Positions 1-57,416 of a stretch of 57,416 bases of DNA are shown here, in pieces. Location: positions 1 through 57,416 of the forward strand of contig PLLH01000068.1 in assembly GCA_003140895.1 (NCBI GenBank). Direction: 5' to 3'. Under the pieces are notes generated by a model, which ran no database searches, was not told where the DNA came from, and saw only the letters and a program-made list of their open reading frames with translations. Numbering within the stretch: the first letter of the stretch is position 1; each line of letters begins with the position of its first letter. A program made the translations under genes and the position numbers. The DNA comes from Elusimicrobiota bacterium. Lineage in GTDB: Bacteria; Elusimicrobiota; Elusimicrobia; F11.

Positions 1-2
1 AA

Positions 3-653
3 AAAGAACGGGGCGTGGCGGGAATCTATAGTCATTTGGCGTGCGCGGATTCTGATGAGGCGTACACGCGGCAGCAACTGAGTGATTTCCTGGAACTTAA
101 AAAGACGGCGCGTCAGATGGGTCTGGCCGACACTCGATTTCATATCGCCAATTCGGCGGCGATCGCTTTGATGAAAGAGTCTCATCATGAAATGGTTCGT
201 CCCGGCTTGGCGCTTTTTGGCTCTTCTCTTGTTTCCTGGCCCTCCGGCGTTTCTCTTCAACCGGTGTTGAGTTGGCGAACGAAAGCGGTTTTCATAAAGC
301 GGGTTCCGCCGGGAACGTCGATTTCGTATGGGCGAACCTTTGTGACGAAAAAGGAATCGTTGATCGCCACGCTTCCGGTCGGATACGCGGATGGAATCCC
401 GCGGAGCGTTTCCAACAAAGGGTTTGTTCTTATTAAGGGGAAGCGATGCCCCATTGTGGGACGGGTGACGATGGATCAAATTATGGTTGATGTGACGGGA
501 GTCGACACAAAAGTGGGAGAGGACGTGGTTCTCATCGGCCGGCAAGGGGCCGACACGCTGTCGGCCGCGGACTGGGCTTCTTGGGCTGGAACGATTCCGT
601 ATGAAATTTTCTGCGGGATATCCAAGCGCGTCCCGCGCGTGGGGGTTTCTTAA
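3..653 (+). CDS. alr: Alanine racemase, C-terminal part (5' truncated by window edge)
   Basis: Frame open upstream of the listed GTG at 15; GIYSHLACADSDE, HIANSAA, RPGLALFG and VGRVTMDQIMVDVT are alanine racemase-like motifs. Confidence 0.93.
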   Translation, partial: KERGVAGIYSHLACADSDEAYTRQQLSDFLELKKTARQMGLADTRFHIANSAAIALMKESHHEMVRPGLALFGSSLVSWPSGVSLQPVLSWRTKAVFIKRVPPGTSISYGRTFVTKKESLIATLPVGYADGIPRSVSNKGFVLIKGKRCPIVGRVTMDQIMVDVTGVDTKVGEDVVLIGRQGADTLSAADWASWAGTIPYEIFCGISKRVPRVGVS

Positions 654-1446
654 TTTTATGAAGTGGATTAATCACATGGGCCGTTTCATCCTCGAGGTGG
701 CGGAATCCGTCGGGCAGGTGGCGCTTCTCTGGCGGGAGACGCTTGTCTCTTTTGTCCGAGGGCGATGGGAGCCGCGTCTGAGCGTCACGCAGATGGCGGA
801 GATCGGGGTCAGTTCGTTCGCCGTCGTTGGACTGACCTCTCTTTTTACCGGCATGGTGCTCGCGTTTCAAAGCGGTTTCTCCTTTATCAAAGTGTTCAAT
901 GAGCCGCTTTATGTGGGCTCCGTTGTCGGCCTTTCCCTGGTGAAAGAACTCGGGCCGGTTTTGACCTCGGTCGTTTTGGCGGGCCGCGTCGGAGCGTCCA
1001 TCACGGCGGAACTGGGAACCATGAACGTCACGGAACAAATCGACGCGCTGTACACGCTTGGGACAAGCCCCGTGCGCTATCTGGCGGTGCCGCGCTTTAT
1101 CGCCATGATGATCATGATGCCGATTTTGGCCGCCCTCGCCGATATTATCGGCGTTATCGGCGGTTTTCTCGTCGCCAATCTCCAGCTCAAAATCGCCTCC
1201 GGCGTGTATTGGGAAGAAGTCACGACCTTCGTTGATTTAAACGACGTGGCGCACGGCCTCATCAAAGCGTTTTTCTTCGGCCTCATCATCGTGACGACGT
1301 CTTGTTATAAAGGATTCACCTGCTCGGGGGGCGCGGAAGGGGTAGGCCGGGCCACGACATCGGCGGTGGTTATCTCCATGGTGCTTATTTTGGTCGGCGA
1401 TTATTTCCTGAGCGCTTTTCTTGTTTCGATTGGAATCGGCGGATGA
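601..1446 (+). CDS. mlaE: MlaE-family ABC transporter permease
   Basis: LVKELGPVLTSVVLAGRVGASITAELGTMNVTEQIDAL signature; followed by MlaF and MlaD homologs; true start may be at 661 or 676. Confidence 0.93.
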   Translation: MKFSAGYPSASRAWGFLNFMKWINHMGRFILEVAESVGQVALLWRETLVSFVRGRWEPRLSVTQMAEIGVSSFAVVGLTSLFTGMVLAFQSGFSFIKVFNEPLYVGSVVGLSLVKELGPVLTSVVLAGRVGASITAELGTMNVTEQIDALYTLGTSPVRYLAVPRFIAMMIMMPILAALADIIGVIGGFLVANLQLKIASGVYWEEVTTFVDLNDVAHGLIKAFFFGLIIVTTSCYKGFTCSGGAEGVGRATTSAVVISMVLILVGDYFLSAFLVSIGIGG

Positions 1447-2207
1447 TTTCACTTCAAGGGTTGGAAAAGACATTTGGTTTGAACCGGGTTCTTCGCGGCC
1501 TCGATCTTGAAATCAAGGAAGGAGAAACCATCACGATTATGGGCGGCTCCGGCGCCGGAAAGAGCGTTATTTTAAAACACATCGTCGGCCTCATGAAGCC
1601 GGACAAGGGGCGGATCACCGTGAAGGACGTTGATATCACCTCATTAAAAGGCGACGCGTTAAACGAGATTCAAAAACAGTTCGGCTATTTGTTTCAAGGC
1701 GGCGCGCTTTTCGATTCGTTGACCGTGGGAGAGAATATCGCGTTCGGCCTTCACAATTTGCGCCCGGATTTGGCCCGGCATTGGAAAGATGTGGTGGCTG
1801 AAAAGCTGGGTCTTGTGGGTCTTAAGCCTGAGATCGCCGCCTTGAAACCGGCGGAACTGTCGGGGGGAATGAAAAAACGCGTGGCGCTGGCCCGTGCCAT
1901 CGCCTATGAACCGAGTTATATTTTGTACGATGAGCCGACGACGGGACTGGATCCCATTATGTCCGATGTGATCAATGAACTGATCTTGGGCCTTCAAAAA
2001 AGTCTGGGGGTGACATCCATTGTGGTGACGCACGATATGACCTCGGCCTTTAAAATTTCCAATCGAATCGCGATGCTTTATCAGGGAAAAATCGTAGCCT
2101 TGGGGACGTCGCAAGAAATTCGTCATTCGACGGACCCCTTGGTGAAACAATTTATCACCGGGTCCTCGCGCGGCCCGATTCAGATGCAGGTGCGGGCCAT
2201 TGAGTAG
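1443..2207 (+). CDS. mlaF: MlaF-family ABC transporter ATPase
   Basis: Walker A GGSGAGKSV, signature LSGGMKKRVALARA, Walker B ILYDEPTTGLDP; ATGA overlap with mlaE. Confidence 0.95.
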   Translation: MISLQGLEKTFGLNRVLRGLDLEIKEGETITIMGGSGAGKSVILKHIVGLMKPDKGRITVKDVDITSLKGDALNEIQKQFGYLFQGGALFDSLTVGENIAFGLHNLRPDLARHWKDVVAEKLGLVGLKPEIAALKPAELSGGMKKRVALARAIAYEPSYILYDEPTTGLDPIMSDVINELILGLQKSLGVTSIVVTHDMTSAFKISNRIAMLYQGKIVALGTSQEIRHSTDPLVKQFITGSSRGPIQMQVRAIE

Positions 2208-2234
2208 ACGTCAAAAATCAGGAGGGAAATAAGA

Positions 2235-3593
2235 GTGAACCAGGAAACAAAAGTGGGGTTATTTTTCCTTCTTTCTTTGGCCGCGATTCTGGGGGGGATT
2301 CTTTTCCTGGGGGATGTCCAACTTTTTTCTCATCGCCATTCCTATTTCGTTGAATTTGACGACGTTCAGGCGCTTCCTCCGAAAGCCGCCGTAAAAATTT
2401 CGGGCGTTGAGGTTGGGAAAGTCAAAAGCATCCAGTTGGTGGCTGGACGGGCCCGGGTTGAGATTGGCGTTGAACCTGGCATCCTCATCTACCAAAATGG
2501 GACGGCCAGCATTGGTTCCACCGGCATTATCGGTACCCGCTTTGTTGACATTAGACCCGGCACCCCTGAGTCCCCGCTTTTGGAATCCGGTTCCATTATT
2601 CAAGGGTTGAAAGGTTCTACGTTAAACAACACGATGGACAGCATCGCGGCCCTTTTTGAAGACGATGAAAAATACGGGAATATCGTCGAAAACTTAAAGG
2701 CCACGGTCTCTAACATCCGGCGAATTTCCGAATCGTTGAACGTGGCTCTGGGCAATCATTCCCAGGACCTTGAGCAAATCGTTTTGAACGTGAGGGATTT
2801 GACTGAAAACACGAAAGTGTTCACGAACGTGTTGGCCGAACTCGGCACGGAAAAGAAAATGGATCTCAAGGTGACGATCGAGAAGTTGCGAGGCATTACG
2901 ACCAAACTCGACGACGTCATGGAACGAATCACGGCCGGGAAAGGAACCATCGGCGCGCTTGTGACGGATGAGGAAACAGCCAAAAACATGAAGTCGGCCG
3001 TCGCGTCTATTAAGGAAACCGCCGGCTCCGCCAGTCAGGTTTTCGGGCGCTTCACCAAATTTAAATTCTACTGGGATTACCGGTACCGGTACGATTTTCG
3101 CGACAAAGAAAGCCGCTCCGACGGAAATATTACGATCGCTCCTCGGCTAGACAAATTTTACACGATTGGAGCGACGAACATAGGGGATCCGATCGCGGAT
3201 GAAAGCCATCAGGCCTACGAGAGGAAGAACCGGATCAATGCCTATATGGGCGGCACGTGGGGCGCCTTTACCGGATACGCCGGAGCCATTAGATCCGCCG
3301 GCGGCGTCGGGTTTTCTGTGAAACCGCTCTGGAAAATCAAACCGCTTCAGGATCTGGTTCGGTTGACCGGAGAAGTCACCGATTTCTCGCGAGACCGCGT
3401 CGTCAAGGGCAACCGCATCAAAGGGGCGTGGGTGGCGGTGGGAGCCGAGGTCTCGCCGATTCATTGGCTTCGCGTGGGGGTCCGAAACGAAGATATTCTT
3501 GAGCGTCCGGCCGTTTTGGGTTATGCCAACGTGCTCATTTCCGACGATGATATCGCCTATTTGCTGGGGTTGGCGACATTGGGCAAACCATAA
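2235..3593 (+). CDS. mlaD: MlaD/MCE-domain protein with C-terminal beta-rich (putative barrel) extension
   Basis: N-terminal TM then VEFDDVQALPPKAAVKISGVEVGKV MCE core; GTG start with SD ggaggg; beta-strand-like C-terminus from about residue 275. Confidence 0.88.
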   Translation: MNQETKVGLFFLLSLAAILGGILFLGDVQLFSHRHSYFVEFDDVQALPPKAAVKISGVEVGKVKSIQLVAGRARVEIGVEPGILIYQNGTASIGSTGIIGTRFVDIRPGTPESPLLESGSIIQGLKGSTLNNTMDSIAALFEDDEKYGNIVENLKATVSNIRRISESLNVALGNHSQDLEQIVLNVRDLTENTKVFTNVLAELGTEKKMDLKVTIEKLRGITTKLDDVMERITAGKGTIGALVTDEETAKNMKSAVASIKETAGSASQVFGRFTKFKFYWDYRYRYDFRDKESRSDGNITIAPRLDKFYTIGATNIGDPIADESHQAYERKNRINAYMGGTWGAFTGYAGAIRSAGGVGFSVKPLWKIKPLQDLVRLTGEVTDFSRDRVVKGNRIKGAWVAVGAEVSPIHWLRVGVRNEDILERPAVLGYANVLISDDDIAYLLGLATLGKP

Positions 3594-3682
3594 CAATCAC
3601 GCGATTATTGTTTTAAAGACAGATTATTCTGAGTTTGATATCTTTTCATCGTTAACGGCGGCATGAATTTGTTTGGAGGCTG

Positions 3683-4216
3683 GTGATGGCGAAGCTCACG
3701 CGTTTGTACTCCTTGTCCCAAGTGGGAGGGCAATGCGTCATGGTTCTGGAAGAGATCGACGGTCCGCGTCTTCTTCCTATTTGGATCGGGCTTTATGAAG
3801 GCGGCGCCATCGGGATGGCCTTGGCCGGGCAACAGTTCCCGCGACCGCTCACTCATGATCTTTTTGTCGTCGTCGTGACCGGCCTTAACGCGAGCATCAA
3901 ACAGGTGGTGATCACCGAGCTCAAAGATTCGACTTTTTACGCCGAAATTTGCATCGAGAAAGATGGCAAAGAAATGGTGGTGGACGCGCGTCCCAGCGAT
4001 TCGGTGGCCTTGGCGGTCAGGGCCCATTGCCCGATTCTCGTCAATGAGCAGGTGTTTGAAGCGTGCCCTGAATTACTCAAGCCGATCAGCGAAGAAGAAG
4101 TGAGTGATTTCAAGAAGAAGTTGGACCATATGACCCCGGAGGATTTCTTCAAGGATTTACAACAGAAGGAGAAGAAGCCGCCGGAGAACCCGCCGCCCAT
4201 TCAGGGCGAGGGATAA
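3683..4216 (+). CDS. Bifunctional nuclease family (DUF151) protein
   Basis: LPIWIGLYEGGAIGMAL...RPLTHDL...DARPSDSVALAVR conserved DUF151 pattern. Confidence 0.9.
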   Translation: MMAKLTRLYSLSQVGGQCVMVLEEIDGPRLLPIWIGLYEGGAIGMALAGQQFPRPLTHDLFVVVVTGLNASIKQVVITELKDSTFYAEICIEKDGKEMVVDARPSDSVALAVRAHCPILVNEQVFEACPELLKPISEEEVSDFKKKLDHMTPEDFFKDLQQKEKKPPENPPPIQGEG

Positions 4217-4234
4217 AAGGAGCCTCGAACCGTT

Positions 4235-5278
4235 ATGTTCAATATTATAAGAGTCTTGGTTGTGATCTTGGGCCCCATTGTGGGCTATTTTTTTGTCGAT
4301 AAAACCTACACCGGTATCTTGGTGGGGTTGGGGTTCGGCGCGGTCATTATCGCGTTGGAGCTGATGATTGATCTTATTCGGTTGGATGTCGTTGTGTTTG
4401 GGTTGATCGGAGCGGTGGGCGGCTTTGTGGTGTCCAAAGGGCTTGATTGGTATGTCCTCCGCCTTGAAAATCCCGTTTATTATCAAGCCCTCACGCGTTT
4501 TTCCGTTTTGATCAATCTCTTTTTGGTGATTTTAGGGAGCATGATCGCCATCCGGAAAAAAGGCGAATTGGATCTTCTCGAGAAAGACATTATCGTCAAG
4601 GGCAAGAAGAACACGGATATTAAAGTGGTGGACACGTCCGTCTTGATCGACGGGCGGATTGCCGACGTGATTGAGACTGGTTTCTTGTCGGGAAAATTTA
4701 TCGTTCCCCGGTTCGTTTTGCACGAGCTTCAAATGGTGGCGGATTCATCGGACGCCACGAAACGCCAGCGGGGCCGCCGGGGTCTGGATATTCTCAAACG
4801 GCTTCAGGATATTCACGGCATCAATCTCAAAATCTACGATCGGGATTATTCTCACATCAAAGAAGTGGATACCAAGGTGTTGGAGTTGGCCAAGGAATTG
4901 GGCGGCAAGGTGGCCACGACTGATTTCAACTTAAACAAAGTCGCGGCCCTTCAAGGGATTTCCGTTTTGAACGTCAATGATTTGGCGGCGGTGTTAAAGG
5001 CGGTGGTTCTGCCGGGCGATTCGCTCAATATTTATTTGGTCAAGGAAGGCAAAGAGAAGTCTCAGGCGGTTGGATATTTGGATGATGGAACGATGATCGT
5101 GGTGGACGAGGGGCGTCGCCATATCGGCAAACGCGTGGGGGTCTACGTGAATTCCATTCTTCAGACGTCGGCGGGCCGGATGATTTTTGCCCGGATTCTT
5201 GATAGTCGCGAGTCAGAGGGGAACGGACGGCCTCCGGTTCAGCTTCCGATTGAGGAAACGACCCCGCCCGCCGTTTAG
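4235..5278 (+). CDS. PIN/TRAM-domain membrane protein (YacL-like)
   Basis: N-terminal TM helices, PIN domain VVDTSVLIDGRIADVIETGFL, TRAM-like C-terminus; position before ispD is typical. Confidence 0.92.
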   Translation: MFNIIRVLVVILGPIVGYFFVDKTYTGILVGLGFGAVIIALELMIDLIRLDVVVFGLIGAVGGFVVSKGLDWYVLRLENPVYYQALTRFSVLINLFLVILGSMIAIRKKGELDLLEKDIIVKGKKNTDIKVVDTSVLIDGRIADVIETGFLSGKFIVPRFVLHELQMVADSSDATKRQRGRRGLDILKRLQDIHGINLKIYDRDYSHIKEVDTKVLELAKELGGKVATTDFNLNKVAALQGISVLNVNDLAAVLKAVVLPGDSLNIYLVKEGKEKSQAVGYLDDGTMIVVDEGRRHIGKRVGVYVNSILQTSAGRMIFARILDSRESEGNGRPPVQLPIEETTPPAV

Positions 5279-5281
5279 TCC

Positions 5282-5977
5282 ATGCGTTCCGGAGCGGTGT
5301 TGTTGGCGGCGGGGTCCAGCCGCCGCTTGAAGGGCTCTCGTCCTAAGCAGCTCATGTCGTTCGACGGCGAACCTCTTTTTATGAAATCCCTCCGGGTGTT
5401 TAATGAGGTTCCCTCCATCCGAGAAATTGTGGTTGTGGTTTCAAAGGAGTGCCGATCCTTGATCGATCGCCGGATTCGTTCTTTCTCGACCAAGAAAAAA
5501 ATCAGGTCCGTTCTTGGCGGCGCTTTTCGAGGCGAATCGGTTCGAAACGGCGTCCGCGCCCTCTCCGATCAACTCGATGTTGTTTTGGTGCACGATTGCG
5601 CGCGGCCACTGGTCACGCGTGACATTGTCGAGCGCGTGGAGCGCGCAGCCGGCCTGCGCGGCGTGGCGTTGGCGGCGTGGCCCGTTCCGGACACGCTGAA
5701 ATTGTCAACCATCGACGCGCGCGTGAGAAAAACCATTTCTCGTCAACATATGTGGTTGGCGCAAACGCCGCAAGGATTTAAACGGGCGATCGCTGTTCAA
5801 TGTCTGCTCAAGCCGTCGAAAACGGCGACAGACGATGTTGAGTTGGCGGAGCGGAAGGGATATGGCGTGAGTCTTGTGAGAGGGTCGGCCACGAACGTCA
5901 AAGTGACGGTGCCGGGCGACTTATTGATGTGTCGCACGCTCGTGCGTCGCGCACTGGTGAGGGTGAATGAAAATTAA
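5282..5977 (+). CDS. ispD: 2-C-methyl-D-erythritol 4-phosphate cytidylyltransferase
   Basis: VLLAAGSSRRLKGSRPKQLMSFDGEPLF, VHDCARPLV; overlaps ispF. Confidence 0.93.
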   Translation: MRSGAVLLAAGSSRRLKGSRPKQLMSFDGEPLFMKSLRVFNEVPSIREIVVVVSKECRSLIDRRIRSFSTKKKIRSVLGGAFRGESVRNGVRALSDQLDVVLVHDCARPLVTRDIVERVERAAGLRGVALAAWPVPDTLKLSTIDARVRKTISRQHMWLAQTPQGFKRAIAVQCLLKPSKTATDDVELAERKGYGVSLVRGSATNVKVTVPGDLLMCRTLVRRALVRVNEN

Positions 5978-6470
5978 CGGACCGCGGACGGGGTTTGGGT
6001 TTGACGCTCATGATTTTTCGAGATCGGGGCCGCTTGTGTTGGGCGGCGTTTCATTTTCGGGAGTTCCTCGCCTCAGGGGCCATTCTGACGGAGATGCCCT
6101 CCTTCACGCGTTGATCGATGCTCTCTTGGGGGCGGCCTGCCTGGGGGATATCGGCGACCTGTTTCCCGATACGGACAAAAAATTCAAGGGAATCGATAGC
6201 CGGAAATTATTGGCCGAGGCGTTGAGACGGGTGCGCCGGGCTCACTTTAAACCGATTCATGTGGATGTGACGGTGGTGGCCGATAAGCCGCGCCTCTCTT
6301 CCCATAAGACGGCCCTCCGGGGGACGTTGGCGGCTCTCCTCTCTTTGCCTCTTTCCAGCGTGAGCGTCAAAGCCAAGACGTCCGAAGGGACTCGGCTCCT
6401 CCGTGCTCGTGGCGGCATTGCTGTCTGGGCTGTGGCGACATTGGTCCCGGTCGCGTCAAAGGGGAACTGA
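5967..6470 (+). CDS. ispF: 2-C-methyl-D-erythritol 2,4-cyclodiphosphate synthase
   Basis: GFDAHDF, LRGHSDGDALLHALIDALLGAACLGDIGDLFPDTD. Confidence 0.95.
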   Translation: MKINGPRTGFGFDAHDFSRSGPLVLGGVSFSGVPRLRGHSDGDALLHALIDALLGAACLGDIGDLFPDTDKKFKGIDSRKLLAEALRRVRRAHFKPIHVDVTVVADKPRLSSHKTALRGTLAALLSLPLSSVSVKAKTSEGTRLLRARGGIAVWAVATLVPVASKGN

Positions 6471-7876
6471 TGTCCGACCTGGTTCTTCATAATACAATGA
6501 CCGGCCGGAAAGAAACGTTCACGCCGCTTAAAGCCGGCGATGTTCGGTTGTATGTATGCGGGATCACGCCGTATGACGACGTCCATTTGGGACATGCCCG
6601 GTGTTATGTCGTTTTCGATCTTCTTAAACGCGTGTTGGAACGGCGCGGCCTCAACGTCCGCCATATCCAGAATTTCACGGATATCGACGACAAGATCATC
6701 GACCGCGCCAAAAAAACGAACGCGGATCCTCTCGCCTTTCCTGAACCCTATATTCAAAATTATTTCGACATGATGTCGCGTCTCAATGTGAAACCGGCCG
6801 ATCGATATCCGCGCGTCACTCAGTCCATTCCCTCTATTATGCGTCTCATCGATCGGCTCATGAGAGCCAAAATGGCCTATGCGGCCAAAGGATCGGTTTT
6901 CTTTTCTGTTCGGGCATTTCCCGCGTACGGGCAGCTTTCAAAACGAAAGATTGATGAGTTGGAGTCAGGGGCTCGCGTGGAAGTGGACCCGGATAAAAAA
7001 GATCCGCTTGATTTCGTCTTGTGGAAAGCCGCCAAAGCGGGAGAGCCGTCCTGGTCGTCGCCCTGGGGCTTGGGGAGGCCGGGGTGGCATATCGAGTGCT
7101 CCGCCATGGCGATTGAGCATCTGGGCGAGGAGTTTGATATTCACGGGGGCGGTCAGGATTTGATTTTCCCGCATCATGAGAATGAAATCGCGCAGGCGGT
7201 GGGGGCCACCGGGAAAAGATTCGCCAAGCTATGGATGCACAATGGTTTCGTGACCATCAACGAAGAGAAAATGTCTAAGTCACTTGGGAATTTCTTCGCG
7301 TTGAAAGACGTGTTCGCCAAGGTGGATCCGGTTGTCGTCCGATATTTTCTCCTCTCTCAACATTACCGGAGCCCTCTGAATTATTCCGATCAAGAACTGG
7401 ACGCAGCGAAGGCGGCGTGGTCCGACCGGGTGTGCGGCGCCTATCGGATTGCCCTGGATCGCGAGAAGAACCAGGCGGTGGCGCGCCCGGTGGAGGGCCG
7501 CTTGCGCAAGGAAATCGACGATATCGCCGCTGAGTTTGAGAAATCGCTTTCCGATGATTTAAACACCTCCGGCGCGTTGGGAGCGCTTAACAAAATGTGC
7601 ACGGTCATTTATGAAATGGACAAAGTGACTCCCGTGGCCAATGAAGTGGATTGGAAGGGGCTTTCAAACGAAATGCTTTCCATGATGGAGGCGCTTGGGC
7701 TGAAAGCTCCGGTTGAAGAAGAATGGCCGAGCGAGTTGTTGGCGATGGTTTCTGAACGCGAGAAAGCGCGCAAGGAACGGAATTGGGCCAAGTCGGACGA
7801 GATTCGGGACCGCCTGAAAGCGAAGGGCTTTCTGGTCGAAGATTCGTCTTCCGGCCCCCGCCTTAAACGGATTTAA
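6470..7876 (+). CDS. cysS: Cysteinyl-tRNA synthetase
   Basis: HLGHARCY (HIGH), GWHIECSAM, HHENEIAQ, EEKMSKSLGNF (KMSKS). Confidence 0.98.
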   Translation: MSDLVLHNTMTGRKETFTPLKAGDVRLYVCGITPYDDVHLGHARCYVVFDLLKRVLERRGLNVRHIQNFTDIDDKIIDRAKKTNADPLAFPEPYIQNYFDMMSRLNVKPADRYPRVTQSIPSIMRLIDRLMRAKMAYAAKGSVFFSVRAFPAYGQLSKRKIDELESGARVEVDPDKKDPLDFVLWKAAKAGEPSWSSPWGLGRPGWHIECSAMAIEHLGEEFDIHGGGQDLIFPHHENEIAQAVGATGKRFAKLWMHNGFVTINEEKMSKSLGNFFALKDVFAKVDPVVVRYFLLSQHYRSPLNYSDQELDAAKAAWSDRVCGAYRIALDREKNQAVARPVEGRLRKEIDDIAAEFEKSLSDDLNTSGALGALNKMCTVIYEMDKVTPVANEVDWKGLSNEMLSMMEALGLKAPVEEEWPSELLAMVSEREKARKERNWAKSDEIRDRLKAKGFLVEDSSSGPRLKRI

Positions 7877-7878
7877 CG

Positions 7879-8646
7879 GTGTCTTCTTTTCACGGGAAAG
7901 GAAGGGGTCATTCTGAGAATGAAGGGTCGGATTTCGTTTATGGGCGCTGGCCTGTTCGGGAAGCGCTTGAGAGCGGCGCCGTTATCAAGGTGTTTATCGC
8001 CCAAGGGGTGAAGGGCGAGCCCGTCGATCAGATTGTGGAGTTGGCGCGGCAGAAGAAGGTCCCGTTTCATTGGATCGAACGAGTCAAGTTGGAACGCATG
8101 GTAACGGGAAACCACCAGGGTGTTGTGGCGCAAGTGACTCCTTTTCGTTTCTCGGAATTTGACGTCTTATTAAAACAGGCTCTGGCCGCTCAGGTTCGAG
8201 GCCCTTCACTTCTCTTCCTGGATGGAATCACGGACCCGCAGAATCTCGGTTCGATTTTACGCTCGGCGGTTTTCTTTGGCGTTCCCGGCGTGGTGATTCC
8301 CAAATGGCGGGCGGCGTCGGTCACGGAATCGGTCGTCCGCGCCTCCGCCGGCGCGGCGCGCCACATGTCCGTGGCGCAGGTGTCCAATTTGGCGCAATCT
8401 CTGGAACACGCTAAAGAGCAGGGGTTTTGGATCCTAGGAGCCGATATGGGGGGAGATGACGTCAAGAAAATGGACCCTCCGCGGCCTTTCGTTCTGGTTC
8501 TTGGGTCGGAAGGCGAGGGGCTTCATCAATTGATTCAAAAGAAATGCGATGTGGTGGCCCGTATCGTAAAACAACATCCCGGTCCGGGGGTGGATTCGCT
8601 CAATGTGGGCGCCGCCTGCGCTGTTCTTTTGCACGCCTTGGGGTGA
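7879..8646 (+). CDS. rlmB: SpoU-family rRNA 2'-O-methyltransferase, RlmB-like
   Basis: VYGRWPVREALES, DGITDPQNLGSILRSA, LGSEGEGL; GTG start. Confidence 0.9.
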   Translation: MSSFHGKGRGHSENEGSDFVYGRWPVREALESGAVIKVFIAQGVKGEPVDQIVELARQKKVPFHWIERVKLERMVTGNHQGVVAQVTPFRFSEFDVLLKQALAAQVRGPSLLFLDGITDPQNLGSILRSAVFFGVPGVVIPKWRAASVTESVVRASAGAARHMSVAQVSNLAQSLEHAKEQGFWILGADMGGDDVKKMDPPRPFVLVLGSEGEGLHQLIQKKCDVVARIVKQHPGPGVDSLNVGAACAVLLHALG

Positions 8647-8778
8647 TATAATCTTATTGACAAAAGTACCGCCATTTTGTTTTGTCGACAATCATAATTC
8701 GTAAAGTCATTTGACTGGCTTTTGGAAGATTTAACCCCGCCCTAAGAGCTGCGTTCAGAATAAAAGGAAGGAACCCCA

Positions 8779-10236
8779 ATGAGTGAAGTTAATCGTTATC
8801 AGACTGCGCCGGAAGATCGCATTCCCTATTTTCAACAATTTGTTTATGGACTCGGGTCTCTCTGTAATAACTTGCTCCCCGCCGCTTTGGGCTGCATGGC
8901 CATCGTTTTGAACCTGGGGCTTGGTATGAACCCGGCCTTGATCGGCACCATCTTGGCTTTGCCCCGGTTTGTCGATGCCATCATCGATCCCATCATGGGG
9001 TATTTGACGGATCACACCAAATCCAAGTGGGGGAGACGGAAACCCTACATTTTCGTGGGGGCCCTTTTATCCGGTCTTATTTTTGCCCTGATGTGGCAGC
9101 TTCCCGCCGGCCACAGCCAAAGCTTCTATTTCTGGTTTTTCACCATCGGTTCCATTATTTTCTACATGGCCTACACCGTTTATGCGGCTCCGTTCATCGC
9201 TTTGGGGTATGAAATGACGTCGGATTATCATGAGCGCACGCGGCTCATGGGCGTCAGTAATTTCGTCGGACAATTCGCGTGGGTGGCGGTTCCTTGGTTT
9301 TGGGCCATTATGGCGAACAAAACCCTCTTCGCGACGCCTGTCCAGGGGGCGCGCTCTCTCGCCATCGGGGTTGGAATTTTCGTGGCCGTTGTTGGAATGC
9401 TCCCGGCCATTTTCATTAAGGAACGTTTTTACGCCATCGCTGAGAAAGAAGATAAAGCGGACGCTCCCAAAGTGGCCGTATCTCAGGAAATCATCAACAA
9501 GTTTTCCAATTTCTTTAAAGTGTTCTTTGTCACTCTGAAGAACTGGCAGTTTCTTAAATTGTGCGCGGCGACCTTCTCCGTGTTCAACGGCTTCATGCTC
9601 ATTTCAGGTCTCGGGTCTTACGTGATCATTTATTATATTTTCGGTGGAGATCAGACGGCTGGAGGCAAGTACATTGGATGGTTTGGGACTATTTCGTCCG
9701 TGGCCACTTTCTGCGTCATTCCTCTGATCACGTGGATTTCGACGAAAGTCGGCAAGCGAAATGCCTTTTATATCTCAATGGGAATCGCGATGCTGGGGTA
9801 TGTTCTTAAATGGTTCTGTTACAAACCAGGCCAGCCTCTGTTGATTCTTTTGGCCGCTCCTCTCATCGCGTTTGCGCTCGGCGGTCTCTTCACGTTGGTA
9901 GGATCCATGATGGCCGATTTGTGCGATGTGGACGAGTTGGAAAACGGCCAGCGCCGGGAAGGCATGTTCGGCGCGGTTTATTGGTGGATGGTGAAGCTGG
10001 GAATGGCCGTGGCCTTGTTTATGTCGGGATATCTTCTTAACTGGACGGGTTTCGATGTGGCGCTTGGGAACCTCCAGCCGGCGCGCGCCTTGTTCTTGAT
10101 GCGGGTTTTTGAAATCGGTATTTCGATTGCCACGTTGGGTGTCGCTGTTTTGGCGATTAGCACATACAAAGTAACGGAAGCCAGGGCGCACGAAGTTCGC
10201 CTGGAGCTTGAGAAACGCCGCGGTAAAGCCGCCTAA
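8779..10236 (+). CDS. MFS transporter, glycoside-pentoside-hexuronide (GPH):cation symporter family
   Basis: DAIIDPIMGYLTDHTKSKWGRRKPYI motif, 12-TM pattern. Confidence 0.9.
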   Translation: MSEVNRYQTAPEDRIPYFQQFVYGLGSLCNNLLPAALGCMAIVLNLGLGMNPALIGTILALPRFVDAIIDPIMGYLTDHTKSKWGRRKPYIFVGALLSGLIFALMWQLPAGHSQSFYFWFFTIGSIIFYMAYTVYAAPFIALGYEMTSDYHERTRLMGVSNFVGQFAWVAVPWFWAIMANKTLFATPVQGARSLAIGVGIFVAVVGMLPAIFIKERFYAIAEKEDKADAPKVAVSQEIINKFSNFFKVFFVTLKNWQFLKLCAATFSVFNGFMLISGLGSYVIIYYIFGGDQTAGGKYIGWFGTISSVATFCVIPLITWISTKVGKRNAFYISMGIAMLGYVLKWFCYKPGQPLLILLAAPLIAFALGGLFTLVGSMMADLCDVDELENGQRREGMFGAVYWWMVKLGMAVALFMSGYLLNWTGFDVALGNLQPARALFLMRVFEIGISIATLGVAVLAISTYKVTEARAHEVRLELEKRRGKAA

Positions 10237-10295
10237 TAAAATTCTAAGATTGCATTGAATTTTCCCCTTCGAACAGCTCGGAGTCCCATGGCTGT

Positions 10296-10367
10296 GCCGA
10301 CGTAGCTCAATGGTAGAGCATCTGCTTTGTAAGCAGAGGGTTGGGGGTTCAAGTCCCTTCGTCGGCT
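10296..10367 (+). tRNA. tRNA-Thr (anticodon TGT)
   Basis: Cloverleaf: GCCGACG/CGTCGGC acceptor; TCTGC-TTTGTAA-GCAGA anticodon arm; GGGGG-TTCAAGT-CCCTT T arm. Confidence 0.95.
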
Positions 10368-10408
10368 TTTGATTTGCCGGTTAATTGAAGATTAAAGGAT
10401 GGGTTTCG

Positions 10409-11710
10409 ATGAAACGATGGTTGGTTTTATCTCCCTTGGCTCTTTTGGCGCTCATGATCGGGTTCGGCGCTTGTAAGAGCCGCGTGAAGCCTGAAAGCAA
10501 TGAGATATTATTCTGGCACTGGATGACCGATCGAGATAAGGTTTTTCAGGAACTCGCCCAGCAATATGAGCAGCAGACCGGCGTGAAAGTCCTTGTTCGT
10601 CTGTATGCGCCGGTGGAAGCCTACTCGCAGAATGTCAGCGTTGGAGCCCAAACCAACAGCCTTCCGGATATTTATGGAATTCTGGGAGACACGAAGATAA
10701 AAGCGAGTTTTATTAAAGCCGGTCACGTGTTGAGATTGGACGAGGCGTTGGATGCCGACAACGGCGCCTGGAAAAAAAGTTTTTATAAAGAAGCGCTGGA
10801 AACAAGTTATTTCCCACCCGTCAACCAATTCAACGTTCCCCAGGGGATCTACGGCGTTCCCATCGATGTGATGACCATCCCCATGATTTACAATAAAAAG
10901 CTTTTTTCCAAGGCCGGGCTTGATCCGAATAAGCCGCCGGAAACCTGGAGCCAGTTCATTGAAGCCGGGAAAAAATTGAAAGAGTCGGGCGTGACGGGAT
11001 TCGTGAGCGGTTGGGCGGAGGGATGGTTGATTTATTCCATGGCCACCGACCTCGCGCACAATCTCATGGGAGCCGACAAGGTCATGGATACCTTTCGCGG
11101 AAAAGTTCCTTATACGGATCCGCAATGGGTGGAGTTGTTGGGAGCCTTCGATGAATTGAAAAAGGCCGGTTTCGCCGATAACAGCATGGTCAGCATGCTC
11201 AATAAATACGCTGAGCAGGCTTTTGCCACGGAACATTCCGGGATCACCTTCAACGGCTCTTGGTCCATCAACGTGTTCGAAGGGATGAACCCCAATCTCG
11301 AATTGGGTGTTTTTCGAGTGCCGGCTCTCAGTAATAAATTTCCTCGAACGGTGTGGGGGGCGGCCGGTTCCGTGTTTAACGTGAACGCCAAATCTCCAAA
11401 TAAAGAAAAGGCCGTGGCCTTTTTGAAGTGGCTGACGGAGCCTGATCAGGCGAAGTTTATGTTGGGGAGAACCAAAAACATCCCCGCCACCAAAGGATTG
11501 GAGAAGGAATTCCCGGCGATTATCAATGATTTCGCCGGCATGATGGACAAGTCCATCCACCCCTCCCGTTTCCCGGTCAGTGAAGAGCCAAAAGTCATTG
11601 AAACGTTCACCAAGGGAATTCAAGCCATCTTGATCGGCGAGAAGACACCGGCGATCGTCTCTCGGGAAGTTCAAGCAGCGAAGGAAAAATCACTGAAGCT
11701 GAACCCATGA
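10409..11710 (+). CDS. Extracellular sugar-binding protein of an ABC transporter (family 1, lipoprotein-like)
   Basis: Signal peptide with lipobox-like FGAC, LFWHWMTDRDKVFQELAQQYEQQTGVKV, GAAGSVFNVNAKSPNKEKAVAFLKWLTEP; ATG at 10409 with SD preferred over 10385. Confidence 0.9.
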   Translation: MKRWLVLSPLALLALMIGFGACKSRVKPESNEILFWHWMTDRDKVFQELAQQYEQQTGVKVLVRLYAPVEAYSQNVSVGAQTNSLPDIYGILGDTKIKASFIKAGHVLRLDEALDADNGAWKKSFYKEALETSYFPPVNQFNVPQGIYGVPIDVMTIPMIYNKKLFSKAGLDPNKPPETWSQFIEAGKKLKESGVTGFVSGWAEGWLIYSMATDLAHNLMGADKVMDTFRGKVPYTDPQWVELLGAFDELKKAGFADNSMVSMLNKYAEQAFATEHSGITFNGSWSINVFEGMNPNLELGVFRVPALSNKFPRTVWGAAGSVFNVNAKSPNKEKAVAFLKWLTEPDQAKFMLGRTKNIPATKGLEKEFPAIINDFAGMMDKSIHPSRFPVSEEPKVIETFTKGIQAILIGEKTPAIVSREVQAAKEKSLKLNP

Positions 11711-12627
11711 AGGTTTTTTGGAGAGGCATTTTTAGTTCTCTAACCCGGTTTCGCGCGTCCATCGTCAGTAATTATCTGTTCGTATTGCCCGCCTTGATCA
11801 TGTTTCTCACCTTTAATGTGTATCCGTTCTATAAGGTTTTTCAGATGTCGTTCCGTGACTGGAATGGGATTGATCCCGGCGGCGGCACCTTCATTTGGTT
11901 GAATAACTTTAAAGAAGCGCTTTTTTATGATTCGACGTGGTGGGAATCCGTTCGCAACGCCGGAACCATCACTCTGCTCGCGTTGACTCTTCAAAATTTC
12001 CTGGCTCTCGTTCTGGCATGGATTGTCGACCGCGGCGTTCGCGGAGCTCAGTTTTACCGGTCGGTCTTTTTTCTCCCTCCTATCCTGTCCGGCGTTGTGG
12101 TGGGACTTGTCTGGAACTGGATTTTCCGAGGGGAGGCGGGGATTTTGAACCGTTGTCTGACTCAAATCGGCCTAGGTGGTTGGACGCATGCCTGGTTTTC
12201 CGATATTCGGACCGCGCTCCCCGCTTTGGCCGTCGTGCACATGTGGAAGGGGTTCGGCTGGGCGTTTATTATTCTCTTGGCGGGGTTCCAGGGGATTCCG
12301 CGTGAGCTCTACGAGGCGGCGCGAGTGGACGGCGCCAATGAATTCAGCGTGTTTTGGAGAATCACCGTTCCGCTCATGGTGCCCGTTTTTACGCTCGTGG
12401 GCGTTCTGACGATTTTGGGATCCATGCAGCTGTATGATTTGGTGGTGGTGACGACGCTCGGGGGGCCCAGTGGCCATACGGAGGTTCCCATGTTTACGAT
12501 TCTTCGAGAGTTGACGGACAACCCCCGGTTCGGATACGCCTCCTGTCTGGGTGTTGTGTTCGGGTTTATTCTTGTTTTTGTTTCCATCGTTCAACTCCAA
12601 GTGGCCAAGCGAACAAAGGCGGAGTGA
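11707..12627 (+). CDS. Sugar ABC transporter permease (MalF-like)
   Basis: EAA-loop-like GIPRELYEAARVDGANEFSVFWRITVPLMVP; ATGA overlap with upstream gene. Confidence 0.93.
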   Translation: MKVFWRGIFSSLTRFRASIVSNYLFVLPALIMFLTFNVYPFYKVFQMSFRDWNGIDPGGGTFIWLNNFKEALFYDSTWWESVRNAGTITLLALTLQNFLALVLAWIVDRGVRGAQFYRSVFFLPPILSGVVVGLVWNWIFRGEAGILNRCLTQIGLGGWTHAWFSDIRTALPALAVVHMWKGFGWAFIILLAGFQGIPRELYEAARVDGANEFSVFWRITVPLMVPVFTLVGVLTILGSMQLYDLVVVTTLGGPSGHTEVPMFTILRELTDNPRFGYASCLGVVFGFILVFVSIVQLQVAKRTKAE

Positions 12628-12630
12628 CGA

Positions 12631-13503
12631 ATGATCCAGGTCGAAAAAAAGATGACGTTTGAGCGCATCACTTTGTCGCTCCGCCGGATTTTATCTTCGA
12701 TTGCGTGTCATGGAATTTTGGCCACCGTCGCGTTTACCTGTCTTTTCCCGCTTGTGTGGATGTTTTCTTCCGCGTTGAAGACTCAGAGGTCTGTTCTGAC
12801 GGACATGAGTCTTATCCCCTCCCATCCTCAATTTGTCAATTTCACGAAAGCGTGGACGGAAGGAAATTTTGGATCGTATTTTTTGAACAGCGTTATTTAT
12901 ACCGTCGGGGTGGTGTTCGGCGTCTTGTTCATTGCCTCGTTGGCGGCGTACGCCTTCGCTCGGCTTCAATTCCCCGGCAAGAACCTGTTGTATTACATGT
13001 TCTTGGCAACCATTATGATTCCCGTCCCAGGGGCGGTCGTGGCCATCTATGTGTTGATCATGAAACTCGGGCTCATCGATACCCGCCTTGGATACATTCT
13101 CCCTCAAATCAACGGAAGTTTCGCCGTCGGATTGTTTATCCTGAAACCGTTTTTCGAGCGAATTCCGATTGAGCTGGAAGACGCGGCCCGGATTGACGGA
13201 TGCGGTCGCATGGGGATTTGGTGGAACGTTTTGATTCCGCTGGCGAGGCCCGCCCTCGCCGTTGTGGCTCTTTTTACAGCGATCACCGTGTGGAACGAGT
13301 TTATTCTGGCGCAGCTTATCCTTCAGGATCAAGCTCTTATGCCTCTGACCAAGGGGCTCCTGACCTTTTGGGGCGGGCGTTTGGCTCAGGATCACCTGAT
13401 GATGGCGGGAGCGACGATCACCGTTGTTCCCATTATCATTGCGTATGTGTTTTTGCAGAAGCACATCATTGCCGGGGCCACCGCCGGGGCCGTTAAGGGT
13501 TAA
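12631..13503 (+). CDS. Sugar ABC transporter permease (MalG-like)
   Basis: RIPIELEDAARIDGCGRMGIWWNVLIPLARPALA EAA loop. Confidence 0.93.
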   Translation: MIQVEKKMTFERITLSLRRILSSIACHGILATVAFTCLFPLVWMFSSALKTQRSVLTDMSLIPSHPQFVNFTKAWTEGNFGSYFLNSVIYTVGVVFGVLFIASLAAYAFARLQFPGKNLLYYMFLATIMIPVPGAVVAIYVLIMKLGLIDTRLGYILPQINGSFAVGLFILKPFFERIPIELEDAARIDGCGRMGIWWNVLIPLARPALAVVALFTAITVWNEFILAQLILQDQALMPLTKGLLTFWGGRLAQDHLMMAGATITVVPIIIAYVFLQKHIIAGATAGAVKG

Positions 13504-13631
13504 TTCCCTGATATTTGTTCAAGCGCGGCCAATATCTGTTGCTGAAAGAGAAAAAATTTTCATAGACTCCTGGCTCCTTTCTCCAGGCGGCTCCAGTGGA
13601 GCCTCCACCCCCTTCCGGAGAAAATCTCTTA

Positions 13632-15620
13632 ATGTCATTTCATTACTCTATGGTTGAACGCAAACGGCGTTTGTGGAGGCTCACGATGGTCGCATCGTTT
13701 TGCTCACTTCTATCGACCCTTCCCGGCGCGTCATCCAAACCTCCTTTGCTGTCATCGCTTTCCACAGGCGTCGACGGAATCGTCCCCTATGAGAAATTCG
13801 GCCATTTTGAAAACGTCGGAACGAATAACTATCGATATGTCATTGAAGATCGGGCCGGCTTGGCGGCGGCGGTTGGGGAAGGCATCTATCCGAATGAAAG
13901 AAGCGTGTTTAAAGATCCCCGGTTTTTCTCGCTGAAAAGTTCAAATGAGTTGGAAGGGCCTTTGAGCCGTTTTTCTCCTGATGTTGATCCCGTTCGCGCT
14001 TTTTATAAATGGGCTTCAATGAACGGAACGCCGCAAAAGGGGCTCCGGCTTTTGATGATCGGGCAGAGCTTGGAATGGGGCGGTCAGGACCGACAGGCGC
14101 TCAAGGCGTACTACGCGGTCGTTGTTCATTTCCCTAAGGAAGTGTCATGGGAAGAGGGGAAGATTTCCTACATCGGAATTCGGGCCCTGGATCATGTCTA
14201 TCGCCTTCTGAAAGAGCATCCGGAATGGGGCCTTCGTCTTCAGGGAGGGAGAATACGGGTCAAGAATGGATTCGATAACAAGGTCACCAACGATGAATTT
14301 TCCATTGATCCGGGCCATTGGGTTGATGAATTGGCTGTTGATCAGGGGTCTTGGCTCGATGACCCGATGGCCCTCCGTAAGGAGAAGCTGGGTCCCGTGA
14401 AGAGAACGAGGGGAGGCGGGGCTGTTCAACTCGTTCAAACTTCGAATGGGCACTGGCGGCTTTTGGTGGAGGGGAAACCCTATTTGATCCATGGAATTTG
14501 TTATTCCCCGACTCCGGTGGGCGTCAGCCCGGATTTTGACGGTTCCCGTCCTCACTTGGATTGGATGACGTCTGATTTAAATCACAATGGGAAGGCGGAT
14601 GGCCCCTATGACGCGTGGGTCGACACCAACCGCGACGGCGTTCATGATAGGAATGAAAAACCGGTGGGCGACTTTCAATTGATGAAAGAGATGGGGATTA
14701 ACACGTTGCGTCTCTATCATCACGCCGAGAATCATGAGCTCTTGCGGGATTTGAAGGAAACGTATGGTATTCGCGTGATGATGGGAGACTTTTTGGGGGC
14801 TTATACCATTGGATCGGAGGCCCCGTGGGAGACGGGCACGGATTACACCAATAACGAACACCTGGCGAAAATGACGGAGAGCGTCAAAGAAATGGTTCTT
14901 GAGCACAAAGATGAGCCGTATGTTCTTATGTGGGTTTTGGGAAATGAAAATAACTATGGGTACGGAAACAACGCCAAGGGGAACCCGCTGGCCTTTTATC
15001 GATTTGTTAACTCCCTCGCCCAAATGGTGCATTCACTCGATCCCACTCATCCCGTGGCTCTTTCAAACGGCGATCTTGACAACCTTGATATGATTGCGAC
15101 GGAATGCCCGTCAGTGGACGTGCTGGCCGTCAATTCGTACCGAGGGGCGGATGGGATGGGGTTTAGTTTTTGGGATTCGTTGAGAGAGATTTGGGGGAAG
15201 CCGGTGGTGATTGCTGAGTTCGGGTGTCCCGCTTACGATTCCAGAACGGACCCGTTCACCGCAGAAAAAGAACAGGCGGACTATCTTTTGTCCAATTGGC
15301 AAGATATTATTACCAACACCGCCGGATTTGGGGCGGGCCTCGCCTTGGGCGGCAACATTTTTGAATGGGTTGATGAATGGTGGAAAGAAGGATTCCGGAC
15401 GGATCCGTGGATCCACGATACGGTTCAGCAGAAGAGAGGCCCTTTTCCTGATAACTATTTGTACGAAGAATGGTTGGGGCTGATGTCTCAGGGAGACGGG
15501 CGGCTTTCTCCTTTCCTGCGCCAACCGAGGTTGGCGTATGCTCAATTTAAAAAAAACCAGTGGGCGTTAAATAAAAAAATGAAAAAACAAGTCGGACACG
15601 AACCCCGGATGGAAAGATGA
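13632..15620 (+). CDS. Secreted glycoside hydrolase, GH2-like TIM barrel
   Basis: Acid/base region WVLGNENNYG and nucleophile region VVIAEFGCPAYD; signal-like N-terminus; ATG at 13632 preceded by SD ggagaaaa (listed start 13596 lies in a hairpin). Confidence 0.8.
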   Translation: MSFHYSMVERKRRLWRLTMVASFCSLLSTLPGASSKPPLLSSLSTGVDGIVPYEKFGHFENVGTNNYRYVIEDRAGLAAAVGEGIYPNERSVFKDPRFFSLKSSNELEGPLSRFSPDVDPVRAFYKWASMNGTPQKGLRLLMIGQSLEWGGQDRQALKAYYAVVVHFPKEVSWEEGKISYIGIRALDHVYRLLKEHPEWGLRLQGGRIRVKNGFDNKVTNDEFSIDPGHWVDELAVDQGSWLDDPMALRKEKLGPVKRTRGGGAVQLVQTSNGHWRLLVEGKPYLIHGICYSPTPVGVSPDFDGSRPHLDWMTSDLNHNGKADGPYDAWVDTNRDGVHDRNEKPVGDFQLMKEMGINTLRLYHHAENHELLRDLKETYGIRVMMGDFLGAYTIGSEAPWETGTDYTNNEHLAKMTESVKEMVLEHKDEPYVLMWVLGNENNYGYGNNAKGNPLAFYRFVNSLAQMVHSLDPTHPVALSNGDLDNLDMIATECPSVDVLAVNSYRGADGMGFSFWDSLREIWGKPVVIAEFGCPAYDSRTDPFTAEKEQADYLLSNWQDIITNTAGFGAGLALGGNIFEWVDEWWKEGFRTDPWIHDTVQQKRGPFPDNYLYEEWLGLMSQGDGRLSPFLRQPRLAYAQFKKNQWALNKKMKKQVGHEPRMER

Positions 15621-17590
15621 ACCGGTGTCGATTTTCTCCCTTTTCATTCCCTTTCTTCTTTCTCCTTTCTCTCTCCTTTATCCCCGTTTCCTCCTGGTCA
15701 CTCGATAACGCACCCGCCGATTTAGAACCCGGTTCCCTTCGCTTATCGAATGAATTGTCGTTGGAGGGCGTGTTCCACCATGTGCATCCCGGTTGGCAGG
15801 TGCAGGACGACAAGCTGAACAAAACGTTCAGTAAAACAGGGGAAGAGAAAAATCCGTGGACATCAACGTGGGGGCAGCGCTTGCTGACGGAAGTAGCCGC
15901 TCGCGCGACGCCGGACATTTCAGGACGGCTTCTTTTGGAAGCTCAAGGCGAGTACGCCGATCGGTATTGGCGTCCGATTAATTACGATCATTACCAGAAG
16001 AAGGGTGGACACGATGTGTTCCTGCGCCAGGCCGAAGGGCGGATCGATAAGTCATACGGGTATCTCCACGGGTTTTCCGGAGTGGGACACGGAGATTGGC
16101 AGGGCAAAGGGGATTTTTTCGCTCTGTATCCGGGCGCCATCGGAGACAGCGATTATCTGGGGGCGTCCAGCTTTCTTGGCGTGTATCCCACTCGTTGGAA
16201 CCAAAATCTCTTTTTCAACATGAGCAAGAGGCGGGTTCCGCAAGGCGCTGAAGGCGGGGTGGAGCTTTGGGGCATGGAAGCGGCGGCCGCTTATGGAAAT
16301 GAACTGGCGTGGGGCTATAATCACTCCGCTTTCGGGCGTTTGTCCGCTCCCATCAAATCCTCCAAGCTCACCTTTGTCTATAAGAATGACGATGTCCCTT
16401 ATCAAACCATCCAACGCCGCAACGATCGCAAGGAAGCGTATGCCTTGTCGTGGGATATTCCTTTTGAGGCGGGGCATCGAATCCAAACCGGGGTTCTTTA
16501 CCAGCCGTATTTAGCCGGGAGGACGTACACCATTGATCGCAACGCTTCCGACGGAGCTGGTCTTCAGGGGTCTTCGCATCTGCTTTCCGATAAAACGGCG
16601 GTGAAGGAAGACGGGCTGGGAGAGCGGCTTAAGATTGAACTTCGCCCGGTTTTCTTTGACCGCTTGTGGATCGGGTCCGTCGATCTGACCCATCTTGGGA
16701 TTCTTGCCGGAAACAAAGAGCAGATTGACCTGTTGGTTGGAACCGATATTTCTCAGGATTTCCGGTTTGATACTCAGTATACGGCTCGGCGTCCGATTGA
16801 GGGGCCTTTGCCGTTCTTGTATGAAGGAACCGCCGATAATATGGGCGCTATGATTTCCCTTCCCCGCGGGCCCGAATCTCCCTTTAATGTGGATTGGACG
16901 AATCGAAAAGCCACCTTCCTGACATTTTCCCTTTGGTATGACCCGACTCCGGGATCGCGTATGTTCCTTTATGATCCCCATACGTTTGAATCATGGAACT
17001 TGAATCCGGAGGAATCGTCACTTCTGACACTGGGGCTTCAATTCCGGATCAAGGATTATCCCACCTCAACCGATCGGCAATACTATTACAGTTCCAGCGG
17101 CGACATTGTTTGGGAACCGGCCGGTCACGCCGGCGCGTGGGCCACGAAAAAACCTCTTCAGGAAGCGAGAATTTTGGGTCGCGGCAAACGCGGAACGCTG
17201 GGATGGATGTTGAGCGTCGCGGTGGGAGAGGCGTTGGCGCAATCGGGCTTGTCGTATTCCCTGGATGCGTCAAAGAACAAACCGATTTCAGACTACTATT
17301 CCATTGAAGGCCGCGTGGATTATTGGCCGGTGTCGTTTTGGAGCCATTTCGGGTCCGGAGTCTGGGGGCCGGATGGAAACATTTCGCCCTTTTGGGGGGA
17401 GGCGTTTGATCGGATCTGGGGGGCGGGCGTAAGTTATAATATCACCCGCAACACGACGTGGGATATCGGATATATCGCCGTCCGCCAAGATGACAATTTG
17501 TTCGTCGCCCCTGACTTGGGATCCTATGATGAAATCAGAACCGTTTTTTCTCATCGATTTGGTTTTCAATTCCAATTTCAAGAGCCCTAA
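15617..17590 (+). CDS. Putative outer-membrane beta-barrel protein (porin-like)
   Basis: Signal peptide; many alternating aromatic strands; C-terminal ...FSHRFGFQFQFQEP; ATGA overlap with GH gene. Confidence 0.6.
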   Translation: MNRCRFSPFSFPFFFLLSLSFIPVSSWSLDNAPADLEPGSLRLSNELSLEGVFHHVHPGWQVQDDKLNKTFSKTGEEKNPWTSTWGQRLLTEVAARATPDISGRLLLEAQGEYADRYWRPINYDHYQKKGGHDVFLRQAEGRIDKSYGYLHGFSGVGHGDWQGKGDFFALYPGAIGDSDYLGASSFLGVYPTRWNQNLFFNMSKRRVPQGAEGGVELWGMEAAAAYGNELAWGYNHSAFGRLSAPIKSSKLTFVYKNDDVPYQTIQRRNDRKEAYALSWDIPFEAGHRIQTGVLYQPYLAGRTYTIDRNASDGAGLQGSSHLLSDKTAVKEDGLGERLKIELRPVFFDRLWIGSVDLTHLGILAGNKEQIDLLVGTDISQDFRFDTQYTARRPIEGPLPFLYEGTADNMGAMISLPRGPESPFNVDWTNRKATFLTFSLWYDPTPGSRMFLYDPHTFESWNLNPEESSLLTLGLQFRIKDYPTSTDRQYYYSSSGDIVWEPAGHAGAWATKKPLQEARILGRGKRGTLGWMLSVAVGEALAQSGLSYSLDASKNKPISDYYSIEGRVDYWPVSFWSHFGSGVWGPDGNISPFWGEAFDRIWGAGVSYNITRNTTWDIGYIAVRQDDNLFVAPDLGSYDEIRTVFSHRFGFQFQFQEP

Positions 17591-17665
17591 CCAGGAGATA
17601 TCTCTTGTGCTGTAAAAACGACGTGTTTGTTTCTAAAGGTACCATAAAAAAAAGAGGAGGATCAG

Positions 17666-18373
17666 ATGTCAAAGCAATTCAAAGCGTTCGGATTGTTCTT
17701 GAGTGCCCTCGCGGTATTCGGAACATTGAGCTATGCGGCTGCCACAAAACAAGCCGTAGTTGATAAAGCCAAAAAAACCCCCGTTGGTGGAGACGTGTTT
17801 TTTGTTTTCCATGAGCGAGGATCCCGTCTGAACCATTATGCTCCCTCGGGCTGGATGGGTGACTACAGCGACCTTCACATCAACATGGGATGGATCAAAG
17901 ATGTGGCCAAGCCCAAAGGCGCGAAGGCGGCGGCGAAAAAGGCGGCGGTGGCGGATGTCGATGCCGATAAAGACGAAACCAGCATGCAATTTAAATACAC
18001 GGCGGAGAGAAAACAAGGCGCTGGCTGGGCTGGCGTTTACTGGCAGCATCCGGCCAACAATTGGGGTGATAAACGGGGCGGCTATGATTTGTCCGGATAC
18101 ACCAAATTGGTTTTCTGGGCCAAAGGTGAAAAAGGCGGAGAAGTGGTTGATAAGTTTTTCATCGGCGGAATCACCGGGCAAACCGAAGAGGGTGACACAG
18201 ACGAAGCCTCTATTTCTCCCGTTCAGTTGACCAAAGATTGGAAAGAATATTCCATTCCGTTAACGGGTCTTGACTTGAGCCATATCATCGGCGGTTTCGG
18301 CTTCGCGATCAATGCCGATTCAAATCCGAATGGAGCGACATTGTTCCTGGATGAAGTGAGATTCGAGAAATAA
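17666..18373 (+). CDS. Secreted jelly-roll (carbohydrate-binding-module-like) protein
   Basis: Signal peptide; GWAGVYWQHPANNWG...LVFWAKGEKGGE...DWKEYSIPLTGLDLSHIIGGFGFAI...ATLFLDEVRF; strongly similar to next ORF. Confidence 0.65.
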   Translation: MSKQFKAFGLFLSALAVFGTLSYAAATKQAVVDKAKKTPVGGDVFFVFHERGSRLNHYAPSGWMGDYSDLHINMGWIKDVAKPKGAKAAAKKAAVADVDADKDETSMQFKYTAERKQGAGWAGVYWQHPANNWGDKRGGYDLSGYTKLVFWAKGEKGGEVVDKFFIGGITGQTEEGDTDEASISPVQLTKDWKEYSIPLTGLDLSHIIGGFGFAINADSNPNGATLFLDEVRFEK

Positions 18374-18400
18374 AATTGGTTTTAACCTCGTCGTCTTCTT

Positions 18401-18436
18401 GCTTGCCTTTCTCTGGACGTTCAGAGAAAGGCAAGC
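18401..18436. repeat. Perfect 15-bp inverted repeat with 6-nt loop between jelly-roll genes
   Basis: GCTTGCCTTTCTCTG-gacgtt-CAGAGAAAGGCAAGC, no downstream T tract. Confidence 0.7.
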
Positions 18437-18486
18437 GGAGCGATGGGTGTCGTTGTTGACGTGATGCCTTGTTTGGGCGGGAGAAG

Positions 18487-19644
18487 ATGATCAAAAAGAA
18501 TAAACTGAGGGCGTTGTGTGCGGTGGGAGGCCTTGTTCTCCTGCCTCCTTCTGTTTTTTCTAAAGCGCGTCCGCCGGAGCCGACCAAACGAGTTGAAAAG
18601 TATTCTCTCTCCACGGGAGAAATGCTTGAAATCCCGTCGAGGAAAGTGCAATTGCCTTTCACTTTGTACGGGGACGGAGGGCTCAAGAATCCCGCTTTTA
18701 TTCCCAGTGGATACATGGGAGACACGGTTGCCCTTAAACTGTCGCCAATTTATGATTCCGCTCCTTTGGCCTCCGGGGCCCAGGGGCTGGCTTCCATTAA
18801 AATCACGTATTTACCCAAGGGAACCCAGGGATGGGCGGGTGTTTATTGGTTGTCGCCGGCGAACAATTGGGGAAGTGTCAAAGGCGCCGGCTTTGACTTT
18901 AGCAAAGCCAAGCGCCTGACGTTCTGGGTTCGAGGTAATAAAGGCGGAGAACGGATTGCCGAGGTGAAAATCGGTGGAATTTCATCCGGCGCCTATCCCG
19001 ATTCGGATCAGGTTTCTCTCGGTCCTCTTAAACTTTCCACCACGTGGGATCAATACACAATGAATCTTGAAGGGAAGGACCTTCGGCACATCATCGGCGG
19101 GTTTTCTTTTGTGGTGCGGCGGTCCGATAATCCAAGGGGAGCCGTTTTTTTCATTGATGAAATCGTTTTCAGCGGAGACAGGGAGGATGGGACGCCGCTC
19201 CCGACGCCCACGCCGTCCCCAACGCCCCGAGATCGTTTTTCTGTGAGCCGCAGTTCCGCTTCCTATCAATTCACCTATGAATTGGGTGTGGCCACGCCGC
19301 TCATCAAAGAATCCATTCCATATGAGAGCGCCAAAACGGCTTTCTCGGATCAAACCATCAACATTCTGAAAGACATTATTCGTTTGGCGGAACAACGTCC
19401 CAAAAGTTATGTGGTGATCGCCGGTCACACGGATAACGTGGGGCCTGCCGACGTGAACAAGGGTATTTCTCAGGAACGCGCCAAGGCCGTGGCCGATTAT
19501 CTTCAAGCCAATGGATTAAATACAGGTCGGATGGCCATCGTTGGATACGGAGCCGATCGTCCGCTCGCGGTGGATTCAAACAAGACCGAGAACGGTCGTC
19601 GGGCCAACCGCCGAGTCGAGGTTCTTTTATATGAGGATCAATAA
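18487..19644 (+). CDS. CBM-like jelly-roll domain fused to OmpA peptidoglycan-binding domain
   Basis: GWAGVYWLSPANNWG...HIIGGFSFVV...FFIDEIVF, Pro-rich linker PTPTPSPTP, OmpA-like VIAGHTDNVGPADVNKGISQERAKAVADYL; ATG at 18487 with SD. Confidence 0.85.
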   Translation: MIKKNKLRALCAVGGLVLLPPSVFSKARPPEPTKRVEKYSLSTGEMLEIPSRKVQLPFTLYGDGGLKNPAFIPSGYMGDTVALKLSPIYDSAPLASGAQGLASIKITYLPKGTQGWAGVYWLSPANNWGSVKGAGFDFSKAKRLTFWVRGNKGGERIAEVKIGGISSGAYPDSDQVSLGPLKLSTTWDQYTMNLEGKDLRHIIGGFSFVVRRSDNPRGAVFFIDEIVFSGDREDGTPLPTPTPSPTPRDRFSVSRSSASYQFTYELGVATPLIKESIPYESAKTAFSDQTINILKDIIRLAEQRPKSYVVIAGHTDNVGPADVNKGISQERAKAVADYLQANGLNTGRMAIVGYGADRPLAVDSNKTENGRRANRRVEVLLYEDQ

Positions 19645-19647
19645 AAC

Positions 19648-20316
19648 ATGTCGATAAGATTTCATCGTAGGGCGTTTTTTCTCCTCGTGGGGCTCTTGGC
19701 GTTTGCGGGGTGCCGGAAGAATCCGATTGAAAAATTGTCAAACACATTGGCGGACGGGGCTTTGCCGCAATCAAGCGGTACGTTCGTTCTCTATGACGAC
19801 GAGGTGAAAACGGGTGGCGGGGCCGGGTTTATTCCCGGCGGGGAGAATCAGTCCATCAGTTTTGATGATCAGGCGTCACCGGAACAGGGGTATCGCGATA
19901 TTCGCTATATTTGGAGCGGCGCCGATGTGATGGGGTCGACAGAGACGGAACATTTGTTTGCCGGCTTTTCCATGCTGGTCTCGCCGGATTTTACGGCGTT
20001 CAATACGACGCCGGCCCGGGATTTATCGGCTCCGGGGTATACGTCAGTGAAATTGTTTGTCAAAGGGTCTCTTTCAACCGGGACCACTCTGCGCGTTGAA
20101 GGGCCGTCAACCGGCGCTTCTAATTTTGTGGCGGCACGGATCGAGCCAACGCTGACGTCCGACTGGCAGGAAGTGACCCTTCCCATTCCCGCCTCCGATT
20201 TCTCACGTGTGAAGGTGTTTCTGACGGTGTCTCTCCAGTACGCTCAGCCCCCCCGGACCACAGCTCCGGGGAACGGCGGCGTCGTCTATTTGGATAATAT
20301 TCGCTATGTTAAATAA
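19648..20316 (+). CDS. Lipoprotein with jelly-roll (CBM-like) domain
   Basis: Lipobox-like LLAFAGC; SVKLFVKGS...DWQEVTLPIPASDF...GVVYLDNIRYVK domain pattern. Confidence 0.6.
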   Translation: MSIRFHRRAFFLLVGLLAFAGCRKNPIEKLSNTLADGALPQSSGTFVLYDDEVKTGGGAGFIPGGENQSISFDDQASPEQGYRDIRYIWSGADVMGSTETEHLFAGFSMLVSPDFTAFNTTPARDLSAPGYTSVKLFVKGSLSTGTTLRVEGPSTGASNFVAARIEPTLTSDWQEVTLPIPASDFSRVKVFLTVSLQYAQPPRTTAPGNGGVVYLDNIRYVK

Positions 20317-20905
20317 TCGAACTCTGATCTCATTTTTACTTCTTCTGGCGCTCGTGGCCCCCGTCGCCCCGGTTCGCGCGGAAGAACCGTCCAATGACTA
20401 TTTTAAGAAGGGGGCACCGGGGAAAGGCGTTTTGGATGAAGCGGCCACGTCCATCTTCGGCCGTGTTTTTGGGTTCAGCAAGGCCGAGTCGGAAATTGAT
20501 TATCATGTCGTCGAGCTTTATCGGCCTTCCCCCGCCGCGGCGGCGGTTCGGTCCGCCTTGATTCCCGGTTGGGGACAGTCCTACAACAAACAACAAGTGA
20601 AAGGGGCCCTTTTTTTCCTTTCCTTTGCGGCCGCCACCTACGGGTCCATCAGCCTCTATCAAAAGTCAAACAATTCCTATCATTCTTACATCCAAAACGG
20701 CCAAAAAGACGACCCCCGTTACGACGATTATTCCAGCGAAAGAACCCAGGCGTATATGTTGGGCGGGACCGCGGCCCTCTTGTGGGGGGTTTCGATGATT
20801 GACGCTTATATTCACGGGTATGCTCCTCTCTGGTCTGACAATTCGGCTGTTCAGATCGCTTTGGTTCCCGGAGAAGGATCAGTGGTCTGGAGAAAACGGT
20901 TCTAA
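20306..20905 (+). CDS. DUF5683-like membrane protein
   Basis: AAVRSALIPGWGQSYNKQQVKGALFF pattern with following TM segments. Confidence 0.65.
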   Translation: MLNNRTLISFLLLLALVAPVAPVRAEEPSNDYFKKGAPGKGVLDEAATSIFGRVFGFSKAESEIDYHVVELYRPSPAAAAVRSALIPGWGQSYNKQQVKGALFFLSFAAATYGSISLYQKSNNSYHSYIQNGQKDDPRYDDYSSERTQAYMLGGTAALLWGVSMIDAYIHGYAPLWSDNSAVQIALVPGEGSVVWRKRF

Positions 20906-20906
20906 T

Positions 20907-21860
20907 ATGGCTATGAAAAGTTCATCTCGTTTGTTGATGGGGGCGATGGTTCGGACGGCGCCGATGGTCGGCGTGGTCCTGTTGGGCGCCTGTGTATTTG
21001 GTGGCTGCCATAAAAAAAATCGGTTTGAGGCCAATACGTACAATTTCACGATTGATCCTCCGGCGGTGACGGTGGTGAAGGGGGCAACGCAAGTATTTAC
21101 GGCCCACGCCACGTCTAAAGCGGGTGAAATTGATGTGAGCCCAACTTGGACGGTGTCCCCTTCAAACATGACCCTTCCGACGGGGGAAGTCGTTAATACG
21201 GTTTCGTTCTTAACGTCGAGCATCGGTACGTCTGTTCGATTGACTCCTTTGGCGTTGGGGGATATCGTTTTGACCGCGTCCGCCAATGGGATGCAAACCA
21301 CGGCCTCCGCGGCGGTTGTGACTTATCAGCCCATTGCGACCAACTTTGATGTTTATATGGACGCTCTCCCGACCGGCTCGGGTATCCTCGCGGACATTTA
21401 TGTGACGCCCGGAACCAGCTATCTGTCGCAAATGGCGTCCGGATATACGCCGCAAGGTGTCAATTATCAGCATGTCGAAGCGGGGCCCATTGGATATTTT
21501 TGGGGTGTGACGCTCGATAAAAACAATGCCGGGTTCAAAGTGGATTTGAGCAGTATGACCGGAGGATCACTCAAATTTTCCATTCGGCTTGGCCGGGCGA
21601 TTAACCCAGGAGAATTTATCAGGGTGACGGTTGAAGATACTCTTGGAGCGAAAGGTTTGGCGACCTCTTCAGTGGTTGGTAAGTGGGCCGGTTTCGATCC
21701 GACCCTGACGAATGTGTGGCAGGAAGTCACGATCCAGTTGTCCGGGTTTATCCCGGGCATTAATAAGACACGTGTCAAAGTTCCCTTTGGAATGTCGTTC
21801 GATGGCAATATATCGGGCCCTCTAACTCTGGACGTAGATGCGGTCAGATGGCAAAAGTGA
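20907..21860 (+). CDS. Lipoprotein with Ig-like segment plus jelly-roll (CBM-like) domain
   Basis: ATG at 20907, lipobox-like VFGGC; TVVKGATQVFTAHATSKAG Ig-like; LKFSIRLGRAI...VWQEVTIQLSGF...LTLDVDAVRWQK. Confidence 0.6.
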   Translation: MAMKSSSRLLMGAMVRTAPMVGVVLLGACVFGGCHKKNRFEANTYNFTIDPPAVTVVKGATQVFTAHATSKAGEIDVSPTWTVSPSNMTLPTGEVVNTVSFLTSSIGTSVRLTPLALGDIVLTASANGMQTTASAAVVTYQPIATNFDVYMDALPTGSGILADIYVTPGTSYLSQMASGYTPQGVNYQHVEAGPIGYFWGVTLDKNNAGFKVDLSSMTGGSLKFSIRLGRAINPGEFIRVTVEDTLGAKGLATSSVVGKWAGFDPTLTNVWQEVTIQLSGFIPGINKTRVKVPFGMSFDGNISGPLTLDVDAVRWQK

Positions 21861-21890
21861 TGCTCTAAATTAATAATTGCCCATTGAAAT

Positions 21891-21918
21891 TTGGCTATTC
21901 AAACGCTTTAATTATAAT
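21891..21918 (+). promoter_or_regulatory. Predicted sigma70-type promoter TTGGCT-N16-TATAAT
   Basis: TATAAT at 21913-21918, TTGGCT at 21891-21896; ATG at 21930. Confidence 0.4.
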
Positions 21919-21929
21919 GATGAGGGAAA

Positions 21930-23237
21930 ATGATCATTAGAAGCAGCCGTCGGCTCAATCGAACCGAACTCAATTTTTGGGTGATGCCTAACGCGGGCTT
22001 TGCCACTCGCCCTATTTTGGACCAGTATATCCAGGAATTTGAAAAACGACGGCCTGATGTCAAAGTCAATTTAACCATTCATCCCTGGTCCCTCTCATGG
22101 AATCGGTTGATGGACGTCATCAAAGGACGGTTTACGGGAATCCCACCGGATGTCGTTCAAATCGGGACCACCTGGGTCGCCACGCTGGCGTACTTGGGCG
22201 CCCTTGATAAGATTCCGCAGGAAAATGTTCTTCCCGAGGAAGACAAGAATTCCGCTTACATTTGGGATCCCGGCGCCCAAAGTGAAACCGGGAAAGAGTT
22301 GTTCTGCGTCCCATGGTTTATCGATATCCGCGTTCTTTACTACCGAAAAGATTTGTTTCAACAATTGAACATTCCCGTCGAATCTCTTTTTGATTGGAAA
22401 GGGTTTTCAGAGGCGTGCGCTGAAATCCTTAAGCATCTTCGCCGGGGGGGGCCCGTCTCGAATATTATCGCTCCCGTGGCGATCCCGGGGCAAAAGCTGG
22501 GCGTGCTCATGCACGACTTGGCTCCCTGGATTTGGGAGGCCGGCGGTGATTTTTGCTCGGACGATCTGATGCGCGGCCATTTTGATGATGCGGCCACCAT
22601 GCGCGGGTGCCAGTTCTACTTCGATCTCATTCAACAGGGGTTTATGCCGCTTCCGGCCAACGATTTGCCTCAGGGTAATTTTTTCACGGGACACTACGCC
22701 ATGCAGTTTTCCGGCAGTTGGCCGGTGGAGACGTATTTGAATCCAAACAGCCAATATTGTTCAAGGGAGGTGGCGGAGAATTTTGCCGTAGCCCTCCTTC
22801 CCGCCGGCCCGCAGGGCCGCTACACCTTCTTAGGCGGAAGTAATCTGGCCGTGTCGTCCGTCTGTCAAAAAACAGATTTGGCATGGGAATTCATCCACTT
22901 TTTGACGGAACCGTCCCGGCAACTGGAGCACGCCAAGGCGATCGGTTCCTTGCCGGCTCGCATCGCTAGCATGGAGAAGTTGTTCGATAAACATCCGGAG
23001 GCCAAGAAAGTGTTTTGGGATTCGATTGGCCACGCCCGGCGCCTTCCGCGGTTGATCCCCCTGGGGTCGGTTGAGCAAATTATTTCGAAGATGTGCGGCC
23101 GCCTGCTCGCCCTGATTCGGGCCGGCGATTACAATCACAAACGGTTGCAGGACCAGATGCAAATGGTGAACGACGATATCAATTCCGTATTGTCGCTCCA
23201 CCGATATGGTTCGGTTCCCACTGAGAAGGTGCCCTAA
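21930..23237 (+). CDS. Family 1 solute-binding-protein-like protein without signal peptide
   Basis: ELNFWVMPNAGFATRPILDQYIQEFEKRRPDVKV, FTGHYAMQFSGSWPVETYL, AWEFIHFLTEPSRQLEHAK; in-frame TGA at 21921 precludes N-terminal extension. Confidence 0.85.
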   Translation: MIIRSSRRLNRTELNFWVMPNAGFATRPILDQYIQEFEKRRPDVKVNLTIHPWSLSWNRLMDVIKGRFTGIPPDVVQIGTTWVATLAYLGALDKIPQENVLPEEDKNSAYIWDPGAQSETGKELFCVPWFIDIRVLYYRKDLFQQLNIPVESLFDWKGFSEACAEILKHLRRGGPVSNIIAPVAIPGQKLGVLMHDLAPWIWEAGGDFCSDDLMRGHFDDAATMRGCQFYFDLIQQGFMPLPANDLPQGNFFTGHYAMQFSGSWPVETYLNPNSQYCSREVAENFAVALLPAGPQGRYTFLGGSNLAVSSVCQKTDLAWEFIHFLTEPSRQLEHAKAIGSLPARIASMEKLFDKHPEAKKVFWDSIGHARRLPRLIPLGSVEQIISKMCGRLLALIRAGDYNHKRLQDQMQMVNDDINSVLSLHRYGSVPTEKVP

Positions 23238-24757
23238 TGTCGGCGCGCGCGCTTCTTCTCTATGAGCGGTTCATTCGGGAACTCCACCAGAATCTCCAAT
23301 TGGCCGGAGGACTGGAGGAAACGCTGGAAGCGGGGCTCGGTTTTTTAATGTCTCGTTTGAAGGTTGAGAACGCCGGCGTTTTCTGGTGGGACAAAGTGAG
23401 GAGCGCCTTGGTCATGCAATACGCGTTCCATGCCGGGACGTTGATGGAAGGGGAAGAGGAAATCCTGATCAACGCCAACAGTCAATTGAATGTTCTTGTG
23501 CTCGAATCCCGCTGCGTGGTGCTTTCGAAAAGCAATCCCTGGATCGTTTATGTTCCTTTGCGGGCGAAGGGGGAATTTGTCGGCGCCTTGCGATTGGAAC
23601 GGCGGCATCCTTTTCCCAAAGGCATGGTTTTTTCGTCGTTGCCCTCCATCCACGCGGATTTAAAACGGGAGTTCCGCGACTATCCGTTTTTGGATGACAT
23701 TTCCGCTCATTTCTCTTTGCATTTGCAGCGTGTTTTTCTTGTCGACGAATCCCGGCGGAAGGAACAACGGTTCCAGGCCGAAGCCGACGTGGCCAAAGCG
23801 GTTGTTGAGACGCCTCGGTTGAAGGACATGTTGGAGGCGGTGTCGCGGGGCATTATTATCCACATGGGGTTTGATCGTATCCGGTTCTATTTAACCGACT
23901 CGGCCCGGTCTGAATTAAGAGGGATTTTAGGCCTTCAGGTTCCCGGCCGGTTCCTCAATTTGGAAAGTGAAAAATATGTTTTAACCCCCGGGACCAATTT
24001 TTTGGTTGATGTCGTTCTGGGCGGAGGAGGGGAAGTTCGCCAGGATCCATCCGGGGACCAGGTGGTGTACGTGCCGATCATGATCAGCGGGCAGACCGTC
24101 GGATGTATGGCGGTCGATAACTTACTCAGCCAACAGGAGATCAATCGGGAGCAGATGACGGCGCTCAAGACGCTCACGGGGCAAATTGGCATGGCCATCG
24201 CCAACGCCCGGTTGTTTGAAGACATAGAGCAGCAAGCCATCACCGATGGGTTGACGAAACTTTATGTTTACCGCTATTTCCAGCAGAGATTGAAAGAAGA
24301 ATTGGACCGGGCTGATCGATATTCCTACAGCGTGGCGTTGGTGATGATGGACGTCGATTTCTTCAAGCATTTCAATGATACGTACGGGCATCCGCTGGGA
24401 GATAAAGTTCTTGAATTCCTCTCTCATACCATTCGAGGCAATATTCGCCGCATCGATTTGGCGTCCCGTTATGGCGGCGATGAATTTGTACTCCTCCTGC
24501 CTGAAATAACGGAGCAAGAAGCCTGGCTTATGGGCGCTCGGTTGCTCAACGCCCTCAAGCATTGCTCGTTGAAAGCGCCCACGGGCGAGCTGATCAAAGT
24601 GGGGGTGACGATGGGCGTGGCTTTGTACCCTCACGATGCCGGCAATGGGCGCGATTTGATCGAATGTGCCGATAAAGCGCTCTATTGGGCCAAACGGAAC
24701 AATCGGGGAGATATTTGTTTCCATCGCAATACCGCCGCCAAAGAGAAAAAAGCCTGA
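23237..24757 (+). CDS. GAF-domain diguanylate cyclase
   Basis: GAF-like VETPRLKDMLEAVSRGIIIHMGFDRIRFYL; GGDEF in RRIDLASRYGGDEFVLLLPE with RxxD I-site; starts on last base of upstream stop codon. Confidence 0.93.
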   Translation: MSARALLLYERFIRELHQNLQLAGGLEETLEAGLGFLMSRLKVENAGVFWWDKVRSALVMQYAFHAGTLMEGEEEILINANSQLNVLVLESRCVVLSKSNPWIVYVPLRAKGEFVGALRLERRHPFPKGMVFSSLPSIHADLKREFRDYPFLDDISAHFSLHLQRVFLVDESRRKEQRFQAEADVAKAVVETPRLKDMLEAVSRGIIIHMGFDRIRFYLTDSARSELRGILGLQVPGRFLNLESEKYVLTPGTNFLVDVVLGGGGEVRQDPSGDQVVYVPIMISGQTVGCMAVDNLLSQQEINREQMTALKTLTGQIGMAIANARLFEDIEQQAITDGLTKLYVYRYFQQRLKEELDRADRYSYSVALVMMDVDFFKHFNDTYGHPLGDKVLEFLSHTIRGNIRRIDLASRYGGDEFVLLLPEITEQEAWLMGARLLNALKHCSLKAPTGELIKVGVTMGVALYPHDAGNGRDLIECADKALYWAKRNNRGDICFHRNTAAKEKKA

Positions 24758-24782
24758 AAATACCTGATTATCAGATAGTCTA

Positions 24783-24799
24783 AAAACCACCTTGGTTTT
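24783..24799 (+). terminator. Possible weak intrinsic terminator after GGDEF gene
   Basis: AAAACCA-CCT-TGGTTTT hairpin followed by CCTTTTCC. Confidence 0.3.
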
Positions 24800-24962
24800 C
24801 CTTTTCCGCGCCGTCTGATCCCTTGCCGGATTTTACTTGCTTTTCCGTCGACAATTTTGATAAAAAGCTTTCGACGAGAGGCTTCCCTTCATTTGGTTCC
24901 CCCTAACCTAGCCGAAAAGTCGTTTTCACGCTGTGTTGATGCGTTCTTTTTCGCATAAAATG

Positions 24963-25006
24963 TTTACAGAATGTTAACGACTTCTTAATGCGTTCTTAAT
25001 ACTGAC
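24963..25006 (+). promoter_or_regulatory. Array of four 11-bp-phased TTTACA/TTAA direct repeats upstream of PorV-like gene
   Basis: TTTACAGAATG-TTAACGACTTC-TTAATGCGTTC-TTAATACTGAC, contiguous 11-mers. Confidence 0.5.
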
Positions 25007-25063
25007 TAACGTAAGATATAAGTGAATCTGATCAACCCAATCCGTTGTTCGAGGGAGAATAAC

Positions 25064-26050
25064 ATGTACGGGCGAGTCGGCACTCCATATCGAAGACATC
25101 CCCGGGCCCAACTAGCCATTGTAGTGGGGTTGTTCCTTCTTCTGTTGAGTGTCCCCGTCTCTGCCGCCTTCCAGGAAGCTCTTTGGGGAGCGCGTCCCTC
25201 CGGAATGGCCGGCGCCTTTACCGCCCTCGCCGATGACGCCAACGCCCCCGCCTACAACCCCGCCGGTATCAGCCTCCTCCGGAAAAACGAAGCCACGTTC
25301 ATGTATGCGCAGCTCTATTCCGGGGTCAATTTCAACGCCGGAAGCGACAAATCAAATTTAGGCCTCGGATACTTCAGTTTCGCCCCCCAAATCAAAGAAC
25401 AACGCTACGGCAGTTATGCCGTCAGCCTCACCAACCTCGTCGCCACGAACCTCTACCGGGAAGACAGCTTTTCGTTGACTTTCGCCGACTCGTATCAATT
25501 CGATTCCGAATCGCAGCCGCTGTTGGGATACGGGCTTAACCTCAAGTATTTGAGGCGGTCTTTTTCAACGGACTCCCGAACGGACGCGGATCCCGTGTTC
25601 AGAGGCGGTCGCGACTCCGGCGCCATCACGGCAGACCTTGGGGCTTTGTTGCGGCCTCATTGGACCGTTTTGCCAGGCCTCAAGTTTGGTTTGTGCGCTC
25701 AAAATATTACGCAGCCGGACATGGGCTTGGCCGCCACGGATCGCGTCCCGGCTCGCTACACCCTCGGAATCGCTTACCAAGAACGCGCTTATTCTTTCTT
25801 CAACCCCGCTTTGGATATTTCCCGTCGTGACGGCCGCACGCTCATGACGGCCGCCTGGGAAGGATGGTTGGCCAAAAATACCTTTGCCTTCCGCATGGGA
25901 GGCAATGCCGACGAGCTGGGCGGCGGTCTCGGATATCAATTTCGCTTGTTTGATGGAGTTTATATGCGGTTGGATTATTCTTTGATATGGCCCTTTGATG
26001 TGAAAGGGTCCAATGGGAGCCATCGTGTTTCTATTACGACAAGTTTCTAA
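25064..26050 (+). CDS. PorV/UPF0164-like outer-membrane beta-barrel protein
   Basis: EALWGARPSGMAGAFTALADDANAPAYNPAGISLL signature, C-terminal ...SHRVSITTSF; ATG at 25064 with SD gaggga. Confidence 0.75.
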   Translation: MYGRVGTPYRRHPRAQLAIVVGLFLLLLSVPVSAAFQEALWGARPSGMAGAFTALADDANAPAYNPAGISLLRKNEATFMYAQLYSGVNFNAGSDKSNLGLGYFSFAPQIKEQRYGSYAVSLTNLVATNLYREDSFSLTFADSYQFDSESQPLLGYGLNLKYLRRSFSTDSRTDADPVFRGGRDSGAITADLGALLRPHWTVLPGLKFGLCAQNITQPDMGLAATDRVPARYTLGIAYQERAYSFFNPALDISRRDGRTLMTAAWEGWLAKNTFAFRMGGNADELGGGLGYQFRLFDGVYMRLDYSLIWPFDVKGSNGSHRVSITTSF

Positions 26051-26281
26051 CTTATCCAGATTTGTTTGGATGAACGGCCACTCGAACCTAGTTTCGATTT
26101 GGCCACGACATCATTCACCTGCAGCCAGGAGTATGGGTGGCCTGTCCACAGCGAGTCTTCTCGCGGGACGTCAAGGCGAGAAGAAATGTTCTGGACCGCG
26201 TGATGTGGTCATTCATTCAAATAAAAAAATGAAAGTGTCCCTCGCTTATCGTGAAGGCACTTGTAATAAAGGAGAAATACA

Positions 26282-27013
26282 ATGAAAAAACAACTAGTCG
26301 CATTTAGTTTGGTTGTTGCTGCTGTTTGTCTCGTGTCAGCGCCTTCATGGGCTTTCACATCGAAAAAAATCCAGGCTGTTAACGCCAGCGCTTCCGTGGG
26401 CGGCGTGAAAGACGCCACCTTCACACTGGTTCTCCGGAACCTGAGTGACACGGCCGATGCCGCTTCCATCGCGTTCAGCGGTGTGACGGCGGGCTCAACC
26501 GGATGGAAAGTTGCGGACAACCTAATTAAGCTCACATGGTCCGTGACCGACTTTGCCGGTGGTATTCAACTCTACACCGACAGCGAAAATGCAGCCGCTT
26601 CGCCAAAGTACACGGGGGTTGCTGTGAACCCGGGTGGTTTGGTGTGTAACCAGGATACGACTCAATATCTTCCGGTCGCTTGGAGTATTAAAGCGGACAC
26701 GAAGACCATTGAGCTTGCTGATGCAAATCGAGGTCTTGGCGCTTCTGATCCCAACTCAGGAGCGGTAACGGGATACAACAATAAGTATCAGTGGTTCTGG
26801 GCCATTGATAAGTCGTCACCGTCATTTACCAATGCCACGCCATTTATAACAGTGGCGAAATCGGCCGGTATCCACTTCAGCCAAGGGGACGGGGAGTTCG
26901 GGCCCGACGCTGTTCAGCCTTCCTATATGTATTTGGAAGCGAACTTCTCAGTGGCCGGAGCTGGCGCGACGTATGCGACCAACAATCTGACCTTGGAGGC
27001 CTTCATTCAATAA
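26282..27013 (+). CDS. Small secreted beta-rich protein, unknown function
   Basis: Signal peptide MKKQLVAFSLVVAAVCLVSAPSWAF; homologous to C-terminal domain of the 29235 ORF. Confidence 0.7.
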   Translation: MKKQLVAFSLVVAAVCLVSAPSWAFTSKKIQAVNASASVGGVKDATFTLVLRNLSDTADAASIAFSGVTAGSTGWKVADNLIKLTWSVTDFAGGIQLYTDSENAAASPKYTGVAVNPGGLVCNQDTTQYLPVAWSIKADTKTIELADANRGLGASDPNSGAVTGYNNKYQWFWAIDKSSPSFTNATPFITVAKSAGIHFSQGDGEFGPDAVQPSYMYLEANFSVAGAGATYATNNLTLEAFIQ

Positions 27014-27074
27014 ATTGGGATGAGGCAACGTCTTAAGAAACATCTGTTAGACAAGTCTTAGAAGTGTTGGGTTT

Positions 27075-27126
27075 GAGGCCTCCTCACCCCTTTTCTCTCT
27101 GAGAGAAGGGAGTGAGGAGGAGCCTC
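27075..27126. repeat. Imperfect long hairpin (REP-like) between 26282 and 27156 ORFs
   Basis: gaggcctcctcaccccttttctctct / gagagaagggagtgaggaggagcctc. Confidence 0.5.
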
Positions 27127-27155
27127 GGCCCGAAAGAAGAAAAAAAGGAAGTGCC

Positions 27156-27923
27156 ATGAAGATGAAACGAGGAATAGTTGCGGGATCAATGGTGTGTTTG
27201 TTTTGGGGAAGCGTGATGGCGGCCAATATCGCTCCTCGCTACCAATTTGTGACGTTAAAACCAGGGGAACACGCGTGGGGCATTTACACACTGACCAACG
27301 ATGAGAACGAGAAGTTGAACGTCACCGCCGAGGCCAAAGACTGGTTTGTGTTGCCGGAGAACAATGGAATAGGCGCAACAACGTGGCTTACTTTTAAAAA
27401 GCCGAAATTTTTATTGAAGAAGGGAAAGACGAAGAAAGTGAAATTTTATGTTGTGGCCCCGGAAAAAGCCAAGGGGGAATTGGTTGGGATGGTTTCTTTT
27501 TTAATCGAAGGCGAGAAGGTCATGGATTTGAACCGCCGTTTGAGCTCCGCCGTCTACGTCGGCATTGAAGGGACGGAAGAGTTGAAAGGTGAGTTGTCCG
27601 CTTTTTCAATCAAGCTCGGGACCAATTCCGTTTCAGCGGGGGTTGTCGTCGAAAATAAAGGGAACGTGCATCTTCGCCCCAAGGGTCATTTTGATATTTC
27701 GACGTCCAGTGGACTTCCTGTGGCGGCCCTCTCTATTGATGAAGGAGGAGTGGCTTATCCCGGGAAGAATCAGAGTTTTTTTGGCACCTTAAACGGAGTG
27801 TCTCTTGGCGAAGGGGAATATGTAGTCAAGATTAGCCTGCAAGATATTGATCGCCAGAAGGAATTTGTCCAAGTTGAAAAAAAGTTTCTCATCAACAAGG
27901 AGGGCCAGGTTGAATTGAAGTAG
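27156..27923 (+). CDS. Secreted periplasmic chaperone-like (Ig-fold) protein
   Basis: Signal peptide; RYQFVTLKPGEHAWGIYTLTNDENEKLNVTAEAKDW...KVKFYVVAPEKAKGELVGMVSFL; two-domain Ig-like organisation; remote. Confidence 0.5.
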   Translation: MKMKRGIVAGSMVCLFWGSVMAANIAPRYQFVTLKPGEHAWGIYTLTNDENEKLNVTAEAKDWFVLPENNGIGATTWLTFKKPKFLLKKGKTKKVKFYVVAPEKAKGELVGMVSFLIEGEKVMDLNRRLSSAVYVGIEGTEELKGELSAFSIKLGTNSVSAGVVVENKGNVHLRPKGHFDISTSSGLPVAALSIDEGGVAYPGKNQSFFGTLNGVSLGEGEYVVKISLQDIDRQKEFVQVEKKFLINKEGQVELK

Positions 27924-27942
27924 GTTCAGCCTGACGGCTTGA

Positions 27943-29235
27943 ATGAATAGAGAACGGATCGTTTATCGGAGGATAAGGCTCGCACTCGCGTTGGCCCTCA
28001 TCATGGGGCCGGCGGCGACGGCTCAGGCTCTGTATTCCTCTCGTAAAAAGACCGCCCTGTCCGTCACCGCGACGGTGGGGGGGACGGCCGCTCTCTCTGC
28101 GCTTCAAATCCGCCACACGGCGCTCGCCGGCGTATCCAATGTGTCGAAGATGGCCATTATTCAAGGGGAAGTAGGAACCAGTTTTAATGGAGTTCAAACG
28201 GATTTCCCGTCTCGTATAACACCGGAAGCGAAAGCCAAATCCGCTCAAACAGTAAAGGTGTATCTCCGGTTTAGAACGATCTCGTCTTCCGGGCTTGAGA
28301 CCACCCCCGTCACCGAGTTGGGGCCCATTGAAGGGCCGGATCCTCTTTCTTTCGCTTTCCAAATTCCTCCGAGTACCATTCAGGCCGGGCATCTTCAATA
28401 TCAAATCATCGCTCAACGGTCCTCCGATAATGCCACGACGTATTTCCCCAAGACGGCGGCCGCCGATCCGACAGGACCCGACGCTTTCGTCGACGTGGGG
28501 GTTCAGGCCTCGGCTCTCTTTGTGTTTGACGTGAATGGGGGGCGCTTGATTATCCCTGAGGGAAATCCCAATGTGGGGCACAGTTCGATTGACGTTCCGG
28601 CGGGACTCTTTACTTCTCCGACCACCCTTTCTCTGATCGAGATTCCTGTCGATGTCCCAACAGCGCCGTCCTTGGCCGCTCAACCTCAACCGACCGTGGC
28701 TCTTTACCGGTTTGATTCCGATAGGTTGTTTAACGGGGCCGTCAAAGTCACGCTTCTCTATCCCGATTTTATTTTCCCGCAAGGCCAGCGGGGGATCTTG
28801 AATGGAACGCAAATTCCCGAGACGATGGCGTCGGTGATCGGATGGGACGGCTTTGAGTGGCGGCGCTTGGGCGGCGCCCGTGACACGAGCCTGAACACGT
28901 TGTCTTTGCGAGTGGGGAACGCGTACCGCTATTTCGCGATTGTTCCGATGGCGGCTTTGTCGGCGGACGACCGGCGTCCCATGGAAAAAGTCATTACGCC
29001 GAATGGAGACGGCATTAACGACGAATTAAATTTCTCTTTTGGCGACTTGACGCAAAGTGTCGATGTGGATATTTTTGATGTCAATGGACATCGCGTGCGA
29101 TCGTTGGCGTCTCCCAATAATCTAAAGTGGGACGGCCGGGACGATTCAGGGAAAGTTGTTGAGAGCGGCGTTTATATCTATCAATATACGGTTGACGGGA
29201 AACGGGTCAGCGGACTCGTGGCGGTGGCCAAATAA
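27943..29235 (+). CDS. Secreted protein with C-terminal CHU_C/FlgD Ig-like domain
   Basis: TPNGDGINDELNFSFGDLTQSVDVDIFDVNGHRVRSL...WDGRDDSGKVVESGVYIYQYTVDG. Confidence 0.7.
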   Translation: MNRERIVYRRIRLALALALIMGPAATAQALYSSRKKTALSVTATVGGTAALSALQIRHTALAGVSNVSKMAIIQGEVGTSFNGVQTDFPSRITPEAKAKSAQTVKVYLRFRTISSSGLETTPVTELGPIEGPDPLSFAFQIPPSTIQAGHLQYQIIAQRSSDNATTYFPKTAAADPTGPDAFVDVGVQASALFVFDVNGGRLIIPEGNPNVGHSSIDVPAGLFTSPTTLSLIEIPVDVPTAPSLAAQPQPTVALYRFDSDRLFNGAVKVTLLYPDFIFPQGQRGILNGTQIPETMASVIGWDGFEWRRLGGARDTSLNTLSLRVGNAYRYFAIVPMAALSADDRRPMEKVITPNGDGINDELNFSFGDLTQSVDVDIFDVNGHRVRSLASPNNLKWDGRDDSGKVVESGVYIYQYTVDGKRVSGLVAVAK

Positions 29236-32200
29236 TGAGGACCATGAAATTGACGCGGCGAACTCGAATGCTTAACGCATGGAAACTATTCGGAATCGTT
29301 CTTCTCCTGAGCGCCTTTGCTCAGAACGCCTCCGCTACAATAGTGCATTTGATGACGGCAGACGCTCCTTTGAACACGGGTGGCCTGGGGCGTTTCGCCA
29401 TGATCATCACGTATGCCAACGCGGGATCAAATTTGGTTTTGGACAGCGCTTATACAGGGGATCCAACGCCTCCCGAGGGGGATCGAGTTCTTAAAACGAC
29501 TCTCTCCACGAGTTGGGGCGGGTGGGGATTTTTAAATACATCAGTCGCTAATAATGCGAACTACGTTTGGTGGCAGGATTTTACCGGATATGAGAATGGC
29601 AGCATCCGGTTCTGGCTTAAAAGCGATTCAACGCTCACGCTCGAGGTTAAATTTGTCGGCATGTGGGGTGATGAAACACGGCCTTACAATATCCCTTCAA
29701 CAGGGGGAGTATGGAAACCCATGGTGGTTCCGATGAGCAGTTTTGCTCCGGGAATTGATTTCAGTTATATTCGGTGTCCTTTTTTAATCACCGCGCCCGA
29801 CACCCCCGGTGCAAAGACATGGTCCGTCGATGACGTGAAGTGGGATTCCACTGTCCCAGGCGCGTTGGCTTCTATTCAGATCGCCACCACTCCCGCGGTG
29901 GTTCCTCTTGGATTTCAGCAGGTTTTTATCGCCTTGGGTTACGATTCAGTGGGGCGTTCCGTCGACATTTTACCCACATGGAGCGCCGGCAGTTTGGGGA
30001 CATTCAATCGCACGGCTGGAGGGATGGTGAGGTTCTTCGCAACAAACACACCTAGTTCGGGCAATTTAACCGCCACCTACAGCGGAGTAACGGGATTGGG
30101 CTCAATTTCGGTCCAGAATGTGAATTTCACTCAGTACAATGTTTACTCCGATATAGGAGCCGGGGGGTATGTGGGCGCTTCCCCCGCGGGAGGAAACCCG
30201 ATTCTCACTGAAATAACGGACGCGTCGGCGCCGGAAGGAACGAAATATATGAGGGCCACATATTATTTGGCCACATCGCTTGATTGGTCGGTATGGTATG
30301 TGAGCCAGCAAGATTATGCCCGGTATATGAAACCCTATGAGAACGGTTACTTAAGGTTCAACGTTCGTTCCACCAAGAACCTCCTCGTGAAAATCAATTC
30401 AAATAACATTCCCGCCGGGACCGAGCAATCGAAGATTAATCTGGATGAGCTGGGGTTTATTCCCAATGGACAGTGGCAGGATATTATCGTCCCGATGGCG
30501 CTTTTCAAAGTGAAAGAGCCGAATTTAGACTTTACGCAGATTAAAACCTATTTCACGATTGGAACTCTGTACGATTTGGTTGGGGCTGTTCCAAGCGGAA
30601 CGTTCGATGTGGACAACGTGAGATGGTTAACGACGAGCCAGGACGCGCCGGATCCGGCGAAGGTTCTGCAAGGGCTGGTTGAGAAACAAAATTCGACGAC
30701 GGGTCTCCTGGCGTCTTTCGATACCGTCAATCAAGCGGTGACCTACGATCAAGCGTTGGCGGCCATGGCGTTCACGTTCAGTAAGGATTTTACGCACGCC
30801 CAAAATATTTTCAACGCCTATCAGTCTCTCTATAGCGCCGGGCAAGGGTTTGCCGATACGTATCGGGTTGACACCAAGGCTGTCCTTGATAATGACCGTC
30901 TCTGCGGTCCCAATGGATGGATGTTGCTGGCGTTGATTCATTATCGAAATGTCTCTGGATCAACGGCTTACGATACGATGATCGACGGGTTGGCCGCTTG
31001 GTTAAAAGGATATCAGGATTCAACGGATGGCGGTATTAAATTTGGTAATCCCGTGAACGCGGGAGAGATCAACGTGAAATCAACGGAACATAACTTTGAC
31101 GTCTATGCCGCTTTTCGCGCTTACGCCATGCTGAGAGGAAACGCGGCGTACAACACAGCGGCGGACCAAATTATGGGGTGGATAAACTCAACAGCCTGGA
31201 ACGCCGCTGAAAAACGGTTCAACGTCGGAGAATTCCCCGCCGGTGGGGCCGATACCGACAAAGCGTTGGACGCCTACTCATGGGCTCCGTTGGCCTTGGG
31301 AGTGGAAGGGGCGTTTCCCTATGCCACGGTTTTGGCCAATGCCGAAACGACGTTCGGGACGACCAAGGTGAATAGCAACAACGGGAATGCCATCACGGGT
31401 TACGATTTTGGCGCCGCGGCGGGGGTCGCCCCGGATAAAGATTCGGTTTGGCTGGAAGGGACGGGGCAGATGGCCATGGCGTATCTCGCCATCGGAAATG
31501 AAACGAAGGCCAATGCGATTCTTGATCAATTGCGCCGGGCCGTTTTCAGCGTGTCTCCCACGGCTCAAGGGATGACCTATGCAACCAATATGGGAACGGC
31601 GTATGGCGGATGGATGATGGATGCCACCAATGCGGCCATTAGCCCCGCGGCGTGGTATCTGTTTACCGAGTGGAATTTTAATCCGTTCAGACCGTATTTC
31701 CTTCACTCGGTGACTGTTAAAAACGTGAGCGACAACAGTTCGGCGTCGGAGATGTCATGGCTTGGCGTGAACGCGCGCGATGGATGGAGATTGGCGAAAC
31801 AATACATTCAGCTCGATGCCCAACCGATTTCGAAGGACCCGTGGGGGATTCAGATTTACACGGACAATAAAAACGCCTCGTCAGCGCCCCAGTTCGTGGA
31901 TCCCTCGCCAACGAATACAACCAATATGGATTCCAATCCGGCGGGGCTTCTGATCGATATCCCGGGACAAACCACGACCTATATGACGTTGCCCATTGCC
32001 TGGTCTATTAAGAAAGATACGACAACGGCTCCTGTCGCGGCCAACCCCAATGACAATGGAATAAACGGACATCCCACCGATTCAAATAGTTACCAGTGGC
32101 TTTTTATGAAAGATCGGGGAACGCCCACCATGGACGGAGACGGGGATGGACTGACTGGCGGGGCCTTTGATATCACCGCGTTTGCGGATGGAGACCGCTA

Positions 32201-32390
32201 CATTCGTGTGATGCAGAAATCAACGATCTCCGGCGCTCGTGGCTCCGTCCATATGTTCTCCGGCCCCGTTGGAAACGATTTTTTTGACACCCTCTCGCCT
32301 AACTTTCTCTTCTTCGAAAGTGATTTTACCGGCGCGCCGGCTCAGGTGACGTATCGGACGAAGTTGACCCTCGAGTTTTTCACCGAATAA
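29235..32390 (+). CDS. Large secreted multidomain protein: two jelly-roll domains, (alpha/alpha)n catalytic-like domain, C-terminal domain shared with the 26282 ORF
   Basis: Signal peptide; WSVDDVKWDS and GTFDVDNVRWLT jelly-roll ends; STEHNFDVYAAFRAYAML...VWLEGTGQMAMAYLAIG helical-barrel-like; C-terminal GIQIYTDNKNAS...LPIAWSIKKDT. Confidence 0.75.
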   Translation: MRTMKLTRRTRMLNAWKLFGIVLLLSAFAQNASATIVHLMTADAPLNTGGLGRFAMIITYANAGSNLVLDSAYTGDPTPPEGDRVLKTTLSTSWGGWGFLNTSVANNANYVWWQDFTGYENGSIRFWLKSDSTLTLEVKFVGMWGDETRPYNIPSTGGVWKPMVVPMSSFAPGIDFSYIRCPFLITAPDTPGAKTWSVDDVKWDSTVPGALASIQIATTPAVVPLGFQQVFIALGYDSVGRSVDILPTWSAGSLGTFNRTAGGMVRFFATNTPSSGNLTATYSGVTGLGSISVQNVNFTQYNVYSDIGAGGYVGASPAGGNPILTEITDASAPEGTKYMRATYYLATSLDWSVWYVSQQDYARYMKPYENGYLRFNVRSTKNLLVKINSNNIPAGTEQSKINLDELGFIPNGQWQDIIVPMALFKVKEPNLDFTQIKTYFTIGTLYDLVGAVPSGTFDVDNVRWLTTSQDAPDPAKVLQGLVEKQNSTTGLLASFDTVNQAVTYDQALAAMAFTFSKDFTHAQNIFNAYQSLYSAGQGFADTYRVDTKAVLDNDRLCGPNGWMLLALIHYRNVSGSTAYDTMIDGLAAWLKGYQDSTDGGIKFGNPVNAGEINVKSTEHNFDVYAAFRAYAMLRGNAAYNTAADQIMGWINSTAWNAAEKRFNVGEFPAGGADTDKALDAYSWAPLALGVEGAFPYATVLANAETTFGTTKVNSNNGNAITGYDFGAAAGVAPDKDSVWLEGTGQMAMAYLAIGNETKANAILDQLRRAVFSVSPTAQGMTYATNMGTAYGGWMMDATNAAISPAAWYLFTEWNFNPFRPYFLHSVTVKNVSDNSSASEMSWLGVNARDGWRLAKQYIQLDAQPISKDPWGIQIYTDNKNASSAPQFVDPSPTNTTNMDSNPAGLLIDIPGQTTTYMTLPIAWSIKKDTTTAPVAANPNDNGINGHPTDSNSYQWLFMKDRGTPTMDGDGDGLTGGAFDITAFADGDRYIRVMQKSTISGARGSVHMFSGPVGNDFFDTLSPNFLFFESDFTGAPAQVTYRTKLTLEFFTE

Positions 32391-32493
32391 GGTTTTTCGC
32401 CTTCATTTTTCAACCTGTTCCTTCTCTGTGACTTTCAACATAACCTATGGCATTCCTGTGACATGGCGGTTACAATAATGTCAGGAGGATAAC

Positions 32494-33333
32494 ATGGGAA
32501 TTGATGTCATTCGGTTAGGCGGAGATCAAACTCAAGTTGAGCCCCGGATGGGCGTCGACCAACTGGCTCAACCGTCTTTCCAGTACTATAACCTCCCCAA
32601 TCCTTCTCTTTCCATATGGCTTATGTCCATGCCAACCCAGCAGTCGGTTTTTCCCTGGTGGCGCTACGAGTCCAAAATTGACGAAGATATCCATGCGTTA
32701 AGTGAATCATGGGCCGTTTCCAACCCTCAGAGCCTTTTTGATTGCCTGTTTCTCACCCATCTCCAAAAGAGCGTTGGAGCCAATTGGTTTGTTGTTTTCC
32801 CTGGCAACATCAAAACTCAGGGGTGGGGATCCTTGCGTGAAATGGACCGGGAATCATTTAAGCGCGGACAATCGTGCGTTTACCATCTTCACGCGGCGTT
32901 CCAAGACCGGTTGACGGTCAACTGGGTTCCCTTTTGGGAGCCGCAAAGTATCGTCAGAAACCCCGGATTTGGAAGCTTGTGGCGCCTTTTCTCATCCAGT
33001 CCCGGCGACGAAGTGACGCGGTGCGTGACCTTTTTCTCGTTATCAAACCCTCGGTTTTTGCCGGACGTCGTCAAACTCTTTATAGAAAACAGTGATCACC
33101 GTTCGGAAAAACTGGCGGCCCTCACGGATTGGTTCGGGGTGTATTCGTCGCCGCTCAGCGCCAACCATGCTGCCTGCGCGGTTTTCTATTCCCAATCGAA
33201 AGAGGTTATGAAACGCTTAGAGATTCTCAAGGGAGAGTTTATGGCAACCCTGAAAGAAGCCCAACGCGAAATGGTTTCAGATACCCGCCCGAGGAATGCC
33301 ATTCGCATTCTGTCGCGCTTGATTGCTTTGTAG
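32494..33333 (+). CDS. Hypothetical protein
   Basis: 279-aa ORF with SD aggaggat and ATG; no recognised domain. Confidence 0.6.
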   Translation: MGIDVIRLGGDQTQVEPRMGVDQLAQPSFQYYNLPNPSLSIWLMSMPTQQSVFPWWRYESKIDEDIHALSESWAVSNPQSLFDCLFLTHLQKSVGANWFVVFPGNIKTQGWGSLREMDRESFKRGQSCVYHLHAAFQDRLTVNWVPFWEPQSIVRNPGFGSLWRLFSSSPGDEVTRCVTFFSLSNPRFLPDVVKLFIENSDHRSEKLAALTDWFGVYSSPLSANHAACAVFYSQSKEVMKRLEILKGEFMATLKEAQREMVSDTRPRNAIRILSRLIAL

Positions 33334-33378
33334 AGTATCATCCCTCCCATAAAATGTTTTGTAGATCGCCTCAAATTC

Positions 33379-34275
33379 ATGTCTAATATTTATATGAAAG
33401 CCATCCCCGTTTTCTCGCTGTTTGTCCTTTCCCTTTCCTTGTTCAACCCCTGCGCCTTCGCCGACCAGATCGTTTTAAAAGAGGGGAAAATCCTCTCTGG
33501 GAAAATCACCAAAGAAGATTCTTCCGAGGTCATGATCAACGTGGGCGGGAATATGTTTTTGCGTATAGAAAAATCAAAGATTCGGGATATTGTTAGAACT
33601 CCCAAGCCTGAACAAACTCGGAGGGTGATCACGGTGGTTCATCCGAAAAAAGTGCCGACACCTCAGGTGTCCACCGCGCCTGTCGCCGGGAACGATGCGG
33701 GTCCCGTCAGGAACCCCGGCGAGGGCTTCAAGGTGTTTAACTATGAAAAACCGGAGTACCGGATTAATGAAATCCTGTGGACGAAACCCTACGTTGTGAA
33801 GGGGGAGACGTTTGAAGAGATACGGAAAAACTGTATCGATCATCGACAAGCCGATGGGAATAAACGGGCCCCTATGAATGACGTGTCCGAAGTCGCGTTG
33901 AAGGTCGCGTGGGCCGGGAAACCGGCGACAGAAGAGGGAAAATCAAAATGGACGGCCGTGGTTTTGGCTTCAACTATTTCCGTGAACACGCCTTTGTGGG
34001 CGGCGCCCAAAAAGGCGTCGCCAGGAACAGCAGCTCAATGGAACTCTTTTGCGACCCGGCAAGCGGAGCACGATAAAGGGCATGTGTCGATTTACGAAAA
34101 TACATTGACGGCCCTGGCCGAATCGCTGGTTCATATCCGGGCGGAAGACGCCCCAAGCCTTCGAACGGAGTCGGATGATCTTGTTCGGCAAATATTGGAG
34201 CGGACAGAAAAGCAGCAACAAGGGTACGATCGGCGGCAACGTTTGAAGCCGGTCGAACCAAAGAAAAAAGATTGA
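33379..34275 (+). CDS. Secreted protein with DUF922-like (putative Zn-dependent protease) domain
   Basis: Signal peptide; WNSFATRQAEHDKGHVSIYE (HxxxH-type), DVSEVALKVAW. Confidence 0.7.
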   Translation: MSNIYMKAIPVFSLFVLSLSLFNPCAFADQIVLKEGKILSGKITKEDSSEVMINVGGNMFLRIEKSKIRDIVRTPKPEQTRRVITVVHPKKVPTPQVSTAPVAGNDAGPVRNPGEGFKVFNYEKPEYRINEILWTKPYVVKGETFEEIRKNCIDHRQADGNKRAPMNDVSEVALKVAWAGKPATEEGKSKWTAVVLASTISVNTPLWAAPKKASPGTAAQWNSFATRQAEHDKGHVSIYENTLTALAESLVHIRAEDAPSLRTESDDLVRQILERTEKQQQGYDRRQRLKPVEPKKKD

Positions 34276-34327
34276 TTCCCTAAATAAAAGATCTATTATC
34301 TAAGCCTCCTCTGAAGCATTCCCTCTA

Positions 34328-34368
34328 GAAACCCCCCCTCACGGCCTTAGCCGTGTTCCCTTGGTTTC
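34328..34368. repeat. Nested hairpin preceding the Tad locus
   Basis: GAAACC...CACGGC-CTTA-GCCGTG...GGTTTC. Confidence 0.4.
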
Positions 34369-34389
34369 CCCTCCAAAAGAAGGAAATCA

Positions 34390-34836
34390 ATGAAAATGAC
34401 GTGTGCGATCCGCGTCTCTCGCGGTCAGATGATCGTCGAATTTATTTTGGCGTTCCCTGTGTTCTTGATGCTGGTTTTTGGAGCCATGGACTTTGTCGCG
34501 ATGGGGATTGAGAAAATAGTGTTGGAGAGCCGATGCCGGAGTTGGGCGCGGCGTCTCGCCATGAGCGCTCTTCAGTCCCCTGATCAAATGGAAGAGCGGG
34601 TGGCAGGCGGTCTCCCCGCGTCACTTCGGAGCGCAACCGAGATCGAGGTTCAATTGCGTTTTCTCCCGGTTCTCCCCGATTCTCAGCCTCTTCGCCGCTC
34701 CAAAGAGGTTCAGATCCTTTCCTTAACTCTCCGTGAACGCATCAGGCCTCGTTTCCCCTTGGTTCGTGAATTAATGACGAATATTCCCTTTACGCTGACG
34801 GTGTGTTGCCAGGAAGGGCGTGTAATAGGCCGATGA
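34390..34836 (+). CDS. TadE-like pseudopilin
   Basis: RGQMIVEFILAFPVFLMLVFGAMDF TadE-like N-terminus. Confidence 0.8.
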   Translation: MKMTCAIRVSRGQMIVEFILAFPVFLMLVFGAMDFVAMGIEKIVLESRCRSWARRLAMSALQSPDQMEERVAGGLPASLRSATEIEVQLRFLPVLPDSQPLRRSKEVQILSLTLRERIRPRFPLVRELMTNIPFTLTVCCQEGRVIGR

Positions 34837-35597
34837 AGAAGGACACGGGGGCGATTCTTCTTTTGTTCCTCCCCATTTTTCTGAGTCTTTTTCTTATGTT
34901 GGGTTTGGCGCTTCATATGGGGCAGGCCCACGCGTCGCGAGATGAAATGCAAACGGTGGTGGATCATGTGTTGATTTCCACTCTGCGAATTCGAGAGGAG
35001 GGGTTGTCGAAAATGGCCGATCGGTGGTCTTCGATCGGCCAACTCATGGCTGAGGGAGATGATCAGGGCGGAACGATTCTTTCGACTCAATGGGACAGTT
35101 TGGAAAACGCCGCGCACACATGGAGCAACGCCCTTTCCGGATATCAAGGACGCGTCAAAGCCGTGATGACGGTGGTGATGGAAGCCAATCGGGCTCGTCG
35201 CGAGGATCTGACTGTTCAAGATGACGCCTCGCTCTCTCTTGGAATCTCACTTCAGCCTGTCATGGTTCGAGATGAGGCGAACCGGATGAAGCAGGTTCAC
35301 GATGCGTGGCCCTCTCGCCAATGGGCTCCTGAAAACCGTTTAGGGGAGCCGGACGAACGCCTTGTTTTAATGATTCAAACTCCCATGAAGCCGCTCCCCG
35401 TCCCGTTTATCCCGGCTCCTCAATGGACTCTCCGAGCCGGGGCGGGAGGCCGGCTTCGTTGGGATGTGGATCAACGCGACCCGTTGATCCAGCTGACCGG
35501 TAATGGAGGGTTTCCTCGGACGTGGGAGGAGGCTCTCAATGGGCCTCGCGTGGACCCATTTCGAACCGCTTTGTACCGGTCGTCATTGGATGAGTGA
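34833..35597 (+). CDS. TadG/TadE-like pilus-associated membrane protein
   Basis: KKDTGAILLLFLPIFLSLFLMLGLALHMGQ N-terminal TM; ATGA overlap with TadE-like gene (start 34833). Confidence 0.6.
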   Translation: MKKDTGAILLLFLPIFLSLFLMLGLALHMGQAHASRDEMQTVVDHVLISTLRIREEGLSKMADRWSSIGQLMAEGDDQGGTILSTQWDSLENAAHTWSNALSGYQGRVKAVMTVVMEANRARREDLTVQDDASLSLGISLQPVMVRDEANRMKQVHDAWPSRQWAPENRLGEPDERLVLMIQTPMKPLPVPFIPAPQWTLRAGAGGRLRWDVDQRDPLIQLTGNGGFPRTWEEALNGPRVDPFRTALYRSSLDE

Positions 35598-35606
35598 GGA
35601 GCCAGG

Positions 35607-35999
35607 ATGAGGATCCGCGGGAATGCCATCGTCGAACTTGTGTTGTGCCTCCCCTTTATCCTGCTGTTTGTTTGCGCGGCGAGGTCTTTTATGAAAGTCA
35701 ATTCCATGCGGCGCGCTGTGGCCGGAGTTGTTCGAGTGGGAAGCGTGTTGGCGGGGAGCGGTCTCGTCTCCAAGGAGGAGGTTCTTTTGTCCATGGAGAG
35801 CGCCGCTCACGACCAAACGGGATTGCCTTCATCGGCATGGACGTTTACCGTCGACCGGTTCACGGAGACTCCCGCCTCAAAATTTTATCGTCTCATCGTC
35901 GCCGGTGCGGAGTGCCGGACTGACGATGATCTCCTCCGGAACATGGGAATTGAATCACCCGTGATTCGAAAAAGAGCTGTATTGGAGGAGGGAAGATGA
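35607..35999 (+). CDS. TadE-like pseudopilin
   Basis: RIRGNAIVELVLCLPFILLFVCAARSFM N-terminus; 8-nt gap from previous gene's end. Confidence 0.7.
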   Translation: MRIRGNAIVELVLCLPFILLFVCAARSFMKVNSMRRAVAGVVRVGSVLAGSGLVSKEEVLLSMESAAHDQTGLPSSAWTFTVDRFTETPASKFYRLIVAGAECRTDDDLLRNMGIESPVIRKRAVLEEGR

Positions 36000-36760
36000 G
36001 TCCGAAGTTGCGAGGCATTGTTTGTTTGGGGTTAAGCGTCGTTGTGGGGGGAGCGGTCTGGATTTATCTTCGCCGGGCGGAACAAAAGATCCAGTCCCTT
36101 TATAAGATGACCACTGTTTTGTGCGCCCGAAAATACGTGGCATCGGGAAAGGTTGTTTCTGAAGACATTCTTGAATCGGTGCCGGTGCCCGTCGCCTTTC
36201 TTCAGCCAACCGCCGTTCAAAAGAAGGAAGATCTTTTGGATAAAGACGGGAAGCCGTGTTATCAAACACGCATCGGGCTCCTGAAGGGAGAGCAGATCAC
36301 CAAATCCAGGCTCGTGTTGGCCGGCGTTTTCTCGGGGCTCTCCTGGATTCTTCCCGACGGCGTCACAGCGCAAACGTTGAAACTCTCGGCCGAACAGGCG
36401 GTGGGAGGGCTTGTTCAACCCGGTGATTGGGTGAATCTTATCTGCGTCATCGATAAACAGCCGGGGTGGGGGAAACTTCAGGCGCTGACACTTCTTGAAC
36501 GGGTCCGTGTTTTGGCGGTGAATCAGTCGCTGTGGGATCCGGCGTTGGCCGCGGGTGAAAAGGGCTATTCGAAGACGGAGGGGGGCGAGTCTTTCTTGGT
36601 GACGGTGGAAGTGGCGCCAACCGATGCGTCCCTGGTGGCATTGGCCTCAGAGAAAGGTAGAATCATATTGACCTTGGTATCGCCCGTTGATAGGTGTAAA
36701 TACGCCCCTCCACCGGTTGGGCTGTCGGATTTAAAAGGTGATCATGGACCATCAGGATAA
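35996..36760 (+). CDS. cpaB: CpaB/RcpC-like Flp pilus assembly protein
   Basis: N-terminal TM, SAF-like VLCARKYVASGKVVSEDILESVPVP, VGGLVQPGDWVNLICV, VTVEVAPTDASLVALASEKGRIILTL. Confidence 0.85.
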   Translation: MSPKLRGIVCLGLSVVVGGAVWIYLRRAEQKIQSLYKMTTVLCARKYVASGKVVSEDILESVPVPVAFLQPTAVQKKEDLLDKDGKPCYQTRIGLLKGEQITKSRLVLAGVFSGLSWILPDGVTAQTLKLSAEQAVGGLVQPGDWVNLICVIDKQPGWGKLQALTLLERVRVLAVNQSLWDPALAAGEKGYSKTEGGESFLVTVEVAPTDASLVALASEKGRIILTLVSPVDRCKYAPPPVGLSDLKGDHGPSG

Positions 36761-37130
36761 AGTAAATAAATCTTTTTTGGTGAATCATGTCGCTTGTCCC
36801 TCTTGTGGGGCCATTAATCCAGACACCGCGTATGCGTGTATTACTTGTTATAAGCGCATGTTCGTGAAAGACGAGTTGTCCTTTTGGCAAACACAGATCC
36901 GGCCCGGCACCAAGGGAGTTGTCCTCGCGATTGTTGTAGCTGTGGCGCTTCTTTTCCTGTTGAAACAGTGGTTGGATAACATCGACGCGCAAATGACCGT
37001 TAATTGTAACTCGGCCGAGTACAGTATGTCGTTTGTCGCCGAAAAAAAGAGACAGCATTTCTGGACTCATACGTTGACGGACAACAGAAGGGTCTCCTCC
37101 CCCCAAGAAAAACAACATCCCTCTCGTTAG
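36744..37130 (+). CDS. Zinc-ribbon membrane protein
   Basis: CPSCGAINPDTAYACITC zinc ribbon then TM VVLAIVVAVALLFLL. Confidence 0.65.
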   Translation: MDHQDKVNKSFLVNHVACPSCGAINPDTAYACITCYKRMFVKDELSFWQTQIRPGTKGVVLAIVVAVALLFLLKQWLDNIDAQMTVNCNSAEYSMSFVAEKKRQHFWTHTLTDNRRVSSPQEKQHPSR

Positions 37131-37177
37131 TTTTTAATTTTTTCTTCCCCCTCCAGAGAATCGCCTAAGGAGGATCT

Positions 37178-39037
37178 ATGCCGTTCGTACTTGGTTTCAT
37201 TCCCCCGTTCATCGATGGATTGGGAAGCGCGTCCGTTTTTTGGTCGTTGGCGAAAAATATCAAAGACAGTGCCGGATCTGTTTTATGTTTTAGCCCGGCG
37301 AGATCTCTCTATCCCCGTTTAAACGATGAATTCAAACCTTTTCCGTGGACGTCGTTTAAAGAAGGGAGGCACAGCGCTTCCTTGTCCGGCAAGACGGATG
37401 GCCGGGACCTGTTTAAACAGGTCTCACCCCCGGCCGCTTACCTCGATTGTTTTGATCCGGATATGGCATCGCTCCTTGACGTGTGCGGCCCCGCGATGAT
37501 TTGGATGACGCCAAGCTTCATGCTCTCACAACTCGCCGATCCGCCACTGATTCGAAAAGTTTCCGTGGTGGTCATCGGCGTCGCGCCGACCTTGGAGGGG
37601 ATTGAGCAAGCTTTGTTCGAGCGGGGCCGTCTCTTAACCAAGGGGGTATCGGCGGAGGACATCGAGTTCCATCTTCTTAACGCCGGCATCCCCGGCGGGA
37701 TTCCAGTGGAGATGATTCGGGAACACGTGGGACTTTTGAGCGCCGTCTATCCGTATGATCCCGAACCCCTGCTCCACTCAGAGAGCGAAGGGAAACCCAT
37801 CCAGTCGATCGCGCCTCGTTCATCGTTGGCCGCAGCGTTACGGGCGGCCACCGAAGGAATGTTGGAACGGGCGAAGAGTAGAGAAGCGCGGCGCGGAGCG
37901 GCTCCCGCGCCTTCGTTGAGCGAGGCCCAGATCGAACGGAGGGTCATTGAACGGTTGTGGCGCCGGTTGGGACCGGCAGAACAGACCGGTTCGTGGACGC
38001 CGGGCCAAATCGATCACCAGATTGAACGGGAACTTCACGCGGTCCTGTCGGAAAACGCGGTCTCCGGCATGGGCGAGGAGGAGGTGAAAAAAATGACTCA
38101 ATGCGTTCGCGACGGCGTGATGGGGCTTGGACCCTTGGAGAAGTTAATGAGGGATGATTCGATCAGCGAAATTATGGTCAATGGCCGGGATCAGCTTTTT
38201 GTTGAGCGCGAGGGGCGTCTTGAGCCGTTTCCCGAGGCCTTCGTTTCGGATGTTCAGTTGAAGGTGGTGATAGATCGAATCGTGGGGCAGATGGGCCGTC
38301 GAGTGGACGTGTCATCTCCGCTCTGCGACGTCCGCACGCGAGACGGGTCTCGCGTCAACGTGGTTTTGCCGCCGGTTTCCATCGGGACTCCGGTTGTGAC
38401 CATTCGCCGTTTTCGTCGTTCGCTTCTGTCGTTCGATGATTTGATCGCGCGCGGGTCGCTTAAGCCCGAGGACGCCGAACGGTTAAAACGGCATGTGTCG
38501 AACAGAGATAATATTCTGATCGCCGGGAACAGCGGTTCGGGGAAAACAACGCTCCTCAATATTCTCTCCGGAGTGATTGATGAGACCGAACGCATTATCA
38601 CCTTGGAGGACGCGGCGGAGCTGAAGCTTCAGCAGCCTCATGTGGTTCGGCTTGAGACGCGTCCCAAAAACACCGAAGGAGAGGGGGAGGTGACCATGCA
38701 TGCCCTCGTCGTTAATTCGCTGCGCATGCGTCCCGACCGGATTATCATCGGGGAGTGCCGTGGGGCGGAAGTGATTCCCATGCTTCAGGCCATGAACACG
38801 GGGCACGATGGGTCGATGACCACCCTCCACGCCAATTCGGCGGAAGACGCGCTTCAGCGGCTTGAGTCCATGATTTTGTTGGGGGCGCCTCAATGGCCGT
38901 TGGATATTGTCCGCCAGCAGATTGCGTCGAGTTTGGATCTTATTGTGTATCTGAAACGAGAGGGAGCCCAGCGCCGGTGTACCGGGATCAAAAAAATTTA
39001 TTTTGACGCGGGTCGCCTGGCCCTTCTAGAGGAGTGA
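37178..39037 (+). CDS. CpaE-like (degenerate) domain fused to CpaF/TadA secretion ATPase
   Basis: CpaF half: [67 protein letters not shown]-terminal about 230 aa CpaE-like without Walker A. Confidence 0.88.
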
Positions 39038-39040
39038 GTC

Positions 39041-39712
39041 ATGATGACAACGGTTGTCGTTCTTGGCGCGGGAATCCTGGGGGGAATTGGAATGTGGATG
39101 GTTTCTGATCCGGCGGCCCTGTCTGCTTTGGCCGGTCGGCTCAAAGAGGCGGTTCACCGATGGGAACGGTTTCGCTGGCGAGAGAGAATCATTGATCAGT
39201 GGCCGGACGGATTGACCTTGCTCTCCGGGGCAGTCAAAGCGGGTCTCACGCTGGATGAAGCGTTGACCGTTCTTATGACGGAGTCTCCGCAGCCGCTCAG
39301 AAATCATATCGCGCGCCTGTTGGGCGAGGCGTCTCATTGGCTTCCATTCCAAGTTCGCGTCCAGATTCTTTTCAAAGACCCGTCTTTATCCTTGGCGCGG
39401 GCCACCTTGCTCTTATCTCACGCCGCCGGCGGGCGCGCGGCGGATTTGTTGGAATCGTGCGCGCGGATTTTAAGACGCAAGAGCGAGCTTCGGGAAAAAG
39501 CCCGCATGCTGACCGCTCAAGCGCGCTTAACAGCGTGGGTTGTCGGCTTGTCTCCGTTCGTTTTGATGGCGTTGCTTCAGGTTTTATCGCCGGAACTCAT
39601 TCGCCCGTTTTTCGCGTCAAAGGCGGGGCTATTCCTTTTGGCGTTGGTAATTCTTCTGGTGACGGCGGGTCTTTGGACCGTTCATGTGATGGCGAAAGGA
39701 TTGGACGCGTGA
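39041..39712 (+). CDS. tadB: TadB-like type II secretion F-domain protein
   Basis: DGLTLLSGAVKAGLTLDEAL, paired C-terminal TM helices; follows CpaF. Confidence 0.85.
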   Translation: MMTTVVVLGAGILGGIGMWMVSDPAALSALAGRLKEAVHRWERFRWRERIIDQWPDGLTLLSGAVKAGLTLDEALTVLMTESPQPLRNHIARLLGEASHWLPFQVRVQILFKDPSLSLARATLLLSHAAGGRAADLLESCARILRRKSELREKARMLTAQARLTAWVVGLSPFVLMALLQVLSPELIRPFFASKAGLFLLALVILLVTAGLWTVHVMAKGLDA

Positions 39713-40455
39713 AGACGAGCGTCGTTCTCTTCTTTTCGATATCCGTTTATATCGCCTGCCAGGCTTTCTTCGAACTTCATTGGAAGAGCCGTTTGCGCCG
39801 GCGATGGGCGGAGGCGTCCCTGACGCCGTCCTCGCTCGGCGTCCGCCGCTGGTTTTTGTGTGGGGCGTGGGGCGCGATCGGCGCTCTTCTCCCATGGCTG
39901 GTTTTTCAAGATCAGGCGTGGCTTGCTCTCGCCGGCGGCGCTTTTGGGGTGTGGGTTCCCTTCCACATCGTTCGTGAAGAGAGGCGGAAGAGGACGTGGG
40001 CGAACTGGACACAATTTCCTGATTTTTTGGAGCTTTTGGCGATGGGGTTGTCCGCCGGGATCACGCTGGAGAAATCGTGGGAGCTGGCCTCCGGGCATTT
40101 GCCGGAGGGATCCTTGCGGAGCGAACTGATTCAGGCGTTCCGCTCCATGGAATGGGGTCAGTCCCGCGAGGAGGCGTTCCATTCACTTCAACAACGGTTG
40201 GATGATTCCCGGGTTTCGTCGGTCCTCGTGTTGATCCACCAGGGGATGAAACGAGGCGTTTCTCTGCATTCGCTTCTTTTGGATCTCACGGAATCGATGC
40301 GGTTGTCGGCGTCGCTCACCGTTGAGAAAAAGGCGCATACCATGTCGATTCGCCTCCTCTTCCCTATCATGATTTTTATTTTCCCGAGCTTGTTCATCAT
40401 TCTCTTCGGGGCGCTTTTTCTCCAATACCTCCAAAACGGGGCCTTTGTTTTTTGA
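39709..40455 (+). CDS. tadC: TadC-like type II secretion F-domain protein
   Basis: [29 protein letters not shown] at 39709 overlapping tadB stop; the ORF-track start at 39337 lies inside tadB. Confidence 0.85.
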
Positions 40456-40510
40456 TCATCCTTCCGTCATTTGTTTTAATGTGCCATCCGAAAGCGAGAA
40501 GGAGATCTGT

Positions 40511-41473
40511 TTGAAACTAACAGGACTCAAAAATAAACGTGTGTTGGTGACCGGAGGAGCCGGATTTCTGGGGAGTCATTTGTGTGACCGGCTCGTTCGG
40601 CTGGGGGCCGAGGTGATTTGCGTCGATAACTTCCTGACCGGCCGTCCGGACAACATTTCCCACCTCATGGGGCATCCTCTTTTTTCTTTTATCCGGCATA
40701 ACGTGACGCAGGATCTCTATATCACCAAACCGCTTTTTGCGGTTCTCCATTTCGCCAGCCCCGCCAGCCCCGTCGATTATTTGGAATTTCCGATCGAGAC
40801 CCTGAAGGTAGGCGCGTTGGGAACGCATAAAATGCTGGGGCTGGCCAAAGCCAAGAAGGCCCGGTTCCTGTTGGCGTCCACGTCGGAAATTTACGGCGAT
40901 CCCAAGGTGCATCCTCAGCCGGAATCGTACTGGGGGCATGTGAACCCGGTGGGTCCGCGCGGGGTCTACGATGAAGCCAAACGTTACGCGGAAGCGCTCA
41001 CGATGGCGTACCACCGCGTTCACGGCGTCCCCGTCCGGATCGTCCGGATTTTTAACACCTATGGTCCCCGCATGCGGCCCAACGACGGCCGCGCCATTCC
41101 GGCGTTTATTTCCCAGGCGTTGTCGAATAAACCGGTCACTATTTTCGGCAGAGGGAATCAAACGAGATCTTTTTGTTTTATCGACGATGAAGTGGAGGGA
41201 ATTCTCCGGTTGCTTCTGTCGGACGCCACGGGGCCGATGAACATCGGAAATCCGAACGAGATGACCATCGCCTCCTTGGCGCGGCTTATTATCAAGATCA
41301 GCAAGAGCAAAAGCCGTCTTGTCTTTAAGAAACTTCCGGTGGACGACCCCAAGGTTCGGCGGCCCGATATCGCGTTGGCCCGCCGGCGGCTTCGTTGGGC
41401 GCCGAGCGTGGGTCCCCGGGAAGGTCTTAAAAGAACGATCGAATGGTTTCAAGTGGTTCGTCCCTTATCTTAA
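40511..41473 (+). CDS. UDP-glucuronate decarboxylase-like NAD-dependent epimerase/dehydratase
   Basis: [60 protein letters not shown] 40511 with SD aaggagat. Confidence 0.92.
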
Positions 41474-41500
41474 TCTGATCCCACTCTCTGAGGTGAGTTT

Positions 41501-43546
41501 ATGCTGAAAAGTCACAACACGCGTGCCTTCATGATTTGTCTCGGCGTCACGAGTTTGGTCCTTTTCGTCTATTTGAGGACGAATATTTTTGATTCATTGG
41601 AAATGAAGTCGATTGATTACCGGTTCCAGTGGCGTGGCAATCGCGCCGTCAATTCGGACATCGCTGTTATTACCGTCGACGAAGAATCCATCGACCAGTT
41701 GGGCCGCTGGCCGTGGCCGCGCGCGACTCACGGCAAAATGATTCGCCTTTTGAAAAAGGCCGGGGCCAAGGTGGTGGCGTTCGATAGCTTGTTTACCGAG
41801 CCCGATCTCCAAAATAAACCATCGGATGTGGAATTGGCGCAGGCCGCGAAAGACACCGGAATCGTTGTTTCCGCTTTTTTTTATAAAGAGGGTGTTCAGG
41901 AATGCGTGGGGCGGTCTCCTCTCATGCCGTTTAATCCATTGGGGAAAGACAGCCACCTTGGTTTTGTTAATTTGGAACCCGATGCGGACGGAGTGACCCG
42001 TCACGCGCCGCTGATCGCTTTTGAAGAAGTGGAAAAAGGCCGCTTCCAGATCCGCCCGTCATTGGCGGTGGCGGCCTGGGCTTTGGCTCGGGGAGAGTCT
42101 CTGGAGACGATTCTTCCTCAGCTTCCCGTTTCCATCGACAAATCGGATGTGACCCTTTCCCAAAATCGTCTTTTCATCAATTACGCGTTCGCCAAAGACA
42201 GCCCGACCGGTTACGCCTACCCCATTTACTCCTATGTGGATGTTCTAAAGGGGAAAATCAACGCCGGGAAAGAATTCAAAGGGAAAGCGGTGTTCGTGGG
42301 GGCGACGGCCGCCGCCCTGTATGATCTCAAGGCGATTCCCTTTATCTCCATTCATCCGGGCGTGATGGTGCATGTCAACGTCTTGGATAATTTGATGGCC
42401 GGTAATCACATACGAGAATCTTCGGTTGAGATCTCGTTGCTGCTGATCTTGCTCACCGGCGTCCTGTTTGGATTCCTTCTCTCTCGCGTATCGCCATGGG
42501 CTAAATTAGGGCTCTTCTTGGCGCTTGTGGCAGGATGGATCAGCGCGGGCTATTGGCTTTTTGCCTCTAAAAATTACGTTCTTCATTTGGTCCCGCCCCT
42601 CGTCACGGCTATTGGATGTTATGGCGGGATTCTTTTCTATCGGTTGCTCATCGAAGAGCGGGAAAAACGGAAGATCAAAGGAAGTTTCAAACAATATTTG
42701 TCTCCGAAAATTATCGACATCATCACGAAAGATCCATCCAAGTTAAAGTTAGGCGGCGAAGAACGGGAGGTGTCGATTTTCTTCCTTGATATCGCCGGTT
42801 TTACAACGATGTCGGAAGCGCTCAAACCCGCTCAGCTGGTTGAAGTGATGAACCACTGCCTGACGGTTTTTAGTCAAGTCATTCTCAAACACGACGGACT
42901 CATTAATAAATATATCGGCGACTGCATCATGGCGTTCTGGAACGCTCCCGTGGATCAGCCTCGCCACGCCGGACAGGCGTGTTGGGCCGCTTTGGATTGC
43001 ATCGCGGCCATACCGGAGCTCAACCGTCAACTTCAGGCCAAGGGACTCCCCAGCATTGATTGCCGGGTTGGAATCAATACCGGGACGGTCGTGGTGGGAA
43101 ACATGGGGTCTATTGAACGTTTCGACTATACGGTCATGGGAGACCCGGTTAATTTGGCTTCGCGTCTTGAAGGCGCCAATAAAGAGTATCGAAGCCATGT
43201 CATGGTGTCGGATGTGACCTTCGAGCAGGCTAAAGAGATGATTGAAGCGCGTGATTTGGATTTGATTCGGGTGAAAGGCAAGAGAGAGCCGCGAAAAGTG
43301 TTTGAGGTGCTCTGTAAGAAAGGGGAAATGTCGGAGGAGTTGGCCGCGGGTCGGGACAAATATCACACCGGACTGGGCCTTTATCGCCGGCGGAATTTCA
43401 CCGAGGCCATCCAGTCATTCGAGGAAGTCTTTTCCTATCTTCCGAACGATCACCTTACCCGGATTTATCTCGAACGCGCGCGCGCCTTCGCCATCAACCC
43501 GCCCCCCGCCACCTGGGACGGCGTTTTCGAGATGAAACACAAATAA
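41501..43546 (+). CDS. CHASE2-domain class III adenylate/guanylate cyclase
   Basis: CHASE2: IAVITVDEESIDQLGRWPWPRATHGKMIRLL; cyclase: VSIFFLDIAGFTTMSE, HDGLINKYIGDCIMAFWNAP, YTVMGDPVNLASRLEGANK. Confidence 0.95.
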   Translation: MLKSHNTRAFMICLGVTSLVLFVYLRTNIFDSLEMKSIDYRFQWRGNRAVNSDIAVITVDEESIDQLGRWPWPRATHGKMIRLLKKAGAKVVAFDSLFTEPDLQNKPSDVELAQAAKDTGIVVSAFFYKEGVQECVGRSPLMPFNPLGKDSHLGFVNLEPDADGVTRHAPLIAFEEVEKGRFQIRPSLAVAAWALARGESLETILPQLPVSIDKSDVTLSQNRLFINYAFAKDSPTGYAYPIYSYVDVLKGKINAGKEFKGKAVFVGATAAALYDLKAIPFISIHPGVMVHVNVLDNLMAGNHIRESSVEISLLLILLTGVLFGFLLSRVSPWAKLGLFLALVAGWISAGYWLFASKNYVLHLVPPLVTAIGCYGGILFYRLLIEEREKRKIKGSFKQYLSPKIIDIITKDPSKLKLGGEEREVSIFFLDIAGFTTMSEALKPAQLVEVMNHCLTVFSQVILKHDGLINKYIGDCIMAFWNAPVDQPRHAGQACWAALDCIAAIPELNRQLQAKGLPSIDCRVGINTGTVVVGNMGSIERFDYTVMGDPVNLASRLEGANKEYRSHVMVSDVTFEQAKEMIEARDLDLIRVKGKREPRKVFEVLCKKGEMSEELAAGRDKYHTGLGLYRRRNFTEAIQSFEEVFSYLPNDHLTRIYLERARAFAINPPPATWDGVFEMKHK

Positions 43547-43591
43547 AGAGGCCTTCGTCACTTGCTGCGGGTGGGGATAAACAATCAGGGA

Positions 43592-44401
43592 TTAGTAGTG
43601 ATTGAGGGTTCCGTCCATCTGTGAGCGTTGAAGAGCGATTTTGAAGGCCAGCGTTCCCACCGGCCAAATCACCAACGTGAAGCACCCCAGATAGAGGAGA
43701 TGATGCGAGATATCGGAGAATCCCGCGTTTGAGAGAAGGCTGTCTCGAAGAGCGGACAAGGCGTGCGTCATCGGAATCCAATCCGAAACGGATTTGAGCC
43801 AATTCGGTAAGATTTGAGTCGGAAAATAAACGCCGCCCAAGAGCTCGCTAAAAGTGGCGATGAGCCACGCCACGGGATTCCCCCGTTTAAACCGCAAGAT
43901 AAACGCCGCCGCGAGGACCCCCAACCCCATAAACGATGAGAGCGTGAGAAGAAGGGCCACCAAGGCGGGGAGAATGTTGGCTTGAGGGAGCACGAGTCCA
44001 AAGGTGGTGAACCCGACGATGAAATAGAGGATCACTTCGATGGTGGCATACGAGAAATCCCACAGGGCGGAGCCCGCCAAGAACGTGGGAATGCGGACGG
44101 GAGACACGAGGATGGATTCCAAGGTTCCCAGGAATTGCTCTTGTCTTAAGTTTTGCGAGAAGGAGTTGAGCCCCACCGATTGATAGGTTGAGAAGGCGAT
44201 CCCGATCAAAACAAAGGGGAAGTAAGCGCCGCCATAAGAGGAGAGAAAGGGGGAAGGGGCGGAATCAAACATCCGGGAGACGAAATAGAACGTGGCGGCG
44301 TTGAAGAAGACGCTGGCCATGTCCAGCACAAAAGCGAAACGATAGCTCGTGGCCTGCCGGGCATCCCGAAGGATGAACGAGAACAACGTTCTAAAAATCA
44401 C
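43592..44401 (-). CDS. ABC-2 type transporter permease
   Basis: Six-TM pattern, LGTLESILVSPVRIPTFL, overlaps ATPase gene. Confidence 0.88.
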   Translation of the reverse strand: MIFRTLFSFILRDARQATSYRFAFVLDMASVFFNAATFYFVSRMFDSAPSPFLSSYGGAYFPFVLIGIAFSTYQSVGLNSFSQNLRQEQFLGTLESILVSPVRIPTFLAGSALWDFSYATIEVILYFIVGFTTFGLVLPQANILPALVALLLTLSSFMGLGVLAAAFILRFKRGNPVAWLIATFSELLGGVYFPTQILPNWLKSVSDWIPMTHALSALRDSLLSNAGFSDISHHLLYLGCFTLVIWPVGTLAFKIALQRSQMDGTLNHY

Positions 44402-45168
44402 TTTTTCTCCTCCGCGTCGACGGTCTTTAAATAGAATTCTTCGACGGACATATGCTGAAGTTCTTTTTGAAGGTCCCGAGCCTCGATATTCTTGATGATT
44501 TCCCCGTTGTTCAAAATGACGATGACATCGGCTATGCGCCGGGCTTCTTCCAATTGGTGAGTGGAGAGGAGCACTGTTCGTTTGTGGACGCGGGCGAGGT
44601 GATCTTTGAGGAGCCGCCGGAAACGTAAGATGGTGTGGGGGTCGAGATTTCGCATGGGTTCATCCAACAAAAGAACCGATGGGTTATGAAGAAGCGCGCG
44701 TGTCAGGGCTATTTTCTGCCGGGCGCCGCCCGACACCTTGAGCATGGTTTGATCCAACTCATCATGCATGTCCAACTGAAGCGATAGATTGCCGAGGAGA
44801 CGGTCGATCTCCGGTTTAAGAAGGTTGTGCAGAGAAGCGAAAAATTCGATGTTTTGCCGCCCCGTCAATCGCCCATAGAAACCGCTCCGGTCTTCGGCGG
44901 GCATCCAACCGATGTGGGAACGGGCCATCGACGGGTTGTGCGCCAAATCGATTCCCATAATGGAGATGGATCCTTCGGTCGGCTCCAGGAGCCCCGCCAC
45001 TGTTTTAAGCAGCGTTGTTTTGCCGGATCCATTGGGTCCCAAGAGACACACGATTTGCCCCAGGGGGATTTCCAGCGACACATTGTTAAGCGCCGTTTTC
45101 CCCGTCGCGGATTTCCCGAAGCGTTTCGTCACATTTTTTATGTCTATTATGATGGGCGAATGTTCCAT
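44398..45168 (-). CDS. ABC transporter ATP-binding protein (ABC-2 exporter)
   Basis: [54 protein letters not shown]. Confidence 0.93.
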   Translation of the reverse strand: MEHSPIIIDIKNVTKRFGKSATGKTALNNVSLEIPLGQIVCLLGPNGSGKTTLLKTVAGLLEPTEGSISIMGIDLAHNPSMARSHIGWMPAEDRSGFYGRLTGRQNIEFFASLHNLLKPEIDRLLGNLSLQLDMHDELDQTMLKVSGGARQKIALTRALLHNPSVLLLDEPMRNLDPHTILRFRRLLKDHLARVHKRTVLLSTHQLEEARRIADVIVILNNGEIIKNIEARDLQKELQHMSVEEFYLKTVDAEEKK

Positions 45169-45217
45169 AGGGTCAATTGTGTTAATTTTTCAGCCTGAAT
45201 ACAACAATGCCCTCACC

Positions 45218-45291
45218 CTTCGAGCCTTCGGCTGAAGCCTTCGGCTGGAAGCCTTCGGCTCGAAGCCCTCTCCCATTAATGCGGGAGAGGG
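45218..45291. repeat. Compound REP-like element: nested GCCTTCGGC hairpins plus CCCTCTCCC/GGGAGAGGG hairpin
   Basis: CTTCGAGCC (45218-45226) with GGCTCGAAG (45257-45265); CCCTCTCCC (45266-45274) with GGGAGAGGG (45283-45291). Confidence 0.7.
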
Positions 45292-45387
45292 GACGCAAAT
45301 TCGAACAACAAGTGTGGCGCTTGGGACATAAAAAAGTGAGAATTTAAACCACACTTTATCTCAGATATTTTATCAGGAGGAGAACGT

Positions 45388-46353
45388 ATGTTGCGACGGG
45401 GACTATTGATGACATCTTTTGTTTTGTGCGCTTTCTCTATTGTGGGAGCGCAAGAAAGGCCGTCTCAGGAATACCGGGTCACGGATGTTCAAGGCCCCGC
45501 CGGCATTGTTCCAAAGCAGACGCGAGAACCTTCGCCCGCCATTAAAGGGTTGCTTCTTTTGCCGGGAGACCGGCTGATCACCGGGAAAGGGGGGCGGGTT
45601 GAAGTGGCCACGAAACAAGGGACGGTGATGGAGCTCAAGGAAGAGTCCAATTTGCGCGTCGACGCCATGTCTGAAAACGGGGGCGCCTTTTTCTTGAAAA
45701 TCGGGCGTTTGTTGGGGCGCTTTGCCTCAAAAAAAGACACCGGAAAGAACATGTCGTATCGTATTCGAACGCCGATGGCGGTGGCGGCGGTGCGCGGCAC
45801 CGAGCTTGGCATCGTCGTGGATGAAAACAAAGAAATGCAGGCCGGCGTCGTCGAAGGAGAAGTGGCGTTTGGCCCGGATGTGGAGCCGTCAACGTCCGAT
45901 GTCAAAACAGATGAGGCCACTCCTGTTCAAGTCAGTTCAGCGTCCGTCGAGGGAAGTTCTGCGACCATTGTGATGGACCGTGCCGATGATGACGTGTCCG
46001 CCTCCTCCGCCCCCCAAAGCGGGGAGATTGTTGTTCACGGATCTCAGGGAGTGGTGTATAAGCCGGGTGTCTCCCCGGTCAAAATGGCTCAGATTCCGCC
46101 CCTTGTTGTCAGCTCGCTCGATTGGTTTCAGAGCGTTCGCGCGCGCGTCCCCGCTCTCAGAGAGCAATGGAAAGAGTTGGATACGCCTTCCCAAATGAAG
46201 CTCCGCGCGGGGGCGTTGCGGGAAAAAATCACCTGGACCGTGCCGGCCAAACTGGGCGACGACATTATTTCCCCATCAAAAAGCATGGAAAAGAAACGCA
46301 TCCAGCCTGAAAAAATTCAGATCGAGAAACCGCGAGTCCCAAAACCGCAGTAA
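45388..46353 (+). CDS. FecR-domain secreted protein
   Basis: Signal peptide; LLPGDRLITGKGGRVEVATKQGTVMELKEESNLRVD, RTPMAVAAVRGTELGIVVDE. Confidence 0.85.
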   Translation: MLRRGLLMTSFVLCAFSIVGAQERPSQEYRVTDVQGPAGIVPKQTREPSPAIKGLLLLPGDRLITGKGGRVEVATKQGTVMELKEESNLRVDAMSENGGAFFLKIGRLLGRFASKKDTGKNMSYRIRTPMAVAAVRGTELGIVVDENKEMQAGVVEGEVAFGPDVEPSTSDVKTDEATPVQVSSASVEGSSATIVMDRADDDVSASSAPQSGEIVVHGSQGVVYKPGVSPVKMAQIPPLVVSSLDWFQSVRARVPALREQWKELDTPSQMKLRAGALREKITWTVPAKLGDDIISPSKSMEKKRIQPEKIQIEKPRVPKPQ

Positions 46354-46388
46354 GGTCATTCTCCCAACTAAAAACGAGGCCAAAAAAC

Positions 46389-46410
46389 GCAAAATAACGC
46401 GTTATTTTGC
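46389..46410. repeat. Perfect 22-bp palindrome GCAAAATAACG|CGTTATTTTGC
   Basis: Exact self-reverse-complement; about 35 bp after the fecR-like stop codon, possible terminator or operator. Confidence 0.6.
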
Positions 46411-46465
46411 CCGGTCGCCCTGTTGCTCCCAGCTTAATCCTTTTACCGCCAATCTTTATCACTTT

Positions 46466-46522
46466 TTAACCCCATCTTAAGGCCAACTTAACCCCGCGCC
46501 TTTACAATTTGTTTACACCATA
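46466..46522 (+). promoter_or_regulatory. 11-bp-phased TTAA (x3) and TTTACA (x2) array upstream of giant ORF
   Basis: TTAACCCCATC-TTAAGGCCAAC-TTAACCCCGCG-CC-TTTACAATTTG-TTTACACCATA. Confidence 0.5.
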
Positions 46523-46588
46523 ATTGTTTCAAAAATGTCGCTGAATTTTCGTCCAGGTCAGGGTAGGCTAAGGAGAAATCACGCTCAC

Positions 46589-49500
46589 ATGATGAACCCA
46601 CGCGAAAAACACTTGTACCGTAAGGTGACTGCGGTTATTGTGGCGCTCGCACAATTGCAGACTCAGGTCCTTTGTGCCGGGCTCCCCTTTGTAACCGGCC
46701 TACCCCCCGGGTTCGACACGCTTTCTCTGAAGGCTTCGTTGTTCGCGAAAAAATTGATTTCAAACGGTGTCGTTGTCTTTCACGCTTATCCCTACTCCAC
46801 CTTCATCGATCCCCGCGGCAAGACAGACCTTCCCCAGGAATCCCGCAGCACGCCCGAGCAAGCCCTTGAACGAGAAGAACAGCAGATGGGCATTTTAAAG
46901 AAGATGGAAGAACTCCAGATCTTCGCTCAAGAGACGTTTCAAAACCGTCCCAAACTTCCCAACAGCCCCATCGATATTCTGGACAGTATCTCCACCTACC
47001 GGTTGAATACCAACGTGGCCAAGGAAGTGAAAAAGGTGTACGAGAGCCGGCTGAATTCCGAACAAGCCATCGATCAGGAAATACAAACCATGCGCAAAGC
47101 CGTGACAGGCGCCGGCGGGTCCATGCGCACGCAGAGCGACGGATCCCGCTGGTTCTATATTCACGGCCTCTTGGCGTCCATTCGAGGTCAACGATACGTT
47201 GATGGAAACGGCCAGATCACGACGGTGGATACGCGCCGCATCAAGTACGACAAAGAGCGCCGGCTCCAACGGGGATCCACGCGGATTTCCAAGGATAGTT
47301 TGGGGAACGTGACGGTCACGGTGCGCTCCGATACGGAGTACACGAAAGAGTCCAATGAGCACGGCACGCAAATCGTCACCGATTACAAGGACACGATTCT
47401 GGACCCGAACGGAAACGTTCGCGTCGTCGAACGGCACAACATCACCTATTTGCAGGGGCCCGACGTCGACAAGAAGCAGAAGGGCGTTTACGTGACGTCC
47501 TATGACGAGACCGAAACGGATCAATTCGGGAACAAAACGACGCGGAGCTGGGACAACGGGACCTATATCAAACTGGGGCAGCAGAAGGACTGGTATCTCA
47601 CCGGATACAACCAGACGGAAACCGATGCCGATCACAACACGACGGTGACCCGCTGGAGCGGCGGGACCTACGTGCACAACGCGAACTATCAGAAGCTTCA
47701 TTCCATCAACACCACCCGGCAGGAATATGTGCTGGGGAGTTATATCCAGGAAATCACCGACGCGAAGGGACTGGTCCGGACGGAAAAGTGGACGAACGGA
47801 ACGTATGACAACCGGGACAACCTGGCTTCGTTTGATCAGACAAATTTAAACGCCGCCGGGGAGCTTCCCACCTTGATCGAGTTTCGGAACGGCGTTTACG
47901 ATTCTCGTGGACGCCAAATCGCTTACGCGCGGACGGAAAAAATGGCGGACGGATCTCAAACCAAAGTGACCCGCTTGAGCACCGCCTACAACACCCTCGG
48001 TGATACGACGTCTTACACGGAGCGCGTGGAAGGAAGCGATGGGCTGGTCCTTCGCGTTGACCGGTTCGGCATCACCTACAACAAAAAGCGGCAGCAACTC
48101 GCCTACAAAGAAACGCGCATGGATCAGGAGGGAGGCCTCATCGCTTTCGCGTGGTCGGCGCTGGAAAGCGGAGTGGACCAAGAGGCTGTGGCCCGTTCCG
48201 GGGAGAAAGGCTACGACTCCCGAGGCCGTTTGATCGGGTATCAGGAAACGACCGAGGCGGAGGGGCTTGTTGTCACCCATTTAACCACGGGGGTCACGTT
48301 TGACGCGCGCGGCGGACGAGCCAGCTCGACGGAAGTCACCCAAACGACGGGCGTGTTGGACGGCGCGGATGTCGATGTGACGCACATCGTTGAGACCAAG
48401 CGGCTCGACACGCAGTATGGAGACAATGGGCAGGTCGGCTCGTATCGGGATGAGATCATGGATTGGGCCCAGGACAACAACGACAAGGATAAAACGATTT
48501 TGCGGGATGTGCTCACCATGCTGGTCCGGGAAAATATTACCACCAGCGGTTATGTGGAAACGAAGGCCACGACGGGCGGAACCAAACGAACGGAGGCGGG
48601 GCAAGACGATTCGGAAACGATCACGACGCAGGTGGTCACCCAGCAAACCGACACCGTCTATGACGGGAGCGGCCGCGTGAACAGCTATAAACAGCGCGTG
48701 ACGGATTCAACCGATCCGGAGAAGGTGACGAGCAGCGTGTTTTCTCATTTGTTGTATGACACCCAAGGGCGTCTGATTCATTCCCTTGAAGAGGCGCAGA
48801 TTGATTATGTGACCAGCGATCCTGCTTACAATCGGTCCTATACCATGGAAACGGAACGAGGAAAGATGGTCTATGACGCCTTTGATCGGATTTCGAGCGT
48901 TGAGACCCGGACTCGAACCCTGACGTCCGGAACGGACACCACCACCGTCGCCAATCGAACCAACGTGGTTTATAACGCCATGGGGGATATCGCCCGCTAC
49001 ACCGAAAGCGTTGAATCGAGCGCCTCTCCCAATCTCACGGAGACGACCGTTTGGCAAGGAGAGAGCTACACGGCTCTCGGGCGCTTGAACGCGTCTCTTC
49101 AAACGCAGCGGAGCGCAGGCCGGGACGAAAACGGCAATCAACTGGATAGCTCCCGCACCATCCATACGACCAACATGGCGTATGACGATCGAAACCGGTT
49201 GACGCGATATACCGAGGTCGTCAATGGGTCGGACGCGCCGGGTGTGACGACGACCAATCAGATTAACGCCATCGCCTACGATGCCAAGAATCATCAAACC
49301 ATTTTGGACCAAACCACGTTAAGAGAAGGAGCGGGCGTTTATGAATTAACCACCACCAAACGCCGGATCCTGGAACCGTCGGATGGAACGGGCGTCGTTA
49401 AAAAATTCGAGGAAACCATCACGACGCCGGACGGCGTCACGACAACCAACACGCAAACGGTGGATTGGACGGATTGGGGCTTCAATGACCAGGTTCTATC

Positions 49501-52500
49501 GCGATTGACGGAATCGATCAGTTCCGAGGCGACGGGTGTTTTGACGATAACGCAATACGCCGCCCTCTTTGATCGAACCGGGCGAGCCATTCAGACCGAT
49601 GAGGCGATCCATAAAACCGGGCCGTCCGTTGGAAGCGACGGCGCCCTGGACATTGAAACCACTCGCCAAACGTTAATGACCTATAACGCGCTGGGTCAGC
49701 TGGGTAAGAGAATTGAAAAGACGGATAACCAAAAGACACGCACCAGTTCCGTTGTCACACAGCTTTCGTCTTATGATACCGAAGGGCGCCTTTTCTCGAT
49801 GACGGAAACCAATGAAACTCAGGGGGAAGGGTATTCGCGCCAGCAGCAAACGACAACCCATAACTACCAATATACTGATTCCGGCCGCGTGAGTGGATTC
49901 ATCCAAGAGGTGATGTCGTCCGATTCGCCGAGCTTGGTCACTCAAACAACCCGGTCCGGCGCCTCCTATAACCTGGCCGGGCAACAAACCGGATACACCG
50001 ATGTGGTTTCTGAGAAAGGCGGCGACCTGGATCACGTCACCACGACGATTCGGAGCGGGGTTGAGTACGATTTGGGCCGCCTGAAAAAATACAAGGACGT
50101 GTCCTTTGACGGAACAACGCAGGAGGCCGACGAGGTCACAAAGGTCACCGAAACATTGGACACGACCTATGACGCGGCGAGCGGCATGGTGACCGGGAGC
50201 CACATTTTAACCACAGAGACAGGAGCGGGACTCCATCACACGCGCGACGTGGTCCGCAGTGGCGTGGAATACAACACGCAGGGGCAGGAAACGAATTACG
50301 TCGAAACCATCAACGATAGCGCAACACCTCTGATCACAGAAACAGTCACTCGCACGGGCGCCTCCTATAATTACGGGCTTCTGGCAGGCTACGCGGAAGT
50401 CACTCATCGAACTGCGTCCGACGGAAGTCTGGATACGACTTCAACTGTTCAACATTCGCGCTTGGCCTACGACGCCTTCGGGCGTTTGGCGGAAGATGAA
50501 AGCCGTGACACGGATATTTATGGAGCTGTGACCTTTCGTCTGCACACGCAAGCGTATGGCGCGACGGGGCGTGTGAATGAAACATTGGATCGGGCCGAAC
50601 AACAAGGGACGGACATCGTCACAACCACTCATCGAACCGACATCCACGTCACCAAATGGGGAGATCAGGCCTCTTACACAGAGACCCAGCAGTCGACGGA
50701 TAAGCCAGGCGTTGTTACCACTGTCATGTGGACGGCGCAGGGAGGAGCGCGAAGCGGCTACAATAACCTGGGTCAGTTGGCCGGGTTTCATCAAGTTGAG
50801 ACGACAAAGGGGCCGACCTTAAACCAGACCCTTCAAACAGACCGTTCCAATATCGGATACACGGAGGCCGGGCAGATCGCTTCGTATAACGAGATCCGGT
50901 TGGACGCGTCCACGCCTGATTTAGCAGAACAAATTTCCTGGACGATAGAAGAGAACGGCTATAACGGCTTGGGCCAACAAACCGGATACAATTTGTCGAC
51001 GCGCCGAATTGACCGGTCGGGTCAAGGCCGTCTGGATGTCATCACCCGTCAGGAGTATCGGGAGCTCAAATACAATCTGCTGGGCCAGTTGACGGATTCA
51101 TCCCTCACCAATATCCAAACGGGATCCGGTCTTAACTCAACGACGAGCGAAAAACGTTCTTCCATCGCCTATGACATCTATAACCGCCAGTTGGGATATA
51201 CGTTGGTCTCTACCGACGCGTATGGAAACCAAACGACCGCGGTTCGGACGAATGTCATCTACGATAATCTGAGCCATTTGATCCATTATGAAGAGAGCAT
51301 TCAGGATCCCGTCTATGACGGATCGAATACGTCATTGACGCATGAAGTCATCTGGGATGGGACCGGATATAACTCAGAAGGACAGCTGACGGGATTCGTG
51401 AAAGACGATCGTGAATTTGAAGACGGTGTTTTAAGAGACGCCACTCACACCGAGAGATCTTTTATTACGTATAGCGCGGCCGGAACAGAGTCGTCTTATC
51501 ATGATTTGACTCACCAGATTTGGAGTGACAACGCGGAAACCCTCACCGAAGCCGACCGAAAAAACATCGCGAACAACTCCTTGGGTCAATTGGCGTCATG
51601 GGAGGAAAAAGGAATCACCACCACTCTGCAGGACGGTTCCGTCCTGCGCGAATTGGCGGTCAGCACCACTTGGCGGGCGGGTAGTTCCAGCGGCGACTGG
51701 GGCTACTCCCAAAACGGGCTCACGGCCGCCTATGAACAGGTCGTGACAAGCGCGTCGTTGTTGGATACGTATCAAGCCACCGAAACCACTCGCTGGTCCG
51801 GCGGGGTGTACAACGCCAAAGGCTCGTTGATTCAATTTACCCAGACGGTGCAGAAAGCGGGAGCGAGCCAGGAAGCGCTGGTCATCCCGGCGGAATGGGA
51901 CGCCTTCACGGAGTTGCAGAAGGCGGAATATTTGAGCGCGTATAGTTTTGTTTTGGACAACGGGCAGGTGGTGGATTGGAGCGATTTGCCAACGCTCGCG
52001 CGGGTGAGTCTTGTGGCCATTGGGAAAGCCGTCATTAATGGAAAGGACGTGAAACTCCGGAACATGATCGTTCGGAGTCTGTTGAACTCCTCCGTGACGA
52101 CGGAACGCTTGGGAACCGCCTATAATTCACTGGGATTGGCGCAACGCACTCAAGAAAACATCAATGAGAACAATCTGAAAACGAGTCGCGTGTGGGAAGC
52201 TCTCACGGTCAACGCGCGCGGCCAAGCGTTAAGCACGGGCGAAGACACGACGGGGGCGACGGGGGAACTGACTCATTCCGACAAAACCGGCATTGTTTAC
52301 GATCTGCATGCCCGTATCAAAAGTTATCACGAACGATCGACCGTCAGCACCTCCGACGTGTTGACGGCGCAGGACGTTCAGTCTGTTTATGACGCGCTGG
52401 GACGCCTGACCGATCAAGAGAGAGTGGCGCGTGAGGATTCCGTGGATGTCAACGGCACCGTGAAAACGGGCGGAATCCACAAGGATTCGACGGTGCTTCT

Positions 52501-55500
52501 CCGGGGAATTCAGTACGACCGGTTTGACCGGCAACTCGGATACGATCAGATTCAGTTTGAAGGAACCGCCATCGTGATCGGTGGGACATCGTATCGTTGG
52601 GACGCGCTGACGATCGATCAGCAGAACGACATATTGTCCGGCCGCGCCGTTGCCGATCAGTTGATCACGGTCACATCCATGCGGGGTATTAATTATGACT
52701 TGGCCGGGAGTCAATCGGGCTTCTTAAGGCTTCAGCTTCAAGCGGGCCTTCAAACAGGAACGGTGGATTCTGGCGCGACCACGCTTGAAACGGCTCAGTC
52801 CACGGTCCGTTCCGGCGCGCGGTATTACCAATCGGGGAATTTGTCCGGGCTTGCCAGCGGTTATAAGGAAATTACCAAGACAAGCGGATCGGACCTTCAG
52901 ATAAAAACTTTGACCCAGGGCATCAAATACGATCAGGGTCGGCAGACGAGTTTGAACATTCAGAGCGAAACGATCGGGAAAGTCGGTACGGAGGCCATCG
53001 AGAAGAAGACCCTGATCTCGCGGCACAACATCACCTACGACGCCTCGGGGATTCAAACGTCGGCGATGGAGGATTCAACCGAGAACGGCCTGCGGACGAC
53101 CGCGATTTCCCAGACGTTGTCATACGACGCGAAGGGCCGCGCGTTGGAAACCAAGACCGTGAGCATTGTTGAAGGGGAAACCACGGCGGCTTCTTATTAT
53201 TTGAACGGCGAGGAAGTGGATCCGTCAGTCGTTGAACAAATTTTAGCGAATGATCCGAACGCGGTCTTAAGCGGTCTCATGACCGAAGTGGACGGCCCGC
53301 ACCGCGTGAGCGAAGTGACGTCCTCCAGCCGGAAAAATATTTCTTATGACAACCTGGATCGGCAAATCGCCTACACCGAGGAAACCGTTTCCCCGGGGGA
53401 CGTGTTGACCCGGACCGTTGTGGACGGCATCCAATTTGACAGCCTCGGACGGCAACTGGCGTATCACAGCCTCACTCAATCCGAAGGATGGACGCTCATG
53501 TATTATTTCAACGGAGTCGCGGTCGACCCGGAACGGCTCGTCGACACGTTGAAAAGTCAGGGGGTCTCGTTGTGGGACGCTCTGGCCTCAGGACTCGTGG
53601 CCGCCGCCTACGAAAAATCCAATCTTTCAACGCCCAAAGAATCCTATCGTTATGATATGGGATACGACGAGAACGGATCCTTGAGCGGATATAAAGAATT
53701 TACGCGGGATTACGCGGCGGGACTTTTGGGGCAATACACCGACGTCACGCAGATTTCCTACAACAAGTACAACAAGATCGCGTCCCAAACCAGTCGAACC
53801 TCCTCGTTGAACGGCGTTTTCCTCGGCCAGGAACAGAGCGTTAAAACCAAAGCCGATATCAACTATCAAATGAATTCCCTGTGCGGGGACCATCCCGATT
53901 ATTGCCAGTCCAAGTCGATGACGGAGAGCACGTTGACCTACTCTTATTATTCCAATGGGAATCTAAGTGGGGGGCAAAGCCATTCCGTCACTTCTAGCGT
54001 TGATTTGGTCTCTGAGGGCCAGACCCAAACGGTGAGTGATGATTACCTGACGATGGTCGGTTCTCAGGCCAAAACCCTCATGACGCTGTCGTCTTCGAAA
54101 ACGGTGGGCAAAGATTCCACGGTCACCGAAGGGCAATCGCTTCGCCTCAATAATTACAACCGGCGGGACGGTTCTCTCACTTCCGCTTATGAGTTGGGGT
54201 CTTCCCGCACCATCGATCCGGCGGCGAAAACAGACACCCTCACCCAGACTCGTCAAATATTGGGCTCCGTCGGCGGCGACATGAAGGTCCTCTTTACGTT
54301 TAACGACACCAAGACTACTTATCCGACGGATCCGGTCCAGCCGACGCGCCTGGGGCGTTCTTCGATGGTCAATCATTATGACGAGCAAGGGCGCCTCTTG
54401 AACGCCGTCGGGTTTGATGAATCCATTTCCAACGACGGGTACGACAACATCACGACCAGCCGGTCCCGGCAAACGTACGCGTCGGTGGGCGACCGCGCCC
54501 GTCTTAAACAGGTCGTCAATGAATCAACCACTCTTAAAGTGGAAGGCAGCACGTCTTTAAGCCACAGCGTCATCAATTACACGATCGATTCCCAGACCGG
54601 CCTGGTTCAAAGCGCGATGGAAACCGGCGACTTTATGAACCACGAGAGAGTGATCACGACCGACGCCGACGGAACTAGTACGGGAAGCGGGTTCGTCGAT
54701 TCCACGGGAACGACGCAAAATTTCTACGAGGATGTCCGCCTGGGAGAAGTCAAACTGACCCGCTCCCTTTCGAACACGACCAGCGCCGCCCGCGCGGACG
54801 GAACCCTCACAACGGACAGCCGGTATACGGAATATTTTTATGACGACGTGGGGCGGCTCATCTCCGCCGTGGGAGACAAGGCGCACTTCACGCGTTCCAA
54901 TTGGGCGTCGTACGTCGGGAGCCGTTCCCGGGGCGGGCAAAGCGAGACGCGCACGTATTCAGAAAACGGCCAGCTTATCAGCGAAACTGCCAATGATTCC
55001 GATTCTTACTACGAGATCATCAATAATCAGGCCCGGCTCGTCAAAACCGATTCGATTTCACAAAGCGCCAACCGGTTGGACGGAGATGGGTCCACCAGCG
55101 TTCAGGAGATTCAGGTGATTTACGTGAACGATCAGAACACCGGCCGCGCGCTGAGCGCCGAGGGCACGGGAAGTTTCACCAATCATGATTGGGCCCTGTT
55201 GGATTCGAGAAATCAAAGCACGGGAGAGGTGAGCACCACGACGGGTGAACTGAGGCAGTCTTATTCCCTGATTCGCGGGGAGGCCCGCCTGGTGAAGAGC
55301 CTGTCATGGAGCCGGACAGCGAATATCGATGGATCGGAGTCGGTGATTGAGGAGTCCGATCCGAGCGTCACCACGTATCTCTACAACAACCTCGGCCAGA
55401 TGACCGGCGCCGTGGCCACAAACAATTCCAAGACCAATGAGGTGGGACTCACGTCGGCAACCGACCCCAGCCAGGGGATTCTCGAGACGTCTCGCACGAC

Positions 55501-57416
55501 AACACGGTCAACTCAGAAAATGATTATCGTGATGGGAGAGTCCCGCGTTTTGTGGAGCGATTCCACCTCTCACACCACGCAGTTGGATGCGGCCGGGAAC
55601 CCGGAAGGGTCTACGTCCGACCAAGTCATGCATGTGGAGTATTCCTACGATGCCCAGACAAGCCGCGTGACGGGGGCACAGGGAACCGGCACAACGAGTT
55701 CCCGGGACTCCTACGGGAATGTGTCCAAGGGGACCGTCGATCAGGCCTATGTCGTTGTCGCCAATCAGGCGCGGGTCGCCAAATCGGTAACGTCCACCGT
55801 CACGGAGAACATTGATCTCTCTTACGCTCAGCAAAAGATGACGACGGAAAACGTGTACGCCGACAATGGATTCTTGAAGGGCGCGATTTCAGAAGGGTTC
55901 TCCGTCAATATTAATGAGTCGGGCGACGCGTCGGACGGGACCATCAAACAAACATTCCGCGTGGTGAACGGCCAGGCCAAACTCTCAACGAACACAACGG
56001 TCACCGATTCGGCCGGCTCCGACGGCGGCACGAACCATCAGTCCGTCCGGGTCCGCTACGACTACAATTCCAAGGGATTCTTAATTAGCGCGACCGTCGG
56101 CGAGGGCGATGGATCGTTGGACGGCGTCGATTCAGAAGGAAATGTGACGTCGGGTTCGATCACGCAGACCTATGAAATCATCTTGAACCAAGCGCGGGTT
56201 CTTGAATCAAGAACCGCGACTCACGTGTCTTACGTGGACGATGCCGTGACGGAACAGACCTTGGTTATTCGATATGAGAACGACTCCAACAATGGACATC
56301 TCACCAACGCTTATACGCCGGCCTCATCGGGGGCCGTCAACCGGTGGACCACGACTGATCCCAATGGGGCCACCGTCAGCGGATCCATTCAGCAGACGTT
56401 TAATGTGGATCAGATCGCGAAAACAGGGCAGGCCAAAGTGGATGAGTCCTGGAGTCTCGCTGACGGCGTCACCTTCAACGGGACCGACTTCGTCGGATCG
56501 ATTCCGACAACGGCGCACACCGATTCCTACAGCAAGAATATGTACGAACCAACGTTTGGGTCGTTGACGAGTTCCTTCTCCATTTCTCGCCGCATCAATG
56601 TGGCCGGTGAGATCACGAAACAGACTCAGACCGCCGACTACACGGTTCATGATTCCGATGATCCCGGCGGGACGTATAAAAAAGGATACCGCGAGGCAGG
56701 GCATATCTACGGGTCCACCGTTCGTCTTGGGACCGACAACGCGGTTCTTGATTCGACGGACTTCGACACCGTTGAAACCTATACCACTCTTCCTTACACA
56801 AGCTTGAATGGCGATAAGCTCTTCCGCGCCCGCCGGACAGAGTCTTTCACCCGGTCGACCAGCAAGGCGATTGACGGCGGCGACAGTCACACCGAAACCA
56901 ACACCTTCTACGCTTATGATAAGGACGGGCGGATGGTTCTTGAAAATGACGAAGGGAAAAAGACGGTTGGCGCCGGGTTCTCCATCAGCCATTCGGGGTT
57001 CAGCGCCGATGGAACTCCGTGGGACGAGGTGAGGACGATTATCAGCCAGGTTTATGAAGTGATTCAAGTGGGAATTGGCGTGGCCAAATTGAAACAAAAC
57101 ATTTCCATCTCGGATACCTACCATTATGACAACGCCGCCGGGTGGCAGCAGCAAAACGCCATTTTGGCGGAGCGCAGCGGGAAAAATAAAGTGGACGCTG
57201 GCGGGAACGCGTTTTCCGTGACCTCGCTGGCGGGCCTGGACGCGGGGACGGCGCTCTTGGGCGGACGCGACGGGACAACCAACCATCAGGAGTTGTCCGT
57301 CATGTATTTGAACAGCGAGAGCTCCCGGGTTCTTAAAGCGCAAGGGATCGGGCAATCCGTTCAAATAGACAAATACGGGAACAAAACGATCGGGAAGATT
57401 TATCAGGAGTACGATT
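46589..57416 (+). CDS. Giant secreted repetitive protein (YD/RHS-like degenerate repeats), 3'-truncated by window end, at least 3609 codons
   Basis: ATG ATG AAC with SD aaggagaaat; hydrophobic N-terminus VTAVIVALAQLQTQVLCAG; no in-frame stop found reading line by line to 57416; recurrent Y[DN]xxG[RQ]LxxYxE units. Confidence 0.92.
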   Translation, partial: MMNPREKHLYRKVTAVIVALAQLQTQVLCAGLPFVTGLPPGFDTLSLKASLFAKKLISNGVVVFHAYPYSTFIDPRGKTDLPQESRSTPEQALEREEQQMGILKKMEELQIFAQETFQNRPKLPNSPIDILDSISTYRLNTNVAKEVKKVYESRLNSEQAIDQEIQTMRKAVTGAGGSMRTQSDGSRWFYIHGLLASIRGQRYVDGNGQITTVDTRRIKYDKERRLQRGSTRISKDSLGNVTVTVRSDTEYTKESNEHGTQIVTDYKDTILDPNGNVRVVERHNITYLQGPDVDKKQKGVYVTSYDETETDQFGNKTTRSWDNGTYIKLGQQKDWYLTGYNQTETDADHNTTVTRWSGGTYVHNANYQKLHSINTTRQEYVLGSYIQEITDAKGLVRTEKWTNGTYDNRDNLASFDQTNLNAAGELPTLIEFRNGVYDSRGRQIAYARTEKMADGSQTKVTRLSTAYNTLGDTTSYTERVEGSDGLVLRVDRFGITYNKKRQQLAYKETRMDQEGGLIAFAWSALESGVDQEAVARSGEKGYDSRGRLIGYQETTEAEGLVVTHLTTGVTFDARGGRASSTEVTQTTGVLDGADVDVTHIVETKRLDTQYGDNGQVGSYRDEIMDWAQDNNDKDKTILRDVLTMLVRENITTSGYVETKATTGGTKRTEAGQDDSETITTQVVTQQTDTVYDGSGRVNSYKQRVTDSTDPEKVTSSVFSHLLYDTQGRLIHSLEEAQIDYVTSDPAYNRSYTMETERGKMVYDAFDRISSVETRTRTLTSGTDTTTVANRTNVVYNAMGDIARYTESVESSASPNLTETTVWQGESYTALGRLNASLQTQRSAGRDENGNQLDSSRTIHTTNMAYDDRNRLTRYTEVVNGSDAPGVTTTNQINAIAYDAKNHQTILDQTTLREGAGVYELTTTKRRILEPSDGTGVVKKFEETITTPDGVTTTNTQTVDWTDWGFNDQVLSRLTESISSEATGVLTITQYAALFDRTGRAIQTDEAIHKTGPSVGSDGALDIETTRQTLMTYNALGQLGKRIEKTDNQKTRTSSVVTQLSSYDTEGRLFSMTETNETQGEGYSRQQQTTTHNYQYTDSGRVSGFIQEVMSSDSPSLVTQTTRSGASYNLAGQQTGYTDVVSEKGGDLDHVTTTIRSGVEYDLGRLKKYKDVSFDGTTQEADEVTKVTETLDTTYDAASGMVTGSHILTTETGAGLHHTRDVVRSGVEYNTQGQETNYVETINDSATPLITETVTRTGASYNYGLLAGYAEVTHRTASDGSLDTTSTVQHSRLAYDAFGRLAEDESRDTDIYGAVTFRLHTQAYGATGRVNETLDRAEQQGTDIVTTTHRTDIHVTKWGDQASYTETQQSTDKPGVVTTVMWTAQGGARSGYNNLGQLAGFHQVETTKGPTLNQTLQTDRSNIGYTEAGQIASYNEIRLDASTPDLAEQISWTIEENGYNGLGQQTGYNLSTRRIDRSGQGRLDVITRQEYRELKYNLLGQLTDSSLTNIQTGSGLNSTTSEKRSSIAYDIYNRQLGYTLVSTDAYGNQTTAVRTNVIYDNLSHLIHYEESIQDPVYDGSNTSLTHEVIWDGTGYNSEGQLTGFVKDDREFEDGVLRDATHTERSFITYSAAGTESSYHDLTHQIWSDNAETLTEADRKNIANNSLGQLASWEEKGITTTLQDGSVLRELAVSTTWRAGSSSGDWGYSQNGLTAAYEQVVTSASLLDTYQATETTRWSGGVYNAKGSLIQFTQTVQKAGASQEALVIPAEWDAFTELQKAEYLSAYSFVLDNGQVVDWSDLPTLARVSLVAIGKAVINGKDVKLRNMIVRSLLNSSVTTERLGTAYNSLGLAQRTQENINENNLKTSRVWEALTVNARGQALSTGEDTTGATGELTHSDKTGIVYDLHARIKSYHERSTVSTSDVLTAQDVQSVYDALGRLTDQERVAREDSVDVNGTVKTGGIHKDSTVLLRGIQYDRFDRQLGYDQIQFEGTAIVIGGTSYRWDALTIDQQNDILSGRAVADQLITVTSMRGINYDLAGSQSGFLRLQLQAGLQTGTVDSGATTLETAQSTVRSGARYYQSGNLSGLASGYKEITKTSGSDLQIKTLTQGIKYDQGRQTSLNIQSETIGKVGTEAIEKKTLISRHNITYDASGIQTSAMEDSTENGLRTTAISQTLSYDAKGRALETKTVSIVEGETTAASYYLNGEEVDPSVVEQILANDPNAVLSGLMTEVDGPHRVSEVTSSSRKNISYDNLDRQIAYTEETVSPGDVLTRTVVDGIQFDSLGRQLAYHSLTQSEGWTLMYYFNGVAVDPERLVDTLKSQGVSLWDALASGLVAAAYEKSNLSTPKESYRYDMGYDENGSLSGYKEFTRDYAAGLLGQYTDVTQISYNKYNKIASQTSRTSSLNGVFLGQEQSVKTKADINYQMNSLCGDHPDYCQSKSMTESTLTYSYYSNGNLSGGQSHSVTSSVDLVSEGQTQTVSDDYLTMVGSQAKTLMTLSSSKTVGKDSTVTEGQSLRLNNYNRRDGSLTSAYELGSSRTIDPAAKTDTLTQTRQILGSVGGDMKVLFTFNDTKTTYPTDPVQPTRLGRSSMVNHYDEQGRLLNAVGFDESISNDGYDNITTSRSRQTYASVGDRARLKQVVNESTTLKVEGSTSLSHSVINYTIDSQTGLVQSAMETGDFMNHERVITTDADGTSTGSGFVDSTGTTQNFYEDVRLGEVKLTRSLSNTTSAARADGTLTTDSRYTEYFYDDVGRLISAVGDKAHFTRSNWASYVGSRSRGGQSETRTYSENGQLISETANDSDSYYEIINNQARLVKTDSISQSANRLDGDGSTSVQEIQVIYVNDQNTGRALSAEGTGSFTNHDWALLDSRNQSTGEVSTTTGELRQSYSLIRGEARLVKSLSWSRTANIDGSESVIEESDPSVTTYLYNNLGQMTGAVATNNSKTNEVGLTSATDPSQGILETSRTTTRSTQKMIIVMGESRVLWSDSTSHTTQLDAAGNPEGSTSDQVMHVEYSYDAQTSRVTGAQGTGTTSSRDSYGNVSKGTVDQAYVVVANQARVAKSVTSTVTENIDLSYAQQKMTTENVYADNGFLKGAISEGFSVNINESGDASDGTIKQTFRVVNGQAKLSTNTTVTDSAGSDGGTNHQSVRVRYDYNSKGFLISATVGEGDGSLDGVDSEGNVTSGSITQTYEIILNQARVLESRTATHVSYVDDAVTEQTLVIRYENDSNNGHLTNAYTPASSGAVNRWTTTDPNGATVSGSIQQTFNVDQIAKTGQAKVDESWSLADGVTFNGTDFVGSIPTTAHTDSYSKNMYEPTFGSLTSSFSISRRINVAGEITKQTQTADYTVHDSDDPGGTYKKGYREAGHIYGSTVRLGTDNAVLDSTDFDTVETYTTLPYTSLNGDKLFRARRTESFTRSTSKAIDGGDSHTETNTFYAYDKDGRMVLENDEGKKTVGAGFSISHSGFSADGTPWDEVRTIISQVYEVIQVGIGVAKLKQNISISDTYHYDNAAGWQQQNAILAERSGKNKVDAGGNAFSVTSLAGLDAGTALLGGRDGTTNHQELSVMYLNSESSRVLKAQGIGQSVQIDKYGNKTIGKIYQEYD

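What the first reader, a model, noticed from the sequence alone, without database searches (positions are those of the whole stretch)
46589..57416. Giant open-ended ORF (at least 3609 codons) missing from the supplied ORF track
From ATG 46589 (SD aaggagaaat) the frame stays open for 10,828 nt to the window end; I split every line into codons and found no stop. The track lists only short, mostly antisense, ORFs here, so an automatic pass could call this 10.8 kb empty. The protein starts with a signal-like segment and is Thr/Ser/Gly/Glu-rich with only three Cys codons by my reading (46673, 53882, 53903). It consists of degenerate units such as YDSRGRLIGYQETTEAEGL, YNNLGQLAGFHQVETTKG and YDAFGRLAEDESRD. 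The motif is YD/RHS-like, but the units look longer and more diverged than canonical RHS repeats. It is likely a surface or secreted adhesin or shell-like protein.
Basis: partly seen in the sequence, partly recalled or inferred. Interest (0 to 1): 0.85.

Follow-up and report, generated by a model that had tools for sequence, protein, structure and literature searches.

The report
Giant repeat protein of Elusimicrobia bacteria
The open frame at the window's end is the first quarter of one real, conserved gene for a secreted protein of more than 14,000 amino acids, built of hairpin-like repeats and found at the same place in related Elusimicrobia; it is probably a surface or contact structure, but what it does is untested.

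Summary
The frame from ATG 46589 (conserved start: next codon, 46592) is open to the window end, which falls where the assembler wrote 'NN'. Beyond it the frame stays open for 7,163 codons to the end of contig C91 and resumes on contig C23 for 3,376 codons to a TAG: at least 14,148 residues in three pieces. A relative of the same family carries the gene unbroken (18,143 residues, no Ns). One alignment with it covers 11,000 residues at 45% identity, across both assembly gaps, with codon position 3 changing most. Flanking genes are syntenic.

The host is an Elusimicrobia bacterium related to Ca. Obscuribacterium magneticum. The protein has a signal-like N-terminus, 42 repeats of about 38 aa, 103 of about 74 aa, and a non-repeat C-terminal part. 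No natural segment matches Pfam or NCBIfam, but the consensus of either repeat scores above RHS/YD cut-offs. AlphaFold makes the first repeat type a ladder of antiparallel strands. The last 200 residues are conserved in four genera and carry a JAB/JAMM-like motif that profile methods do not confirm.

Giant genes in Elusimicrobia were already reported; this is a new variant. Its function is inferred.

The parts
46589..57416 (+). 5' part (3,609 of at least 14,148 codons) of the giant gene; conserved start codon 46592; continues outside the window on contig C91 57419-78911 and contig C23 1-10131 (TAG)
   Evidence: unbroken 18,143-aa ortholog in G001
46589..46681 (+). signal-like N-terminus (basic start, hydrophobic core, A-x-A-like end in relatives)
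   Evidence: conserved in four genera; read by eye, no predictor run
46682..47200 (+). conserved non-repeat N-terminal region
   Evidence: 53-64% identity over the first 330 aa in three other genera
47201..53773 (+). type I YD-like repeats, 42 units of about 38 aa (residues 205-2395)
   Evidence: iterated profile; consensus over PF05593 and TIGR01643 cut-offs; AF2 of six units pLDDT 77.9, all beta
53906..57416 (+). first of the type II repeats (about 74 aa; 103 units in the whole protein, nearly all from residue 2440 on)
   Evidence: iterated profile; consensus over PF05593 and TIGR01643 cut-offs
45388..46353 (+). neighbour: FecR-domain gene upstream (context only)
   Evidence: PF04773 E 5.7e-12; also upstream of the giant in G002
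43592..45168 (-). neighbours: ABC-2 permease and ABC ATPase genes (synteny markers, context only)
   Evidence: same place in G001 and G002

Best explanation
The frame is the start of one intact giant gene of an Elusimicrobia bacterium. It encodes a protein of at least 14,148 residues with a Sec-type signal, about 145 diverged RHS/YD-like beta-hairpin repeats in two successive types, a basic low-complexity stretch, and a C-terminal domain of about 200 residues with a JAB/JAMM-like metal-site motif. Shown: the ORF, its continuation, collinear orthologs with amino-acid-level constraint, the repeat anatomy, kinship of the repeat consensus to RHS/YD repeats, the conserved C-terminus and the conserved locus. 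Inferred: it is exported through Sec; the repeats stack into a long beta structure (fibre or hollow spiral shell) on or outside the cell; this structure carries the C-terminal domain for contact with other cells or matter, and that domain is a metal hydrolase acting on the protein itself or on a target.
For: Open frame of 3,609 + 7,163 + 3,376 codons. Unbroken 18,143-aa ortholog without Ns. Single alignments 2-11067 vs 2-11092 at 45% (G001) and 2-10046 vs 5-10528 at 49% (G002); the first passes through both gaps, the second through the NN gap. Differences per codon position 0.40/0.35/0.64. N-terminus 53-64% identical; C-terminus found in 4/4 family members. Repeat profiles; consensus over PF05593 and TIGR01643 cut-offs. 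AF2 of six type I units: antiparallel strands of about 10-13 residues, pLDDT 77.9. Only one borderline TM-like stretch and 12 Cys in the whole protein. Synteny on both sides.
Against: No natural segment reaches an RHS/YD model. Fold matches are not significant: BAM-EspP E 0.05, an RHS BC complex at rank 9 with E 0.76. The JAB reading rests on a motif; hhalign gives 2.6% probability, Pfam none, and the AF2 model of that region failed (pLDDT 34). No adhesion, sorting or barrel domain; route across the outer envelope unknown. No expression or protein evidence.
Confidence: 0.6

Rival explanations
1. A structural coat, sheath or spacer: the repeats themselves are the product and the C-terminal domain serves only processing or anchoring.
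For: Repeats fill almost the whole protein and are collinear over 11,000 residues; the C-terminal domain is the same in four genera. A coat role was proposed for the giant ORF of Ca. Velamenicoccus archaeovorus (PMC10066038).
Against: No anchor or S-layer motif found; lengths differ between orthologs (at least 14,148 vs 18,143); type II repeats in only 16 of 199 class genomes, so it is no general envelope part of the class.
Confidence: 0.22
2. An RHS-type polymorphic toxin: the repeats encapsulate a C-terminal JAB toxin that is delivered into competing cells.
For: RHS repeats with a C-terminal JAB domain are a described toxin architecture, Tox-JAB-1 and Tox-JAB-2 (PMC3482391); motif E, HTH, T, D at the C-terminus.
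Against: The tip is conserved, not swapped, in four genera; no same-strand immunity-sized gene directly downstream; no RHS core-associated domain hit; the repeat region is far too long for one shell of known kind.
Confidence: 0.13
3. An artefact: a chimeric contig, a decaying gene or a chance open frame.
For: The gene is broken by an NN and a contig end.
Against: Unbroken 18,143-aa ortholog without Ns, collinear alignment through both gaps, codon-position signal, synteny, chance about 10^-64 for the window part alone.
Confidence: 0.03

Closest known systems
RHS / YD repeat proteins (PF05593, TIGR01643; Rhs, WapA, Tc-toxin C component, teneurins)
   Same: YDxxGRL motif in both repeat types, consensus above curated cut-offs, antiparallel strand ladder in the model
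   Different: Units of 38 and 74 aa; natural sequence below every model; roughly ten times longer than a usual Rhs protein (own knowledge: about 1,500 aa); no RHS core-associated domain hit; fold match to an RHS shell not significant
Giant ORFs of Omnitrophota (e.g. the 39,678-aa ORF of Ca. Velamenicoccus archaeovorus) and giant genes reported for Elusimicrobia
   Same: Size class, poor annotation, related phyla (PMC10066038; PMC12057145)
   Different: Those were described as poorly conserved, often with several TM helices; this one is collinear across genera, with almost no TM-like stretch and one repeat grammar. Whether they share these repeats could not be tested
Tox-JAB RHS toxins (polymorphic toxin systems)
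   Same: RHS-like repeats followed by a C-terminal H[ST]H-type motif (PMC3482391)
   Different: Conserved rather than swapped tip, no adjacent immunity gene, an extra 8 or so residues between HTH and T-x-x-D, Thr in place of Ser

Membership tests
RHS/YD repeat proteins | Repeat units score above curated RHS/YD model cut-offs | tested here: inconclusive
   Natural sequence: none. Consensus of type I and II: PF05593 25.1 and 26.3 bits (cut-off 22), TIGR01643 30.0 and 25.6 (cut-off 15.8). Type I seeds were picked with a YD-like pattern, type II seeds with another motif
RHS/YD repeat proteins | Stacked antiparallel beta-hairpins closing into a shell | tested here: inconclusive
   Strand ladder in a six-unit model, pLDDT 77.9; no significant PDB match
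RHS/YD repeat proteins | RHS core-associated domain near the C-terminal end of the repeats (a feature of Rhs toxins) | tested here: not met
   No NCBIfam hit in C-terminal pieces of three orthologs and of one other giant
Polymorphic RHS toxin systems | Variable, swapped C-terminal toxin tip | tested here: not met
   C-terminal domain conserved in 4/4 family members
Polymorphic RHS toxin systems | Immunity gene next to the toxin | tested here: not met
   Directly downstream lies an antisense response regulator in G000; no same-strand ORF of 60+ aa within 600 bases in any of four genomes
JAB/JAMM (MPN) domain | Metal-site motif E ... HxH ... S-x-x-D | tested here: inconclusive
   E-x-A-G, HTH and T-x-x-D in all four members; T instead of S and a longer loop; HTHPDxPMPTAxD in two giants of another family
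JAB/JAMM (MPN) domain | Profile or fold match to the family | tested here: not met
   Pfam none, hhalign against Prok-JAB proteins 2.6%; the fold could not be judged, AF2 model pLDDT 34
Giant ORFs of Omnitrophota/Elusimicrobia | ORF longer than 20 kb (criterion of PMC10066038) | tested here: met
   At least 42.4 kb in this genome; 54.4 kb unbroken in G001

The most novel reading that the evidence does not exclude
A giant-protein family in which a very long YD-repeat structure presents a conserved JAB-like metal hydrolase near its C-terminal end, kept in place over genera and recurring in other Elusimicrobia families with giants that may exceed 24,000 residues: a fixed, non-polymorphic counterpart of RHS toxins used in cell contact, processing or predation.
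Probability: 0.2. Interest if true: 0.8.

Novelty: new variant of a known kind. Interest (0 to 1): 0.55.

Why it matters
Giant bacterial genes are usually met as isolated, poorly conserved ORFs, often broken by assembly. Here one can be followed at the same locus through related genera, with a collinear repeat order over 11,000 residues, a defined repeat grammar and conserved ends. That makes the class testable with pieces of tractable size and links it to the RHS/YD world. It also shows how annotation hides such genes: two Ns and a contig end turn one gene into three.

Tried and rejected
Pfam and NCBIfam scans of natural segments: nothing. AF2 of the C-terminal domain with the only two rows allowed: unusable, not searched further. 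First repeat alignment (A4) matched overlapping rows to themselves and was discarded. PDB sequence searches with C-termini: chance-level hits. Genome-collection scan with the N-terminus: no confirmed relative; the scan with the C-terminal alignment worked. hhalign of the C-terminus against JAB proteins: weak, so the JAB reading stays at motif level. A viral-contig scan with type II repeats could not run for lack of conserved words. Rejected: that the ORF ends at the literal stop 57434, which is an effect of the NN; that the track's omission means anything biological.

Full report
Observation. The frame from 46589 is open to the window end for 3,609 codons. With the local base composition the chance is about 10^-64. 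The ORF is listed once open ends are allowed, so its absence from the track is a convention of the track.

Beyond the window. The window lies on contig C91 of a 2.5-Mb genome in 118 contigs. C91 has 78,911 bases. The window stops exactly before 'NN' at 57417-57418. After the NN another phase is open for 7,163 codons to the contig end. The stop at 57434 in the literal frame is an effect of the two Ns: the phases agree if the true gap is a multiple of three, and two relatives align through the spot in register. A search of the own genome with the last part of the frame found contig C23, whose first base lies in an open frame of 3,376 codons ending in TAG. The last repeats of C91 and the first of C23 are 79% identical in DNA, which may be why the assembly broke there. 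Minimum length: 14,148 residues. That C23 follows C91 is inferred from open ends on both sides, from repeat similarity and from the collinear ortholog; no read or overlap joins them.

Relatives and host. The N-terminus is found in the three other genomes of the same family. One of them, G001, has the gene unbroken: 18,143 residues, no N. A single alignment joins residues 2-11067 of the window giant (pieces joined with X) to 2-11092 of G001 at 45% identity, through both gaps; another joins 2-10046 to G002 at 49%. Differences by codon position are 0.40/0.35/0.64 over 10,662 codons, the pattern of a constrained protein. The C-terminal part was found in the same four genomes and no others of 150 sampled. 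A scan of named genomes with it returned Ca. Obscuribacterium magneticum DUR003 and Elusimicrobia bacterium RA.bin92; their loci share exact sequence with G002 and G003. The former is Elusimicrobiota, class Elusimicrobia.

Locus. Upstream genes (epimerase, CHASE2-cyclase, ABC-2 permease, ABC ATPase, FecR) are conserved in G002, and all but FecR were found in G001. Downstream, a PhoB-type response regulator and a histidine kinase on the other strand and a PilB-like ATPase follow in G000, G002 and G003, and in G001 about 5 kb away. The gene is an old resident of this place.

Anatomy. The N-terminus looks like a Sec signal (MNPREKHLYRKVTAVIVALAQLQTQVLCAG) with an A-x-A-like end in the relatives; this was read by eye. 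Iterated profiles find 42 type I units of about 38 aa (residues 205-2395) and 103 type II units of about 74 aa (nearly all between residues 2440 and 12146). The same profiles find 34 and 134 units in G001, and 10 and 55 in G022, a 15,714-aa giant of another family. Natural segments hit nothing in Pfam or NCBIfam. The consensus of each type scores over the cut-offs of RHS_repeat (PF05593) and YD_repeat (TIGR01643) as best match. A consensus sharpens weak signal, and the type I seeds were chosen with a YD-like pattern; the type II seeds were chosen with another motif, so that test is less circular. AlphaFold of six type I units, on window sequence only, gives long antiparallel strands throughout (pLDDT 77.9). 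No PDB match is significant; an RHS shell appears at rank 9 with E 0.76.

C-terminus. After the repeats comes a stretch rich in K, R, P, Q and S, then non-repeat sequence. The last 200 residues are conserved in all four members, with E-x-A-G, then PFHTH, then ARFAPT-x-x-D. Canonical JAB proteins read E-x-C-G-L-L ... HTHPDHPARPSQID. Two giants of another family have HTHPDxPMPTAxD about 620 residues before their end, and G022 has HTHPKGNFASQTAQD about 260 before its end. Shuffles give 0.02-0.06 such motifs per protein there, though G022 has one further match elsewhere. Profile methods and the fold model do not confirm the domain. I hold it as plausible but unproven.

Function. RHS repeats with a JAB tip are a described toxin architecture (PMC3482391), but a swapped tip and an adjacent immunity gene, both defining for polymorphic toxins, were tested and not met. 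A fixed surface or contact structure fits better. Giant ORFs in Omnitrophota were linked to attachment, coats and predation (PMC10066038), and Elusimicrobia were named among the lineages where giant genes are common (PMC12057145), so size alone is not new.

Distribution. Type II repeats occur in 16 of 199 sampled class genomes, 14 of 62 genera, in five families, and in 9 of 250 genomes of a phylum sample. Fragmented assemblies make these minimum counts. Other phyla were not searched.

Verdict. Real, intact as far as can be seen, conserved, and part of the known class of giant genes; a new variant by its long, diverged YD-repeat grammar and conserved terminus. Its function is inferred only.

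Noticed in passing
G000 contigs C116 (L071, 3-2633 minus) and C100 (6908-11410 minus): The own genome has a second repeat giant, seemingly split over contigs: an 877-aa 5' part running off C116 and a 4,000-aa open frame on C100. That the two are one gene is not shown.
   Followed up: partly
L071, L063, L076, L079 (G000:C116, G006:C22, G001:C6, G008:C11): Other repeat giants lie close to RND (ACR_tran) pump genes, some also near proteins with TIG/FlgD_ig or CHU_C domains. A link to export is possible; the window giant itself has no such neighbour.
   Followed up: partly
G015 contigs C3 and C20 (L077, L067-L069); G006 contigs C5 and C22: Frames of 5,096 aa (open at contig end) and 18,984 aa (open at contig start) in G015 would make a giant of at least 24,080 aa if they are one gene; G006 looks similar.
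   Followed up: no
L038, C-terminal 1,500 aa of the G022 giant (ends at 9481): Enzyme-like motifs in a row: HEAYH (zincin-like), a possibly ART-like segment, then HTHPKGNFASQTAQD. No Pfam support.
   Followed up: no
window 27943-29232 and 29235-32390: A protein with a CHU_C (type IX secretion signal) domain, followed by a 1,051-aa protein without a Pfam match.
   Followed up: no
window 37178-40452: T2SSE and T2SSF genes (type II secretion or type IV pilus) lie upstream of the giant.
   Followed up: no
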